From: Cephalotus follicularis
Taxonomy: Eukaryota > Streptophyta > Magnoliopsida > Oxalidales > Cephalotaceae
Direction: 5' to 3'
Length of the DNA stretch: 64,000 bases
NCBI GenBank assembly: GCA_001972305.1
Contig: BDDD01001379.1
Coordinates: 166,211-230,210, forward strand
Under the pieces are notes generated by a model, which worked only from the letters and a program-made list of their open reading frames with translations, did no database searches and was not told the DNA's origin. The translations under genes and the position numbers were made by a program. Shown here piece after piece: positions 1 through 64,000 of this stretch (position 1 is its first letter; the number at the start of each line of letters is the position of its first letter).

Positions 1-777
1 GCAGCAAACATGGAGGAAATGCGGAGATTGTATGCTCAAGCTCAGCCTCAGCAGATGGATCCTGCTCAGGGTATACATGATGACGGTAATCGGTTTGGAA
101 GGAACCTTGAGAGCTTCATGAGACAGAATCCTCCAAGTTTCAAAGGGGAGCTTGATGCCACTATTACGGAGAGGTGGCTACAGGATCTAGAGAAGATCTT
201 CGGGGTGATGGAATGCACTGGCAGACAGAAACTGAGATTTGCTGTGTACCGATTGTGGGGTGAGGCCACTCATTGGTGGGAGATGGTCAAAGCTAAATGG
301 GAGGCCACTGGAGTTGCTAGTACTTGGGAGGGGTTTCAGGACGAGTTCCTAGAGGCTTATGTACCCCGGATAGAGCAGGAAAGGAGAGAGACGAAGCTCT
401 TGGAGCTGCGTAAGGATGAAATGACTGTGGCTGAGTATCAGGCCCGATTTGTGGAGCTTGCCAGACATTCAGCCTATCTGGTGGCCGACGAAGAAAAGAA
501 GATTCGGAGGTTCTTGAGAGGCCTGCGACCGGATCTTCGGTCTCGGATTAGAGTTATGGAGCTGGGTACTTTTGTGGAAGTTACCCAGAATGTGAGTTTG
601 ATAGAGAGTGTATTGGGTGAAGACCAGGCCGAGAGGGCCCGAGCACAGCAGAGTAAACAGACTTCTACTCAGTCTATACCAGCATCATCGAAATGGCAGG
701 GCAGTGGTTCACCATCAAAGTCACCAAAGAATAGATCCAGTCAGTCTGCCAGTCAGGGGAGTAACATGAGGCCTTGA
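1..777 (+). pseudogene. Element A gag (capsid-type retrotransposon gag domain), left-truncated by window
   Basis: Gag forms the virus-like particle of the retrotransposon in the cytoplasm. The reading frame is open from base 1 (A-A-N before the first ATG at 10), so the true start lies upstream and the ATG at 10 is not the start. The retrotransposon gag domain covers about residues 40-190, with [12 protein letters not shown] at about residue 80 and [17 protein letters not shown] near residue 140. A Ser/Gln-rich linker follows. The frame stops at TGA 775-777 just before the zinc knuckles, but coding similarity continues in the same frame, so this is a nonsense mutation. Element I carries the closest relative in the window. 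Confidence 0.88.
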
Positions 778-975
778 GCTTGTTCTGCCTACGGCCGTAT
801 GGGTCACATTTAGAAAGACTGTTGGTTGAAGAAAGGGTTGTGTATGAGATGTGGGGAGTCTGGCCATATGGCGAGGGATTGTCCGAGGGGTCAGATGACA
901 GCACCTACTGGGCCAGCGAGTTGTAGCGGTTCGGCACCTTGACCATCACAGCGGAGAGATACCGGCAAGGGTATC
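778..975 (+). pseudogene. Element A nucleocapsid zinc-knuckle region, with in-frame stops
   Basis: This stretch continues the gag frame and encodes two CCHC knuckles, which bind element RNA during packaging. The first is damaged: the second cysteine is replaced by Tyr (C-S-A-Y-G-R-M-G-H) and a TAG sits where relatives have Gln (GHLQKDC in C, GHI-stop-KDC here). The second, CMRCGESGHMARDC, is intact. A further TGA occurs before [15 protein letters not shown]. No frameshift is needed; only substitutions broke it. Confidence 0.82.
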
Positions 976-1650
976 GTGAAAGGTAGAGTTTTCATTCTCA
1001 CTCAGACAGAGGTTCCAGAGTCTACTTCTGTTGTGGGAGGTACTATATATGTTTACGGTTTTTCTGCTAGAGTGTTGATGGACTCGGGAGCATCGCATTC
1101 TTTTATTGCTTCCCGTTTTGCATCATGTTTAAATGTGCCTCCTGATTGCATGCCATATGTTCTTGACGTGAGTACACCTACTGGGGGTTCCATGTGTATA
1201 GATTCGGTGTATAGAGGTTGCGAGATTTCTATGACAGGTGTTCCAGTGTATGCAGATTTGATTGTATTGCCCATGCATGATTTTGATATCATCTTGGGTA
1301 TGGACTGGTTGTCAGCTTACCGTGCATACATGGACTGTTATAACAAGACTGTGGATTTTTGCTTACTTGATGGAACTACTATACATTTCAAGGGAAACAA
1401 GGGGTTCTCGACGCCGATTATATCTTTTATTCGTGCCTCGAGGTACCTAGAGAAAGGTTGTGAAGAGTTTCTTGCGCATGTGATTGACAAAAGAAAGGAG
1501 AAGGCTAAGAGCCTGGAGGAAGTTCCGGTTGTGAATGAATTTCCAGATGTGTTTCCTGCAGACTTGGTTTCTTTACCACCGAGGAGGAGCATGGAGTTTG
1601 TGATTGAGTTGGTACCTGGTACGGCTCCTATCTCTAAGGCGCCTTACTGA
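976..1650 (+). pseudogene. Element A aspartic protease and RT N-terminal linker
   Basis: The protease would process the polyprotein. The active-site motif [11 protein letters not shown] is at about residues 35-45 and the family's second hallmark DIILGMDWL at about residue 105. The part after residue 190 ([33 protein letters not shown]) is the normal start of the RT region. The ORF ends in a TGA where C has Arg (PYRMAP), consistent with CGA to TGA. It lies in the same frame as the gag upstream, as expected for a single chromovirus polyprotein. Confidence 0.87.
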
Positions 1651-2307
1651 ATTGCTCCTGCAGAGTTATGAGAATTAAAGTTACAGTTGCAAAACCTAAT
1701 TGATAAGGGTTTTGTACGGCCCAGTGTTTCTTCGTGGGGCGCGCCAGTGTTATTTGTGAAGAAGAAAGATGGGTTGATGAGGCTTTGTATCGACCACAGG
1801 ATGTTGAATAAGGCTACCATCAAGAATAAGTATCCTTTTCCACATATTGAGGATTTGTTTTACCAGTTACAAGGGTCAAGGGTGTTCTCCAAACTTGATA
1901 TGAAGTCAGGTTATCACCAGCTGAGAGTAAAGGAAGGAGATATAGAGAAGACTGCCTTCCGGACTAGGTATGGTCATTATGAGTTCTTGGTAATGCCGTT
2001 TTCTGTCACCAATGCACCGGCAACGTTTATGTCGCTGATGAACGATGTGTTCCGACCGTACCTGGATCAATTTTAAGTAGTGTTTCTTGACGACATACTG
2101 GTGTAGTCAAGGAGTGAGGAGGAGCACGCCTATCATCTGAGATTAGTTTTATAGATTCTCAGAGAGTATCAGTTGTATGCCAAGTTTGGAAAGTGTGAAT
2201 TCTGGCTCGATCATGTGATTTTTCTTGGTCACATTGTATCTGGAGAGGGTTTCGCAATGGATCTATCGAAGACTGAAGTGGTGTGAGATTGGCCACAACC
2301 AAGGAAT
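1651..2307 (+). pseudogene. Element A reverse transcriptase core, several nonsense mutations
   Basis: The RT would copy element RNA to DNA. Visible motifs are [21 protein letters not shown], the start of the fingers; [28 protein letters not shown]; and [13 protein letters not shown]. The catalytic motif reads VVFLDDILV, with both aspartates kept, but a TAA lies just upstream (about 2074) and a TAG just after it, where relatives have Tyr. Another TAG and a TGA interrupt the palm/thumb before 2308. The open part is 1687-2076. The RT cannot be made as one piece. Confidence 0.85.
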
Positions 2308-3680
2308 GTGATTGAGGTGCGCAGTTTTCTTGGTTTGGTAGGTTATTATCGGAGGTTCATTCAGTACTTCTCGAGGATAGCTACACTGTTGACGAAGCTC
2401 ACTCAGAAGAAGACTTTGTTTATCTGGGATGATGAATGTGAACCCAGTTTTTGTGATCTAAAGGATCGGTTGGTTTCCGCTCCTATTTTGGCGTTAACTG
2501 AGGGTAATGAGGGCTTTGCAGTCTATAGTGATGATTCGAATAAGGGATTGGGTTGCGTGTTGATGCAACAAGGCAGAGTGATCGCTTATGCTTCGCGGAA
2601 GCTAAAGCTGTATGAGGAGAATTACCTGACGCATGATCTTGAATTGGCCGCAATTATTTTTTCTCTTCAGAAATGGAGACATTATCTATATGGGGCACAG
2701 TTTGAGATTTTCACTGACCACAAGAGTTTGAGGTATCTTTTCTGTCAAGATACACTGAACATGAGACAACGACGATGGGTCAAGTTCTTTAATGACTATG
2801 ACTGTAGTATTCAGTACCATACCGGGAAAGCGAATGTGGTCGCGGATGCCTTAAGCCATAAGGCTATGATTGCTAACACGATGATATCTCAGAGGAAGAT
2901 GCTAGAGGATTTCCATCAATGGTCTCCGTTTAATCAGGCACCGGGGGTTTTTATGGATAGCATGCAAGCGCAGCCAATACTACTGTACCATATAAAGGAT
3001 GCACAGTTGCATGATCCTGAATTATTGAAGATTCGCAAGAATCTGAGACCAGAGTCTGATTTTCGGGTACATGATTATGGCATATTGAGATTTCGAGGAC
3101 GGGTATGTCTCCCAGACGATGACAGATTAACGAGTGAGTTGCATCATGGGGCTCACAAATCCCAGTATAGCATACATCCTGGTAGCACCAAGATGTATCA
3201 AGATCTGAAGAGAAACTATTGGTGGTCCAGTATGAAGAAAGAGATTGCTGACTATGTTACAAAGTGCTATACTTGTCAGACTGTCAAGGCTGAGCATCAG
3301 AGGCCAACGGGTTTGTTACAGCCTTTATCGATTCCAGAGTGGAAATGGGAGGATGTAACGATGGATTTTGTTTCGGGTTTTCCTCTGACTCAAAACCGTC
3401 ACAACGCGGTATGGGTTATTATGGATCGACTTACTAAATCGGCTCACTTTTTGCCTACCCATGTCACGGATTCAGCGAGCAAGTTGGCTTGGTTATACAT
3501 CAAGGAGATCATGACGTTGCACGGTGTCCCTGTGAGTATAGTTTGTTTCAGACAGCTTTTGGGATGAGGCTGAACCTTAGCACTGCCTTCCACCCATAGA
3601 CAGATGGCCAGTCAGAGCATACCATCCAGACCTTGGAGGATATGCTCTGAGCTTGTATTATTGACTTTGCTGGTACTTGG
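2308..3680 (+). pseudogene. Element A RT connection, RNase H and integrase N-terminal half; cut by element B
   Basis: The open frame is 2308-3567. It begins with the RT connection [19 protein letters not shown]. The RNase H domain follows with [17 protein letters not shown], the acidic [12 protein letters not shown] and [11 protein letters not shown]. The integrase H2C2 zinc finger is [20 protein letters not shown] ... [14 protein letters not shown], and the catalytic core starts at WEDVTMDFVSGFP. Near 3545 about 40 bases are missing compared with C. This removes the CDRDAIF segment that holds the second catalytic Asp and shifts the frame. Coding similarity continues to 3680, where B interrupts it, and resumes at 13165. 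Confidence 0.88.
3676..3680. repeat. Target-site duplication of B (CTTGG), left copy
   Basis: CTTGG here matches CTTGG at 13165-13169. Joining the two flanks restores the integrase reading [12 protein letters not shown] seen in C. Confidence 0.88.
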
Positions 3681-4119
3681 TGTAACGTCCCCGACCCGAG
3701 CTCGCTAATAGCTCAAAGCGAACTCCGAGGATCGGTTGCGTTACGTTGGGTGTGAAACGTTACATCCTTTGGTACTCTTCTCTAAAAGTACATTACATCA
3801 TAAACTCATGTCTTGCAATATCATACAAAATCTTAAATTCAAACTTTACACATAATCATCTTATATAAAGATGTCATAACCATATCGTTGGTCTACATTT
3901 ACAGAGGATCATTCTTTATCATAACATATAGTACAACGGAAAAGATTATCTTATTACATATCAAAACATTAATGCAAACATCATCGCATAGCCTTTCTTT
4001 CACAAAAACTCCTTCTTAAGAGCTCCCTCTAAGCTCGTAATCTCCATTCAATTATTTCCTGAAAACATTTTATTTGAAAACAAACATCGAAAGGAATGAG
4101 CTCAAAATAGCTCAGTAAG

Positions 4120-4551
4120 TGTTCACGTAAAAAGAATGTTTTAAGAAAGAGAATTGCAAATATGGAGAGTTGATGTCATCATGATGTCAGCAATAGGCTT
4201 TAATGTTTCAACATTTGTTTTCTTGCGATATCTCTTCATCTGAGCTTCAAAATGAGTCGGTCCAAAAACTAAAAGTGCTCCAAATAATTTTATGAATAAA
4301 ATGAGCCCAATATTCAATATCTTCCGAGCTTTAAATTTTGACTTCTCTCGCTTAAGTGGGTGCACTCTTTAACCGATTTTTGACATCAAACCACTTTAAC
4401 TCGAAAAGTAGCGTTTTATCTCCATTTTCTCTTATTCAGCAATAATTGACATAATACCTGAAAATCAAATAAACACAACCATAGTAGCCTATTCCAAGCA
4501 TAAAAATATAACAAATAACTCATTAAAAATCACACATTTTTATGCTAAACA
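4120..4551 (-). mobile_element. 432-bp solo LTR related to element D, inside B
   Basis: It begins TGTTCACGTA and ends TATGCTAAACA, flanked by GTAAG at 4115-4119 and 4552-4556. Its reverse complement matches the first ~95 bases of the LTR of D (TGTTTAGCATAAAAATGTG ... TGATTTTCAGGT) and the last ~25 bases (TTAAAACATTC...TACGTGAACA). The interiors are unrelated: D carries a palindrome cluster that is absent here. The terminal repeats and the TSD make a solo LTR near certain. Confidence 0.88.
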
Positions 4552-4775
4552 GTAAGGTATTTTTACTGTAAACACATTTCATCGTAACCTTTTTCTAGTC
4601 AACATCTATGACTAAAACATTTCATAAAACATATCACTTTTCTAGTTAATATCATAACTATATCATTTCGTAAACAATGAAAGTCATAAAAACCTTAATG
4701 AACCCTTTTATACCGCTTCACCGGGGCATTGTGCACTCCCTGACTACGATCCTTACATCACATGCATGTCCGCGA

Positions 4776-4842
4776 GCACTTTACGCTCCATTAACATTGA
4801 GCATTTTGCTCCAATAACATTGAGCATTTCGCTCCATTCCCC
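4776..4842. repeat. Short tandem repeat, ~23-25 bp unit, nearly three copies
   Basis: Units at 4776-4800, 4801-4823 and 4824-4842 share GCAYTTTNCGCTCCA followed by TTAACATTGA. The repeat lies in the non-coding interior of B, just left of the C insertion. Confidence 0.7.
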
Positions 4843-4901
4843 TTGGATCGCAATCCAAGGGCGGTTCATTCATCATTTACTTTGAGTGATCAGCTCAAAG
4901 C

Positions 4902-5983
4902 TGTAACGCCCGGTATTTTTCATGATGTAATAATTCGATTTATGATGTAATCATTAAACTTGATTTAATAGGAATGTTGAGTTTTGAACTCAAAGGATGC
5001 TTGCAAACCCTACTTATGACCTTGGAAATGGAATGTATGTTAAAAGCTTGAAACGACACTGTTTTGGGACAAAGACATCGACGTCTTTGGAAAGACGTCG
5101 ACGGCTTTGGAGACAGAGGTACACATGAATGAACGTCGACACTTTCTTACAAAAATGGAAAAGACATCGACGTCCAAGGAAAGACGTCGACGCCTTTGTA
5201 GGAATGTCTGTCGAGCTTTTTCGCTGGCAGAGTAACATGCAAAGGGAATTGTTTAGAGGCTTTACCTAATGCCTTTTCAAGTGCGTTTCGACGTGTTGAG
5301 CATGTTGGTGTACTGACCAGGAGCACTAAAACCTACCCTCACATGGAACATGCAAGGAATTGTGCCATCCTATCATGCAACCTGCAAAAGGGAGATTAGA
5401 AAACAAAAAGAAATGCAGAAAACCTGGAAGTAGGAGAGAGCACGAGGGGGCCTGTTGAATGGCAGAAGAAAGAGGTTAGGTAGGAGCCATCTGCATAAGA
5501 ATATCCCTCCCCACTTATCTCTCTCGTTTTAAAAACACCAGAAGAAAGAGAGGGAAGAAAACAGTGAGTGTGAGCCACCATTGTTGAGTTTGCTTGAAGC
5601 TTAAGGTTTGAGCTCGTGGGTGGCAGTTGCTAAGGGATCTTGGAGCTGCTGGAAGCCAGAACTTGGGGACTTAAAGAGGTGGACTTTCCAGTTCCTAACT
5701 TGGAACGATAAGGTAGGGGAAAGTGATGGATTTATACATGCATCTTGAGTTCTAAGTTAATGAATAACATGGTGAATTGCATGTTAATGACTGGATTGTG
5801 ATTCTGAACTTGTTGTAGTGTTACTGTGATACACTGAGTTGATCATGCATGTATTCAATTAAGTTATTGCTTCCGCTATTGAAGGTTTTTAATTGTTGGT
5901 ATTTTCGCATGAGCTGGATTATTTTTATGTTGATTGCCTTACCACTTTAAATGTTGTCTCGATTTGGAAAACGGGGCGTGACA
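4902..5983 (+). repeat. 5' LTR of C
   Basis: It starts TGTAACGCCCGG and ends GGGGCGTGACA. The first ~415 bases and last ~135 bases match the 3' LTR closely. Bases about 5318-5849 do not, and instead resemble the middle of other LTRs here (CTTAAAGAGGTGGA ... CCTAACTTGGA ... AAGGTAGGG). The downstream TTAGCC-type hairpin is missing from this copy. GTCGAC-type palindromes lie at 5067-5204. Confidence 0.92.
5067..5204. repeat. GTCGAC palindrome cluster, C 5' LTR
   Basis: Several imperfect copies of AAAGACGTCGACGTCTTT occur: GACATCGACGTCTTT, AAAGACGTCGACGGCTTT, AACGTCGACACTTT, GACATCGACGTCC and AAAGACGTCGACGCCTTT. They are separated by unrelated 10-40 base spacers. The matching cluster in the 3' LTR is 10863-10987. 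Confidence 0.85.
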
Positions 5984-5986
5984 ACG

Positions 5987-5998
5987 TGGTATCAGAGC
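5987..5998 (+). other. Primer-binding site of C (initiator Met-tRNA)
   Basis: TGGTATCAGAGC lies three bases after the 5' LTR and is complementary to the 3' end of plant initiator Met-tRNA, the usual primer for minus-strand synthesis. Confidence 0.93.
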
Positions 5999-6088
5999 AT
6001 ATTCCATTTATGCTAAGCTGGGATAAGTTTCTCGGAAAATTAAGTAAATTGTTTCCTAATGATTTTGTCATTCCATATAGGAAACAGA

Positions 6089-7245
6089 ATGGATCGAAGG
6101 AGAGATAGACGTGGAAGGCGTAGAGCTGACGAGGTAAACGATGCCCCGCCTGTTCACGAGAATGCCCCGGAAGTGAATGTCCCTCCAGTACACGATGAGA
6201 GGAGTAACTTCGAGCGTATGGCAGATCTCTTCCAACAGCAGATCCAAGCCAATGTTGCACACATGGAACAGATGAGACAGATGTATGAGGCTACTCAAGC
6301 CCGACAGTGTGTTCCAGAAGTCAACCATGTTGGCGATTTTGGCAGAGACCTGGAGCGGTTCATGACGCAGAATCCTCCTACATTTTTGGGAGAGTTGGAT
6401 GCCAATGTAGCGGAACGATGGATGAGAGACATGGAGAGGATTTTGACGCCTTGAGGTGTACCGATGAGCAAAAGATTACCTTTGTTGTGTACCGCCTATG
6501 GGGTGAAGCTACTCATTGGTGGGAAATGGTTGAGGCAAAGTGGGAATCTCGAAATTTGGACAGAACTTGGGACCGATTTCAATCAGAGTTCTCAGCAGCT
6601 TATGTTCCACAGATGGAGCGAGACAGGAGAGAGACAGAATTGATGGAGTTACGTCAAGGTAATATGACGGTAGCTCAATACCAGACCCGTTTTGTGGAAT
6701 TAGCTCGGCACACGCCCTATCTCGTAGAGGGTGAGTCCCGAAAGATCCGGAGGTTCCTGAAAGGCCTTCGTCCAGATATCCGATCTAAGTCATTACTGTT
6801 GCAGCTAACATCTTTTGTAGATATCACTGAGAGAGCTAGAATTCTGGAAGCCGATGCAAATGATAGAAGGGTAGAACAGTCTCGTACTCAATTGAGACCA
6901 GCGCAGTCCCACAAGCAGAACCCGACGAGACCAGCTTCTTCGAGGTTGCAAAACAGTGGTTCTCCGAATAAGTCAACGAAGAACAGATTCGAGCAGACTG
7001 CCACGCTGAGGACTCCCAGTCAAGGGAGTAATGCGGGAACCGGAGCTTGTTATCACTGTGGTCGGAAGGGCCACTTGCAGAAGGATTGTTGGAGGATGAA
7101 TGGGATATGTTTGAGGTGTGGAGCATCTGGCCATTCGGTGAGAGACTGCCCGAAGGGTTCAGCTACAGCACCTACTGGGCCGGGGAGCAGCAGTGGTGCA
7201 GCTGCGGGACCATCACAGAGGAGAGATACCGGCAAGGGCATCGCA
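6089..7245 (+). pseudogene. Element C gag and nucleocapsid, one frameshift
   Basis: The ATG at 6089 gives MDRRRDRRGRRRADE, a basic N-terminus shared with E and H, and starts about 105 bases after the 5' LTR. The gag domain spans about residues 95-250 ([22 protein letters not shown], then [16 protein letters not shown]). A one-base loss near 6440 shifts the frame: the first frame ends at 6454, and the second is open from 6307 and carries on without a stop into protease and RT. Both CCHC knuckles are intact ([14 protein letters not shown] and [14 protein letters not shown]). Confidence 0.9.
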
Positions 7246-8673
7246 AAAGGTAGAGTTTTTGTACTTGCTCAGACTGAGGTTCCAGAGTCGACTTCTGTTG
7301 TTGGAGGTACTCTGTATATATATGGTTATTCTTCTAGAGTACTGATGGATTCAGGTGCATCGCATTCATTTATATCTGCACATTTTGGATCTTGCTTAGA
7401 TGTCACCCCTGACTGCTTGTCTTATACACTTGATGTGAGTACACCGACTGGGACTTCTATGTATACTGACTTGGTATATAGGAGTTGTGAGAAGTCTATG
7501 GCAGACATTCCTTTATATGCTGATTTGATTGTACTGCCTATCCGTGACTTCGATGTGATATTGGGGATGGATTGGCTATCTGCGCATCGTGCTCGTATGG
7601 ATTGCCACCACAAGACCGTGGATTTCTGTCTGCCCGACGGAACGACTTTTCAATTCAAGGGAGACAAGGGGTTCTCAACACCGATCATATCTTTTATCCG
7701 AGCATCGAGATACCTGGAGAAGGGATGCAAGGGATATTTGGCATATGTTATTGATAGAAGGAAGGAGAAAGGCTTGAGCTTAGAGGAAATTCCAATTGTG
7801 TGCGAATTTCCGGATGTGTTTCCTGATAACTTGGGATCCTTACCACCCAAGAGGAGTATGGAGTTTGTTATTGACCTTGCCCCTGGAACGGCTCCTATCT
7901 CTAAATCACCCTATCGGATGGCTCCGGGTGAGTTGCGAGAGCTGAAGCTGCAATTACAAGACCTGATTGATAAAGGTTTTGTAAGACCCAGTGTTTCTCC
8001 ATGGGGTGCTCCTGTACTGTTTGTCAAAAAGAAGGATGGGTCGATGAGACTCTGTATCGACTACAGAATGTTGAACAAGGCAACTATTAAGAACAAGTAT
8101 CCTTTACCCCACATCGAGGATTTATTCGACCAGTTGCAAGGAACGAGGGTGTTCTCAATGCTTGATTTGAGAATAGGATATCACCAGTTGAGGGTGAGGG
8201 AAGGAGATATTGAGAAGACTGCCTTCCGGACAAGATACAGTCACTATGAATTCCTGGTGATGCCTTTTGGTGTTACCAATGCACCGGCTGCGTTCATGTC
8301 GTTGATGAACGATGTGTTCCGACCGTACTTGGATCAGTTCATCGTTGTGTTTATTGACGATGTACTTGTATACTCAAAAAGTGAGGAAGAGCATGCTTCT
8401 CACTTGAGGTTGGCTCTACAGATTCTCCGAGAGCACCAATTGTATGCCAAATTCAGTAAGTGTGAGTTTTGGCTTGACCACGTGACCTTTCTTGGTCACA
8501 TAGTATCTGGAGAGGGTTTGGCGGTATATCTGTCAAAGACAGAGGTGGTACAAGATTGGCCACGGCCAAGGAATGTGATGGAGGTACGCAGTTTTCTTGG
8601 CTTGGCGGGATATTACAGAAGGTTTATTCAGAATTTCTCGAGAATAGCTGAGCCTTTGACTAGACTAACCTAG
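7246..8673 (+). pseudogene. Element C protease and reverse transcriptase (open, ends at an in-frame TAG)
   Basis: The frame is continuous with the gag above. The protease has [11 protein letters not shown] and [17 protein letters not shown]. The RT has [50 protein letters not shown] and the catalytic [12 protein letters not shown], with both aspartates present. The connection domain [26 protein letters not shown] ends at TAG 8671-8673 where A and I have Gln (LTQKK). The RT fold itself is therefore complete although the polyprotein is interrupted. Confidence 0.92.
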
Positions 8674-8682
8674 AAGAAGACT

Positions 8683-9498
8683 TTGTTTGTCTGGGATGAA
8701 GGTTGCGAAGCTAGTTTCCGTGAACTAAAGGATCGGTTGGTTTCCGCTCCTATCTTGGCATTACCTGAAGGTAACGAGGGCTTTGCAGTCTACAGTGACG
8801 CATCGGGAAAGGGTTTGGGCTGTGTATTGATGCAGCGAGGCAGAGTGATTGCATACGAGGAAAAATACCCGACCCATGACCTTGAACTTGCAGCTATTAT
8901 CTTCGCCCTTCAGAAGTGGAGACACTATCTTTATGGGGCGCAATTTGAGATCTTCACCGATCATAAAAGTTTGAGATACCTGTTCTTCCAGGACACGCTG
9001 AACATGAGACAACGTAGATGGGTAGAATTCTTTAATGATTATGACTGCAGTATCCAGTACCACCCAGGGAAAGCGAATGTAGTCTCTGATGCCTTGAGCC
9101 GCAAGGCTATACTTGCTAGTACGATGGTGTCACAATGGAAGATGCTGGAAGACTTCCTAGAATGGTACCCGTTTAATCAGTCACCGGGAATCATTCTAAC
9201 AGACATGCGGGTAGAACCAGTGTTACTGCATTGCATCAAAGAGGCACAACCACATGATCCTGAATTACAGAGGATTCGAGAGAATCTGGACTCGGAGGCT
9301 GATTTTAGAGTACACGAAGACGGTATTATGAGATATCGGGAACGTGTATGTCTTCCGAATGAGCCTATAGTGAAGGATGAGCTACTCCGCGGGGCTCATA
9401 AATCTATGTACAGCGTTCATCCGGGTAGCACGAAGATGTATCAAGACATGAAGAAGTGTTATTGGTGGCCCAGCATGAAGCGGGAGATCGACGAGTAA
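8683..9498 (+). pseudogene. Element C RNase H and integrase zinc finger
   Basis: In frame with the RT, two codons after its TAG. RNase H carries [19 protein letters not shown], then [18 protein letters not shown]. Compared with A and I, eight residues (ASRKLKPY) are cleanly missing between AY and [13 protein letters not shown] and DALSRKA follow. The integrase H2C2 finger starts [20 protein letters not shown]. The frame stops at TAA 9496-9498 where relatives have Tyr (YVAKC). The next segment continues in the same frame. Confidence 0.9.
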
Positions 9499-10695
9499 GT
9501 GGCGAAGTGTTGGACTTGCCAGATAGTTAAGGCTGAGCATCAGAGACCGGTAGGGTTACTGCAACCCTTGCCCATTCCAGAGTGGAAGTGGGAACACGTT
9601 ACAATGGATTTTATTTACGGTTTTCCTTTGACTCGGAACCGTCATAATGCTGTATGGGTCATCGTGGATAGACTCACCAAGTCAGCACACTTCTTGCCCA
9701 CACATGTCACAGATTCTGCGAGCAAGTTGGCTCGGTTGTATGTGAAGGAGATAGTGAGGCTACACGGGGTTCCAGTCAGCATTGTATGTGATAGAGATGC
9801 TATCTTCACTTCCAACTTTTGGAAGAGATTTCAGTCAGCCTCCGGGACGAAGCTGAACTTGAGTACTGCCTTCCACCCTCAGACCGATGGGCAGTCTGAG
9901 CGTACCATCCAGACCTTGGAGGATATGCTACGGCCTTGCGTTATTGATTTTGCTGGTACTTGGGAGGACCATATTCCTCTGATAGAGTTTTCTTACAATA
10001 ATAGCTATCATTCCAGCATTGGTATGACACCGTTTGAGGCACTGTATGGGAGGAAGTGCAGGTCACCTGTGTGTTGGGATGAGGTTGGAGAGCGACCTTT
10101 GCTCGGGACTGAGCTAGTGGAGGAAACTTCAGAAAAGATCAGGACGATCAAGAAGAAGCTGCTTGCTGCTCAGAGTCGGCAGAAGAGCTACACTGACAGT
10201 GTGAAGAGGAGACCTCTGGTCTTTAACGTGGGTAATCACGTGTTCCTGATAGTATCACCGTGGAAGGGCGTGCAACGGTTTGGAAGAAAGGGCAAATTAG
10301 CTCCTCGCTACGTTGGTCCTTTCGAGATTTTGGAAAGAGTCGGGGAGGTAGCTTATCAGCTTGCCTTACCACCTACACTGTCAAACGTGCACGACGTCTT
10401 CCACATATCTATGCTGAGGAGGTATATCCCGGACCCGTCACATGTCCTGGATTATGATACTGTTACTGTACAGGATGATCTATCTTGTGAGGAGTTACCT
10501 GTGCGGATTTTCGATTGAAAGACGCAGACTTTGAGGAACCGAACCATTTCAATGGTCAAGGTTCAATGGCAGTTTCACAAACCTGATGAGGCAACTTGGG
10601 AGCGTGAGGAGGACATCCGAGAACACTACCCACACTTGTTCCAGATTGATTTTAAATTTCGAGGACGAAATTTCTTGAAGGAGGGGTGGATGTAA
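9499..10695 (+). pseudogene. Element C integrase catalytic core, C-terminal domain and chromodomain
   Basis: Integrase inserts the cDNA into the genome, and the chromodomain is thought to steer it to heterochromatin. The second half of the zinc finger is [14 protein letters not shown]. The DDE residues sit in [21 protein letters not shown] and the Glu of [15 protein letters not shown]. The GPY/F-type module [24 protein letters not shown] follows, then SMLRRYIPD and [15 protein letters not shown] at 10516-10518 (Trp or Arg in relatives) is read past by continued similarity through the chromodomain-like RNRTISMVKVQWQFH ... EATWEREEDIREHYPHLF. The terminal TAA is at 10693. Confidence 0.92.
10677..10690 (+). 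other. Polypurine tract of C
   Basis: GAAGGAGGGGTGGA lies immediately before the 3' LTR. It is the purine-rich primer for plus-strand synthesis. Confidence 0.85.
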
Positions 10696-10862
10696 CGCCC
10701 GGTATTTTTCATGATGTAATAATTCGATTTATGATGTAATCATTAAACTTGATTTAATGAGAATATTGAGTTTTGAACTCAAAGGATGCTTGCAAACCCT
10801 ACTTATGACTTTGGAAATGGAATGTATGTTAAAAGCTTGAAACGACACTGTTTTGGGACAAA

Positions 10863-10987
10863 AACATCGACGTCTTTGGAAAGACGTCGACGGCTTTGGA
10901 GACAGAGGTACACATGAATGAACATCGACACTTTCTTACAAAAATGGAAAAGACATCGACGTCCAAGGAAAGACGTCGACGCCTTTG
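10863..10987. repeat. GTCGAC palindrome cluster, C 3' LTR
   Basis: Same set of AAAGACGTCGACGTCTTT-like sites as in the 5' LTR with a few substitutions (for example GAACATCGACACTTT in place of GAACGTCGACACTTT). Confidence 0.85.
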
Positions 10988-11256
10988 TAGGAACGTCTGT
11001 CGAGATTTTTCGTTGGCAGAGTAACATGCAAAGGGAATTGTTTAGAGGCTTTACCTAATGCCTTTTCAAGTGCGTTTCGACGTGTTGAGCATGTTGGTGT
11101 ACTGACCAGTACTTGTACTGTGAGCATGCATATATTTTTATATGTACATACAGAGGTATTTTTACTATGAAAATTGCATGTCATGGCTCATCACAGTGCA
11201 TTCATTCATGATACCCATTATCATATGACTTGAACTATATTTATGGGTTTATTCAC

Positions 11257-11281
11257 TTAACCGAGTGAGGACAAAGGCTAA
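11257..11281 (+). other. Conserved LTR hairpin motif in C (weakened stem)
   Basis: TTAACC, a 13-base loop GAGTGAGGACAAA, then GGCTAA. One stem position differs from the TTAGCC/GGCTAA form seen in A, E, F and H. Confidence 0.6.
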
Positions 11282-11675
11282 CCCCTACTGTAACAGATTG
11301 ATGGAGTGACCTTGACATGGAGCATGCACGGAGACTTAAAGAGAAGGCTTGTTATCTTCTTGTTTATGTTTTTGGTTATTGAACATTGATCATGGTTACT
11401 CGGATTTTGTAACATTGGATATTTGTTATCTTGTATTGTATCTTTTTCACGCTCCATTTTGGGCGATCAATAGTTATGTTTTGAGTTTATTTATAAACTT
11501 GTTGTGCATCACGTAGTATGGATGCGCGACGCGTGCTTAATTCGGCTCAATTAAGTTATTGCTTCCGCTATTGAAGGTTTTTAATTGTTGGTATTTTCGC
11601 ATGAGCTGGATTATTTTTATGTTGATTGCCTTACCACTTTATATGTTGTCTCAATTTTGAAAACGGGGCGTGACA

Positions 11676-13164
11676 AAAGCATTCATAAAAATTATTTCAT
11701 AACATTTCTTTCACAATTCATAAACCGTTCTCTTCATTTGAGTTATTGATTCAAATGAGTTCATAAAACAGTTTTGCATAGTTTTGCTAAAACTGATAAT
11801 TCATATAGAACTAAGCATTTTCAGAGAAAACTTAAAACATAAACATTAAATTAGACATCTTTATGAATCCAGAAGACTCAAGATCATAACAATTGATTGA
11901 GAATTGAATCCGTTATGAATTTTTTGAAAGTGGCTGGTTCCATATGAAAATAGGGCATGAGCAATAAAATGAAACATTAATTCTTATCAAGAATTCGACA
12001 TAATTTTGAGATACATAAAACATAACTGTTAAAGAGGACATCTTAAGGTTTTTAAAACATCCAACCATTTAATTTTTCGTCAAGAAACGAGAAAGATATG
12101 ATTTAAAGAAGTTGCTGCATAATCTAGGAATAAAACACTGCCCCAAACAGCAATTTAAAACATGGATTTTCGTCAAGAAATTGATAGAATCTTGAAACGT
12201 ACAAAGCATAAAAGCTAAAGAGGACATCCTAAAGCTTCCAGAACATTCAACCATTTAAAAATTCATCAAGAATTGAGCAAGATATCAATAGAACAATCTG
12301 CTGTAAAACTTTTGAATCAAAACAGAGGAAACTTTGACATAAATGGGTATAGGAATTCCTTACTTTGCTTTAGAATTTCTTTCTCTCTTTGCTTTACTGA
12401 AATCTCCACTTATTCCCAGTAAAAACCACTTCCTATCCTCAGCCAAAATGACTAAGTTCAGCCCTCATTGCCATTAAATAGAATGGTTACTTGGGAGGCA
12501 AGTCTTCTCCCCCTATCACATAACTCAACTCCCTCTCTTAGCAGCCCATGTGTTCAAAATTAGCCAATCCAAGTGATGAAACTTGTTAGATCATCTGATA
12601 ACATCTCAAATCATTCATCCTGGGCCTGCCTCATGTCCAAAATTAAATATTTTTACTCACAAAATGCCAAAAAGTCAGATTTTGCAATTTGTCTGTAACT
12701 CAAAACGTCGACACTTTCTCTCTAAGCGTCGCCGGTCACGAGCTTGTCCTGAGTTCTCAAACTTCTATCCCGACTAAAGCGATGACGCTTTATTACAAAG
12801 CATCACCACTGTAAGTCTCGTCCAGGTCAACTGACACACTTGACTTCAACGCATCGACGTTTACAAATAGAGCGTCGTCGGTAGCCTCCAAAGCGTCGAC
12901 TCTTACCTGGAACCGTCGGCGCTTAAGCCAGAATTTCCCATCCAAAGCAACAACCAATTTAAATTTTCTTCTGGGGGCGCTGCCCCTGAACCCCCCGCCC
13001 GCTGCCAGGTCAGTGGGACCCCCCGTCCGCTCACAGGGGAGCAGAACCCTTGAACCCCCCGAGCGTAGGGTCATACTACGGGTCCCTTAAAATATTTGCC
13101 AATTTACACAATAGAAATCATCTTTCCATAATTAATATCTTTAATGGAAATTCGGGTCATTACA
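11676..13164. other. Non-coding right part of B
   Basis: AT-rich LTR sequence with no gene. Near 11890-12290 there are loosely repeated phrases of the type TCAAGAA(T/A)TTGA...GAGGACATC(T/C)TAA...CCAACCATTTAA, suggesting an old ~200-bp duplication. A palindrome cluster lies at 12706-12930 and a C-rich stretch near 12990-13060. The last ~130 bases match the end of L. Confidence 0.6.
12706..12930. repeat. GTCGAC palindrome cluster in B (AAGCGTCGACGCTT type)
   Basis: Copies include AAACGTCGACACTTT, AAGCGTCGCCGG, AAGCGATGACGCTTT, CGCATCGACGTTT, AGAGCGTCGTCGG, AAGCGTCGACTCTT and CCGTCGGCGCTTAAG. Several are mutated half-sites. A related cluster occurs in L at 33205-33540. Confidence 0.82.
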
Positions 13165-13849
13165 CTTGGGAGGACCACATTCCTCTGATAGAGTTTTCTT
13201 ATAATAACAGCTATCATTCCAATATTGGTATGGCACCATACGATGCACTGTATGGAAGAAAGTTTAGATCACCCATTTGTTGGGATGATGTTGGGGAGAG
13301 ACCTTTGCTTGGGTCGGATCTGGTGGAGGAGACTTCTGAGAAAGTCAGGTTTATCAGGGAGAAACTGTTTGTGGCTCAAAGCAGACAGAAGAGCTATGTG
13401 GACAGCGTCAAGACGAGGCCTCTGACCTTGGACGTTGGTGATCATGTGTTTCTAAAGGTTTCGCCATGGAAGGGTGTGCAGAGATTTGGGAAGAAGGGAA
13501 AGTTAGCTCCACGCTACATTGGTCCTTTCGAGATTTTAGAGAGAGTTGGGGAGGTGCTTATCAGCTTGCCTTACCTCCTGCACTATCAAATGTGCACGAT
13601 GTCTTCCATGTGTCTATGCTAAGGAGATATATTCGAGACCCGTCACATGTCTTGAATTATGATTCAGTTCCTGTGCGAGATAACCTTTCTTGCGAGGAGT
13701 TATCGGTACAGATTCTGGATTGGAAGACATAGGTATTGAGGAACCGAACCATTCCTATGGTGAAGGTTCAGTGGCAATTCCATCGACCCGATGAGGTGAC
13801 TTGGGAACGCGATGAGGACATTAGAGAGCGTTACCTTCTTTTGTTTTAG
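13165..13849 (+). pseudogene. Element A integrase C-terminal part and chromodomain (continues from 3680)
   Basis: [33 protein letters not shown] continues the catalytic core exactly where A broke at 3680. The GPY/F-like [17 protein letters not shown] follows. A frameshift near 13555 moves reading to [37 protein letters not shown] at about 13730 precedes the chromodomain-like RNRTIPMVKVQWQFHRPDEVTWERDEDI. The end is TAG at about 13847. The upstream residues of the open frame 13050-13164 belong to B and are not part of the protein. Confidence 0.88.
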
Positions 13850-13881
13850 TATTGTTTTAATTTCGAGGACGAAATTCCTCG

Positions 13882-13894
13882 AAGGAAGGGTGGA
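13882..13894 (+). other. Polypurine tract of A
   Basis: AAGGAAGGGTGGA lies directly before TGTAACGCCCGGG, the start of the A 3' LTR. Confidence 0.8.
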
Positions 13895-14148
13895 TGTAAC
13901 GCCCGGGATTTTCATTAAAGTCTAATATTGTATTTCCAACGTAATTTATGCTTTGAATTAATGAGAACCATGATCTTCCTCTTTCGTGTGTTGAAAAGTT
14001 GCAAGAAAAGATGTGTTGGTGTGTTGAAAACAGGCGGGCAGCCGACTGCCATAAGGAGGCAGTCGACTGGACCCTAAGGGAAGGAACCAGCCAGCTGCTA
14101 TGAGGAACAGCCGGCTGAAAACTGTCGGCAGAGATAGCCGACTTCCAT
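13895..14148 (+). repeat. 3' LTR of A, piece 1 of 3
   Basis: It starts TGTAACGCCCGGGATTTTCATTAAAG. It contains palindromes of the CAGTCGACTG/CAGCCGACTG type from 14037. It is cut at 14148 by D. Confidence 0.9.
14037..14143. repeat. CAGTCGACTG palindrome cluster, A 3' LTR piece 1
   Basis: GCAGCCGACTGCC, GCAGTCGACTGG, CAGCCAGCTGC, CAGCCGGCTG and TAGCCGAC occur at about 15-30 base spacing. Across D the cluster continues with a perfect 14-base palindrome GGCAGTCGACTGCC at about 17632-17646. Confidence 0.85.
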
Positions 14149-14972
14149 TGTTTAGCATAAAAATGTGTTGTTTTTAATGCGTTATTTGTAATATTTTTAT
14201 GCTTGGAATAGACTACTTTGGTTGTGTTATATTGATTTTCAGGTACAAGTGCAAAATGACCAAAGTGCAAGAATACTACCCAAAAGTGTGCAAAATTGGA
14301 GCTTAAAGTGTAAAGATTGAAGAAATGCCAAATTCTGCAGAAAACAGATAAAACACGTCGACGCCTTTCAATACACATCGATGCCTTTTCAGGGTTTACA
14401 ACAAAGAAGTCGACGTCTTTTCTGGAAAATGCAACAATCTTTAAAGAGCTATGAACAAGGAATCGACGTCTTTCAACATACACATCGACGTCTTTTTGCC
14501 AATTCGACCTGGAACTTTTGAAGCAAAAGAAGTCGAGGTCTTTATACATAGGAGTCGACGCCTTTCACTCGCATCTCAGCAAGTCGCGACTTTTACAAGA
14601 AAGCGTCTACGCCTTTCAAAAGAAGTCGACGTCTTTCTCTGCAGCAGAAATAGAAAGTTTAGATTTTTGCCATATTTTGTAACTAGGATTGCTTTTATTC
14701 CATTTTTGATCAATTGTGTAGTATATAAACAATGTTATTTCGGCCAAATAGGGCAGAGAGTCTGTGGAAGTAGCCACCTCCCTCCTTAGTTTAGTTTCAT
14801 TATGTTTTGTAGCTAGTTTGTCAAGGTTTTGGGTTAGAACAAAGCCTAGATTGTTATTGTTTCAATTCCATCAATAAAAATAACTAGTTTACGTTTCCCT
14901 GCGTTCGACCCGTTACTGCATGATCCGTGCACTTGCGGCTATAAATTTTAAAACATTCTAAATACGTGAACA
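14149..14972 (+). repeat. 5' LTR of D
   Basis: It starts TGTTTAGCATAAAAATG and ends AAATACGTGAACA. A TATA-like GTATATAAAC is at 14721-14730. A dense palindrome cluster (14354-14640) sits upstream of it. The last 90 bases (from AACTAGTTTACG) are repeated at 17530-17621 as the 3' LTR remnant. Confidence 0.9.
14354..14640. repeat. GTCGAC palindrome cluster in D LTR (AAAGAAGTCGACGTCTTT type)
   Basis: About ten sites occur, for example ACACGTCGACGCCTTTC, GAAGTCGACGTCTTTTC, GAATCGACGTCTTTC, ACACATCGACGTCTTT, GGAGTCGACGCCTTTC, AGCGTCTACGCCTTTC and AGAAGTCGACGTCTTTC. Spacing is irregular, about 20-45 bases. The related solo LTR at 4120-4551 lacks the cluster entirely. Confidence 0.87.
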
Positions 14973-14978
14973 AGTTTT

Positions 14979-14996
14979 TGGCGTCGTTGTCGGGGA
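14979..14996 (+). other. Primer-binding site of D (tRNA-Asp type)
   Basis: TGGCGTCGTTGTCGGGGA lies six bases after the LTR. It is two changes from TGGCGCCGTTGCCGGGGA, the tRNA-Asp complementary site typical of Athila elements. Confidence 0.8.
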
Positions 14997-15340
14997 AACG
15001 GTTTAAATTAGTTTAAATTTATTCGGCTGATTCGTAGTATTTATTTTTGTTTTATTTTCCTATTTTTGTGTTTTTCTAACAATTCTAATTTAGTTTAAAT
15101 AGGTTCAGCATAACTTTTAACAAACCCTAACTTCATTTGCATAAACTTTAACAATTTTCTAACTTAGATAAATTAAGTTTCTTGTCTTGACCTTTGTGAT
15201 TCCGTTAGCTTAGTTTAATTAGGGAATTACATGAGCTTTAAACAACAAATTCTCATAATCTTTGCATAAGCTTTAAACAAACCCTAAATTTTGCTAAATT
15301 AATTTCTACCATTAGTTTAGGATTCCTTTTAAGTTAGTTT
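14997..15340 (+). other. Leader of D, no gene seen
   Basis: AT-rich untranslated sequence between primer site and gag ATG, containing repeated AACTTTAACAA/CTTTAAACAA phrases and no palindromes. Confidence 0.6.
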
Positions 15341-17148
15341 ATGACCGATTGGGTGCGTGATCCAAATCATCGCTTAGAAAGAATTAATCAACCAAGACCA
15401 ATGGCGGACGCACGCTCACTTCAAACTCTTCGCGATAAATTCTACCCCGCTAGGACATCGCAACCATCCAGTATCCTGTTGCCTGCACCTATCGGGAACA
15501 ATTTTGAGTTAAAATCCCAGTTCATTAGCATGCTCCCGCACTTTCATGGTGTACCCAATGAGGATGCATATATGTTCCTTCGCGAGTTCGAGGAGGTATG
15601 TGCCCTCATGAAACTTCAGCAACTATCTGATGATGATATTAAGTTGCGATTTATAAATTTTGATCTTAAAGACGGAGCTAAGAAATCGCTCTACAGTATC
15701 CCAACTAATTCCATCTCCACTTGGGATCAGTTCACTGTCTCGTTCCTTAAGAAATTCTTTCCGCCCCATAAAACCAATAAACTTAGGAACGACATTCTCC
15801 AGTTCCGTCAAAAACCCAATGAATCATTTTCTAGGTGTATGGAACGTTTCAAGGATCTTCTCTTAGAGTGTCCTCATCATGGTTTGAACACGTGGCATTT
15901 GTGCCAAATCATCTACGAAGGGATTGATTACCAGACCAAGCAATTGGTCGAATCTATGTGTCCTGATGGGTTCACCTCGTACACTAATGAAAACGATGCA
16001 TGGAATTTCCTTTTAGATTTGGGTGAGCGAACTAGAGAGTGGGAGTCAGCTCAAGTTTGTGAGAGAGCATTACCAAATAAAGGGTACGTTATAGATGGAG
16101 CAGTTGCTAAAGAGGCACAGTTAGACAGTCTCATGATTGGACTAGAATCACTTATTAGGGGTTCCACACAAGTAAATCAAATCAATCAAAACACCCCTAT
16201 GTGTTCTTGGTGCCAGTCCCCAAACCATGTTTTTGAAGAATGCCAAATCTATATTGACAGCCAATATACTCCTGAGAATGTGTCCGCAATGAACCAATAC
16301 AACCCGTATAGTAACACTTACAATCCGGGTGGGCGAAATCATCCAAACTTCTCATGGAGTCAAGGGCAAAACATGCGAGGACAATCTAGTTTTCGGGGCA
16401 GCCTTCTAGCGTTGGTGCCCCACTTCCACACTTTTTGGGACAACCTTCGAACTTTTCCAGCCAGTTTGCACCACAGCAAACATTTCAAAGGTTCCCGCAA
16501 AACAATGTTCAACCATCCTTCCCACAAAATCAATTCCAAAATCAACAATCACCTGAAGTGTTGAACCAAAGGGAAGATAAGTCTTGGATTTCATCGTTAG
16601 AAAAGAATATAGAGCTTCTCATGAGCACTATGATGACTAGTCAGCACAACCTAGAAAAGCAAATCTCTCAGCTAGCATCTGCAGTGCATACAAGAGAAAA
16701 AGGGAAGATGCCTTCCCAACCCGAACCAAATCCTAGGACGAACATGATTCAGCCCGATCGTATCCAACCGCAATCTAATCCACAATGCTCATCTTCTTCT
16801 AGACCATCCGATCAAGCATTTGCCCTATGGAGTAGAAGTAGGTACCAACCAGTGGATCAAACAGAAAATTCGAGCGAGGAGTTGGTTGAGACATTTGCGC
16901 ATGAAAAATCAAAAGAACAGTTGGTTGACTCCTTTGCGAAACCAACAAATTTGAATATGCAAGAAGAAGTTAGGGAAGAGAAAGAAAAAGAGGAAACGGA
17001 ACAATTAATGGAAATACCCAAGCGTTCATTTGATCCCCCAGTTCCTTTTTCAAAGAGATTAGATAAGAAAGCCCCTACAATGGAAAAGATCATCAATACA
17101 TTTAAACAAGTTCAAATCAATATCGCATTGCTTGAAGCTATCGAATAG
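15341..17148 (+). pseudogene. Element D gag (Athila/Tat type), one frameshift
   Basis: The ATG at 15341 gives MTDWVRDPNHRLERINQ. The retrotransposon gag domain spans about residues 50-210: FISMLPHFHGVPNEDAYMFLREFEEVC, FDLKDGAKKSLYSIP, then FLKKFFPPHKTNKLRNDI and ERFKDLLLECPHHGLNTW. A single CCHC-like knuckle CSWCQSPNHVFEEC follows. The first frame runs to 16564, but similarity to G moves to another frame near 16425 (open 16435-17148). The TAG at 17146 stands where G has Gln (AIEQVPSYAK). Gag here would form particles; with pol lost, D could move only with help. Confidence 0.87.
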
Positions 17149-17529
17149 GTGCCCTCTTACGCAAAAGTCCTAAAAGACTTATGCACGAAAAAGAGGATCC
17201 TTCAGACTCCGAAAAAGGCTTTCTTGGCAGCCAACATTAGTGCACTATTTTCGCAACCCACGATGCGAAAGTATAAAGATCCTGGCTGCCCGACAATCTC
17301 TTGTGTTATTGGTAACACCAAAATCGATCATGCCTTGCTCGATTTAGGAGCAAGTGTGATTTTGTTACCTTCGGAAGTTTTTGAGCAACTAGGTTTAGGA
17401 GAGTTGCTCCCGACCACCATGACTTTGCAATTAGCTGATAGGTCGGTAAAAGTACCAAGAGGAAAAATTGAGGATGTTTTCGATAGTTTATTTCAAATTT
17501 GGTATACTTCGCCTAGGTTGGATAAATTA
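17149..17529 (+). pseudogene. Element D protease fragment ending in a deletion junction
   Basis: It continues the gag frame across a TAG. The Athila-type protease site HALLDLGASVILLPSEVFEQLGL and TMTLQLADRSVKVPRGKIEDV are present. After GKIEDV similarity to G stops near 17478. About 50 bases of unassigned sequence follow before the LTR end begins at 17530. The frame runs open into the LTR remnant up to 17610. Confidence 0.82.
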
Positions 17530-17621
17530 CAACTAGTTTACGTTTCCCTGCGTTCGACCCGTTACTGCATGATCCGTGCACTTGCGGCTATAAATTTTAA
17601 AACATTCTAAATACGTGAACA
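17530..17621 (+). repeat. 3' LTR remnant of D (last 92 bases)
   Basis: AACTAGTTTACGTTTCCC to ...AAATACGTGAACA is nearly identical to 14883-14972. Confidence 0.9.
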
Positions 17622-17626
17622 GCCAT

Positions 17627-18310
17627 GTTGGGGCAGTCGACTGCCAGGTGTCAGACAGCGTAACGTGCTGTCAGGCCTGGCGTGACAGAAAGTGGGTGTT
17701 TTGGATTTATATCGGTAGAAGAAAGAGAGATGTGTTTTCTCCATAAAAATACGTTTTTCCTCCTCCAATCTTCATCATTTTCGCAGAGAGGAAAAGAGAG
17801 AATAAAAGAGTGGAGAGAAAGAGGAGAAAGTGAGTGTGTTGTTGATCCAAGGTGCTTTGTTTTGAGCTGAGGACTTGGAGACTCGAACCAGTGGCAAGAA
17901 CCGAACGTATTGGAGTTGCTGGACGAGTTGTGGGAGTTCAAAAGCCTCAGATTTGGACTTAAAGAGGTGGATTGCAACTCCTAACTTGGAGTTCAAAGGT
18001 AGGGAAAATTTCATAATTGTTATTTAAGTTTCGTTATAATGGACGTTATGAATGAAATGCATGCAATGGACTGTGATATGAGCATGAAATGTGTTGATAA
18101 TGATAAATACTCTGTTGTATTTGGATTGATGATTGCATGTATTTTCTGCTGTTTTTGTGCACTGCGCGTGGGACAAGCCGACTGTCCAATGAGGACAGTC
18201 GACTGTTCAAGGCTACCAGTCGACTATTCAGTGCGAACAGCCGACTGCTCGAGGGGAACAGCCGACTGTGCTAAGGAGCCAGTAGACTATTCATGCGTTT
18301 TAATGGAGGT
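17627..18310 (+). repeat. 3' LTR of A, piece 2 of 3
   Basis: It resumes with palindromes (GGCAGTCGACTGCC at 17632-17646), then a TATA-like GATTTATATCGG near 17705 and the block CTTAAAGAGGTGGATTGCAACTCCTAACTTGGAG, shared with F, I and the C 5' LTR. A second palindrome cluster runs from 18175. The piece ends at the E insertion site GAGGT (18306-18310). Confidence 0.88.
18175..18295. repeat. CAGCCGACTG palindrome cluster, A 3' LTR piece 2
   Basis: AGCCGACTGT, CAGTCGACTGTTC, CAGTCGACTATTC, CAGCCGACTGCTC, CAGCCGACTGTGC and CAGTAGACTATTC occur at about 20-base spacing. The cluster continues beyond E at 31198. Confidence 0.85.
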
Positions 18311-18640
18311 TGTAACACCCCGTTTTCCATAAACACAACATATATGGAGATATCAGTTAAAATAATCCAGCAATCAACGTTAACCAAATTTCAATAAACA
18401 ATAGCAGAAGCATTATAGCCGGATTATAAAAATTATCCGTACGCAGCCCATACTACGTGCTACACAATACCAATAATTATCCTTTTACATATTGGAAATG
18501 TAAAACAACAACAACGAAGTATGATCGTTCATTTCAATACAAAACATAGTAACAACAACCTTAAACGAAACAAAAGCTCTCCAATAAAGCTTCGGCAACG
18601 CTTTCCCGGACGCCTTCACTTAATCTGAAATTGTAGGGGG

Positions 18641-18665
18641 TTAGCCGTTGTCCTCACTTGGCTAA
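18641..18665 (-). other. Conserved LTR hairpin in E 3' LTR
   Basis: The inverted repeat TTAGCC ... GGCTAA encloses 13 bases. The sense-strand loop is AAGTGAGGACAAC. Confidence 0.65.
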
Positions 18666-19547
18666 GTAGGAATAATGCATGAGAAAGAAAATATAAATGT
18701 AGACATGTATGACAGTTTATTTTGAAATAGCATATATAATTATGTATTCCAATATTTATGAGCAATCATGCCAAGTGGCCATAGACAATACAATTCAAGA
18801 ATACCGCACAAGGGTAAAATCAATCAATACAGTGGTTTGGGTGTCACATGGCGCTAACTCCTAGCACCAACTGCGCACCACCTAACTATCACCCTACACT
18901 CCGAAGATGATAGATCAGGACAATTCTGCCGGCATATAGCGGGCAGGTAACAGTCAAGATCTGCATTGCAGATAAGTTTGGTGGAAGCTCTATCCAACTC
19001 CTGGCACATAGGACCACCCCGTAGGCAGTGATGTCTCCTATCACTCGACTAACGGCAATAAGCATAGACAATCAATTCAATCAATTCAATAGCAATATTA
19101 CATATTTCTATAATATGCAATATAGTAATAGTTTTCTTTTGAAACATTTAACAGTTCAGTGACCGTACCTCTCTTTTGGAGGAAACAGTATTCAATACAG
19201 TAGTGGTACCTCTCATGGGAGGAAAATCAGTAAATCATTTAACAGTAAGTTTTCATTTTGAAAACCATAGTGGAAAAACCATATTTGTGCTTATAGCAAA
19301 AATAGTGATTACATAAACATTAATAGTGGCAGTAGTAATATTAACCGCATAGTATGAACAGTCATATTGCAAGGGTTAATCGAACAACAACAATGCAATC
19401 CTCAATCGTTTATGCAATCAACTACTAAGATCTAAGCTGTTAATTCTTTATAATACGATTAGACACGGCAGAGCTTGATTGTTGAGAACCAACCCCATGG
19501 AGTCCGGTGTAATTCTCACAGTTTTAACCCAAACAGCGCCTTAAGCA

Positions 19548-19700
19548 TCGACAGCTCTAGAGAAAGCGTCGACGGTTTCTAGTCTAAGCGCCGTTCATGC
19601 TGCCTTAAGCGTAGAGGTTTAAGAACAAAAAGCATGCCATTTTAAGCTTAAAACGTCGACGGTTGGAGATTAAGCATCGACGCTTCTGACGTTTATACAA
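19548..19700. repeat. GTCGAC palindrome cluster, E 3' LTR
   Basis: AAGCATCGACAGC, AAGCGTCGACGGTTT, AAGCGTAGAGGTTT, AAACGTCGACGGTT and AAGCATCGACGCTTC. The corresponding cluster in the 5' LTR is 29806-29947. Confidence 0.85.
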
Positions 19701-20593
19701 ATTCCAAGAGCTACTACTCAAACAGAGCATGCATAAATTCATTTCAATCCAATCCAATACAGCATGCAATCATATGTCAACCATCACTACACATTTTACA
19801 TGTTATATGTTCAAAAACATGTCAAAACCCCTACCTCAATTGCTATCCCGAAATCAAATTGAATTGATTTCTCTCTTTATGTCCAATGTTCTTCACACCA
19901 ACTCAATCTTCCCCAATTGCAAAAATTAATGCATACAATTTCATGTTTACAGGTTTCGATACCAAAACCAGTAAGTTTAACTAGTTATCTAACCATGATA
20001 ACATCAATAATTGAATCAGAAGCTTATAATCAATTTTCTACGTTCCATTTCCATTTCCTAACTAAATCCAAAATTCAATCTCCAATTCCAGGCTTATTAT
20101 TCATGATCATGTTAACAGTGGTATATATATCTAACATTAGTATGTTACATTACTAACAATCTTAACATCAGTAACGAACTCGGATTGGTGACTTCCCAGG
20201 AAGAATCAAGCTTTAATTCCCACTTTGAACTTTCCAACATCAACATGAAAACTCCATCAATTCCCCAACAACTGTCCAGATAGTTTCTATATTTCTCAGT
20301 GTTTTCTAATACTCAAATAACTCATGTATCAACTGATATAAAGGACTCAATTTTGTGTCTTTAATTCATCAGTTAGTCTAACTTTCATTGTGGACATTTC
20401 TCTCTCCCTCATGCATGCCTTCACTCTTTGTTTCTTCCTCACTTTTTTTGTTGTGATTGCAGGTTTGCAGGTGTGCAGGGATGGAGAGCACATGCAAGGC
20501 ACTTAGTCTGGCATTGCCAACAGCTGGTAACGTTTCCTTGCATGGCTGACAGGTCCCTGGACACTTGGCTTGCAAGCACTACATAAAAAGGGG

Positions 20594-20965
20594 GCAACGG
20601 CGAGGGCACTTCCCCTCGCCATCCCCTCGCCATTGAGTCAACAGCGAGGGCATGGCGAGGGGAACACACCCTCGCCAAATTACTCCTCGCCAGCAACTAC
20701 GGCGAGGGGACGACGAGGGTACGGCAAGGGTAGAGTACCATCGCCATTCACTGCCCTCGCCACACAGAGGGCATGGCTAGGGCAGTTTACCCTCGTCGTG
20801 GCCTCGCTATGCCCTCGGCCCATGGCGAGGGTATGGCTAGGGCCCGGACTGCCCTGTCATCGCCTCCCTCGTCGTGGCCTCGCTATGCCCTCGGCATGGC
20901 GAGGGCATGGCAAGGGTTTATGCCCTCGCCATATACAGTTTCTGCAGAATGCCCTCGCCAAGCCC
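20594..20965. repeat. GGCGAGGG/CCCTCGCC subterminal-type repeat array
   Basis: Many copies of GGCGAGGG in both orientations (for example GGCGAGGGCATGGCGAGGG) alternate over ~370 GC-rich bases in an otherwise AT-rich LTR. Long open frames here (20570-21001) are a by-product of the repeat. Confidence 0.8.
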
Positions 20966-21213
20966 TCGCCATTCTGCAGAACCTGCAACAAGAACTATTA
21001 GCAAAATCTCTACCCTAAACTCCAAGCAAAACCTGCAATTCATTTCAGCAGCAACCACAACAGTTTATATTTGACAATTCTCAGCAATAGACACATTTCA
21101 TTCATTCTGGACTAACAAAACAATGGAAAAAAGTTGTCAGCATTTTATACAAAGGATAATATGTCAAATACATAACAGTGTTAGAATATGTTAGATACAA
21201 CAACAGACTACTA

Positions 21214-21453
21214 CTACTGGTCATCGCTATCACTATCGTCCGAATCTCCGGATGGCTGGAAGGGGGAGTACCGAGACCGCGGCGAACTGTGATCAGATGG
21301 TGTGCGTGTGGACCGAGACTCCATCATCAGCTGCATCATATTAGCCATAAAAGTCTCCATCTTCGACTCCATCCGGTCCAACTGGCCTTGAATGTCTGAC
21401 CCTGGGGTGCTCTGTGACGGTTGTGAAGTGAATGGGCAACTCTGACCTCCCAC
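21214..21453 (-). pseudogene. Short transposase-like C-terminal fragment
   Basis: 79 codons. The middle (residues ~20-45, GQLDRMESKMETFMANMMQLMM) looks like an amphipathic helix or coiled coil, followed by a Ser/Arg-rich and then Asp/Ser-rich tail. It runs toward the CACTA-like end at 20577. I assign it to the transposon only by position and composition; it could be a captured host exon. Confidence 0.4.
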
Positions 21454-21567
21454 TCCCGACTGAGTACCTCGTTATATTCAAATGATAATCCAACATATAA
21501 TCTCAATAAAATGCCTATTTTATTCATCGTTGTACAATATACATTAATTGACATTGCGGTTATTACA

Positions 21568-21580
21568 TCCCCCCCTCATT
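21568..21580 (-). other. Polypurine tract of E
   Basis: TCCCCCCCTCATT next to the 3' LTR reads AATGAGGGGGGGA on the sense strand. Confidence 0.85.
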
Positions 21581-21595
21581 CCTCGAATTTAACCT

Positions 21596-23097
21596 TTACA
21601 TTTCAAACAAGTGAGGGAAGGTCTCCATCATTTCGGCTTCACGCTCCCAAGTAGCTTCCTCAGCCCCGTGAAAACGCCACAGTACTTTTACCATAGGAAT
21701 AGACTTATTCCTTTGTACTTTCTCCATCCGATCCACAATCCTCATCGGCCTCTCTTCATAAGATAATCTATTATTGATGAATCCAAGGTCGTAGCTCAAT
21801 ATGTACGATGGGTCGGGTACGTATTTCCGTAACATGGAAACGTGAAATACGTTATGCATACTCGACAAACTGGGCGGTAGTGCAATCTGATATGCCACTT
21901 CCCCAACTCTCTCCAGTATCTCATAAGGTCCAATGTACCTTGGAGCCAACTTCCCTTTGAGGCCAAAATGGTGTATCCCTTTCGAAGGCGAGATCTTCAA
22001 AAAAACATGATCTCCCTTCTTGAATTCTAGCTTCCTCCTCTTTATGTCTGCATAACTCTTCTGCCGGCTCTGTGCAGCTAGTAATCTCTGCTTGATCACT
22101 TCCACTTTATTAGTAGTCTCTTGCACCAAGTCTGGTCCCAGCACTTGTTTCTCACCCACCTCGCCCCAGCAGATAGGCCATCTACACTTTCTCCCATACA
22201 AGGCTTCATAGGGAGCCATTCCAATGCTGGTGCGATAGCCGTTGTTGTAAGAGAACTCAATCAGTGACATATGATCTTCCCAACTCCCAGCAAAATCAAT
22301 CATACAAGCCCGCAGCATATCCTCCAGAGTCTGAATGGTACGCTCGGATTGTCCGTCGGTCTGTGGGTGGAACGCAGTAATGAAGTTCAATGTTGTTCCC
22401 ATTGCTGCTTGGAATTTCTTCCAGAACCTCGAAGTGAATCTCGCATCTTGGTCATAAACAATACTGACCAGCACTCCATGCAATCTCACTATCTCCCGGA
22501 TATATAATCGAGCCAATTTCTCAATCGAATACGTCATGTTCATTGGAAGGAAGTGAGCAGACTCACTGAGTCTGTCCACTACCACCCACATTGCTTCATG
22601 CTTATTCTGTGACCTCGGCAACCCCGACACGAAGTCCATGGTCACATGCTCCCATTTCCACTCAATTACTGGTAACGATTATAACAGTCCCGCAGGTTTC
22701 TGATGTTCAGCCTTCACTCTTTGACAGGTCAAACATCTTGCTACATATTCGGCAATCTCTCTTTTCATACCACTCCACCAGTAGTTCTTTTTCAGGTCAT
22801 GCTACATCTTGGAACTTCCAGTGTGAACGCTGTATTTTGACTTGTGGGCTTGCTGCAGTAGGTCATCCCTGATGCTCTCGTCATCCGGAACTCATACCCT
22901 TCCTCGCAACCTCAATATACCATCAGTATGGATGGAGAATTCAGAATTTGTGTCTAGGTTCTCACGAATACTCCATAACTCAGTGTCACTGTATTGAGCA
23001 GTCAGAATACGCTCCAGCAGTTCCGGTTGTGCTCTAAGACTTGCCACAATAACTCCTTGGGAAACCATGAACGGATTCCATCTCTGAAATTCCTCTA
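21596..23097 (-). pseudogene. Element E integrase and chromodomain
   Basis: The open frame 21596-22645 (349 codons) starts inside the catalytic core: [38 protein letters not shown], and the Glu of [15 protein letters not shown]. It then has [29 protein letters not shown] and a chromodomain-like KSIPMVKVLWRFHGAEEATWEREAEM ending PHLFEM. Upstream, 22650-23097 encodes the H2C2 zinc finger and linker with several stops. F is inserted at 23098 just ahead of it. The core retains all three catalytic acids. Confidence 0.9.
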
Positions 23098-23493
23098 TGT
23101 CACACCCCGTTCCCGTTAAGACAGCATTAAAGCGGTAAAGGCAATCAAAATAACATTATCCAGCTTATATAAAATATGATAAAATTAAAAACTTCAATTC
23201 CATTCACATTGTGAGGAAGCATCTAATAACAAGCTAGATAAACAAACCGAATCATGCGTCCCATACCGCATGATTCCTACATTTAATAGAATTGAGCCAC
23301 CGTCGATTGCCCATAAACGGGGCATGATCAAAAGTCGATCTACATCAATAGTACGTGAATAAATTGATCCAAAATAAAACATGTCTCAAAACATTGTTTA
23401 ACATTTATTTAAACAAATAAAACTCCATCCCCCCTCAGATTCGCCGCGCACGGTCGATATCCATAATCTGCATCAATCTGTAATAGTAGGGGG

Positions 23494-23518
23494 TTAGCCT
23501 TTGTCCTCACTCGGCTAA
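23494..23518 (-). other. Conserved LTR hairpin in F
   Basis: TTAGCC and GGCTAA flank 13 bases. The sense loop is GAGTGAGGACAAA, identical to A. Confidence 0.68.
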
Positions 23519-24257
23519 ATCATAAGTGTAATTCAAAGTCAGTGATAATGAATGTCATGAAATGAATGCATTCATGATGCAATATATAATATATCGCCAC
23601 ACGTACATATATATATATATGCCAATAGGTGCAACCATGCCAAGTGGCTACAACCATCAAATCATCAATCATGTCTCAAAGGACAAAACCAATCCAATCA
23701 AATCGGTACGAGAGCGCAGCCATCTCCTGGCCCCGACGTCGTAATCTTACTCCGGCCCCCGACTCCCGGGTCACGAAGCAAGTCAAATCAATCAAACTCA
23801 TGATGACCGCACTCTGTGTTCAGCAATCATGGTAACCCGTGTTACTCGCACTATGTGTCAGGTAACATTGTACGTGGGCGTCCCTAGCCATCTCCAAGCA
23901 CCTAGGACAACATCCCCGCCACCAGCCATCAGTGACACTCCGTCACCCCAGCTAGTACGGCATCAATCACAACCAACAATCAATTTAATTCAAATCGTTT
24001 CCAAGTAATTTATAAAGTACTGGAAATAATACATTTATATCAAAATGTATTCCATCTTTGAAACCGTGTTTCAATCCGCTGAAAACATACATTTATCAAA
24101 ATATATATTTTCATATCAAATAATGATTTGTATAAAATCATGTACATATTTCTAAAATGAACAAAACACTTTAGAATCAATCGTATTTCAATCATCAATT
24201 CATCTCATATCAATATGCAATGCAAAGATATGCTCAAAGTGCGGGTCAGTCCCTAAC

Positions 24258-24570
24258 CAGTCGGCTGTTTCCATCAACAGCTGGCTGTCCTAGCCCTGGC
24301 AGTCGGCTGCCTCCCTTAACAGTCGGCTGTCTCCTATTGATAGTCGGCTGCCCTCCCTTGACAGTCGGCTGCCTTCCTCATCCAGTCGGCTGCCCTCCAC
24401 TGGTAGTCGACTACACAACCTTCTGCGGGTATATACTATTTAAACGTATGAACAGTCGACTGGTATTTTCGTCCAGTCGGCTGTTTCCTATTGAGTAGCC
24501 AGCTGTTTGCACTGAACAGCCGGCTGTTCTAGCCCGCCAGTCGGCTGTTCTCCCTTGGCAGTCGACTAGA
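24258..24570. repeat. CAGTCGGCTG palindrome cluster, downstream side of F
   Basis: More than ten sites such as CAGTCGGCTGTTTCC, CAGCTGGCTGTCC, CAGTCGGCTGCC, TAGTCGACTAC, CAGTCGACTGG and CAGCCGGCTG occur at roughly 20-25 base spacing. Confidence 0.87.
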
Positions 24571-25111
24571 TTTACACCAGTAGGCAAAAACAACAGAAAA
24601 ATGCATGTCTTTCACAATTCAATCCAACCAAACACGAGCATTCAACAGCAATAACATACATTTATGCTCATAATGCAGTCCATAGCATACAATTCGTCCA
24701 TCAACTTTCATTATAACGGAACTTAAATCACAATTATGAGATTTACCCCTACCTTAGAATTCCAAGTTAGGAATTGCAATCCACCTCTTTAAGTTCCAAT
24801 CCGAGTTTCCAAGCCCCCGAATTCGTCTAGCAACTCCACCAAGCCGGGTTCGAGCTCCAAGTCCAGATTCCAAGTTCAAAATTGGAGAGATAAAACTTCT
24901 CTTCTCTTTTTCTCTCCACTGCCTCTCCCTCTTCACAACTCTCTATCTCTTTTTCATAATGCAATGTTGATGGAATGAGGGGAAGAGACATGTATATTTA
25001 TGGGCATTTTCGTGCCTCTTTCTCTATAACCCCACAACTGAGCAATTTTGTCCTCTCCCCCTTTTCTCTGCCAAAAACAGACTGCAAACACGTTTTAACT
25101 GACCTATCCCA

Positions 25112-25250
25112 TGGCAGTCGACTGCCTTATCTTGGCAGTCGGCTGTCTCTGCCGACACCATCCCCAGCCGGCTGTCTCTCACAACAGGCAGCTGGTTCCA
25201 CTCAAAGGGGGTCCAGTCGACTGCCCCTTTTAGGCAGTCGGCTGCCCGCC
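25112..25250. repeat. CAGTCGACTG palindrome cluster, upstream side of F
   Basis: GGCAGTCGACTGCC, GGCAGTCGGCTGTC, CAGCCGGCTGTC, CAGTCGACTGCCC and GGCAGTCGGCTGCC lie on the other side of the promoter-like block from the first cluster. Confidence 0.85.
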
Positions 25251-25391
25251 CTGTATCGGCACTTTTCACTCTTCAACTTTTGCTCAAATTTAAAATTTCA
25301 AAACGGGAAAAGCCATAATTCTCATTAATCAATTGCGTAAATTACATTGAAAATACAATATTACACTTTAATGAAAATCCCGGGCGTTACA

Positions 25392-25875
25392 CTCTAATAG
25401 CTTCCACTGTGATACCATTGCTCCAGCAATCATTGCCTTGCGACTCAGCCCATCCGCAACTACATTCGCCTTTCCTGGGTGGTATTGAATGTTGCAGTTA
25501 TAATCATTAAAGAACTCCACCCATCGTCTTTGTCTCATGTTGAGCTCCTTCTGGGAAAATAGATACTTTAAACTTTTATGGTCAGTGAAGATCTCAAATT
25601 GAGCACCATAGAGGTAGTGTCTCCATTTCTGCAAAGCGAACACTATGGATGCCAACTCAACATCGTGTACGAAATAATTTTCTTCGTACGACTTTAACTT
25701 TCTCGATGCGTCTGCAATCACCCTACCATGTTGCATAATAACGCATCCCAGTCCCTTCCCAGAAGCATCAGTATAGACAGTAAAGCCCTCATTACCCTCC
25801 TGTAATGAATCAACCGACTCTTCAATCTTGCAAACTTGCCTCACAAGAATCATCCCACACAAAACTTGACTTCTT
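25392..25875 (-). pseudogene. Element E RNase H
   Basis: The open part is 25368-25862; the first ~24 bases belong to F. Motifs are [57 protein letters not shown] and [16 protein letters not shown]. It follows the RT after a TAG at about 25875 in LTRLT-stop-KK, the position where A and I have Gln. Domain acidic residues are present. Confidence 0.88.
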
Positions 25876-26808
25876 CTAAGTCAACCGTGTCAATGGTGTA
25901 ACAAGCTTCGAAAACCCTTTGATGAACCTTCGGTAGTAGCCAGCCAATCCTAAGAAGCTACGAACCTCAGTAACGCTCCCCGGTTGGGGCCAATCAACAA
26001 TACTCTCTGTCTTCGAAGGATCCACCGACAATCCTTCACTCGACACAATGTGACCTAGGAAAGTCACATGATCCAGCCAAAACACGCACTTGCTGAATTT
26101 GGCGACCAGCTGTTCCTTCCGCAATGTCTGCAATACAATCTTCAAATGCTTCATGTGTTCCTCAATACTCCTTGAATAAATCAGGATGTCGTCTAAGAAT
26201 ATAACGACAAACTGGTCAAGATATGGCTGGAACACTCTGTTCATCAAACACATAAAGCTTGCGGGAGCATTTGTCAAACCAAACGGCAGTATCAGAAATT
26301 CGTAATGCCCATACCTGGTTCGAAATGCGGTCTTCTCCACATCACCTTCTCGGATCCTCAACTGATGATAACCTGTTCTCAGGTCAAGTTTGGAGAATAC
26401 GGTTGAGCCTTGCAATTGGTCGAACAACTCCTCAATATGTGGCAGAGGATACTTGTTCTTCACAGTTACCTGATTCAGCAGCCTGTAATCGATGCATAGC
26501 CGCATCGATCCATCCTTCTTTTTCACAAACAGGACCGGTGCTCCCCATGATGACACACTCGGTCTGATGAAGCTCTTATCAAGATAATCCTCTAATTGAG
26601 TCTTCAACTCCTTCAATTCAGCAGGAGCCAATCGGTACGGAGCTTTGGATATAGGAGTAGTCCCAGGCATTAGTTCAATGCTGAACTCTATATCTCTCTC
26701 CGGTGGCAAAGAAACAAGATCATCCGGAAATACGTCAGGAAAATCACATACAATAGGAACTTGCTCAATACTAGGCGTACTTTTCGTATGATCAATTATA
26801 TACGCCAA
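25876..26808 (-). pseudogene. Element E reverse transcriptase, open over 310 codons
   Basis: [25 protein letters not shown] leads in. The RT follows with [63 protein letters not shown] and catalytic [14 protein letters not shown]. Connection: [26 protein letters not shown]. The RT fold is complete and uninterrupted; only the polyprotein context is broken at both ends. Confidence 0.92.
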
Positions 26809-27267
26809 ATAGCCTTCACATCCTTGCTTGAGATACTTCTATGCTCTAGTATACGAAATGATCAGAGCAAAAACATTCTTCTCTCTGATAAACTTGCACT
26901 CAATCCCATCTCAAAGATAAAAGGTCATAATCTTGTTATAGCAATCAACACAAGCATGATGAGCATACAACCAGTCCATCCCCAAGATTACATCGAAATC
27001 CTGGATAGGCAACACTATCAAGTCAGCAGATAACTGAATCCCAGCTACCATGATCTCACAATTTTTCATTATAGTATCAGATAGAAGACAAGTACCAGTT
27101 GGAGTACTCACCTCCAATACATAAGGTAAACTAGAAGACACACAATGCAAGTTGCAAGCAAAATCAGATGCAATGAATGAATGTGTAGCACCAGGATCAA
27201 TCAATACATGAGCTAGTATGCAAGATATAAAAATGGTACCTCCCACAACAATAGTAGATTTTGGCAC
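26809..27267 (-). pseudogene. Element E aspartic protease
   Basis: The open part is 26911-27267. The active site reads VLIDPGATHSFI, with Pro in place of Ser/Thr after the catalytic Asp, as also in H. The second hallmark is [20 protein letters not shown] stop and short decayed stretch separate it from the RT. A one-base shift near 27292 separates it from the nucleocapsid frame. Confidence 0.85.
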
Positions 27268-27884
27268 ATCATCTCTAGATAAGGTGTAGACCTACCTTTC
27301 ACAATCCCTTTTCCGGTATCCCTTCGTGGTTGTTCAACCGCAACACTACCACTAGCACCAGCACTTCCCTGTTGGCCGCGTGGTTGATCCCTCATCATTG
27401 GACAACCATTCAGCATATGTTCTTGTGAGCCACACCTCAAGCATTTCCCCATATTTTTCCAGCACTCAGTCTCATCATGGTTCTGGCGACCACAGAAAGT
27501 ACATCCACCCGAATTCTGTTGACTGCTTTGGTTAGGAGTTCTTGATTGTGAATTTCTACGTCGAGAGCCTCCTTGACCCTTGTTGTCGGACCTTGTCGAC
27601 TTAGCAGGATTATTACTCCCCTGACCCTGTGATTGTGCGGGCCTCGATTGATTAGTACGAGACTGCTCCGCCCTCCTCTCATTCGCATCGACTTCAAGAA
27701 TCATCTCCCTTTCAGCAATTTCTACAAAAGAAGTTAGCTTTAGCAATAATAGTTTAGACCTGATATCAGGTCGAAGGCCTTTTAGAAACCTTCCGGTCAT
27801 TCACGATTCACCCTCCACCAGATAGGGGGTATGCCTTGCCAATTCCACAAATCTAGCCTGGTACTGAGCTACCGTCATATCCCC
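27268..27884 (-). pseudogene. Element E gag C-terminal part and nucleocapsid knuckles
   Basis: The open part is 27213-27800, beginning [30 protein letters not shown] Gln/Ser/Asn-rich linker is followed by knuckles CTFCGRQNHDETEC and CLRCGSQEHMLNGC. The frame is the same as the N-terminal gag; a TAA at 27882-27884 (Gln in C: LRQGNMTV) and a further stop near 27801 interrupt it. Confidence 0.87.
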
Positions 27885-28466
27885 TTAACGTAACTCCATC
27901 AGCTCGGTCTCCCTCCGGTCACGCTCTATCTGTGGTACATAAGTTGCAAGGAACTCAGACTGAAATCTATCCCAAGTCCTGTAAAGTTTACGAGATTCCC
28001 ATTTTGCTTCAATCCTTTCCCACCAATAGGTAGCCTCACTCCATAAGCGGTATACAGCAAAGTTGAGTTTCTGCTCATCAGTGCACTCCAAGGTAGCAAA
28101 TATTTTCTCCAGGTCTCTTATCCACCACTCTGCCATAGTAGCATTCAACTCACCATTGAATATTGGAGGATTCTTTCTCATGAACCGCTCCAAATCTCTG
28201 CCAAATCCACCAGTATGACAAGCTTCATGAGCATACTGATAGGCTCGGTTAGCCTCGTGCATCTGCGGAATTTGCTCAATGTTCGCCGCATTGGCTTGAA
28301 TCTGCTGCTGGAAGAGGTCAGCCATGGAGTCAAAATTACTCCTCTCTTCTTGCACTGGAGGAATATTCACTCCTTCATTCGTTGGCGGATCATGTTCAGG
28401 CACTGGCGGTGTATTGAATCCTTCGTCGGCTCTACGCCTTCCCCTTCTACCTCTTCGTAGGTCCAT
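27885..28466 (-). pseudogene. Element E gag N-terminal part
   Basis: I choose the ATG at 28466 (MDLRRGRRGRRRADEG) over the upstream in-frame ATGs because C and H start the same way. The acidic/Pro-rich N-terminus leads to MADLFQQQIQANAANIEQ and then the gag domain [22 protein letters not shown] ... LWSEATYWWERIEAKWES. Confidence 0.88.
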
Positions 28467-28557
28467 TATGTTTCCTATATGGAATGACATAATTATCAGG
28501 AAAAAATACATTTAATTACCCAGAAACTTATCCCAGCGATAGCTTATTTAAAAATAA

Positions 28558-28569
28558 GCTCTGATACCA
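28558..28569 (-). other. Primer-binding site of E (initiator Met-tRNA)
   Basis: The plus strand reads GCTCTGATACCA, i.e. TGGTATCAGAGC in the sense direction, three bases from the 5' LTR. Confidence 0.92.
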
Positions 28570-28902
28570 TGTTGTCACACCCCGTTTTTCATAAAGACAA
28601 CATATATGGAGATATCAGTTAAAATAATCCAGCATTCAACATTAACCAAATTTCAATAAACAATAGTGGAAGCATTATAGCCAGATTATAAAAATTTTCC
28701 GCACGCAGCCCATACTACGTGCAACACAATACCAACAATTATCCTTTTACATATTGGAAATGTAAAACAACAAAAACGGAGTATGATCGTTCATTTCAAT
28801 ACAAAATATAGTAACAACAACCTTAAACGAAATAGAAGCTCTCCAATAAAGCTTCGGCAGCGCTTCCCCGGACACCTTCACTTAATCTGAAATTGTAGGG
28901 GG

Positions 28903-28927
28903 TTAGCCGTTGTCCTCACTTGGCTAA
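28903..28927 (-). other. Conserved LTR hairpin in E 5' LTR
   Basis: TTAGCC/GGCTAA stem as in the 3' LTR copy; loop identical to that copy. Confidence 0.65.
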
Positions 28928-29805
28928 GTAGGAATAATGCATGAGAAAGAAAATATAAATGTAGACATGTATGACCGTTTATTTTGAAATAGCTGTATAA
29001 TTAAGTATTCCAATATTTATGAGCAATCATGCCAAGTGGCCTAGACAATACAATTCAAGAATACCGCACAAGGGTAAAATCAATCAATACAGTGGTTTGG
29101 GCGTCACATGTCGCTAACTCCTAGCACCAACTGCGCACCACCTAACTATCACCCTACACTTCAAAGATGATAGATCAGGACAATTCTGCCGGCATATAGC
29201 GGGCAGGTAACAGTTAAGATCTGCATTGTAGATAAGTTTGGTGGAAGCTCTAGCCAACTCCTGGCACATAGGACCACCTCGTAGGCAGTGATGTCTCCTA
29301 TCACTCGACTAATGGCAATAAGTATAGACAATCAATTCAATCAATTCAATAGCAATATTACATATTTCTATAATATGCAATATAGTAATAGTTTTCTTTT
29401 GAAACATTTAACAGCTCAGTGACCGTACCTCTATTTTGGAGGAAACAGTATTCAATACAGTAGTGGTACCTCTCAGGGGAGGAAAATCAGTAAATCATTT
29501 AACAGTAAGTTTTCATTTTCAAAACCATAGTGGAAAAACCATATTTGTGCTTATAGCAAAAATAGTGATTACATAAACATTAATAGTGGCAGTAGTAATA
29601 TTAACCGCATAGTATGAACAGTGATATTGTAAGGGTTAATGGAACAACAACAATACAATCCTCAATCGTTTATGCAATCAACTACTAAGATCTAAGTTGT
29701 TAATTCTTTATAATACGATTACACACGGCAGAGCTTGATTGTTGAGAACCAACCCCATGGAGTCCGGTGTAATTCTCACAGATTTAACCCAAACAGTGCC
29801 TTGAG

Positions 29806-29947
29806 CATCGACAGTTCTAGAGAAAGCGTCGATGGTTTCTAATCTAAGCGCCGTTCATGCTGCCTTAAGCGTCGAGGTTTAAGAACCAAAAGCACACCAT
29901 TTTAAGCTTAAAGCGTCGACGGTTGGAGATTAAGCGTCGACGCTTCT
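29806..29947. repeat. GTCGAC palindrome cluster, E 5' LTR downstream side
   Basis: Includes a perfect 14-base palindrome AAGCGTCGACGCTT at 29932-29945, identical to one in copia element K (56769-56782), plus AAGCGTCGACGGTT, AAGCGTCGATGGTTT and AAGCGTCGAGGTTT. Confidence 0.87.
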
Positions 29948-30899
29948 GGCATTTATACAAATTCCAGGAGCAACTACTCAAACAGAGCATGCATAAATTC
30001 ATTTCAATCCAGTCCAATACAGCATGCAATAATACGTCAACCATTACTACACATTGTACATGTTATATGTTCAAAAACATGTCAAAACCCCTACCTCAAT
30101 TGCTATCCTGAAATCAAATTGAATTGATTTCTCTCTTTATGTCCAATGTTCTTCACATCAACGCAATCTTCCCCAATTGCCAAAATTAATCTCTACGATT
30201 GCATGCTTACAGGTTTAGATACCAAAACCAGTATGTTTAACTAGTTATCTAACCATGATAACATCAAGAATTGAATCAAAAGCTTATAATGAATTTTCTA
30301 CGTTCCATTTCCATTTCCTAACTAAATCCAAAATTCAATCTCCAATTACATGCTTATTATTCATGATCATGTTAACAGTGGTATATATATCTAACATTAG
30401 TATGTCACATTACTAACAATATTAACATCGGTAACGAACTCGGATTGGTGACTTTCCAGGAAGAATCAAGCTTTAATTCCCCCTTTGAACTTTCCAACAT
30501 CAACATGCAACCTCCGTCAATTTCCCCTGCAACTGTCCAGATAGTTTCTCTATTTCTCAGTGTTTTCTAACACTCAAATAACTCATGTATCAACTGATAT
30601 AAAGGACTCAATTTCGTGTCTTTAATTCATCAGTTAGTCTAACTTTCATTGTGGACATTTCTCACTCCCTCATGCATGCCTTCACTCTTTGTTTCTTCCT
30701 CACATTTTCTACTGTGATTGTAGGTTTGCAGGTGTGCAGGGATGGAAAGCACATGCAAGGCACTTAGTCTGGCATTGCCAACAGCTGGTAACGTTTCCTT
30801 GCATGGCTGACACGTCCCTAGACACTTGGATTGTAAGGAAACCATTCTGGTGCCACTATCCTGTTCTAACAGATGCGTAACACAGTCCTGACACCATGC

Positions 30900-31025
30900 A
30901 AAGCGTCGAAGGTTTCTCTCTGGCATCGACGGTTTGTGCGTCATAACTCAGCCTTCAACTGCACGTCTTGTACACGTGTCTATGCTCAAAGCGTCGACGG
31001 TATGGCGTTAGGCATCGACAGTTTA
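30900..31025. repeat. GTCGAC palindrome cluster, E 5' LTR upstream side
   Basis: AAGCGTCGAAGGTTT, GGCATCGACGGTTT, AAGCGTCGACGGTAT and GGCATCGACAGTTT. The 3' LTR lost this block to the CACTA-associated replacement. Confidence 0.83.
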
Positions 31026-31197
31026 GCACCAGAACTTATTTCTTTATTTTTCATTTAAGAATTTTCCAATTTCATTATATTCAAATGATAATCCAACATA
31101 TAATCTCAATAAAATGCCTATTTTATTCATCGTTGTACAATATACATTAATTGACATTGCGGTTATTACAGAGGTTTTCTCCTGCTGTATGATTAGC

Positions 31198-31530
31198 TGA
31201 TTGCCAAGAGAAGGCAGCCGACTGGTTGATGGCACAGCCGACTGTTTGGGATGACAGTCGACTGTTCACGTGTCACTTTACCCGGATTCGCTGAGGTGGC
31301 AATGCTGGGTTGAGTAGGGATGTAGAAGATACGTATTGTTCATGAAACAACCAACTGTCTTGAGGAGACAACCGACTGTTATGCGAGCCGCCGACTGTCA
31401 AACATGAGACAGCCGACTGTTGAGGGAGGCAGCCGACTGCCAAATCTGGGACAGCCGACTGTTAAGAGGAAACAGCCGACTGTCATGAGGAAATAGCCGA
31501 CTGTGATGAAGCGGTAGCTGACTGTTAAGG
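31198..31530. repeat. CAGCCGACTG quasi-tandem palindrome cluster, A 3' LTR piece 3
   Basis: About a dozen CAGCCGACTG/CAGTCGACTG sites occur. Between roughly 31370 and 31520 they fall every ~20-25 bases with GAGGNA spacers, the most regular array in the window. Confidence 0.87.
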
Positions 31531-32273
31531 GGCTGACTTGCATTTTGAGCATATGTTTGCATCGCATTTTGATATGAAATGAATTGATGATTGAAATGCG
31601 AATGATTCTAAAGTGTTTTATTCATTTTAGAAATGTGTACATGATTTTATATAAATCATTATTTGATATGAAAATGTATATTTTGATAAATGTATGTTTT
31701 CGATGGATTGAAACATGGTTTCAAAGATGCAATACACTTTAAAATAAATGTATTATTTCCAGTATTTTATAATTACTTAGAAAAGATTAGATTTGATTTG
31801 ATTTGTTGATTGTGATTGATGACGTACTGGCTGGGGTGACGAAGTGTCACCGATGACTGGTAGCGGGATGTTCTCCTAGGTGCCATGAGATGTCTAGGGA
31901 CGTCCAAATACAATGTTATAGACACATAGTGCGAGTAACACTGGTTACCATGATTACTGAACACAGAGTGCGAGCATCATGAGTTTGATTTGTTTCCTTG
32001 CTTCGTGACCCGGGAGTCGGGGGCCGGAGTAAGAGTACGACATCAGGGCCAGGAGATGGCGGCGCTCTTCGTACCGATTCGATTTGATTTGATTTGTCCT
32101 TTGAGACATGATTGATGATTTGATGGTTGTAGCCACTTGGCATGGTTGCACCTATTGGCATAGATACATATATGTATACATATATATATGTATTGTGATA
32201 TACTATGTATTGCATCATTGATGCATTCATTTCATGACATTCATTATCATTGACCCTAAATGACACTTATGAT

Positions 32274-32298
32274 TTAGCCGAGTGAGGACAAAGGCTAA
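32274..32298 (+). other. Conserved LTR hairpin in A
   Basis: TTAGCC, loop GAGTGAGGACAAA, GGCTAA, then CCCCCTACT. The same element is seen in C, E, F, H, I and (weaker) J, always in the downstream half of the LTR. Confidence 0.7.
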
Positions 32299-32788
32299 CC
32301 CCCTACTATTGCAGATTGATGCAGTGATATGGATATCGACCGTGCGTGGCCGAAGAAGAGGGGAGATGGAGCTTTATTTGCTAAAAATAAATGTTAAACG
32401 ATGTATTAAAACATGCTTTATTTTGGATTACTATACTAATGTTTTAATGATGTTAATCGACTTTGATCACGCTCCGTTTGTGGGTAGCTGACAATGACTT
32501 AATAAAGTTAAAGATTGGAATCATGTGGTATGGGACGCATGGTTCGGTTTACTTTCAGCTTATATTTAAATGCTTCCGTAAGATATTAATGGTATTTAAA
32601 GTTTTAAATTTACCGTATTTGCATAAGCTGAATATTTATGTTAAATTGCTATGACCTTTATGTTGTCAATGAAACGGGGTGTGACAGCAGCAATTGTAAA
32701 GACTTGATCCGATCCTTAACCATATGAGAGATTGTCCTCTTTTGTCCCATAGGTATCTCGGTTTTGTCCTGCTTGATGGATTGGTCAC

Positions 32789-32972
32789 ACTTCCCAGGAG
32801 GTCACCCATCCTGGTTTTGCCCTGAGCACAGCACGCTTAACTTTGGAGTTTTCACTAACTCCTCAGTCAATCCATAAAAAGGTGTCTCATATGATTAGGT
32901 TCTAGGATCATTTCTTATATAACACAGCCATACTACTCCCCCATTTCGATGGATCCGGTTCATTCCTGTCAC
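32789..32972 (-). other. 5S-rRNA-like sequence, broken
   Basis: CACTTCCCAGGAGGTCACCCATCC and AGCACGCTTAACTTTGGAGTT (32789-32850) match the reverse complement of the 3' half of plant 5S rRNA, including the C-box region GGATGGGTGACC. GATGGATCCGGTTCATT (32949-32965) matches its central part, displaced by ~100 bases. This is a decayed 5S-derived insert, not a gene. Confidence 0.65.
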
Positions 32973-33204
32973 AAGTGCAGCTTCATCTCATTGTGAGCAC
33001 TTTCCTTTAGGATGGCATTGAGAGCTCTTTCCTCAGGATGGCTTCATCACATGGAGAGCTCTGTCTCCTTGCCCACTATGTAATGGGGTGTCTCATAAAA
33101 TATCTGGCCACTTTAAACCTTTGCATGACACTTGTCCTTAAATTAATGATTTTAACTCACAAAAGGACAAAAAAGTCAGACTTTGGCAACTAGTCTGCAG
33201 CTCA

Positions 33205-33540
33205 AAGCGTCGGCGCTTCACTTCCAAGCGTCGCCGCTTAAGGGCTTGTTCTGAGTTCTTCAACTTCCTCCTCGACTAAAGCGTTGACGCTTTCCTACAA
33301 AGCGTCGCCCCTTTAATTCTCATCTAGGTCAACCTCAATGTTTGACTTCAAAGCATCGAAGCTTACATTTAGGGCGTCGTCGGTTGCACCAAGCGTCTCC
33401 GCTTTCATCCAAGCATCGTCGGTTAGAGGAATTTGTCCAAATTGAACACTCACTGGTTTTAACTGGCGTCAGAAGGTGTCTAAGCGTCGCTGGTTGATGT
33501 CCAAAGCGTCGCCGCTTAACCGCACACTGTCGGCGCTTTA
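33205..33540. repeat. GTCGAC palindrome cluster in L
   Basis: AAGCGTCGGCGCTT, AAGCGTCGCCGCTTAAG, AAGCGTTGACGCTTT, AAGCATCGAAGCTT, GGCGTCGTCGG, AAGCGTCTCCGCTTT and CTGTCGGCGCTTT. Centres are often GTCGCC/GTCGGC rather than GTCGAC. Confidence 0.82.
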
Positions 33541-33657
33541 GCCCCCGAACCCCCCTAGCGTTAGGGTCATATCACGACTCCCTTGAAATATTTGCCAATC
33601 TCAACAATGGCAACCATATTTCCATATAACTTTAACAAAATTTTTCCAATCATTACA

Positions 33658-34629
33658 TGTATGGAACGTTTTAAGGATCTTTTCTTAGAGTGTCCTCATC
33701 ATGGTTTAAATACTTGGTATTTATGCCAAATCATTTACGAAGGCATCGACTACCAAACCAAGAAATTGGTCGAATCTATATGTCCTGATGGGTTTACCTC
33801 GTTCATTGATGAAAACGAGGCTTGGAATTTCCTTTTAGATTTGGGTGAGCGACCTAGGGAGTGGGAGTCCACTCAAGTTTTCGAGAGAGTGTTGCCAAGT
33901 AAAGGATATGTTATAGAAGGAGTGGTTACTAAAGAGGCACAATTAGAAAGCCGCCTCATGAGATTAGAATCTCTAGTTAGGGATTCCACACAAGTAAATC
34001 ACATCGATAAGAACACCTATATGTGTTCTTGGTGCCAATCACCAAATCATGTTTTTGAAGAATGCCAAATTTATATTGACAATCAATACTCTCCTGAGAA
34101 TGTGTCGGCTATGAATCAATACAACCCGTATAGTAACACTTACAATCCGGGTTGGCGAAATCATCCAAACTCCTCATGGAGTCAAGGGCAAAATATGAGA
34201 GGACCCACAAATTTCTCGGGTCCAAATCAAAATTTTTCTGGGCAACCTTTGAGCTTTCCTAGTCAGTCTGCACCACAGCAGACCTTTCCAAGGTTTCCCC
34301 CAAATTCAAATAATGTCAGATCATCCTTCCCTCCACAAAATCACTTCCAAAATCAACAAACACCAGGTTTGTTGAATCAAAGGGACGATACATCTACGAT
34401 TTCATCGTTAGAAAATAGCGTGGAGCTTCTCCTGAGCACTATGATGACTAGTCATCATAACATGGAAAAACAAATTTCACAACTAGCATCCGCTCTACAC
34501 GAAAGAGAGAAAGGAAAAATGCCCTCCCAACCTGACCCGAATCCTAGGACGGCCGTAAACCATTCAGCTCACACACAACAATCATCAAATCCGCAAATTT
34601 CAGCTTCCTCCTCAGGTCCATTGAAATAA
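33658..34629 (+). pseudogene. Element G gag, 5' part missing
   Basis: CMERFKDLFLECPHHGLNTWYLCQIIYEGIDYQ starts in the middle of the gag domain; the codons 33583-33657 of the open frame are LTR sequence of L. Knuckle CSWCQSPNHVFEEC is near residue 148 of the open frame. A Pro/Gln/Asn-rich tail and a coiled region NSVELLLSTMMTSHHNMEKQISQLASAL follow. TAA at 34627-34629 ends it; the next frame carries on the same protein. Confidence 0.87.
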
Positions 34630-35337
34630 GTTTTTTCCCTAATGAGTGGAAATGAATACCATCCAGCGGATCAAACTGAAAATGTGAGCGAGCAAATGGA
34701 AGATTCCTTAGCGCAAGAAAAAGAACCGTTGGTTGACTCCATTGTACAACCGATAGGTTCAAATGCGCAAGATGAATCGAGGAAGGAGAAGGAGGACACA
34801 AAGAAGAAACAACTAGTGGAGGTACCCGAACATTCATTCGATCCACCGGCTCCTTTTCCAAAAAGATTGCAAAATAAGAAAGCCCCTGCGATGGAAAAGA
34901 TCACCGAAACATTTAAGCAAGTCCAAATCAATATTCCATTGCTTGAAGCCATTGAACAGGTGCCCTCTTACGCAAAATTCCTTAAAGACTTATGCACTAA
35001 AAAGAGGATCCTTCAAACTCCCAAAAAGGCTTTCTTGGTAGCCAACATTAGTGCGATGTTCTCGCAACCCATGGTACAAAAATATAAAGATCCTGGCTGC
35101 CGGACAATCTCTTGTGTCATCGGCAACACTAGAATTGAACATGCTTTGCTCGATTTAGGAGCAAGTATGAATCTATTGCCATCATCGGTTTATGAAAAGC
35201 TTGGTTTACAAGAGTTACAACCGATGGCGATGACTTTGCAGTTAGCAGATAGGTCTGTAAAAGTACCGAGAGGGAAAATTGAGGATGTTTTGATAAAGGT
35301 TGGTGAGTTTTTTTTTCTATCGATTTTGTCATTTTAG
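34630..35337 (+). pseudogene. Element G gag tail and protease
   Basis: The open part is 34642-35337. Acidic Glu/Lys-rich tail, then KAPAMEKITETFKQVQINIPLLEAIEQVPSYAKFLKDLCTKKR and the protease HALLDLGASMNLLPSSVYEKLGL, TLQLADRSVKVPRGKIEDVLIKVGEF. A frameshift within a T-run at 35308-35317 ends the frame. The Gln at EQVPSY is intact here but is a stop in D. Confidence 0.88.
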
Positions 35338-35869
35338 ATGCCCAACCTGTTGCGAATATGCATGATCAAATTTCAGTTATTCTCGGTAGACCTTTCCTTG
35401 CGACTAGCAATGCCTTGATCAATTTTTGCAATGGTCTGATGAAGCTGAGTTATGGAAATACGTCCGAGGATTTTAATGTATTTCACTTGGGTAAGCTTTC
35501 CTCTTATTTTGATGAAGTGAACACAATCCATGCATTTCCCGATTACATCGATACGCACTTTGATATTGATTTTGATGGAAATTTCATTGAATGCATGCGG
35601 GATTTAGAGGATGTCGATGGAGGTGATTTCTTTGATGTTTTAGTATGCAGCCATTAGAGCCTGTGGGCCTCTTGTCCACATCCTTACCTAAACCATCAAT
35701 CAAAGAGGCTTCGAAACTTGAACTCAAAGAATTTCCCTCTACATTGAAATACTCATTTTTACATGAAAACCAAACTCTTCCTGTTATTCTTTCATCCGAT
35801 CTCACTCCAAGTCAGGAAGAGGAGGTTATTCTCCTACTTAAGTAAAATAAAGAGGCAATTGGTTAGACG
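35338..35869 (+). pseudogene. Element G protease C-terminus and linker to RT
   Basis: ISVILGRPFLATSNALINFCNGLMKLSYG (35358 on) is the Athila protease end, followed by an acidic linker. A second open piece at 35645-35845 contains KELKEFPSTLKYSFLHENQTLPVILSSDLTPSQEE-like sequence that normally precedes the RT. Two in-frame stops (about 35843 and 35864) separate it from the next segment. Confidence 0.8.
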
Positions 35870-36760
35870 ATGGCTGATATCAAGGGAATTAGCCCTTTAG
35901 TTTGCGAGCATCGCATAAATCTCATAGAAGGATCCAAACCTTCTAGAGAACCTCAGCGACGAGCGAATCCCTTGATGAAAGAAGCCATACAAAAAGAAAT
36001 TTTGAAGTGGCTAGACAATGGGATCATTTATCCAATTTCAGATAGTCATTGGGTAAGTCCAGTCCACGTTGTTCCCAAGAAATCTGGAGTGACGGTAGTG
36101 CAATCCTCCACTGATGACTTAATTCCTACTAAAATTCAAACTAGATGGACGGTATGCATTGACTACCGCGGTTGAATACAACCACTTGCAAGGACCACTT
36201 TCCCCTTCCATTTATCGATCAAATGCTAGATAGGTTGGCTGGTCATGAATATTATTTTTTTCTCGATGGGTACTCCAGATATAATCAGATTCGCATCGCC
36301 CCTAAAGATCAAAAGAAGACTACCTTCACATGCCCCTTTGGTACATTTGCCTATCGACACATGCCGTTTGGCCTCTGCAATGCCCCCGCGACTTTCCTAA
36401 GGTACATGATGAGTATTTTATTTGACACGGTGGAGGATTTTCTCAAAGTTTTTATGGATGTCTTCTCTGTTCATGGTTCCTCGTTTTTTGAATGTCTTTA
36501 TCACTTGAAATTAGTATTGGTTAGAAGTAGAGAGAAGAATTTGGTGCTAAATTAGGAGAAGTGTAATTTCATGGTGAAGAAGGGGATTGTTCTCGGACAT
36601 GTATTGTCAAAAGAGGGAATCCAAGTTCATAAGGCTAAAATAGAAGTCATCAAACAATTACCTCCACCTACAAATATAAAAGACATCCGAGCATTCCTCG
36701 GACATGCTGGTTTTTATCGTAGGTTCATAAAAGATTTTAGCAAGGTGGCTCGACCCTTGA
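35870..36760 (+). pseudogene. Element G reverse transcriptase with a mutated catalytic motif
   Basis: MADIKGISPLVCEHRINLIEGSKP and NGIIYPISDSHWVSPVHVVPKKSGVT lead in. A shift at 36175 leads to [31 protein letters not shown] and MPFGLCNAPATF. The catalytic motif reads VFMDVFSVHG where Athila relatives have FMDD, so the second Asp is lost. After a TAG at about 36553, VLGHVLSKEGIQVHKAKIE and AFLGHAGFYRRFIKDFSKVARPL form the connection, cut by H at 36760. Confidence 0.88.
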
Positions 36761-37665
36761 TGTCGCACCCCGTTTTCACTTAGCACAAGTGGTTAAACAG
36801 TTTAATCCAGTATTAATCCAAAATATACAAAAATTTAAACCTTGCGGAAGCATTCAATATACTGGATCGAATAAGGTGTTCGCATGCAGCCCATACTACA
36901 TGCATACAAAGTACAATACAAGTTATATAATACTTATCGGAATGTAAATATAACATAACAGAGTATGACATTATTAAAGTACAACATTACAACCTTAAAA
37001 TAAAGAAGCCTCCAAGTCTAGCTTCAGCCGCTCGTCTCCACCTCGCCACGTAAATCTAAAATAGTAGGTATTAGCCTTTGTCCTCACTCGGCTAAGTAGG
37101 AAAATGGCATGATAACGAATATATGTATGCAATCATGCATGATAGTTTATATCTTTTAAAACCGTAGTATATATAATTCAATATATATAAGCACTCATGC
37201 CAAGTGGCTACAATCACTCAGTCATCAAAAATACCGAACATGGGTACAATCAATCACTCCACTGGGTGTCACATGTCGCTAACTCCTAGCACCGACTGCA
37301 CAACACCTAACTACCACCATGCACTCCGATGATGATAGAAAAGGTAAACACTTCTACCGGTGATTCACGGGCAGCACTCACAATCTGCATTGCAGATAGG
37401 TTGGTGTATAAGCTCTAGCCATCTCCTGGCACCTACGCTCACCGCCGTAGTCAGTGACACACTTCGATCACTAGACCATCGACATCACTTCAATCACAAT
37501 CAATTCACTCAAAATTACATATATAATGTAATTTAACAATAAATACTCTTTGGTAGAGAAAACGGTAAAACACTTTTCAGCTCAATGGCATAAAAACACT
37601 TATCACTTGTTATCATCATCAGAGAAACCACTTAAACACTTTAAACACTTTGTCACTTGCCCCTT
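36761..37665 (-). repeat. 3' LTR of H, piece 1
   Basis: TGTCGCACCCCGTTTTCACTTAGCACAAG starts it and matches the 5' LTR at 53244. The hairpin TTAGCC/GGCTAA is at 37071-37095. It is cut by I after CCCTT (37661-37665). Confidence 0.9.
37071..37095 (-). other. Conserved LTR hairpin in H
   Basis: TTAGCC, 13 bases, GGCTAA; sense loop GAGTGAGGACAAA. Confidence 0.67.
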
Positions 37666-38058
37666 TGTCACACCCCGCTTGCATTAACAACATAAAACAT
37701 GGCAATTTAACAAATATCCAGCTTATACAGAGAGCGATAAAACTTAAAACTTTGATTAAACATCAAACTTCGCGGAAGCATTTAACTATAAGCTGAAAAC
37801 AAACAGAACTATGCGTCCCATACCACATGATTCCCACAACATCCACAGTAAAGCATTGTTAAAAAACCCACAAACGGAGCGTGATCCAAAAGTTGTACAT
37901 CAACAACAGTAAAACATTAGTACAAAACCGAAGTACAACATGTTTTAACACACTGCTTTACAACACACTTTGAACATAAAAACTCCGTCACTTCACTTTC
38001 TAATACAACCATGCCCGACGATATCCAAAACTCAACATAAATCTGCAACAGTAGGGGG

Positions 38059-38083
38059 TTAGCCTTTGTCCTCACTCGGCCAA
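38059..38083 (-). other. Conserved LTR hairpin in I 3' LTR (wobble variant)
   Basis: The sense strand reads TTGGCC, GAGTGAGGACAAA, GGCTAA: the stem closes in RNA with one G-U pair. The 5' LTR copy is 45064-45088. Confidence 0.65.
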
Positions 38084-38849
38084 AGTCATAAAAGCAACTT
38101 AAGATAAAAACAAAACCAAAGTATGAAAGCAACATGATGCAGTACATACTATATCTCGATGCATATACATATATAGATATACATATGCCAAACCACGTTG
38201 TCCCAATAATCACGGTATCACAATATCACAGTTCGCATTTCACGGTTCACAATCACGTCCCAAAAGGACTACACAAATCTCGATGGGTACGAAGAGCGTC
38301 GCCAACTCCTGGCCCCAACGTCGTACATCCCGTCATCGGCCCCGACTCCGGACGACAGAAAGCAGGTCACGATGCAGTGAGTCACCCAGCCAACTTCTGG
38401 CCCCTGAGTCAACCCGACCACTAGTCATCGCTGGCATCTCCGCCACGCAACTAGTACGATCACAATCACAATCACAAACAGAATTCACAGTCAAGCTCAA
38501 TCATAATCACAGTCATCTCAATGCTCAAAACAGTTTTCCAAGTAAATTATAAAACAATACTTGAAAACAAACTCATTTTCACGATGTCACGGTTCTCGGT
38601 TCACAATATCACAAAGCTCAATTCACGGTGTTTTGAAAGTCATTTTCATGGTTCGAAAATATATATTTTCTCAAAACATACATTTTCGTGTAAAGTAGTG
38701 ATCTATATAAATCAACAATGCACTTCCAGAAAGATGGTATAACAATTCACAATCAGTAATCACAATGTTTAAAACAGTTCATAAAGCTTCACCAAGCAAA
38801 TTATCACAATACACGATGCATAGACACGTTCACAAGGCAAAACAGGCCC

Positions 38850-39125
38850 TAACAGTCAGCTGTCTCTCACTGACAGTCGGATGTTCCCCTTAAACAGTCA
38901 GCTGCCCAACACTGGCAGTCGGCTACCCACACTAGACAGTCGGCTGTCACCCTTGACAGTCGGCTGCCCACCCACAACAGTCGGCTGCCGTCCTACAACA
39001 GTCGACTACACAAGCCTTCGCAGGCACCTCCCAGAAACACACATGGGCAGTCGACTGGCCTCCCAAGCACAGTCGGCTGGACCCATTAAACAGTCGACTG
39101 CCCAACCCAGACAGTCGGCTGGATT
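38850..39125. repeat. CAGTCGGCTG palindrome cluster, I 3' LTR downstream side
   Basis: About ten sites such as CAGTCAGCTGTC, CAGTCGGCTGTC, CAGTCGGCTGCC, CAGTCGACTAC, GGCAGTCGACTGG and CAGTCGGCTGG occur at ~20-30 base spacing. The equivalent in the 5' LTR is 45855-46085. Confidence 0.87.
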
Positions 39126-39629
39126 CTGCAGAAAATGCAGAAAACAGCAGCTACATCCCAACACAGGACAAGGATACCACAACACATTCCAGGCTCAAAA
39201 CACGACATAAACATGCATTGCATTTTATGAAAAACATTAACAGTTGAACTTAAGCACAAAAATGACTTCCCCCCTACCTTAGAACTCCAAGTTAGGAGCT
39301 GCAATCCACCTCTTTAAGTCCAAATCCGAGGCTTTTGCACTCCCCAACTCGTTTAGCAACTCCAACAGATTCGGTTCTTCCCATTGTCCAAGCTTCCAAG
39401 TCCACGGTTCAACACAAAACTCCTTGGATCAACAACACACACATTTTCCTCTCTTTTCTTCACTCTTTCAAACACTCTTTGAACCCTCTGAAGAAGATGA
39501 AGATTGAAGGAGAAACTTGTGTCTTTTATGGACAAAACCCGGCCCCCTCTCTTCTGCTGCCCATATAAAAACCAAACTCACCCACTTTTGTCACACCAGG
39601 CCTGACAGCACGTGTGCTGTCTGGCGCCT

Positions 39630-39765
39630 CGCAGTCCACTGCCTCGACTTGGCAGTCGGCTGTCTCTGCCGACACACGCCCAGCCGGCTGTTTCCTCAGA
39701 GCAGCTGGCTGGTTCCTTCACCAAGGGAGCCCAGTCGGCTGCCTCCCTATGGCATTCGGCTGCCC
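39630..39765. repeat. CAGTCGGCTG palindrome cluster, I 3' LTR upstream side
   Basis: GCAGTCCACTGCC, GGCAGTCGGCTGTC, CAGCCGGCTGTTTCC, CAGCTGGCTGG, CAGTCGGCTGCC. The 5' LTR copy is 46620-46755. Confidence 0.85.
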
Positions 39766-39905
39766 CCTGTTTCAAAACACACCAACACACTTTTCTTGCA
39801 ACTTTTCAACACACAAAAGAGGAAAAACACGATTCTCGTTAACTCAAGGTGTAAATTACATTGAAAATGCAACATTACACTTTAACGAAAACCCCGGGCG
39901 TTACA

Positions 39906-39920
39906 TCCACCCCTCATTCA
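39906..39920 (-). other. Polypurine tract of I
   Basis: TCCACCCCTCATTCA next to the LTR reads as a purine-rich TGAATGAGGGGTGGA in the sense direction. Confidence 0.8.
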
Positions 39921-39950
39921 AGGAATTTCGTCCATGAAATAAAGGGGGTA

Positions 39951-41064
39951 CTAGAACAAGTGAGAGTAACGCTCCCTCATCTCCTCTTCACGTTCCCAAG
40001 TTGATTCTTCAGCACGGTGAAACTGCCGCGGAACCTTCACCATAGGGATGGTTCGGTTCCTCAGCACTTGCGTCTTCCAATCCAGGATTCGCACAGGTAA
40101 CTCCTCGCAAGATAGGTGATCTCGCACAGGAACTGAAGTAAAATCTAGAACATGCAAAGGATCTCGGATATATCCCCTCAACATGGATACATGAAAGACG
40201 TCATGCACACCTGACAGTGCAAGAGGTAAAGCAAGCTGGTAAGACACCTCCCCAACCCTCTCCAAAACCTCAAAAGGACCGATGTAGCATGGAGCTAACT
40301 TGCCCTTTTCCCCAAACCTCTGAACGCCTTTCCACGGTGAAACCTTCAGGAACACGTGATCACCAACGTTGAAGGTTAAAGGTCTTCTCTTGACACTGTC
40401 AACATGACTTTTCTGCCAGCTCTGAGCAGCAAGCAGTTTCTCCTTTATAAACTTGACTTTCTCAGAAGTCTCCTCCACCAAGTCTGAGCCCAACAAAGGT
40501 TGCTCGCCAACCACGTCCCGAAACATAGGGGACCTACACTTCCTCCCATACAGAGCCTCAAACGGTGCCATGCCAATACTGGAATGATAGCTGTTATTAT
40601 ACGAAAACTCTATCAAGGGAATATGGTCCTCCCAAGTACCAGCAAAGTCAACAACACAAGCTCGGAGCATATCCTCCAGGGTCTGCATAGTACGCTCTGA
40701 CTGGCCATCCGTCTGTGGGTGAAAAGCTGTGCTCAGGTTCAGCTTCATCCCAAACGCTGTCTGAAACCTCTTCCAAAAGTTGGAAGTGAAGATCGAGTCT
40801 CTGTCACAGACTATACTCACAGGAACACCGTGTAGTCTCACTATCTCCTTTACATACAACCGAGCCAACTTGCTCGCAGAGTCAGAAACATGAGTAGGCA
40901 AAAAGTGAGCTGACTTCATGAGTCGATCCACTAGAACCCACACTGCATTATGGCGGTTTTGAGTCAAAGGAAAAACCGAAAGAAAATCCATCGTCACATG
41001 CTCCCACTTCCACTCTGGAATCGGTAGGGGCTGTAACAACCCTGCTGGCCTCTGATGCTCGACC
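39951..41064 (-). pseudogene. Element I integrase core, C-terminal domain and chromodomain
   Basis: The open frame 39951-41039 has [41 protein letters not shown], and the Glu of DGQSERTMQTLEDML, so the DDE acids are present. GPY/F-like APCYIGPFEVLERVGEVSYQLALP follows, then SMLRGYIRDPLHVLDF and a chromodomain-like NRTIPMVKVPRQFHRAEESTWEREEEMRERYSHLF. It is one frame off from the RT/RNase H because of a one-base change near 41095. Confidence 0.92.
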
Positions 41065-42678
41065 TTAACTACTTGGCAAGTATAACACTTCGCGACATAG
41101 TCTGGTGATCTCCCTCTTCATGCCGGACCACCAGTAGTTCCTTTTCAGATCTTGGTACATTTTAGTGCTACCAGGATGTATACTGTACTGAGACTTATGT
41201 GCTGCAAACAATAACTCACTCCTTATCCAAGCATCATTAGGAACGCACACTCGTCCCTTAAACCTCAGAACACCATCCGTATGCAACTGAAACTCAGACT
41301 CTGGACCCAGATTCTCTCGAATCTCAAGCAACTCAGGATCACGCAGCTGTGCATCCTTTATGTGGTCCAGTAGCGCTGGCTGTGCACGAACACTTGCAAC
41401 AAGGATCCCCGGTGCCCTACAAAAAGGCGACCATTTCTGGAAGTCCTCTAACAACTTCCACTGAGACACCACAGCGTTGGCAACCATGGCTTTACGGCTT
41501 AGGGCATCCGCGACAACGTTAGCCTTCCCTAGATGGTACTGAATACTGCAGTCGTAGTCATTAAAGAACTCAACCCAACAACGCTGCCTCATATTCAGAT
41601 CATCCTGACTGAACAAGTACTTCAGGCTCTTGTGATTGGTATAGATCTCAAACTGTGCTCCATATAGGTAATGCCTCCATTTCTGAAGAGCAAAAACGAT
41701 AGCTGCCAGCTCGAGATCATGAGTCGGATAGTTCTCCTCGTAAGGCTTCAGCTTCCGCGAAGCATAAGCGATCACCCTGCCTCGTTGCATCAACACGCAA
41801 CCCAGGCCCTTGCCCGAAGCATCAATGTACACTGTAAAGCCCTCATTACCCTCAGGTAATGCCAAAATAGGAGCAGAGATCAGCTGATCCTTCAGATCAC
41901 AGAAACTGGTTTCACAGTCATCATCCCAAACAAACAAGGTCTTCTTCTGAGTCAGCCTTGTCAAAGGTACAGCTATCCTTGAGAAGTTCTGGATGAACCT
42001 CCGGTAATATCCCGCCAAGCCAAGGAAACTACGTACCTCTGTCACATTTTTCGGACGTGGCCAATCTCGTACTACCTCAGTCTTCGACGGATCCACCGCC
42101 AAACCTTCTCCAGACACGATATGACCCAGGAAGATCACATGGTCAAGCCAGAACTCACACTTGCCAAACTTAGCATACAACTTACGCTCTCGGAGAGTCT
42201 GTAAAACTGACCTCAGATGATAGACGTGCTCTTCCTCACTCTTTGAGAACACCAGTATATCATCTATAAACACCACCACAAACTGATCCAGATACGGTCG
42301 GGACACGTCGTTCATCAGGGACATGAAGGCTGCTGGTGCGTTGCTGACACCAAACGGCATTACCAAGAACTCATAGTGACCATACCTCGTTCGGAAAGCA
42401 GTCTTCTCTACATCTCCTTCCTTCACCCTCAGCTGGTGATAACCCGACTTCAGATCGAGTTTGGAAAACACTCTCGACCCTTGCAGCTGGTCAAACAAAT
42501 CCTCGATATGTGGAAGAGGATATTTGTTCTTGATAGTCACCTTGTTAAACATCCTGTAGTCGATACAAAGCCTCATCGACCCATCCTTCTTCTTCACAAA
42601 GAGCACTAGCGCACCCCACGGAGAAACACTGGGTCGCACAAAACCCTTATCTATTAAGTCTTGCAAATGTAGCTTCAA
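41065..42678 (-). pseudogene. Element I reverse transcriptase, RNase H and integrase zinc finger, open over 537 codons
   Basis: RT motifs: [53 protein letters not shown], catalytic [14 protein letters not shown]. Connection [29 protein letters not shown] has the Gln that is a stop in C and E. RNase [48 protein letters not shown] (a D-to-N change in TDHKSL). The H2C2 finger starts [20 protein letters not shown], then the frame shifts. Confidence 0.93.
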
Positions 42679-43137
42679 CTCTCACAACTCCACAGGAGCC
42701 ATACGATAAGGCGCCTTAGAAATAGGAGCCGTACCCGGTGCCAGATCGATTACAAACTCCATACTCCTCTTCGGTGGTAAGGACACTAGATCTAGAGGAA
42801 ACACATATGGAAACTCACTTACAACAGGAACCTCCTCCAGACTCTTGCCTTTCTCTTTCCTTTTATCAACCACATGCGCAAGGAACCCTTCGCACCCCTT
42901 TTCCAGATACCTCGATGCACGAATAAAAGATATAATCGCCATCGAGAACCCTCGGTCTCCCTGGAACTAGAAGGTAGTCCCATCAGGTAAGCAAAGATCC
43001 ACCACCTTGTTGTAACAGTCCAGCTTTGCACGGTAGGCTGACAACCAGTCCATACCCAAGATAACATCAAAGTCATAAAGGGGTAGCACGATCAAGTCTG
43101 CACACAACAAAACACCTGCAACAGAAAGCTCACAACC
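42679..43137 (-). pseudogene. Element I protease C-terminal half and linker
   Basis: The same frame as neighbouring pieces, with stops where relatives have Arg or Gln. [27 protein letters not shown] is readable across 43000-43100. The open part 42682-42942 covers [22 protein letters not shown] and [42 protein letters not shown]. It ends at TGA where C has Arg. Confidence 0.83.
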
Positions 43138-43668
43138 TCAGTACATCGAGTCTGCAGACAAAGAACCTCCAGAAGGTGTACTCACATCAAGAACAAAAGG
43201 CATGCAAACAGGAGACACATCCAAACATGATGCAAAACGGGAAGCAACAAAAGAATGTGATGCTCCTGAATCCATCAAAGCTCTGGTAGAGAAACCATAA
43301 ACATACCCAGTACCTCCCACAATAGAAGTAGACTCTGGAACCTCTGTCTGGGTGAGAACAAAAACTCTACCTTTCACTATGCCTTTGCTGGTATCTCTTC
43401 GCTGTGACGGTCCTGCTGCAGAAGCACTACCACTAGTTGGCCCAGTGGGTACTGCCGCCCTTCCTCTCGGGCAATCCTTCACGGAATGCCCCGCTGTGCC
43501 ACACCTCAAACACAACCCTTTCTTTTCCCAACAGTCTTTCTGTTGGTGACCTACACGACCACAGTGAAAGCAAACCCCAGTCCTCGCATCACCCCCCTGA
43601 CTAGGAGCACCCTGTGAAGCTGTCTGTTGAGACCTATTCATCGGGGACTTCGACGGGGAACCACTGCC
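43138..43668 (-). pseudogene. Element I nucleocapsid knuckles and protease active site
   Basis: The open part is 43138-43641. Knuckles are CFHCGRVGHQQKDC and CLRCGTAGHSVKDC. The conserved [27 protein letters not shown] leads into protease [15 protein letters not shown]. The frame ends at a TGA after SMY (Arg in relatives). A TAG near 43670 (Gln) separates it from gag. Confidence 0.88.
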
Positions 43669-44559
43669 CTACCACTTTGACGATGTTGGTCTCGACTGAT
43701 TCTGTGTCTGCCTGCTCTGCTGTGCTCGGGCTCTCTCGGCCATGTCCTCATTCAACACACTCTCCAACAACCTTGCTTTCTGGGTAACCTCCACAAAGGT
43801 ACCAAGCTCCATCACTCTGATCCAAGACAGAAGGTTCGGTCGCAAGCCCTTCAGGAACCTCCGAACCTCCTTTTCCTCATCTGCCACCAAGTAAGCTGAG
43901 TGTCTGGCAAGCTCCACAAACCTGGCCTGGTACTCGGCCACAGTCATCTCCCCCTGACGTAGCTCCAATAACTCTGTCTCTCTCCGCTCACGCTCTATGC
44001 GTGGCACATACGCTGCCAGAAACTCCTCCTGGAACCCCTCTCAGGTGCCAACAACTCTGGTATCCTCCCATTTAGCTTTGACCATCTCCCACCAGTGAGT
44101 GGCCTCTCCCCACAAATGGTACACAACAAACCTCAGTTTCTGCCTGTCAGTACACTCCATTACCTCAAAGATCTTCTCAAGATCCTGCAACCACCTCTCA
44201 GCGGTGGTAGCATCCAACTCTCCCCTAAAACTGGGTGGATTCTATCTCATGAACCTCTCAAGGTTTCTGCCAAACCGGCTACCATCATCATGTACACCCT
44301 GAGCATGAGCCATCGGCTGAGGCTGAGCTTGGACATATAACCTCCGCATCTCCTCCATGTTTGCTGCATTAGCGGCCATCTGTTGCTGGTTAGCGGCTAT
44401 CTGCTGCTGGATGTAGTCAATGATGCGGTCCATCAGATCCCTCATATTATGTGTCGCCCCCTGTGGAACATCATTCATTGGTTGTCCCCCAAGATTCACA
44501 TCCTCGGGAACATCCTCATTCACGGTCCTACGCCTTCCGCGCCTTCTCTGACCGTCCAT
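43669..44559 (-). pseudogene. Element I gag
   Basis: The ATG at 44559 gives MDGQRRRGRRRTVNEDV, about 100 bases from the primer site. A helical QQQIAANQQQMAANAANMEEMRRLY segment precedes the gag domain. A TAG at about 44242 (Gln in FMRQNPP) and a TGA near 44040 (Trp in WEGFQ) interrupt it. The last part, 43669-44007, is open with [34 protein letters not shown]. Confidence 0.9.
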
Positions 44560-44654
44560 CTTGTTCCTATAAGAAAGTTGTCATTAGTCATCTTGAGGAA
44601 ACATGTTATTTGCCAAGGATAGTATCCAAGCTAAGCATATAAAAATGGATATAT

Positions 44655-44666
44655 GCTCTGATACCA
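44655..44666 (-). other. Primer-binding site of I (initiator Met-tRNA)
   Basis: GCTCTGATACCA on the plus strand, four bases from the 5' LTR. Confidence 0.92.
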
Positions 44667-45854
44667 CTGCTGTCACACCCCGCTTGCATTAACAACATAA
44701 AACATGGCAATTTAACAAATATCCAGCTTACACAGAGAGCGATAAAACTTAAAACTTTGATTAAACATCAAACTTCGTGGAAGCATTTAACTATAAACTG
44801 AAAACCAACAGAACCATGCGTCCCATACCACATGATTCCCAAAACATCCACAGTAAAGCATTGTTAAAAAGCCCACAAACGGAGCGTGATCCAAAAGTTG
44901 TACATCAACAACAGTAAAACATTAGTACAAAACCGAAGTACAACATGTTTTAACACACTGCTTTACAACACACTTTGAACATAAAAACTCCGTCACTTCA
45001 CTTTCTAATACAACCATGCCCGACGATATCCAAAACGCAGCATCAATCTGCAACAGTAGGGGGTTAGCCTTTGTCCTCACTCGGCCAAAGTCATAAAAGC
45101 AACTTAAGATCAAAACAAAACCAAAGTATGAAAGCAACATGATGCAGTACATACTATATCTCGATGCATATACATATATAGATATACATATGCCAAACCA
45201 TGATGTCACAATAATCACGGTATCACAATATCACAGTCCCAATTTCATGGTTCACAATCACGTCCCAAAAGGACTACACAAATCTCGATGGGTACGAAGA
45301 GCGTCGCCAACTCCTGGCCCCAACGTCGTACATCCCGTCATTGGCCCTGACTCCGGACGGCACGAAGCAGGTCATGATGCAGTGAGTCACCCAGCCAACT
45401 CCTGGCCCCTGAGTCAACCCGACCACTAGTCATCGCTGACATCTCCGCCATGCAACTAGTACGGTCACAATAACAATCATAAACAGCAATCACAGTCAAG
45501 CTCAATCACAATCACAGTCATCTCGATGCTCAAAACAGTTTTCCAAGTAATTTATAAAACAATACTTGAAAACAAACTCATTTTCACGATGTCACAGTTC
45601 TCGGTTCACAATATCACAAAGCTCAATTCACGGTGTTTTGGAAGTCATTTTCACGGTTCAAAAATATATATTTTCTCAAAACATACATTTTCGTGTAAAG
45701 TAGTGATCTATATAAATAACCAATGCACTTCCAGAAAGATGGTATAACAATTCACAATCAGTAATCACAATGTTTAAAATAGTTCATAAAGCTTCACCAA
45801 GCAAATTATCACAATACACGATGCATAGACACGTTCACAAGGCAAAACAGGCCC

Positions 45855-46085
45855 TAACAGTCGGCTGTCTCTCACTGACAGTCGGTTGTTCCCCTTAAAA
45901 CAGCCGGCTGCCCAACACTAGGCAGTCGGCTATCACCCTTGACAGTCGGCTGCCGACCTACAACAGTTGACTACACAGGCCTCCGCAGGCACCTCCCAGA
46001 AACACACATGCGCAGTCGACTGGCCTCCCAAGCACAGTCGGCTGGACCCATTAAACAGTCGGCTGCCCAACATGGGCAGTCCGTT
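45855..46085. repeat. CAGTCGGCTG palindrome cluster, I 5' LTR downstream side
   Basis: CAGTCGGCTGTC, CAGCCGGCTGCC, CAGTCGGCTATC, CAGTTGACTAC, CAGTCGACTGG, CAGTCGGCTGG and others. Some differ from the 3' LTR copies, and one or two units present there (around 38960-38985) are missing here. Confidence 0.86.
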
Positions 46086-46619
46086 GGATTCTGTAGAAAA
46101 TGCAGAAAACATCAGCTACACAAGGCCACAACACACACCAAACCCCTCCCAACACAGGAAAAGGATACCACAACACATTCCAGGCTCAAAACACAACATA
46201 AATATGCATTGCATTTTATGAAAAACATTAACAGTTGAACTTAAGTACAAAAATGACTTTCCCCCTACCTTAGAACTCCAAGTTAGGAGCTGCAATTCAC
46301 CTCTTTAAGTCCAAATCCGAGGCTTTTGCATTCCCCAACTCGTCCAGCAACTCCAACAGATCCGGTTCTTCCCATTGTCCAAGCTTCCAAGTCCACGGTT
46401 CAACACAAAACTCCTTGGATCAACAACACACACACTTTTCTCTCTTTTCTTCACTGTTTCAAACACTCTTTGAACCCTCTGAAGAAGATGAAGATTGAAG
46501 GAGAAACTTGTGTCTTTTATGGAGAAAACCCGGCCCCCTCTCTTCTACTGCCCATATAAAAGCCAAACTCACCCACTTTTGTCACACCAGGCCTGACAAC
46601 ACGTGTGCTGTCTGGCGCC

Positions 46620-46755
46620 TGGCAGTCGACTGCCTCAACTTGGCAGTCGGCTGTCTCTGCCGACACACACCCAGTCGACTGTTTCCTCACAGCAGCTGGC
46701 TAGTTCCTTCACCAAGGGAGCCCAGTCGGCTGCCTCCATGTGGTAGTCAGCTGCC
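46620..46755. repeat. CAGTCGACTG palindrome cluster, I 5' LTR upstream side
   Basis: GGCAGTCGACTGCC (perfect palindrome), GGCAGTCGGCTGTC, CAGTCGACTGTTTCC, CAGCTGGCTAG, CAGTCGGCTGCC. Confidence 0.86.
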
Positions 46756-47149
46756 CCCTGTTTCAAAATACACCAACACACTTTTCTTGCAACTTTTCAA
46801 CACACAAAAGAGGAAAAACACGATTCTCGTTAACTCAAGGTGTAAATTACATTTAAAATGCAACATTCCACTTAAACGAAAACCCCGGGCGTTACACCCT
46901 TTTTGGGGAAACACTTAAAACATTTCTGTAAAACACTTGAACAATAGTATTTATGTGAAATACTTTGTACAATACCAATAAATGGTGCATATAGCACTCA
47001 GTTGTTGAAATCCTTGAAATCACTTTAGACAATAGTATTTGAGAATACTTGATAGATATAATCATCTATAACAATAACAGTATGCACTTCAAGGTTCAAC
47101 AATATCAAATAGTACATTAAATAATCACTTATTCATAAAAGTACAGATT

Positions 47150-47570
47150 GGCGTCGACGTGTATCAATGGGGTCAACGTGTATCAATGGCGTTAATGTAT
47201 ATAACAGTCCTCATGGCATCGACGTGTAACCTAGGCGTCAACGTGCATGACAACATCCTTAAGCATCAGCGTGTATACCATGCTTATTACACTAAACCGT
47301 CCTTTAAGCGTCAACGTGTATCTTAGACGTCGACGTGTATCATGTAAGTCTTATGCATAACACCCTCCCTTTAGCGTTGATGCGTTAGGTAGGAACCTTA
47401 CGCGTCAACTTGTACTCATGGCGTCAACGTCTTCTCAGACAGTGACTCCAGGCGTCAACGTTATCATTCATGGAGTCAATGAGAATCAAACACGAACAGG
47501 TGAAACATCGATCATTCCACTAAGGCGTTAACGTGTAACAACTAGGTGTTAACGTGAATACTAGGTTCAT
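47150..47570. repeat. GCGTCAACGTG/GCGTCGACGTG cluster in H (downstream side)
   Basis: More than fifteen sites, such as GGCGTCGACGTGTATC, GGGTCAACGTGTATC, GGCATCGACGTGTAAC, GGCGTCAACGTGCATG, AGACGTCGACGTGTATC and GGCGTTAACGTGTAAC. This family has drifted to GTCAAC in many copies, so the palindrome is often imperfect. Confidence 0.86.
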
Positions 47571-47957
47571 GCATTATTTTCAGCAACAATCCCACAGATC
47601 ATACATCTAACCCAAGCAAACATGAATCCAACCATCAAATATCATCATACAATCACTCATGAACTATCTTACACAATATGTATGTATTCATAAACATGTC
47701 AAAGTTCCTACCTTTGATTCCAAGTTAGGAATCGAAGGTTCACCTCTTTAAGCTTTAATTCAATCCTCAGCTCCTCCAAGCTTCAAGATCCAGTCCAATC
47801 ACTCCAAGACGGTCACTTTAGCTCTTGTTCCCCAAGCTTTTCTCCCGGTTCAACAATGGCGGGATAACATCACTCTTTCACACTTCTTCCTCTCTGTCAT
47901 TCACTCACGGTATGGGGGTTGTGGAGAAGATGGGAGGGAGTTTTAATGGCTTCCTCA

Positions 47958-47960
<3 letters not shown>

Positions 47961-47997
<37 letters not shown>
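47961..47997. repeat. (CT)n microsatellite
   Basis: About 17 uninterrupted CT units in the H LTR. Confidence 0.93.
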
Positions 47998-47998
<1 letters not shown>

Positions 47999-48149
47999 GT
48001 CCATGGCCAGTATGGCAGGTCGATGTGACCTCCATCAGTCACTTCTCCCTTCCTTTCGGCATGTGCAGAGCATGGGGAAGTGGGAAGTGTCACCTCCTTT
48101 TGTCCTTCATGCATCTTCTGCAGTTGTTTTAACTGACCCTGCCGATAGT

Positions 48150-48345
48150 TTTGGCGTCAACGCTAGCCGTCGATGTGTTGACTTCATTCCTTGGCGTTAA
48201 AGGGCTCTTCGCATCACGTTAATGCCAAACCCCTTTTATTCACCATCGATGGACGCCAACGTCCACGTTTGGCGTCAACGCCTTAAGGAAAGGAGCCTTA
48301 AGCGCATTTTAGTATTCCTTGGCGTCGACGTCATTTCATGGTGTT
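48150..48345. repeat. GGCGTCAACGCC cluster in H (upstream side)
   Basis: GGCGTCAACGCTAG, CCGTCGATGTG, GGCGTTAAAGG, GGACGCCAACGTCC, GGCGTCAACGCC, GGCGTCGACGTC and GGTGTTGACGCGC. They lie on the other side of the promoter-like block from the larger cluster. Confidence 0.83.
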
Positions 48346-48564
48346 GACGCGCAAGTGCCCTGATTCCTTTATATTTCAACACTTAGACTCATTCTTCCTT
48401 CCAACAATCTCAACAATAGCCAATGAAAAGGACAATAAGCCAATAAATCTCATATCAATGTATAATTTTACTCATGAGTTATACAATATACATCAAAATG
48501 AAATTGGGGTCCTTGTATTACCCCCTCCTTACAAGAAAATCCGTCCCCGAATTTAGCTTTACAT

Positions 48565-49661
48565 TCAAAACAAGTGAGACAATGTCTCAACCATCTCAGC
48601 TTCACGTTCCCATGTAGCTTCCTCAGCACCGTGAAACTGCCACAATACCTTCACTATCGGAATAGTCTTGTTTCTTAGTACTTTCTCCTTCCTGTCCAGA
48701 ATCTGTATCGGCCATTCTTCATACGACAGATTGTCACTGATAAAACCAGGGTCATAGCTCAATATGTGAGAAGGATCAGGCACGTATTTCCGTAGCATGG
48801 AAACATGGAATACGTTGTGTACATTCGACATGTTGGGCGACAGTGCTATCTGGTATGCGACTTCCCCAACTCTGTCCAGTATCTCGTACGGTCCAACATA
48901 CCGTGGAGCTATTTTCCCTTTCATGCCAAACCGGTATATACCTTTCGAAGGCGAGATCCTTAAAAATACATGATCTCCCTTCTCAAACTCCAATTTCCTC
49001 ATCCTTCTGTCAGCGTAGCTCTTCTGCCGATCTTGTCCAACAATCAATCTCTTCTTGATAATTTCAACCTTGTCAGTAGTCTCTTGTACAATATCAAGCC
49101 CCAACACTTGCCTTTCCCCCCATTTCATCCCAGCATATTGGCGATCTACATTTCCTTCCATAAGGCTTCGTAAGGAGTCATCCCAATGCTAGAATGAATG
49201 CTGTTGTTGTAAGAGAATTCAATGAGTGAAATGTGATCCTCCCAACTCCCAACAAAATCAATAACAGAAGCACGGAGCATATCCTCAAGAGTCTGAATAG
49301 TGCGCTTCGACTGTCCATCAGTCTGGGGGTGAAATGCAGTACTGAAACTCAGAGTTGTTCCCATTGCTTCTTGAAACTTCATCCAAAACCTGGAAGTAAA
49401 CCTTGCATCACGGTCACACACAATACTGACCGGCACACCATGCAACTTCACTATCTCCCGTATATATAATCGAGTCAGCTTCTAGATGGAATATGTCATG
49501 TTCATCGGAAGAAAGTGAGCAGACTTGGTGAGTCTGTCCACGACAACCCACACTGCTTCGTGTCTATTCTGTGACCTTGGTAGACCCAACACAAAGTCCA
49601 TGGTCACATGCTCCCATTTCCACTCAACCACTGGTAAAGACTGTAATAATCCGGCAGGCTT
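48565..49661 (-). pseudogene. Element H integrase and chromodomain
   Basis: Two overlapping open pieces. 49146-49451 has [21 protein letters not shown] and [15 protein letters not shown], where the catalytic Glu position of relatives (QSERTI) reads Lys. 48565-49161 has [40 protein letters not shown] and a chromodomain-like NKTIPIVKVLWQFHGAEEATWEREAEMVETLSHLF. The shift lies near 49155. Stops also break the part up to 49661 (TMDFVLGLPRSQNRHEAVW). A Glu-to-Lys change would inactivate the enzyme by itself. Confidence 0.87.
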
Positions 49662-50809
49662 CTAATGCTCAGCCTTTACCCTCTGACAAGTCAGACACCT
49701 TGCCACATACTCGGCAATGTCTCGTTTAATTCCACTCCATAAGTAGGTCCTCTTCATGTCATACCATATCTTAGAACTCCCTGGATGAACACTGTAATGT
49801 GATATATGAGCTTGCTGAAGTAACTCGTTCCTTATGCCCTCGTCATCTGTAATACATACTCTCCCTCGGAACCTCAATATGCCATCTGAATGTACGGAGA
49901 ATTTAGAATATGAATCTAGGTTCTCTCGAACATTCCACAATTCAGTGTTGCTGTACTGGGCAGTCAGAATATGATCTAGAAGTTCCGGTTGTGCTCTAAG
50001 ATTATCCACAATCACTCCCTTGGAAACTATGAATGGATTCCATCGCTGAAAATCTTCCAATAGCTTCCACTGCGAAACCATCGCACCAGCAATCATTGCT
50101 TTGCGACTCAATGCATCAGCCACTACATTCACCTTCCCTGGGTGGTATTGAATATTGCAGTTGTAGTCATTAAAGAACTCCACTCACCTTCTCTGTCTCA
50201 TGTTCAGCACCTTCTGAGAAAACAAATACTTCAAGCTCTTATGGTCAGTAAATATCTCAAATTATGCACCATAGAGATAGTGTCTCCATTTCTGCAAAGC
50301 AAACACTATAACAGCCAATTCAAGATCATGTACAGGATAGTTCTCCTTGTACGGCTTTAACTTCCTCGATGCGTATGCAATCACTCGACCACGTTGCATA
50401 AGGACACATCCCAATCCTTTCCTAGAAGCGTCACTGTAAACGGTAAGATCATCACTACCCTCAGGTAATGCCAACACAAGAGCCGATATCAACCGACTCT
50501 TTAGTTCTTTGAAACTTGCATCACAAGCATCATCCCATACAAAACTCAACTTCTTTTGGGTTAACCGAGTCGACGGACTCGCAATCTTCGAGAATCCCTC
50601 GATAAATCTCCGATAATAGCCAGCCAACCCCAAGAAGCTACAAACATCGGTAAAATTCTTTGGTTGTGGCCACTCCATAATGCTCTCAATCGTTGAAGGA
50701 TCCACTGACAGTCCTTCACTCCATAAAATATGGTCCAGAAAAGTCACATGATTGAGCCAGAATTCACACTTACTGAATTTGGCAAATAACCGTTACTTCC
50801 TTAGCATCT
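49662..50809 (-). pseudogene. Element H RT connection, RNase H and integrase zinc finger
   Basis: 50262-50747 has [49 protein letters not shown] and [23 protein letters not shown]. After a short break 49662-50183 continues with [28 protein letters not shown] and the zinc finger HISHYSVHPGSSKIWYDM ... [13 protein letters not shown]. Confidence 0.88.
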
Positions 50810-51313
50810 TCAACACAATATATGGAGATGCTGCAGATGCTCATCCTCACTCTTAGAATTTACCAGAATGTCATCTAGAAAGATAACGACAGACTGATCA
50901 AGATAACGCTGGAACACTCTGTTCATCAAACACATGAATGTTGCAGGAGCATTCATCAAACCAAAAGGAAATATCAGGAACTCATAATGCCCATACCTGG
51001 TTTGAAAAGTAGTCTTCTCAATATCACTTATACGGATCCTTAACTGATGATAACCCATTCTCAAATCAAGTTTAGAATATACAGACGAGCCTTGCAGTTG
51101 GTTGAACAATTCCTCAATATGTGGCAAAAGATACTTGTTCTTTACTGTTACCTGATTCAACAATCTGTAATAGATGCACAGCCTCATTGATCCATCCTTC
51201 TTTTTCATAAATAGCACCAGTTCTCCCCACGGTGATACACTCGGTCTAATAAACCTTTTGTCAAGGTAATCCTGTAACTGTGTCTTCAACTCCTTTAATT
51301 CAGTGGGAGCCAT
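50810..51313 (-). pseudogene. Element H reverse transcriptase core
   Basis: [61 protein letters not shown], and catalytic [14 protein letters not shown] with both aspartates. CIDYR has become CIYYR, removing another RT aspartate. Frameshifts bound it on both sides. Confidence 0.87.
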
Positions 51314-51790
51314 TCTGTATGGAGCTTTGGGTATAGGACCAATTTCCTGGCATCAACTCAATACTGAACTCCATATCTCTCTCCGTTGGTAAAGAAACAA
51401 GATCATCTGGAAACACATCAGGAAAATCACAGGCAGCAGGTATCTGTTCCAAACTAGGCGTACCTTTAGTATGATCAATCATATATGCCAAATAGCCTTC
51501 ACATCCCTTCTCGAGATATTTCTGTGCTCGAGCGTAAGAAATAATCTGAGCAGAAACATTCTTCTCTCCTATAAATTTGCACTCAGTCCCATCAGGCAGA
51601 TAAAAGGTTGCCATCTTATTGTAGCAATCAACACTAGCTCTGTGAGCATATAGCCACTCCATTCCCAAGATAACATCAAAATCTTGGATCGGCAACACCA
51701 TTAGATCAGCGAATAACTAAACCCCAGATATCGCGATCTCACAGTCATTTAGAACAGTACCAGACAACAGGGAGCCTCTAGTCGGAGTAG
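51300..51790 (-). pseudogene. Element H protease C-terminal half and linker
   Basis: [23 protein letters not shown], then [26 protein letters not shown] and [29 protein letters not shown]. The final ~15 codons are out of frame with the RT, which begins [17 protein letters not shown] in the overlapping frame. Confidence 0.83.
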
Positions 51791-52285
51791 TCACCTCCAA
51801 CACAAACAAGAAGTAACACAATACATGTTACATAGAAAATATGATGCAATGAACGAATGCGTAGCACCAGGGTCTATCAACATACATGCCGGTAAAATAG
51901 ATATGAGGATGGCACCTCCCATCACAGAAGTAGACTCTGATACATCTTTCTTAGATAAAGTGTAAACTCTAACTTTCATCATCGCCTTCCCAGTATCTCT
52001 CCGTGGTTGATTAGCCGCGCCACTACCACTTGCTCCAGTGCTTGCTTGCTGAGCTCTCACTACCGGACAGTTCTTCAGTTGATGCTCTGATGAGCCACAT
52101 TTCAAACACCTTCCTAGCTTTTTCCAACATCCACTCTCATTGTGGCTCATGAGACCACAAAAACTACAACCCTCTGCACTCTGTTGGCCTCTTCGGTTAG
52201 GAGTTTGGGAATGTGAAGTATTTCTCTGAGAGCTTCCTTTTCCCATATTCCTAGATCTGGACGATCATGCAGGATTGTTGCTTCC
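51791..52285 (-). pseudogene. Element H nucleocapsid and protease active site
   Basis: The open part is 51791-52246. Knuckles are CSFCGLMSHNESGC and CLKCGSSEHQLKNC, followed by QPRRDTGKAMMKVRVYTLSKKDVSEST and protease MLIDPGATHSFIASYF (Asp-Pro-Gly as in E). Confidence 0.86.
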
Positions 52286-53138
52286 CTACCAATTTGATGC
52301 AGCAGGTCTTGACTGAGAACCACAAGACCTTTCCATTCTTCTCTCATTTGCATCTGCTTCCATAATTCTAGCCCTCTCGGTAACATCCACAAAAGAAGTC
52401 AGCTGTAGTGCAACCAGCTTAGATCTGATGTTCGGTCTCAGACCTTTCAAGAACCTTCTGATCTTTCTGGATTCACCCTCCACCAGATAGGGCGTGTGTC
52501 TGGCCAGCTATATGAATCTGGTCTGATATTGAGCTACTGCCATATCTCTCTGACGTAACTCTAGCAACTCTGTCTCTCTCCTGTCACGCTCCATCTGTCG
52601 AACATAAGCATTCTTGAACTCAGACTGAAATCTATCCCAAGTTTTGCCAAGATTCAGAGATTTCCAATTTGCTTCAATCATCTCCCACCAATGGGTAGCT
52701 TCTCCCCATAAGCGGTACACTGCAAAATTCAGTTTTTGTGCATCAGAACACTCTAGAGCAGCAAAGATTTTCTCCATGTCTGTCATCCACTGCTCTGCCA
52801 CAGTAGCATCTATTTCATCCTTGAACATCGGAGGATTTTGTCTCATAAATCTCTTTAGATCCCTTCCAAATCAATCAGCTTGATAAACTTCAGGAGCTCA
52901 CTGATAGGCTTGGTCAGCCTCATACATTTGCCGTAATTGTTCCATATTCGCCGCATTGGCTTGAATCTGCTACTGGAAAAGATCAGCCATGCGATCAACA
53001 GTATTCTGCTCATTATGTACTTGTGGAACATTTCCTGCCACATCTCCTTACGAAACATTTCCTTCGTCATTCACTGGCGGAACATTTATTTCTTCTTCGA
53101 CTCTTGGCCTTCTGCACCTTCCTCTCCGCAGATCCATA
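52286..53138 (-). pseudogene. Element H gag
   Basis: The ATG at 53138 gives MDLRRGRCRRPRVEEE. The N-terminal ~95 codons contain several stops. 52508-52846 is open: MRQNPPMFKDEIDATVAEQWMTDMEKIFAALECSD ... [18 protein letters not shown]. 52286-52483 continues with [39 protein letters not shown]. Confidence 0.87.
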
Positions 53139-53227
53139 ATGTCTCCTATAAGGAATGATAACAATCATCAGGAAACAATTCATTAATTGCCAAGGAACTT
53201 GTCCCAGCGATAGATTATTTAAAATAA

Positions 53228-53239
53228 GCTCTGATACCA
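53228..53239 (-). other. Primer-binding site of H (initiator Met-tRNA)
   Basis: GCTCTGATACCA on the plus strand, four bases before the 5' LTR at 53244. Confidence 0.92.
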
Positions 53240-53243
53240 TACT

Positions 53244-53436
53244 TGTCACACCCCATTTTCACTTAACACAAGTGGTTAAACAGTTTAATCCATTATTAAT
53301 CCAAAATATACAGAAATTTAAACCTTGCGGAAGCATTCAATATACTGGATCAAATAAGTTGTTTGCATGCAGCCCATACTACATGCATACCAAGTACAAT
53401 ACAAGTTATATAATAAATATCGGAATGTAAATATAA
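53244..53436 (-). repeat. 5' LTR of H, visible fragment
   Basis: It matches 36761-36953 closely (TGTCACACCCCATTTTCACTTAACACAAGTGG ...). It is interrupted after AAATATAA by J. Confidence 0.9.
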
Positions 53437-53704
53437 TGTCACACCCCGTTTTCACTTAACACATGGTTATCAAATTAATCCAGTATTATCAAAATAACAC
53501 AAAATTAAAACTTTGCAGAAGCATTCAATATACTAGATTAGTTAAGGGAATTCGCATGCATCCCATACTACAGGCGTACCAAGAACAATATAAGTTATAT
53601 ATTACATATCTGAAATGTAAATATAACATAACAGAGTGTGATTACTACAATACAAGTTAAACAACCTTAAATAACCCAAAAAGCCTCCAAACAGCTTCAG
53701 CAGC

Positions 53705-53725
53705 AGCCTTTGTCCTCACTCGGCT
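53705..53725 (-). other. Conserved LTR hairpin in J, short stem
   Basis: AGCC, 13 bases (sense GAGTGAGGACAAA), GGCT; the outer two stem pairs are lost. Confidence 0.5.
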
Positions 53726-54619
53726 CAGTAGTAATGATGTATGAAAATGAATATATGTATGTAATCATGCATGACAATTTGTATCGTTTAAAACAGTAAT
53801 ATATATATAATTCAATATATATAAGCAAGCATGCCAAGTGGCTACAATCACGCAAGCATCAAGAATACCGCACAATGGTACAATCAATCACTACACTGGG
53901 TGGGTGTCATCTAGTGCTACCTCCTAGCCCAACCGATGCACCACCTGATTACCAGCACACACTCCGGTGATGATAGACTAGGTAAACACTACTGCTGGCA
54001 CTTGGCGGGCAGTTAGCACTCACGATCTGCATTGCAGATAATTTGGGTGATAGCTCTAGCCATAAACTCCTGGCCCATAGGCTCACCGTCGTAGTCAATG
54101 ACACACTACGATCACTAAACCATCAACACCACTTCAATCTCACTGAATTACATGTATAATGTACTATAACAATATGTACTCTTTGGTAGAGAAAATGATA
54201 ACACTTTAATTCACTTGAAAACACTATTTTGCCCAAAGGCGTAAAACACTTTCACTTATTCTCTTATAGATAAATCACTTTAACACTTGCACTTGGAAAA
54301 CACTTTAAAAGTATTTTCAATCACCTAACACTTAAAACATATTATGGAAAACACTTGAAATATAGTATTTCAGAAAATACTTGAATACTGATAATAAATT
54401 TTCAATTGATAATATTGCAATAAACACTCACTTCATTTCTAGAACAACGCAACAATAGTAAGAACAGTTCAATAAGCATGAACCAAACACTCAAACAATA
54501 GTATGGATCAATAGTAGCTTTTTAAAGCTGTTAATCCCTAAAAACTGACTACACACAGCAATTGTGGAAATCCTCCCTATTACAAGCCAGTGTAATCAGG
54601 ACAAGAATTTGCGAAACAG

Positions 54620-54790
54620 TGCCTTAAGCGTCGACTGTTTCGACGAAAGTGTTGCCAGTTCTTTACTAAGCGTTGATAGTTAACCGATAAGTGTCAACAG
54701 TTGGCAAGCCCTAAGCGTCGAACAAACTAGCCTAAGCGTCGACATTTAGGCCTTAAGCGTCGGCGGTTCTATTCTAAGCGTTGGCACTTT
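54620..54790. repeat. GTCGAC palindrome cluster in J
   Basis: AAGCGTCGACTGTTT, AAGCGTTGATAGTT, AAGTGTCAACAGTT, AAGCGTCGAAC, AAGCGTCGACATTTAGG, AAGCGTCGGCGGTT and AAGCGTTGGCACTTT. Confidence 0.84.
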
Positions 54791-55417
54791 ATGTCGAACA
54801 GGCAATTTCCATGAAACAGAGCATGCAATTCAATCAACCAATCACTTCAATTCGACATTCAAACATAGATATAATCAACATAGCATGGTATGCATGATAT
54901 ATCTTCAAAGTCATGTCAAAATCCCTGCCTCAATCACTTATCCCAGAATCAATTGGTTTGATTCTTCTCTTTATAGTCCAAAGCCTTCACTTCCACTTCA
55001 ATCCTCAATTTCCAGCAACCAGTCTATGGTTTGGATGTTAACAGCAGGTGCATGCATGTATTAGTACATGTATATAACTTGTATAACTATAAACCAGTAG
55101 TAGATTTTGAGTTAGAAGCTTACCCAATCCAGCATATGCCTCAAGTTCAAATTTTGAATTCCAATCTTTCAACATGAAATTCCTATGTGTTTCACACAAT
55201 CTCTCTGTTGAATGTTTTCTAACACCTCACTCAGCAAACAACGTAGATGATATATGATTCCGAAATCCAGTGACTCATCGCCTCCATTAACTCAATCCAT
55301 TAACCTTTTCTCTTGTCTCTCTCTCATGTTATTCCTTCTTTGTTTCCTTCAATTCTACTGAATTGCAGGTGTTGGAGACCATGAAAGACATTATTCCTGC
55401 CTTCAGCAGCTGGTAAG

Positions 55418-57637
55418 TGTTAGATATAGTGACTCGACAAGCCATTGGATGGGCTATCATATTATATCCTGTCTTGTATGAAACAATCTTATTCCTTATA
55501 TATATGATGCGTGCTAATTTGTTATGACTATATCACTTGTGTTTTGTCACTTAATTGAAGTAGTTTATCATTTACCTACTTACACTTTGATGCCCTGACA
55601 TAAGGTTGGATGCCTAGCATGGAGGCTGTGAGATTGGTTACCTTATTCCTTACGTCAAATTAGTTCCAAGTCATAGGTTCACTTTGTGGGCATTAGTGAA
55701 CCGGATAGACTTGCGCGTATGTTGCCTGCTCATGGAATTGGAGGATGGATTCTCTCACAACCATCTGTGTTGGACACTAGGGCAAATACGGGGTGCGCGC
55801 TGGGAGTGTGTACACTGAACTGGACCTGCGTAGGAGACACTATTTGGACAGTCGCTATTCTCATGTTGGTAGTGACTCCTACTTATTGCGGTTGTGTATA
55901 AGTGATGATCACTTAGCGAGTTCTTAAACTCGTCTGATCCTTAGACCTGAGCGACTGCTCTATTGTATGGAGACAGATATGCTTTGATCTCCACCTTACC
56001 CAGTCCTTGCGCAGTGACTGGAAATCAGTTGGTATTTGGGTATGATCAAAGCTATACAACTATAAGTGAGTGGGCAATATGGGATTCTCACACCTGAGCA
56101 AAGGTGATCAGCTCAATTATGATCTGATTATACTTTGGACTTATGAAATCCTTGGCCAAGGTTGAGGTAGACTAGCATTTAGATTTCAGGAGAGTTTACC
56201 AAAGGTCCTAGTAATGATCAGATATTCTAGTCATTGAGGTTTTATCTAGGGTTGACACATATCCTTACCTTAGACCTCAATCGAGGCCAAGCATGACAAA
56301 GGATTATAGTACACGTGAACCGACGACTTAGAAAATCTAGGGTTAAAGAGGTACGTAATAAATTATGGAAAAATTAATTAGATTAATTTTTCCATCTAGA
56401 TAATATTAGATATTATTTCGATAGCATTTAAATTGGTCAAGAACCATTTAGAATGGCTAAACCGAACCCTAGGGGTATTTCAGTAATTTATGAACACCTC
56501 TGATTTTAATCAAGATTTTAAAGGGTCCCTGCCTAATAATGATTAGTTCTTTAATATGTTGGACATATTAAGTCTTGGTGTCAAATATCGATTATATGGA
56601 TTTTACATTTCGTGGTAACACATTTGTTTGATCTTACCTAATCAATATTAGAAGGGATTAAATAAGTCGGACTTATACTCAAAATGCTTTGTATAACAGT
56701 CAAAGCGTCGATGCCTTATGGGAAAGCGTCGACGCATTCCTTTAGACAAAGCGTCGACGCCTTCTGGGAAGCGTCGACGCTTAAGGCTTACATAGCGTTG
56801 ATGACTTTTAGAAAGACGTCGACGTTTAGTGCCATGTAATGCATAAGCATCGACGCTGTTGTTGAAAGCGTCGACACTTAGCGCAGGTTTTGCAGCCTCT
56901 GCACTAACTCACTTCGTGGGCACGTTTTCTCTCTCGTCTCCAGCAGTTTTCTCCCATCATTGCACGTTATGGAAACGTGGGGATCATGGCTACATACTCC
57001 TTGGGAGTGAGGACCATGATCCCATGTTTATGGGATAGTGGGAGAGTGGGCTGGCGAGAAGCTTTTATTGCAGAAAAGTTTCTAGTTTTTATGAGGGAAT
57101 TTTGCTGGGCAAAACGAGATATAGAATTCTCTCTGCACATAGAGTTTTCCTTCATCTACAAACACCAAGCTAGTAACTTATCTAGGGTAGATTGTTTTTT
57201 ATTGTATTAATCAAACTCAATTTTCCTTTTATAAGTTTTGAGAGAGAAAGAGAGAGTGCATAAGGAAACTGCTTTGTTTCTTCCTTCTGGTGTGCATCTG
57301 TAGGGAGCAGTAGCTGAACGTTTTGGAGGGCAATAAAGAAGGAGTCTTCGCAAGCTAGTAGCGGCAAAGACAAAGGAGCTAACACCCGCTGGTGTATCTC
57401 CTTGTCTCCCTCTCTTATTGCCTTGCTTGTATGTCATCATTGAATGCAATGGTGACATCTTTTTCAATTAATGTGTTGATGTGGTGGTCCATGTGGTCTG
57501 TGGTCATGCCATAATGGACTGTTTTTGCCTTTGTTGGGTGTTCTTCCATTGTTATGATTGTATGTTTAAGTTTTGTTCTACACCCTACATACCTTAGTCC
57601 ATTTATGGTATAGGAATTGGTTAATTCGATTCCTTCA
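55418..57637 (+). repeat. 5' LTR of K (2.2 kb)
   Basis: TGTTAGATATAGTGAC to CGATTCCTTCA. A TATA-like CTTATATATATG lies near 55496-55506. A palindrome cluster is at 56700-56890. The rest, including ~55600-56690 and 56900-57637, has no gene; short open frames are not conserved. Confidence 0.9.
56700..56890. repeat. GTCGAC palindrome cluster in K LTR (copia)
   Basis: AAGCGTCGATGCC, AAAGCGTCGACGCATT, AAAGCGTCGACGCC, a perfect AAGCGTCGACGCTT (56769-56782), AGCGTTGATGACTTTT, AAGACGTCGACGTTT, AAGCATCGACGC and AAAGCGTCGACACTT. Confidence 0.88.
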
Positions 57638-57638
57638 G

Positions 57639-57650
57639 TGGTATCAGAGC
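57639..57650 (+). other. Primer-binding site of K (initiator Met-tRNA)
   Basis: TGGTATCAGAGC, one base after the LTR end. Confidence 0.93.
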
Positions 57651-57956
57651 GTCCCACATCATCCTTAATTGAATTTTATGCTATGAATGATGTACTATTT
57701 TTAAGGTTTAATTAGAGGATGTGTTGTTTGTTGTTAAACTAATTTTCAAAGTGCCTTAATGACTTTTATATGAAATTGGATTTCTTTGTTCATTAATCTT
57801 GGAGATCATGTTAAAATGAGTTTTGAACATGTTATGGAAACCTACATAGTGTAGTTTAAGGCTGTATATTGTCTGGTTATGACTGAATTGCAAAATGCCT
57901 TCTGTTTAAACTAAGTTCCTACAATTTTGGAATTGCAGAAACTGTCCAAGGGGCTT

Positions 57957-58112
57957 AAGCGTCGACGCGTGTTGTTTAAGTGTCGACGCTTGTGTCACTG
58001 GGTTGTTACTGCATCGACGCCTTGGCATAGCGTCGACGCTTATTTGATTTTTATATTTTTTTTACGCCTTAGAGGTAAGCATCGACGCCTTCTGGGAAGC
58101 GTCAACATTTTA
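57957..58112. repeat. GTCGAC palindrome cluster in K leader
   Basis: AAGCGTCGACGCG, AAGTGTCGACGCTTG, GCATCGACGCC, AGCGTCGACGCTTA, AAGCATCGACGCC and AAGCGTCAACATTTT. It lies outside the LTR, downstream of the primer site. Confidence 0.86.
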
Positions 58113-58845
58113 GCTAAAGTTTTTTTTTAAAAAAATTCTGTTTTTAAGAAAATTGGATTTTATAAATTGTGGCACTTAGAAAAGTAAAATCATTGCTTGA
58201 TTTAGTGGGAGTTTAACCAAAATTAACAGTCCTCAAATTAAATTTTGTAATTGGTTATCATTTATGGTTTTTATAATGTTGTGTTTAATTATATTGGATA
58301 TAATTTAAGTCTTATGCACAATGGATGGCCCGAAAAGGACTTAGACGTAGTTTATGGTTTTCTTTGTGTGGATGGTTATTTATTTATTTATTATATTTAA
58401 TGGTCTGTAATAAGGTGCCTGCGTGCACCATTTATTTTTCCTTTTCTTTTGTAAATGGAGACCTTGCAAGGAGAGTTGGAGGAAGGGAGAAATGGAGTAC
58501 AAGACTTTTGAAGGCCATGTATGCATGGTATTTAATGTAATAGAATAAATTTTATATCCTTACACCTAGGAAGACCTAATAGTGTCTTTGGGATCAAGTC
58601 ACTACTATTAATGTCCTTGCAAATCCATTGACATATTTTAGAAATATGTCCAAGGTGCATAAGATACACGTCTTGCATGCTAAGCCGTAATTAATTGGAA
58701 TTGGCTAATACAACCAATGAATTAATTAATGGCTCGGTAATTAAAATATGAAACCGCAAATTCCCTCACCTTAATAATAAGTCTTAACATAGGAACCCAT
58801 GGAGTGGTTCCCCGTGGCCTTCCACAATTTTCGTTTAGTAGTGTT

Positions 58846-58893
58846 CCTGGGTTGTTGGTTTGTCATGCCCTAGCTGAGGCTGATAACTTGAGG
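58846..58893 (+). other. Leader hairpin 1 of K
   Basis: The inner stem GTTGTTGG (58851-58858) pairs with CTGATAAC (58880-58887) through Watson-Crick and G-U pairs, and outer pairs extend it. The 21-base loop (58859-58879) starts TTTGTCATG and ends CTGAGG. Confidence 0.6.
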
Positions 58894-59017
58894 ATATTAT
58901 GTCAACGTCGGTGTTGGGCACCGCAAAGGGTGGCTACGTTTCAGCACTTGGACACCCCTACGTGTGGCTGTTAAAACTAATGCATTCCAATGAAAATTGT
59001 GGGTACATGACTTATCA

Positions 59018-59063
59018 AGATTCTGATGGTTTGTCATGCCCTAGCTGAGACCATATTGAATCT
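59018..59063 (+). other. Leader hairpin 2 of K
   Basis: ATGG (59026-59029) pairs with CCAT (59051-59054) and AGATTC (59018-59023) pairs with GAATCT (59058-59063), with a small internal loop between. Loop 59030-59050 differs from hairpin 1 only in its last base. Confidence 0.62.
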
Positions 59064-59120
59064 GAGGCCGAATACTATGGTTGGATCTTGTATTAGATAC
59101 AAATTGGCTAGAAAGCCTAC

Positions 59121-59179
59121 CCATTGGTTATATTATAGTTTGTCATGCCCTAGCTGAGGCTATAATATAATTGCGATGG
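59121..59179 (+). other. Leader hairpin 3 of K
   Basis: TTATATTATAG (59128-59138) and CTATAATATAA (59160-59170) form a perfect 11-base stem, extended by G-U pairs and an outer CCAT/ATGG. Loop 59139-59159 is identical to hairpin 1. Confidence 0.68.
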
Positions 59180-59352
59180 ATTCCAATCCCCACTAGGAAG
59201 TTAGACTTCTCGAGTTCCATATGGGGGTATGGGATACGATTAGAATAGTGGGAGGAACCATAAGCACTAAAGACCAAGTGTTATGGTTGTCATATATTAA
59301 AATTGGAATAAATGCTAACTCATGTTTATATTTACTTATCTAGGTTACTAGT

Positions 59353-59848
59353 ATGGCTTTATCAAATGCAATGTCCCATATACTTGAGACAAACATACTT
59401 AAGGGGCCCAACTTCAACGATTGGCACCGTAACCTCAAGATCATCCGTACGGCCAATAAAATGGCCTATGCTATGATTGGGGGGCCTTATTCACTGGGTG
59501 AAGATCCGACGCCCGAAAAGAGTGAGTGACTAGCCAAATGGCTAGAAGATGACGAGCAGGCTAGATGTCTTGCCCTTCTTGGGATGACACATGAGCTTCA
59601 GCGTCAGAATGAGAAGATTGAGACCTTATCTGCTATACTACTCCACCTCCAGGAGATGTATGGAGCTGAGTCTAGGACTCAAAGGTTCAATCTATCGCGC
59701 AAACTCTTTAAGGCGCAGATGCAAGAGAGAGCTTCAGTCCATGAGCATGGATTGAAGATGATAGACATGATTGAGCAGCTGGCTCAATTAGGATTTGTCA
59801 TGGGCCACGATCTTATTTTGACATCGTTCCTAAGTCGTTCTCACAGTT
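59353..59848 (+). pseudogene. Element K gag, N-terminal part
   Basis: The ATG at 59353 gives MALSNAMSHILETNILKGPNFNDWHRNLKI, a typical copia gag start with the aromatic W of the N-terminal motif. A TGA at 59527-59529 (probably CGA, Arg) interrupts it. 59584-59856 is open in the same frame: HELQRQNEKIETLSAILLHLQEMYG. A frameshift near 59830 moves reading to the next piece. Confidence 0.87.
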
Positions 59849-59849
59849 T

Positions 59850-61277
59850 TTGGTGAATTTTTACATGAACAAGATAGAAGTACCTCTATCTAAGCTGATA
59901 GCTATGTTGAGGACGGCTGAGGCCGATTTTGACTCTGGGAAGTCAAAGACCCACTCCCTACTTCTTCCTTCTTCTAGGTCTACCCAAGGAAAGGGCAATG
60001 CCTCGTCTTCCTCTAAAGGGAAGGGCGTGCTCATGCCTGTCAACACAAAAGTCAAGGGTAAGAAGAAGCATAAGAAGAAGAAGGGGAAGCTTGGAGCTAG
60101 TGAGAATGTTGCCAAATATCGGATGAAGAAGTTAATTGCTGAGGGTGCTTGTTTCCAGTGCGGTAAGACCGGTCACTGGAAAAAGGATTGTCATGTTGTT
60201 GTTACTGCAGTCTCTGCTGATAACCCACATGGTGCGCGTACATCAGGTATGTTCATGATTGAACTTAATCCAGCTTTGAATAGTAGTTCTTCATGGGTAT
60301 TAGATACTGGATGTGGAACTAACCTTTGCAATTCATTGCAGGGACTAAGAAAAGTTAGAAAGCTTGGAGCAGGAAACCTGGACTTGAGGCTTGGTGATGG
60401 ATCTAGGATCATTGCTCAAGCTGTTGGAATTTGTGATATTAATTTATGTAATGGTTATGTATTGACTTGGGATCCATGCTACTTTGTTATGAATATTGTA
60501 AGGAATATTATAAGTGTTTCTCACTTATGTGGTTTGGGCTTGGAGCTTAAATTCCAAGACATTGGATGTTTTATATATTCGAACAATGTTTGTGTTGGTA
60601 ATGGTGTTATCAGCAATGTATTATATGTCTTAAATACTTCACAATCAAATATCTTGTCCATTGAGCAAAGTAATAATAAGAAAACACAAAGAGAAACTGA
60701 GCTAAATAAAACCTATACTCGGCATTGTAGACTTGGTCATCTTAGTGATGCTAGGCTATCACAGTTGGTTAAGGATGATCTCCTTGATATCCAGGACTTA
60801 GAGTCCTATCCAACTTGTGAATCCTGTGTATTGGGAAAGATGACCAAATCACCCTTCTCTGGTCAAGGAGAAAGGGCTATGGACTTACTGGGCTTGGTCC
60901 ATAATGACGTATGTGGTCCTATGTCAGTCAGTGCGCAAGGTGGTTATATCTACTTCATAACCTTTACCGATGATTTGTCTAGGTATGGTTATGTGTATCT
61001 GATGAAACACAAGTCAGAATCCTTTGAGAAATTTAAAGAGTTCAGACTTGAAGTAGAAAAACAAACAGGTAAGTCAATTAAAATACTTCGGTCGGACCGA
61101 GGTGGCGAATACTTGTCAGCTGAATTCCTAGGTTATCTTAGAGTTAACGGAATTCTATCTCAATGGACTCCTCCTGGAACACCACAGCATAATGGTGTAT
61201 CCGAAAGGAGGAATCGGACTTTGCTAGACATTGTACGATCGATGATGTCTTTTACTGACCTTCCTACCTATCTCTAG
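59850..61277 (+). pseudogene. Element K gag C-terminus, zinc knuckle, protease and integrase, open over 475 codons
   Basis: VNFYMNKIEVPLSKLIAMLRTAE ends the gag domain. A Lys-rich stretch precedes the knuckle CFQCGKTGHWKKDC. Protease: SSWVLDTGCGTNLCNS. The pre-integrase finger is RHCRLGHLSDARLSQL ... CESCVLGKMTKSPF. Integrase core: VHNDVCGPMSV, FTDDLSRYGYVYLMKHKSE, ILRSDRGGEYLS and the Glu of NGVSERRNRTLLD, so the catalytic acids are present. It stops at TAG 61275-61277 after TDLPTYL (usually Trp in this motif). Confidence 0.92.
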
Positions 61278-62081
61278 GGTTATTCCCTAGATACAACTGC
61301 TTATATCTTGAATCAGATTCATTCAAAATATGTGCCTTCTACTCCATACCAGGTATGGTAAGGGAGGAAACCCAGCCTGAGCCATTTTAAGGTTTGGGGC
61401 TGTTCGGCTTATGTAAAGAGGCTTGACGTGGATAAGATGGAAGCGCGGTCTGACCGTTGCAGGTTTGTGGGGTATCCTAAAGAAACTAAATGATACTACT
61501 TCTACCACCATAGCGAACAAAAGATATTTGTTTCGCGAAATGCTGTGTTCCTAGAGAAGGAATACCTTCTTGAAGGAAACAGTGGGAGTAAGATGGAACT
61601 CAAGGAGTTGCCACAGGTAGAAACCACACAGGAGATGGAGGAGTTGGAGGTTAGACCTTCTACAGACATAGCTGAGATTGGATCTTAGGCTGAGAATGGT
61701 TCTCAGTTAGGCAGAGCTCATTTGAGGAGATCAGGTATAATCCCATTAGCACCTGAGAGGTATGGTTTCCTCATTGATGGTACTGATGAGATAAACGTCA
61801 TTGATGATGATGAGCCTGCCAGCTATCTAGAGGCGGTGCAAGGTACTGAATCTGAAGCATGACTAGGAGCCATGAAATTCGAAATGGATTCCATGTACTC
61901 CAACCAAGTATGGAATTTGGTTGAAGCACCCGAAGGCATAGTGCCTATTGGCTGCAAGTGGATCTTAAAGGAGAAGATGAATGCAGGTGGAAAAATCAAG
62001 ACTTATAAAGCTCAATTAGTGGCGAAAGGGCATAGGCAATGACATGGAGTCGACTATACTCAAACTTTCTCACCTGTCGCC
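61278..62081 (+). pseudogene. Element K integrase C-terminus and start of RT, many stops
   Basis: Same frame as both neighbours, with about six stops. Readable stretches are GYSLDTTAYILNQIHSK, HFKVWGCSAYVKR, RFVGYPKETK, an acidic spacer, then GIIPLAPERYGFLIDGTDEI and RT start AMKFEMDSMYSNQVWNLVEAPEG, GCKWILKEKMNAGGKIKTYKAQLVAKGHRQ. The TGA after HRQ stands where other copia elements have an aromatic or Lys residue. Confidence 0.82.
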
Positions 62082-63413
62082 ATGCTTAAATCCATTAGGA
62101 TTTTGCTTGCTATTGCCGCTCATTATGATTATGAGATATGGCAAATGGATGTCAAGAAGACATTCTCAAATGGGCGTCTTGAAGAGGTTATTTATATGTC
62201 CCAACCCGAGGGGTTTACATCTTCTGAGCACCCGCACATGGTGTGCAAGCTCGAACGGTCCATCTATGGACTAAAGCAAGCATCTCGTAGCTGGAATCTA
62301 CGTTTTGATGAAGCAGTCAAAGATTTTGACTTCGTTAAAATTGTAGATGAGCCCTGTGTTTATCGAAAGCAAGAGGGACCTAGTATCACATTCTTAGTGC
62401 TATATGTAGATGACATCCTACTCATTGGGAATGATGTAGGGATGTTGCAGTCTGCAAAGATATGGCTAACTAAGAATTTTTCCATGAAGGATTTGGGAGA
62501 AGCCACCTATATACTAGGTATTAGGATCTTCAGGGATATTTCCAATAGGTTGCTTGGCCTTTCCCAAAGCCAGTACATCAGCAAGGTGCTAAAGAGGTTT
62601 AGCATGGAGAATTCCAAGAGAGACCTATTACCAATAGGCGAAGGAATTCATCTTTCTCGAAAGATGTCTCCTCAGACATCTAAAGAGAGAGCACTAATGA
62701 GTCGGATACCTTATGCTTCGGCAGTAGGGTCGATCATGTATGCCATGCTATGTACTAGGCTTGATGTCACACTTGCCCTGGGTATGGTGAGTCGGTTTCA
62801 GTCTGATCCCAGTGAGAAGCACTGGGAAGTGGTCAAGGGAATCCTGAAGTACCTTAGGCGGACGCAGGATATGTTATTGATCTATGGAAAAGATAGTGAG
62901 CTGAAATTGGAGGGCTTTACAGACTCCAGTCTTAATAGTGATCCGGATGATCACAAATCTGTCTATGGGTACGTTTTTGTACTTAATGGTGGAACTGTGA
63001 ACTGGTGCAGTTCAAAGCAAGGGACTATTGCAGATTCTACCATAGAAGCCGAGTACATAGCAGCCTCAGATGCCGCCAAGGAGGGTGTATGGATGTGCAA
63101 GTTCATTACTGAACTAGGAGTTGTTCCTTATATTATTAGTCCAGTTGTTATATACTGTGATAATAATGGGGATGTAGCACAAGCCAAGAAACCGCGGTCT
63201 CACCAGCGATCCAATCACATCGAGCGGCACTATCATTTGATCCTAGAGATTATTGGTAGGGGAGATATACAGCTTGAGAGGGTCTCCTCAGAGGAGAACA
63301 CAACAGATCCACTAACCAAGGCAATGGGCGCCAAGGCTCTGGAGCATCATCGTGGGACGATGGGTCTAGGCTATAGGAGTTCATGGCTTGAAGGTCAAGT
63401 GGGAGATTGTTAG
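62082..63413 (+). pseudogene. Element K reverse transcriptase and RNase H, open over 443 codons
   Basis: RT: MLKSIRILLAIAAHYDYEIWQMDVKKTFSNG, MSQPEGFTS, CKLERSIYGLKQASRSWNLRFD and the catalytic LVLYVDDILLIGND. The DVKTAFLNG motif reads DVKKTFSNG. RNase H: LEGFTDSSLNSDPDDHKSVYGYVFVLNGG, DSTIEAEYIAASDAAKEGVW, YCDNNGDVAQAKKP and HIERHYHLILEIIGRGDI, with catalytic acids kept. The stop lies six bases into the 3' LTR. Confidence 0.92.
63396..63407 (+). other. Polypurine tract of K
   Basis: CAAGTGGGAGAT, immediately before TGTTAGATATAG. Confidence 0.82.
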
Positions 63414-64000
63414 ATATAGTGACCCAACAAGCCATTGGCTGGGCTGTCATATTATATCATGTCTTGTATGAAACAATCTTATTCCTTATATATATGATGC
63501 GTGCTAATTTGTTATGGCTATATCACTTGTGTTTTATCACTTAATTGAAGTAGTTTATCATTTACCTTCTTACACTTGTGATGTCCTGACATAAGGTTGG
63601 ATGCCTCGCATGGAGGCTGTGAGATTGGTTACCTTATTCCTTATGTCAAATTAGTTCCAAGTCATAGGTTCACTTTATGGGCATTAGTGAACCGGATAGA
63701 CTTGCGCGTATGTTCCCTGCTCATGGAATTGGAGGATGGATTCTCTCACTACCATATGTGTTGGACACTAGGGAAAATACGGGGTGTGTGCTGGGACCAT
63801 GTACACTGAACTGGACCCACGTAGGAGACACTATTTGGACAGTCAGTATTCTCGTGTCAGTAGTGACTCCTACTTGTTGCGGTTGTGTATAAGTGATGAT
63901 CACTTAGCGAGTTCTTGAACTCGTCTGATCCTTAGACCTGAGCGACTGCTCTATATTGTATGGACACGGTTATGCTTTGATCTCCACCTTACCCAGTCCT
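63408..64000 (+). repeat. 3' LTR of K, truncated by window end
   Basis: It matches 55418 onward with scattered differences (GACCCAACAAG for GACTCGACAAG, GGCTGGG for GGATGGG). The palindrome cluster would lie beyond the window. Confidence 0.93.

What the first reader, a model, noticed from the sequence alone, without database searches (positions are those of the whole stretch)
58846..59179. Three leader hairpins with an invariant 21-nt loop and different, fully complementary stems
Loops 58859-58879, 59030-59050 and 59139-59159 are the same 21 bases except one terminal base. The stems have no common sequence: GTTGTTGG/CTGATAAC, AGATTC..ATGG/CCAT..GAATCT and TTATATTATAG/CTATAATATAA. Each closes with G-C directly beside the loop. 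Unlike stems around a constant loop are what selection on RNA structure produces. The loop contains CCTAGCTGAGG with self-complementary CTAG and AGCT, so loop-loop pairing is conceivable. Possible roles: genome dimerisation or packaging, Gag binding, or translation control. I do not recognise it as a described element.
Basis: partly seen in the sequence, partly recalled or inferred. Interest (0 to 1): 0.85.

Follow-up and report, generated by a model that had tools for sequence, protein, structure and literature searches.

The report
Repeated CCUA hairpins in retrotransposon leader
A very abundant plant jumping gene carries, just before its first gene, an array of four RNA hairpins with different stems but the same tip, kept paired by evolution, which probably marks its RNA for packing into its own particles.

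Summary
Window 55418-64000 is a copia-type LTR retrotransposon (3' LTR cut by the window end). Its leader holds three hairpins with the same 21-nt core; family copies show a fourth (58928-58988), decayed in the window copy. The host genome (1.58 Gb) has 9,011 core matches (<=2 mismatches) and 1,386 exact fourth-hairpin cores.

In 60 aligned sequences the named pairs form in 95.9% of cells (33-41% with partners slid); 82 cells changed on both sides (shuffled mean 30, 0/500 reach 82). Stem changes on inner tree branches mostly keep pairing (31 vs 7), on tips half do (101 vs 104). 22% of cells are G-U, so the sense RNA is the selected molecule. The 'open 21-nt loop' is wrong: it holds a 5-bp helix with a CCUA tetraloop. 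One inner pair changed from C-G to U-A (exact counts C-G 4306, U-A 446, U-G 51, C-A 232).

Shared unit: variable stem, two U-G pairs, 2-nt bulge, 5-bp helix, CCUA. Structure is well supported; function is inferred. Best guess (0.45): multivalent packaging signal bound by Gag. Rivals: nuclear export, translation control, dimerisation. No plant genome but the host's could be searched.

The parts
55418..57637 (+). 5' LTR (TG...CA, 2220 bp) of a copia-type LTR retrotransposon
   Evidence: 55418-56007 matches 63408-64000 at 93.9%; TG/CA ends read from sequence
57639..57650 (+). primer binding site TGGTATCAGAGC (initiator tRNA-Met type; tRNA identity recalled)
58822..59002 (+). closing helix P1, arms 58822-58832 and 58992-59002, encloses hairpins 1 and 4; 58833-58836/58988-58991 can also pair here, but RNAalifold gives those bases to hairpins 1 and 4
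   Evidence: 95.9% paired over 14 pairs in 60 sequences, 36-51% when slid; pair 58829-58995 U-A 41, U-G 14, C-G 5; RNAalifold
58833..58906 (+). hairpin 1; core 58859-58879; CCUA tetraloop 58869-58872
   Evidence: 1386 exact cores in the genome
59018..59063 (+). hairpin 2; core 59030-59050; CCUA 59040-59043
   Evidence: stem pair 59018-59063 A-U 36, U-A 16, unpaired 8; core pair 6-18 C-G 41, U-A 19 (most of the U-A rows were fetched by that core)
59121..59179 (+). hairpin 3; core 59139-59159; CCUA 59149-59152
   Evidence: pair 59137-59161 A-U 30, G-C 27; core replaced by a hairpin-4-type core in L096 and L111
59180..59235 (+). further long hairpin (23 bp) after the array, without CCUA tetraloop
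   Evidence: RNAalifold of 60 sequences
59315..59343 (+). possible 3' splice site: CTRAC branch-point-like motif, T-rich tract, AG|G, just before the gag ATG at 59353
   Evidence: best acceptor in a consensus scan; column counts in 43-47 copies; splicing not shown
59353..61277 (+). gag (start codon 59353, a stop at 59527-59529) and the region up to integrase; CCHC knuckle in the ORF 59850-61277
   Evidence: PF14223, PF00098, PF22936, PF13976, PF00665; stop
62082..63413 (+). reverse transcriptase ORF (RVT_2), ending 6 nt inside the 3' LTR, which starts at 63408
   Evidence: PF07727; LTR

Best explanation
The leader of this copia-type element contains a folded RNA region (about 58813-59238) presenting four copies of one recognition unit: outer stem of free sequence, two U-G pairs, a 2-nt 5' bulge (UG or GG), a 5-bp inner helix and a CCUA tetraloop. 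Shown: the hairpins, their pairing on the sense RNA, compensatory change, and replacement of one core by another in two copies. Inferred: the units are multivalent binding sites for the element's own Gag (a CCHC knuckle is encoded), so that full-length RNA is selected for packing into particles, possibly only unspliced RNA if the acceptor-like site before gag is used.
For: Structure: 95.9% of 4105 cells paired vs 33-41% slid, 82 double-change cells vs 30 shuffled, 0/500; inner branches 31 pairing-keeping vs 7 pairing-breaking changes, tips 101 vs 104, Fisher p 3e-4; exact core counts C-G 4306, U-A 446, U-G 51, C-A 232, so 2.7 U-A expected by independence; sense strand 95.9% paired, antisense 75.6%. 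Unit: hairpin 4 shares tetraloop, U-G pairs and bulge but not the inner helix; in L096 and L111 hairpin 3 carries a hairpin-4-type core. A separate sample of 20 copies anchored on hairpin 4 gives 92.4% paired vs 34-44% slid (P1 included, the anchored core left out). Function: place between PBS and gag; least diverged part of the leader, and less than the gag start; CCHC knuckle. Analogy: GACG tetraloops in retroviral packaging (PMC516450, passages), Ty1 5' domain (PMC5454406, abstract and outline).
Against: No protein-binding or packaging data. Two of five measures do not exceed shuffles (pairs with a two-sided change 9 vs 7.5; pair types 61 vs 60.3). Shuffle z-scores are as strong for other leader stretches (58150-58590: -9.2; 58360-58800: -6.8) and not nil in gag (-4.5), so structure is not confined to the array. 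In the 20 copies not chosen by the loop, the loops are no more conserved than nearby spacers (loop 1 0.040 vs 0.041; loops 2 and 3 0.144 and 0.151 vs 0.154). Micro-conversion between cores could have copied the U-A change from one hairpin to another, so core changes may count as few events. No amplified deletion derivative keeping the array without gag was found; the one junction tested (L062) is unique. A review says plant LTR elements generally lack introns (PMC12786077, passages), which weighs against the splicing part.
Confidence: 0.45

Rival explanations
1. Nuclear export element: the array binds a host export factor so that full-length, unspliced RNA leaves the nucleus, as retroviral CTE or murine RTE/MTE elements do.
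For: Repeated identical binding units fit a CTE-like design (recalled). A review notes that a structured CaMV leader recruits TREX and that export of plant LTR-element RNA has not been studied directly (PMC12786077, passages). Possible splice acceptor just before gag.
Against: No donor established: the best donor-like site (58075) lies where only about 13 of 60 copies align and is imperfectly kept. Splicing is not shown.
Confidence: 0.17
2. Translation control: the long structured leader acts as an internal ribosome entry site or shunt structure that brings ribosomes to gag past the upstream ATGs.
For: 57638-59352 is about 1.7 kb and holds 49 ATGs; consensus folding finds helices across 58180-59240. 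Each 21-nt core reads ATG CCC TAG (sequence).
Against: Hairpin 4 has the same architecture but no ATG or stop in its core, so the mini-ORF is not the conserved feature. If the acceptor-like site is used, spliced gag mRNA would lack the array.
Confidence: 0.18
3. Dimer linkage: apical loops kiss between two genomic RNAs.
For: CTAG in the cores of hairpins 1-3 is self-complementary; a model for Ty1 uses kissing loops to start dimerisation (PMC5454406, abstract).
Against: Only 4 nt; hairpin 4 lacks CTAG while keeping CCUA; L096 and L111 replaced a CTAG core by a core without it.
Confidence: 0.1
4. DNA-level feature (cruciform, protein site or inserted inverted repeats) without a role as RNA.
For: Cores and arms are inverted repeats; repeats are common in LTR elements (recalled).
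Against: 21.7% of cells are G-U, which is no standard pair in DNA or on the antisense strand (95.9% vs 75.6%); stem variants shared by three or more copies keep pairing in 31 of 42 cases, rarer ones in 30 of 123.
Confidence: 0.04

Closest known systems
GACG-tetraloop packaging hairpins of alpha- and gammaretroviruses
   Same: Leader hairpins with a shared tetraloop, involved in packaging (PMC516450, passages).
   Different: Tetraloop CCUA instead of GACG; four units, with U-G pairs and a 2-nt bulge; plant copia element; no packaging or dimerisation data.
Ty1 TIPIRT domain (yeast)
   Same: Structured 5' RNA of an LTR retrotransposon of the Ty1/copia type (kinship recalled) with cis signals for packaging and dimerisation (PMC5454406, abstract).
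   Different: Ty1 has a pseudoknot and two hairpins with complementary 7-nt motifs; here four units share one tip. No sequence relation tested.
BARE leader packaging and dimerisation signals (barley copia)
   Same: Plant copia element; [quoted passage not shown]
   Different: The words 'hairpin' and 'stem' have no occurrence in that paper's main text, so no structure could be compared.
CTE / RTE / MTE RNA export elements
   Same: Structured cis elements that export full-length retroelement RNA (RTE and MTE: PMC12786077, passages; CTE recalled).
   Different: No export factor, no splicing shown here; sequences not compared.
Conserved non-coding motifs of Sireviruses
   Same: Copia elements with conserved non-coding motifs (PMC2829016, passages).
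   Different: Those are PPT copies, LTR repeats, TATA box, integrase signal and PBS junction; 'hairpin' has no occurrence in the main text. This element's junction is CA/GTGG-TATCAGAGC, not CA/ATTGG-TATCAGAGC.

Membership tests
Copia-type (Pseudoviridae) LTR retrotransposon | LTRs, tRNA-Met PBS, copia gag, integrase before reverse transcriptase | tested here: met
Sirevirus | 5' junction CA/ATTGG followed by TATCAGAGC (six elements have G as second base of the spacer) | tested here: not met
   window has CA/GTGG-TATCAGAGC against PMC2829016 (passages); one copy looked at
Retroviral-type packaging signal (psi) | structured RNA between PBS and gag | tested here: met
Retroviral-type packaging signal (psi) | needed for, and sufficient to direct, packaging by Gag | not testable with these tools
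   needs binding and particle assays
Retroviral-type packaging signal (psi) | absent from spliced RNA | tested here: inconclusive
   acceptor-like site at 59343; 24 genome hits with a base other than T before AG|GTTGCTAG, 16 of 24 fetched, 16 of 16 with unspliced sequence upstream, so no spliced genomic copy seen
GACG tetraloop hairpins | GACG apical loops | tested here: not met
   tetraloop is CCUA
Kissing-loop dimer initiation site | self-complementary apical loop shared by the units | tested here: not met
   hairpin 4 lacks CTAG
Rfam RNA families | match at curated threshold in the leader | tested here: not met
   only hit in the window is snoR71 at 15779-15885
CTE/RTE-type export element | exports unspliced RNA through host factors | not testable with these tools
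   no RNA data

The most novel reading that the evidence does not exclude
A modular, multivalent RNA code in a plant retrotransposon: interchangeable CCUA hairpin cassettes, spread and homogenised within the leader by micro-conversion (as L096 and L111 suggest), that together form a packaging signal read by Gag. It would be a packaging signal of a design not met in the papers seen here.
Probability: 0.3. Interest if true: 0.75.

Novelty: new variant of a known kind. Interest (0 to 1): 0.6.

Why it matters
How plant LTR retrotransposons tell genomic RNA from messenger RNA is little known: a 2025 review says that export of their RNA has not been studied directly in plants, and describes separate RNA pools for translation and packaging in BARE (PMC12786077, passages). 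A compact, covariation-supported motif with over a thousand exact copies in one genome gives a defined target for binding and probing experiments, and shows that the copies of an abundant repeat family can serve as a natural mutagenesis set for RNA structure.

Tried and rejected
U3 complement: GCATGACAAAGG at 56291-56302 in the LTR is complementary to TTTGTCATGC of the loop. Of 20 LTR pieces fetched, 10 gave a match; 2 of the 10 read GCATGACAAGGG, none has the window's CAAAGG, and L075 (partner of the U-A copy L063) shows no matching change. Rejected.

Mini-ORF ATG-CCC-TAG as the conserved feature: rejected because the core of hairpin 4 lacks it.

Kissing through CTAG: disfavoured for the same reason.

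Relatives elsewhere: no exact 20-mer in viral contigs or genome contigs; five 16-mer hits in viral contigs have flanks unlike this element by eye; the RT query found no relative in viral contigs; a 102-aa conceptual frame across the array found nothing at E<=0.01. Metagenome contigs could not be searched. Papers: (listings) showed none describing this motif; four papers were seen in passages and one as abstract and outline.

Spliced genomic copies: none in 16 of 24 candidate junctions. Amplified deletion derivative: the L062 junction occurs once; the other junctions are untested.

Single-sequence folding energy and alifold z-scores were not specific enough to be used as proof.

Sampling limits: L014-L073 were picked by an exact core, L094-L113 by the U-A core, so anchored cores cannot break; cores unlike the fetch pattern give C-G 63, U-A 14, C-A 7, U-G 2, U-C 1 of 87. 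From 81 sequences (80 loci and the window), 21 were dropped for incomplete regions before alignment. An earlier alignment kept 42 of the first 60 copies.

Full report
What it is. The finding lies in the leader of a copia-type LTR retrotransposon. The 5' LTR is 55418-57637, the primer binding site starts at 57639, gag starts at 59353, and the 3' LTR begins at 63408 and runs out of the window; the LTR stretches are 93.9% identical. Domains are gag, zinc knuckle, integrase and RVT_2 in copia order; gag carries a stop at 59527-59529, so this copy is broken. The host genome G000 has 1,577,397,061 bases in 9,746 contigs and holds 4500+4511 matches of the 20-mer core with up to two mismatches (reversed control 1+4).

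Checking the observation. Three exact cores are present, none expected. Arms are complementary as described, apart from G-U pairs in stem 1 and an internal loop in stem 2. The odd A in loop 2 is rare in the family: 48 of 51 copies have G, 2 A, 1 T.

A fourth hairpin. I fetched 60 leader regions and 20 more chosen by the core variant TTTGTTATGCCCTAGCTAAG. The alignment of 60 sequences (59 copies and the window; 21 of 81 dropped as incomplete) shows between hairpins 1 and 2 a further hairpin, GTTTTAGCAC-TTGG-ACACG-CCTA-CGTGT-GG-GTGTTAAAAC. The window copy differs from it at 58942, 58956 and 58968, each time breaking a pair, which explains why it was missed. Its exact core occurs 1,386 times in the genome, close to a third of the 4,306 exact cores of hairpins 1-3. 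CCTA tetraloops start at 58869, 58957, 59040 and 59149.

Evidence for RNA structure. For 69 named pairs in the 60 sequences, 95.9% of 4,105 cells are standard pairs; with partners slid by 1-3 columns 33.3-41.3%. Because the structure was drawn from these sequences, the slid figure is a lenient control. Double-change cells: 82 against a shuffled mean of 30 (0 of 500). Two other measures are not above shuffles: pairs with a change on both sides 9 against 7.5 (120 of 500) and pair types 61 against 60.3 (211 of 500). Clear compensated pairs: 59137-59161 A-U 30 / G-C 27; 59018-59063 A-U 36 / U-A 16 (8 unpaired); core pair 6-18 of hairpin 2 C-G 41 / U-A 19. On a tree built from spacers only, inner-branch changes kept pairing 31 times (9 double), broke it 7 times and restored it 6 times; tip changes kept it 101 times, broke it 104 times and restored it 9 times; Fisher p 3e-4 for kept against broken. 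This is what selection in active elements followed by neutral decay of inserted copies gives. G-U cells make up 21.7%; read on the antisense strand only 75.6% of cells would pair.

The core is not an open loop. Genome-wide exact counts for pair 6-18 are C-G 4306, U-A 446, U-G 51, C-A 232; independence predicts 2.7 U-A. The tool calls counts for repeats lower bounds. The U-A form is seen in hairpins 2 and 3, not in hairpin 1, among the 60 aligned sequences. Because the 20 copies were chosen by that form, I also counted only cores unlike the fetch pattern: C-G 63, U-A 14, C-A 7, U-G 2, U-C 1. In L096 and L111 the whole core of hairpin 3 is a hairpin-4-type core. This points to exchange of cores between hairpins, and it also means that the U-A change may have been copied rather than arisen twice.

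Larger fold. RNAalifold of the 60 sequences gives a region 58813-59238 in which helix P1 (58822-58832/58992-59002) encloses hairpins 1 and 4, followed by hairpins 2 and 3 and a further 23-bp hairpin. The stretch 58900-59300 is the least diverged of the leader: 0.03-0.06 per 50-base bin, against 0.05-0.12 at 58150-58800, 0.10-0.20 at 57600-58150 and 0.09-0.13 in the first gag bins; these copies were chosen by a core in that stretch, which biases this a little. Column-shuffle z-scores are -6.9 and -7.8 for the array but -9.2 and -6.8 for upstream leader stretches and -4.5 for the gag start, so they do not single out the array.

An independent sample. Twenty copies chosen by hairpin 4 alone give 92.4% paired cells against 33.5-43.5% slid; some appear truncated downstream. 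In them the loops diverge as much as spacers (loop 1 0.040, next spacer 0.041; loops 2 and 3 0.144 and 0.151, spacer 59070-59120 0.154), and CCTA is exact in 15 of 20 for each of hairpins 1-3. Within this family the loop is thus not visibly slower than its surroundings; the argument rests on repetition inside the element and on compensatory change.

How it may work. The constant part is the tip: CCUA, inner helix, 2-nt bulge, two U-G pairs; the stems only need to pair. Several copies of such a unit in a leader fit multivalent recognition by a protein (inference). The nearest candidate is the element's Gag with its CCHC knuckle. A good acceptor-like site (CTRAC, T-rich tract, TCTAG|G at 59343) lies just before the gag ATG; its branch-point-like motif varies mainly at the R. 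If used, the array would be intronic and mark unspliced RNA; a review says, however, that plant LTR elements generally lack introns (PMC12786077, passages). I looked for genomic copies of a spliced form: 24 candidate junctions, 16 fetched, 16 of 16 with unspliced sequence upstream. This fits either no splicing or no packaging of spliced RNA and decides nothing.

Relation to known systems. It works like retroviral leader hairpins with a shared tetraloop, but it is not a member: the tetraloop differs and packaging is untested. It is not a Sirevirus by its PBS junction. Rfam has no match in the leader at its curated thresholds. No paper found here describes it; that search covers open-licence papers only.

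Limits. One plant genome; no other plant collection could be searched; no RNA data. Structure: near certain (about 0.95). Packaging by Gag: 0.45.

Noticed in passing
window 56726, 56751, 56771, 57959, 58030, 29934: Palindrome GCGTCGACGC recurs in the LTR and after the PBS of this element and once at 29934, inside an LTR-like repeat of another element; the inner CGTCGACG occurs 19 times in the window.
   Followed up: no
window 58180-58815: The leader upstream of the array also folds into a large consensus structure with double changes in some helices (26 cells at 58287-58305, 17 at 58578-58606, 10 at 58630-58650).
   Followed up: partly
window 56365-56395: A 31-nt palindrome (90% self-complementary) in the LTR.
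   Followed up: no
L019, L027, L033, L045, L052, L062: Internally deleted copies whose junctions fall inside the array; by their continuation they jump to other parts of the element (LTR, RT, integrase or protease region, judged by eye). The L062 junction is unique in the genome.
   Followed up: partly
L096 and L111, hairpin 3: Core replaced by a hairpin-4-type core, suggesting micro-conversion or template switching between hairpins.
   Followed up: partly
L029, oriented position 11: A core with the 5' arm of hairpin 1 sits about 1.6 kb upstream of hairpin 2 and has an unrelated right flank, as if hairpin 1 were split by an insertion.
   Followed up: no
window 18309-30837 and 37666-46899: Further pairs of 2.2-kb LTR-like repeats (95% and 93% alike); a descriptor scan of both strands of the window found this hairpin type only at hairpins 1 and 3 (4/2 internal loop, outer stem of at least 5).
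   Followed up: partly
window 15779-15885, minus strand: Rfam snoR71 match, 47.1 bits.
   Followed up: no
P0029 and P0120: Copia-like proteins listed under Acinetobacter baumannii and Clostridioides difficile, probably plant DNA contamination of those records.
   Followed up: no
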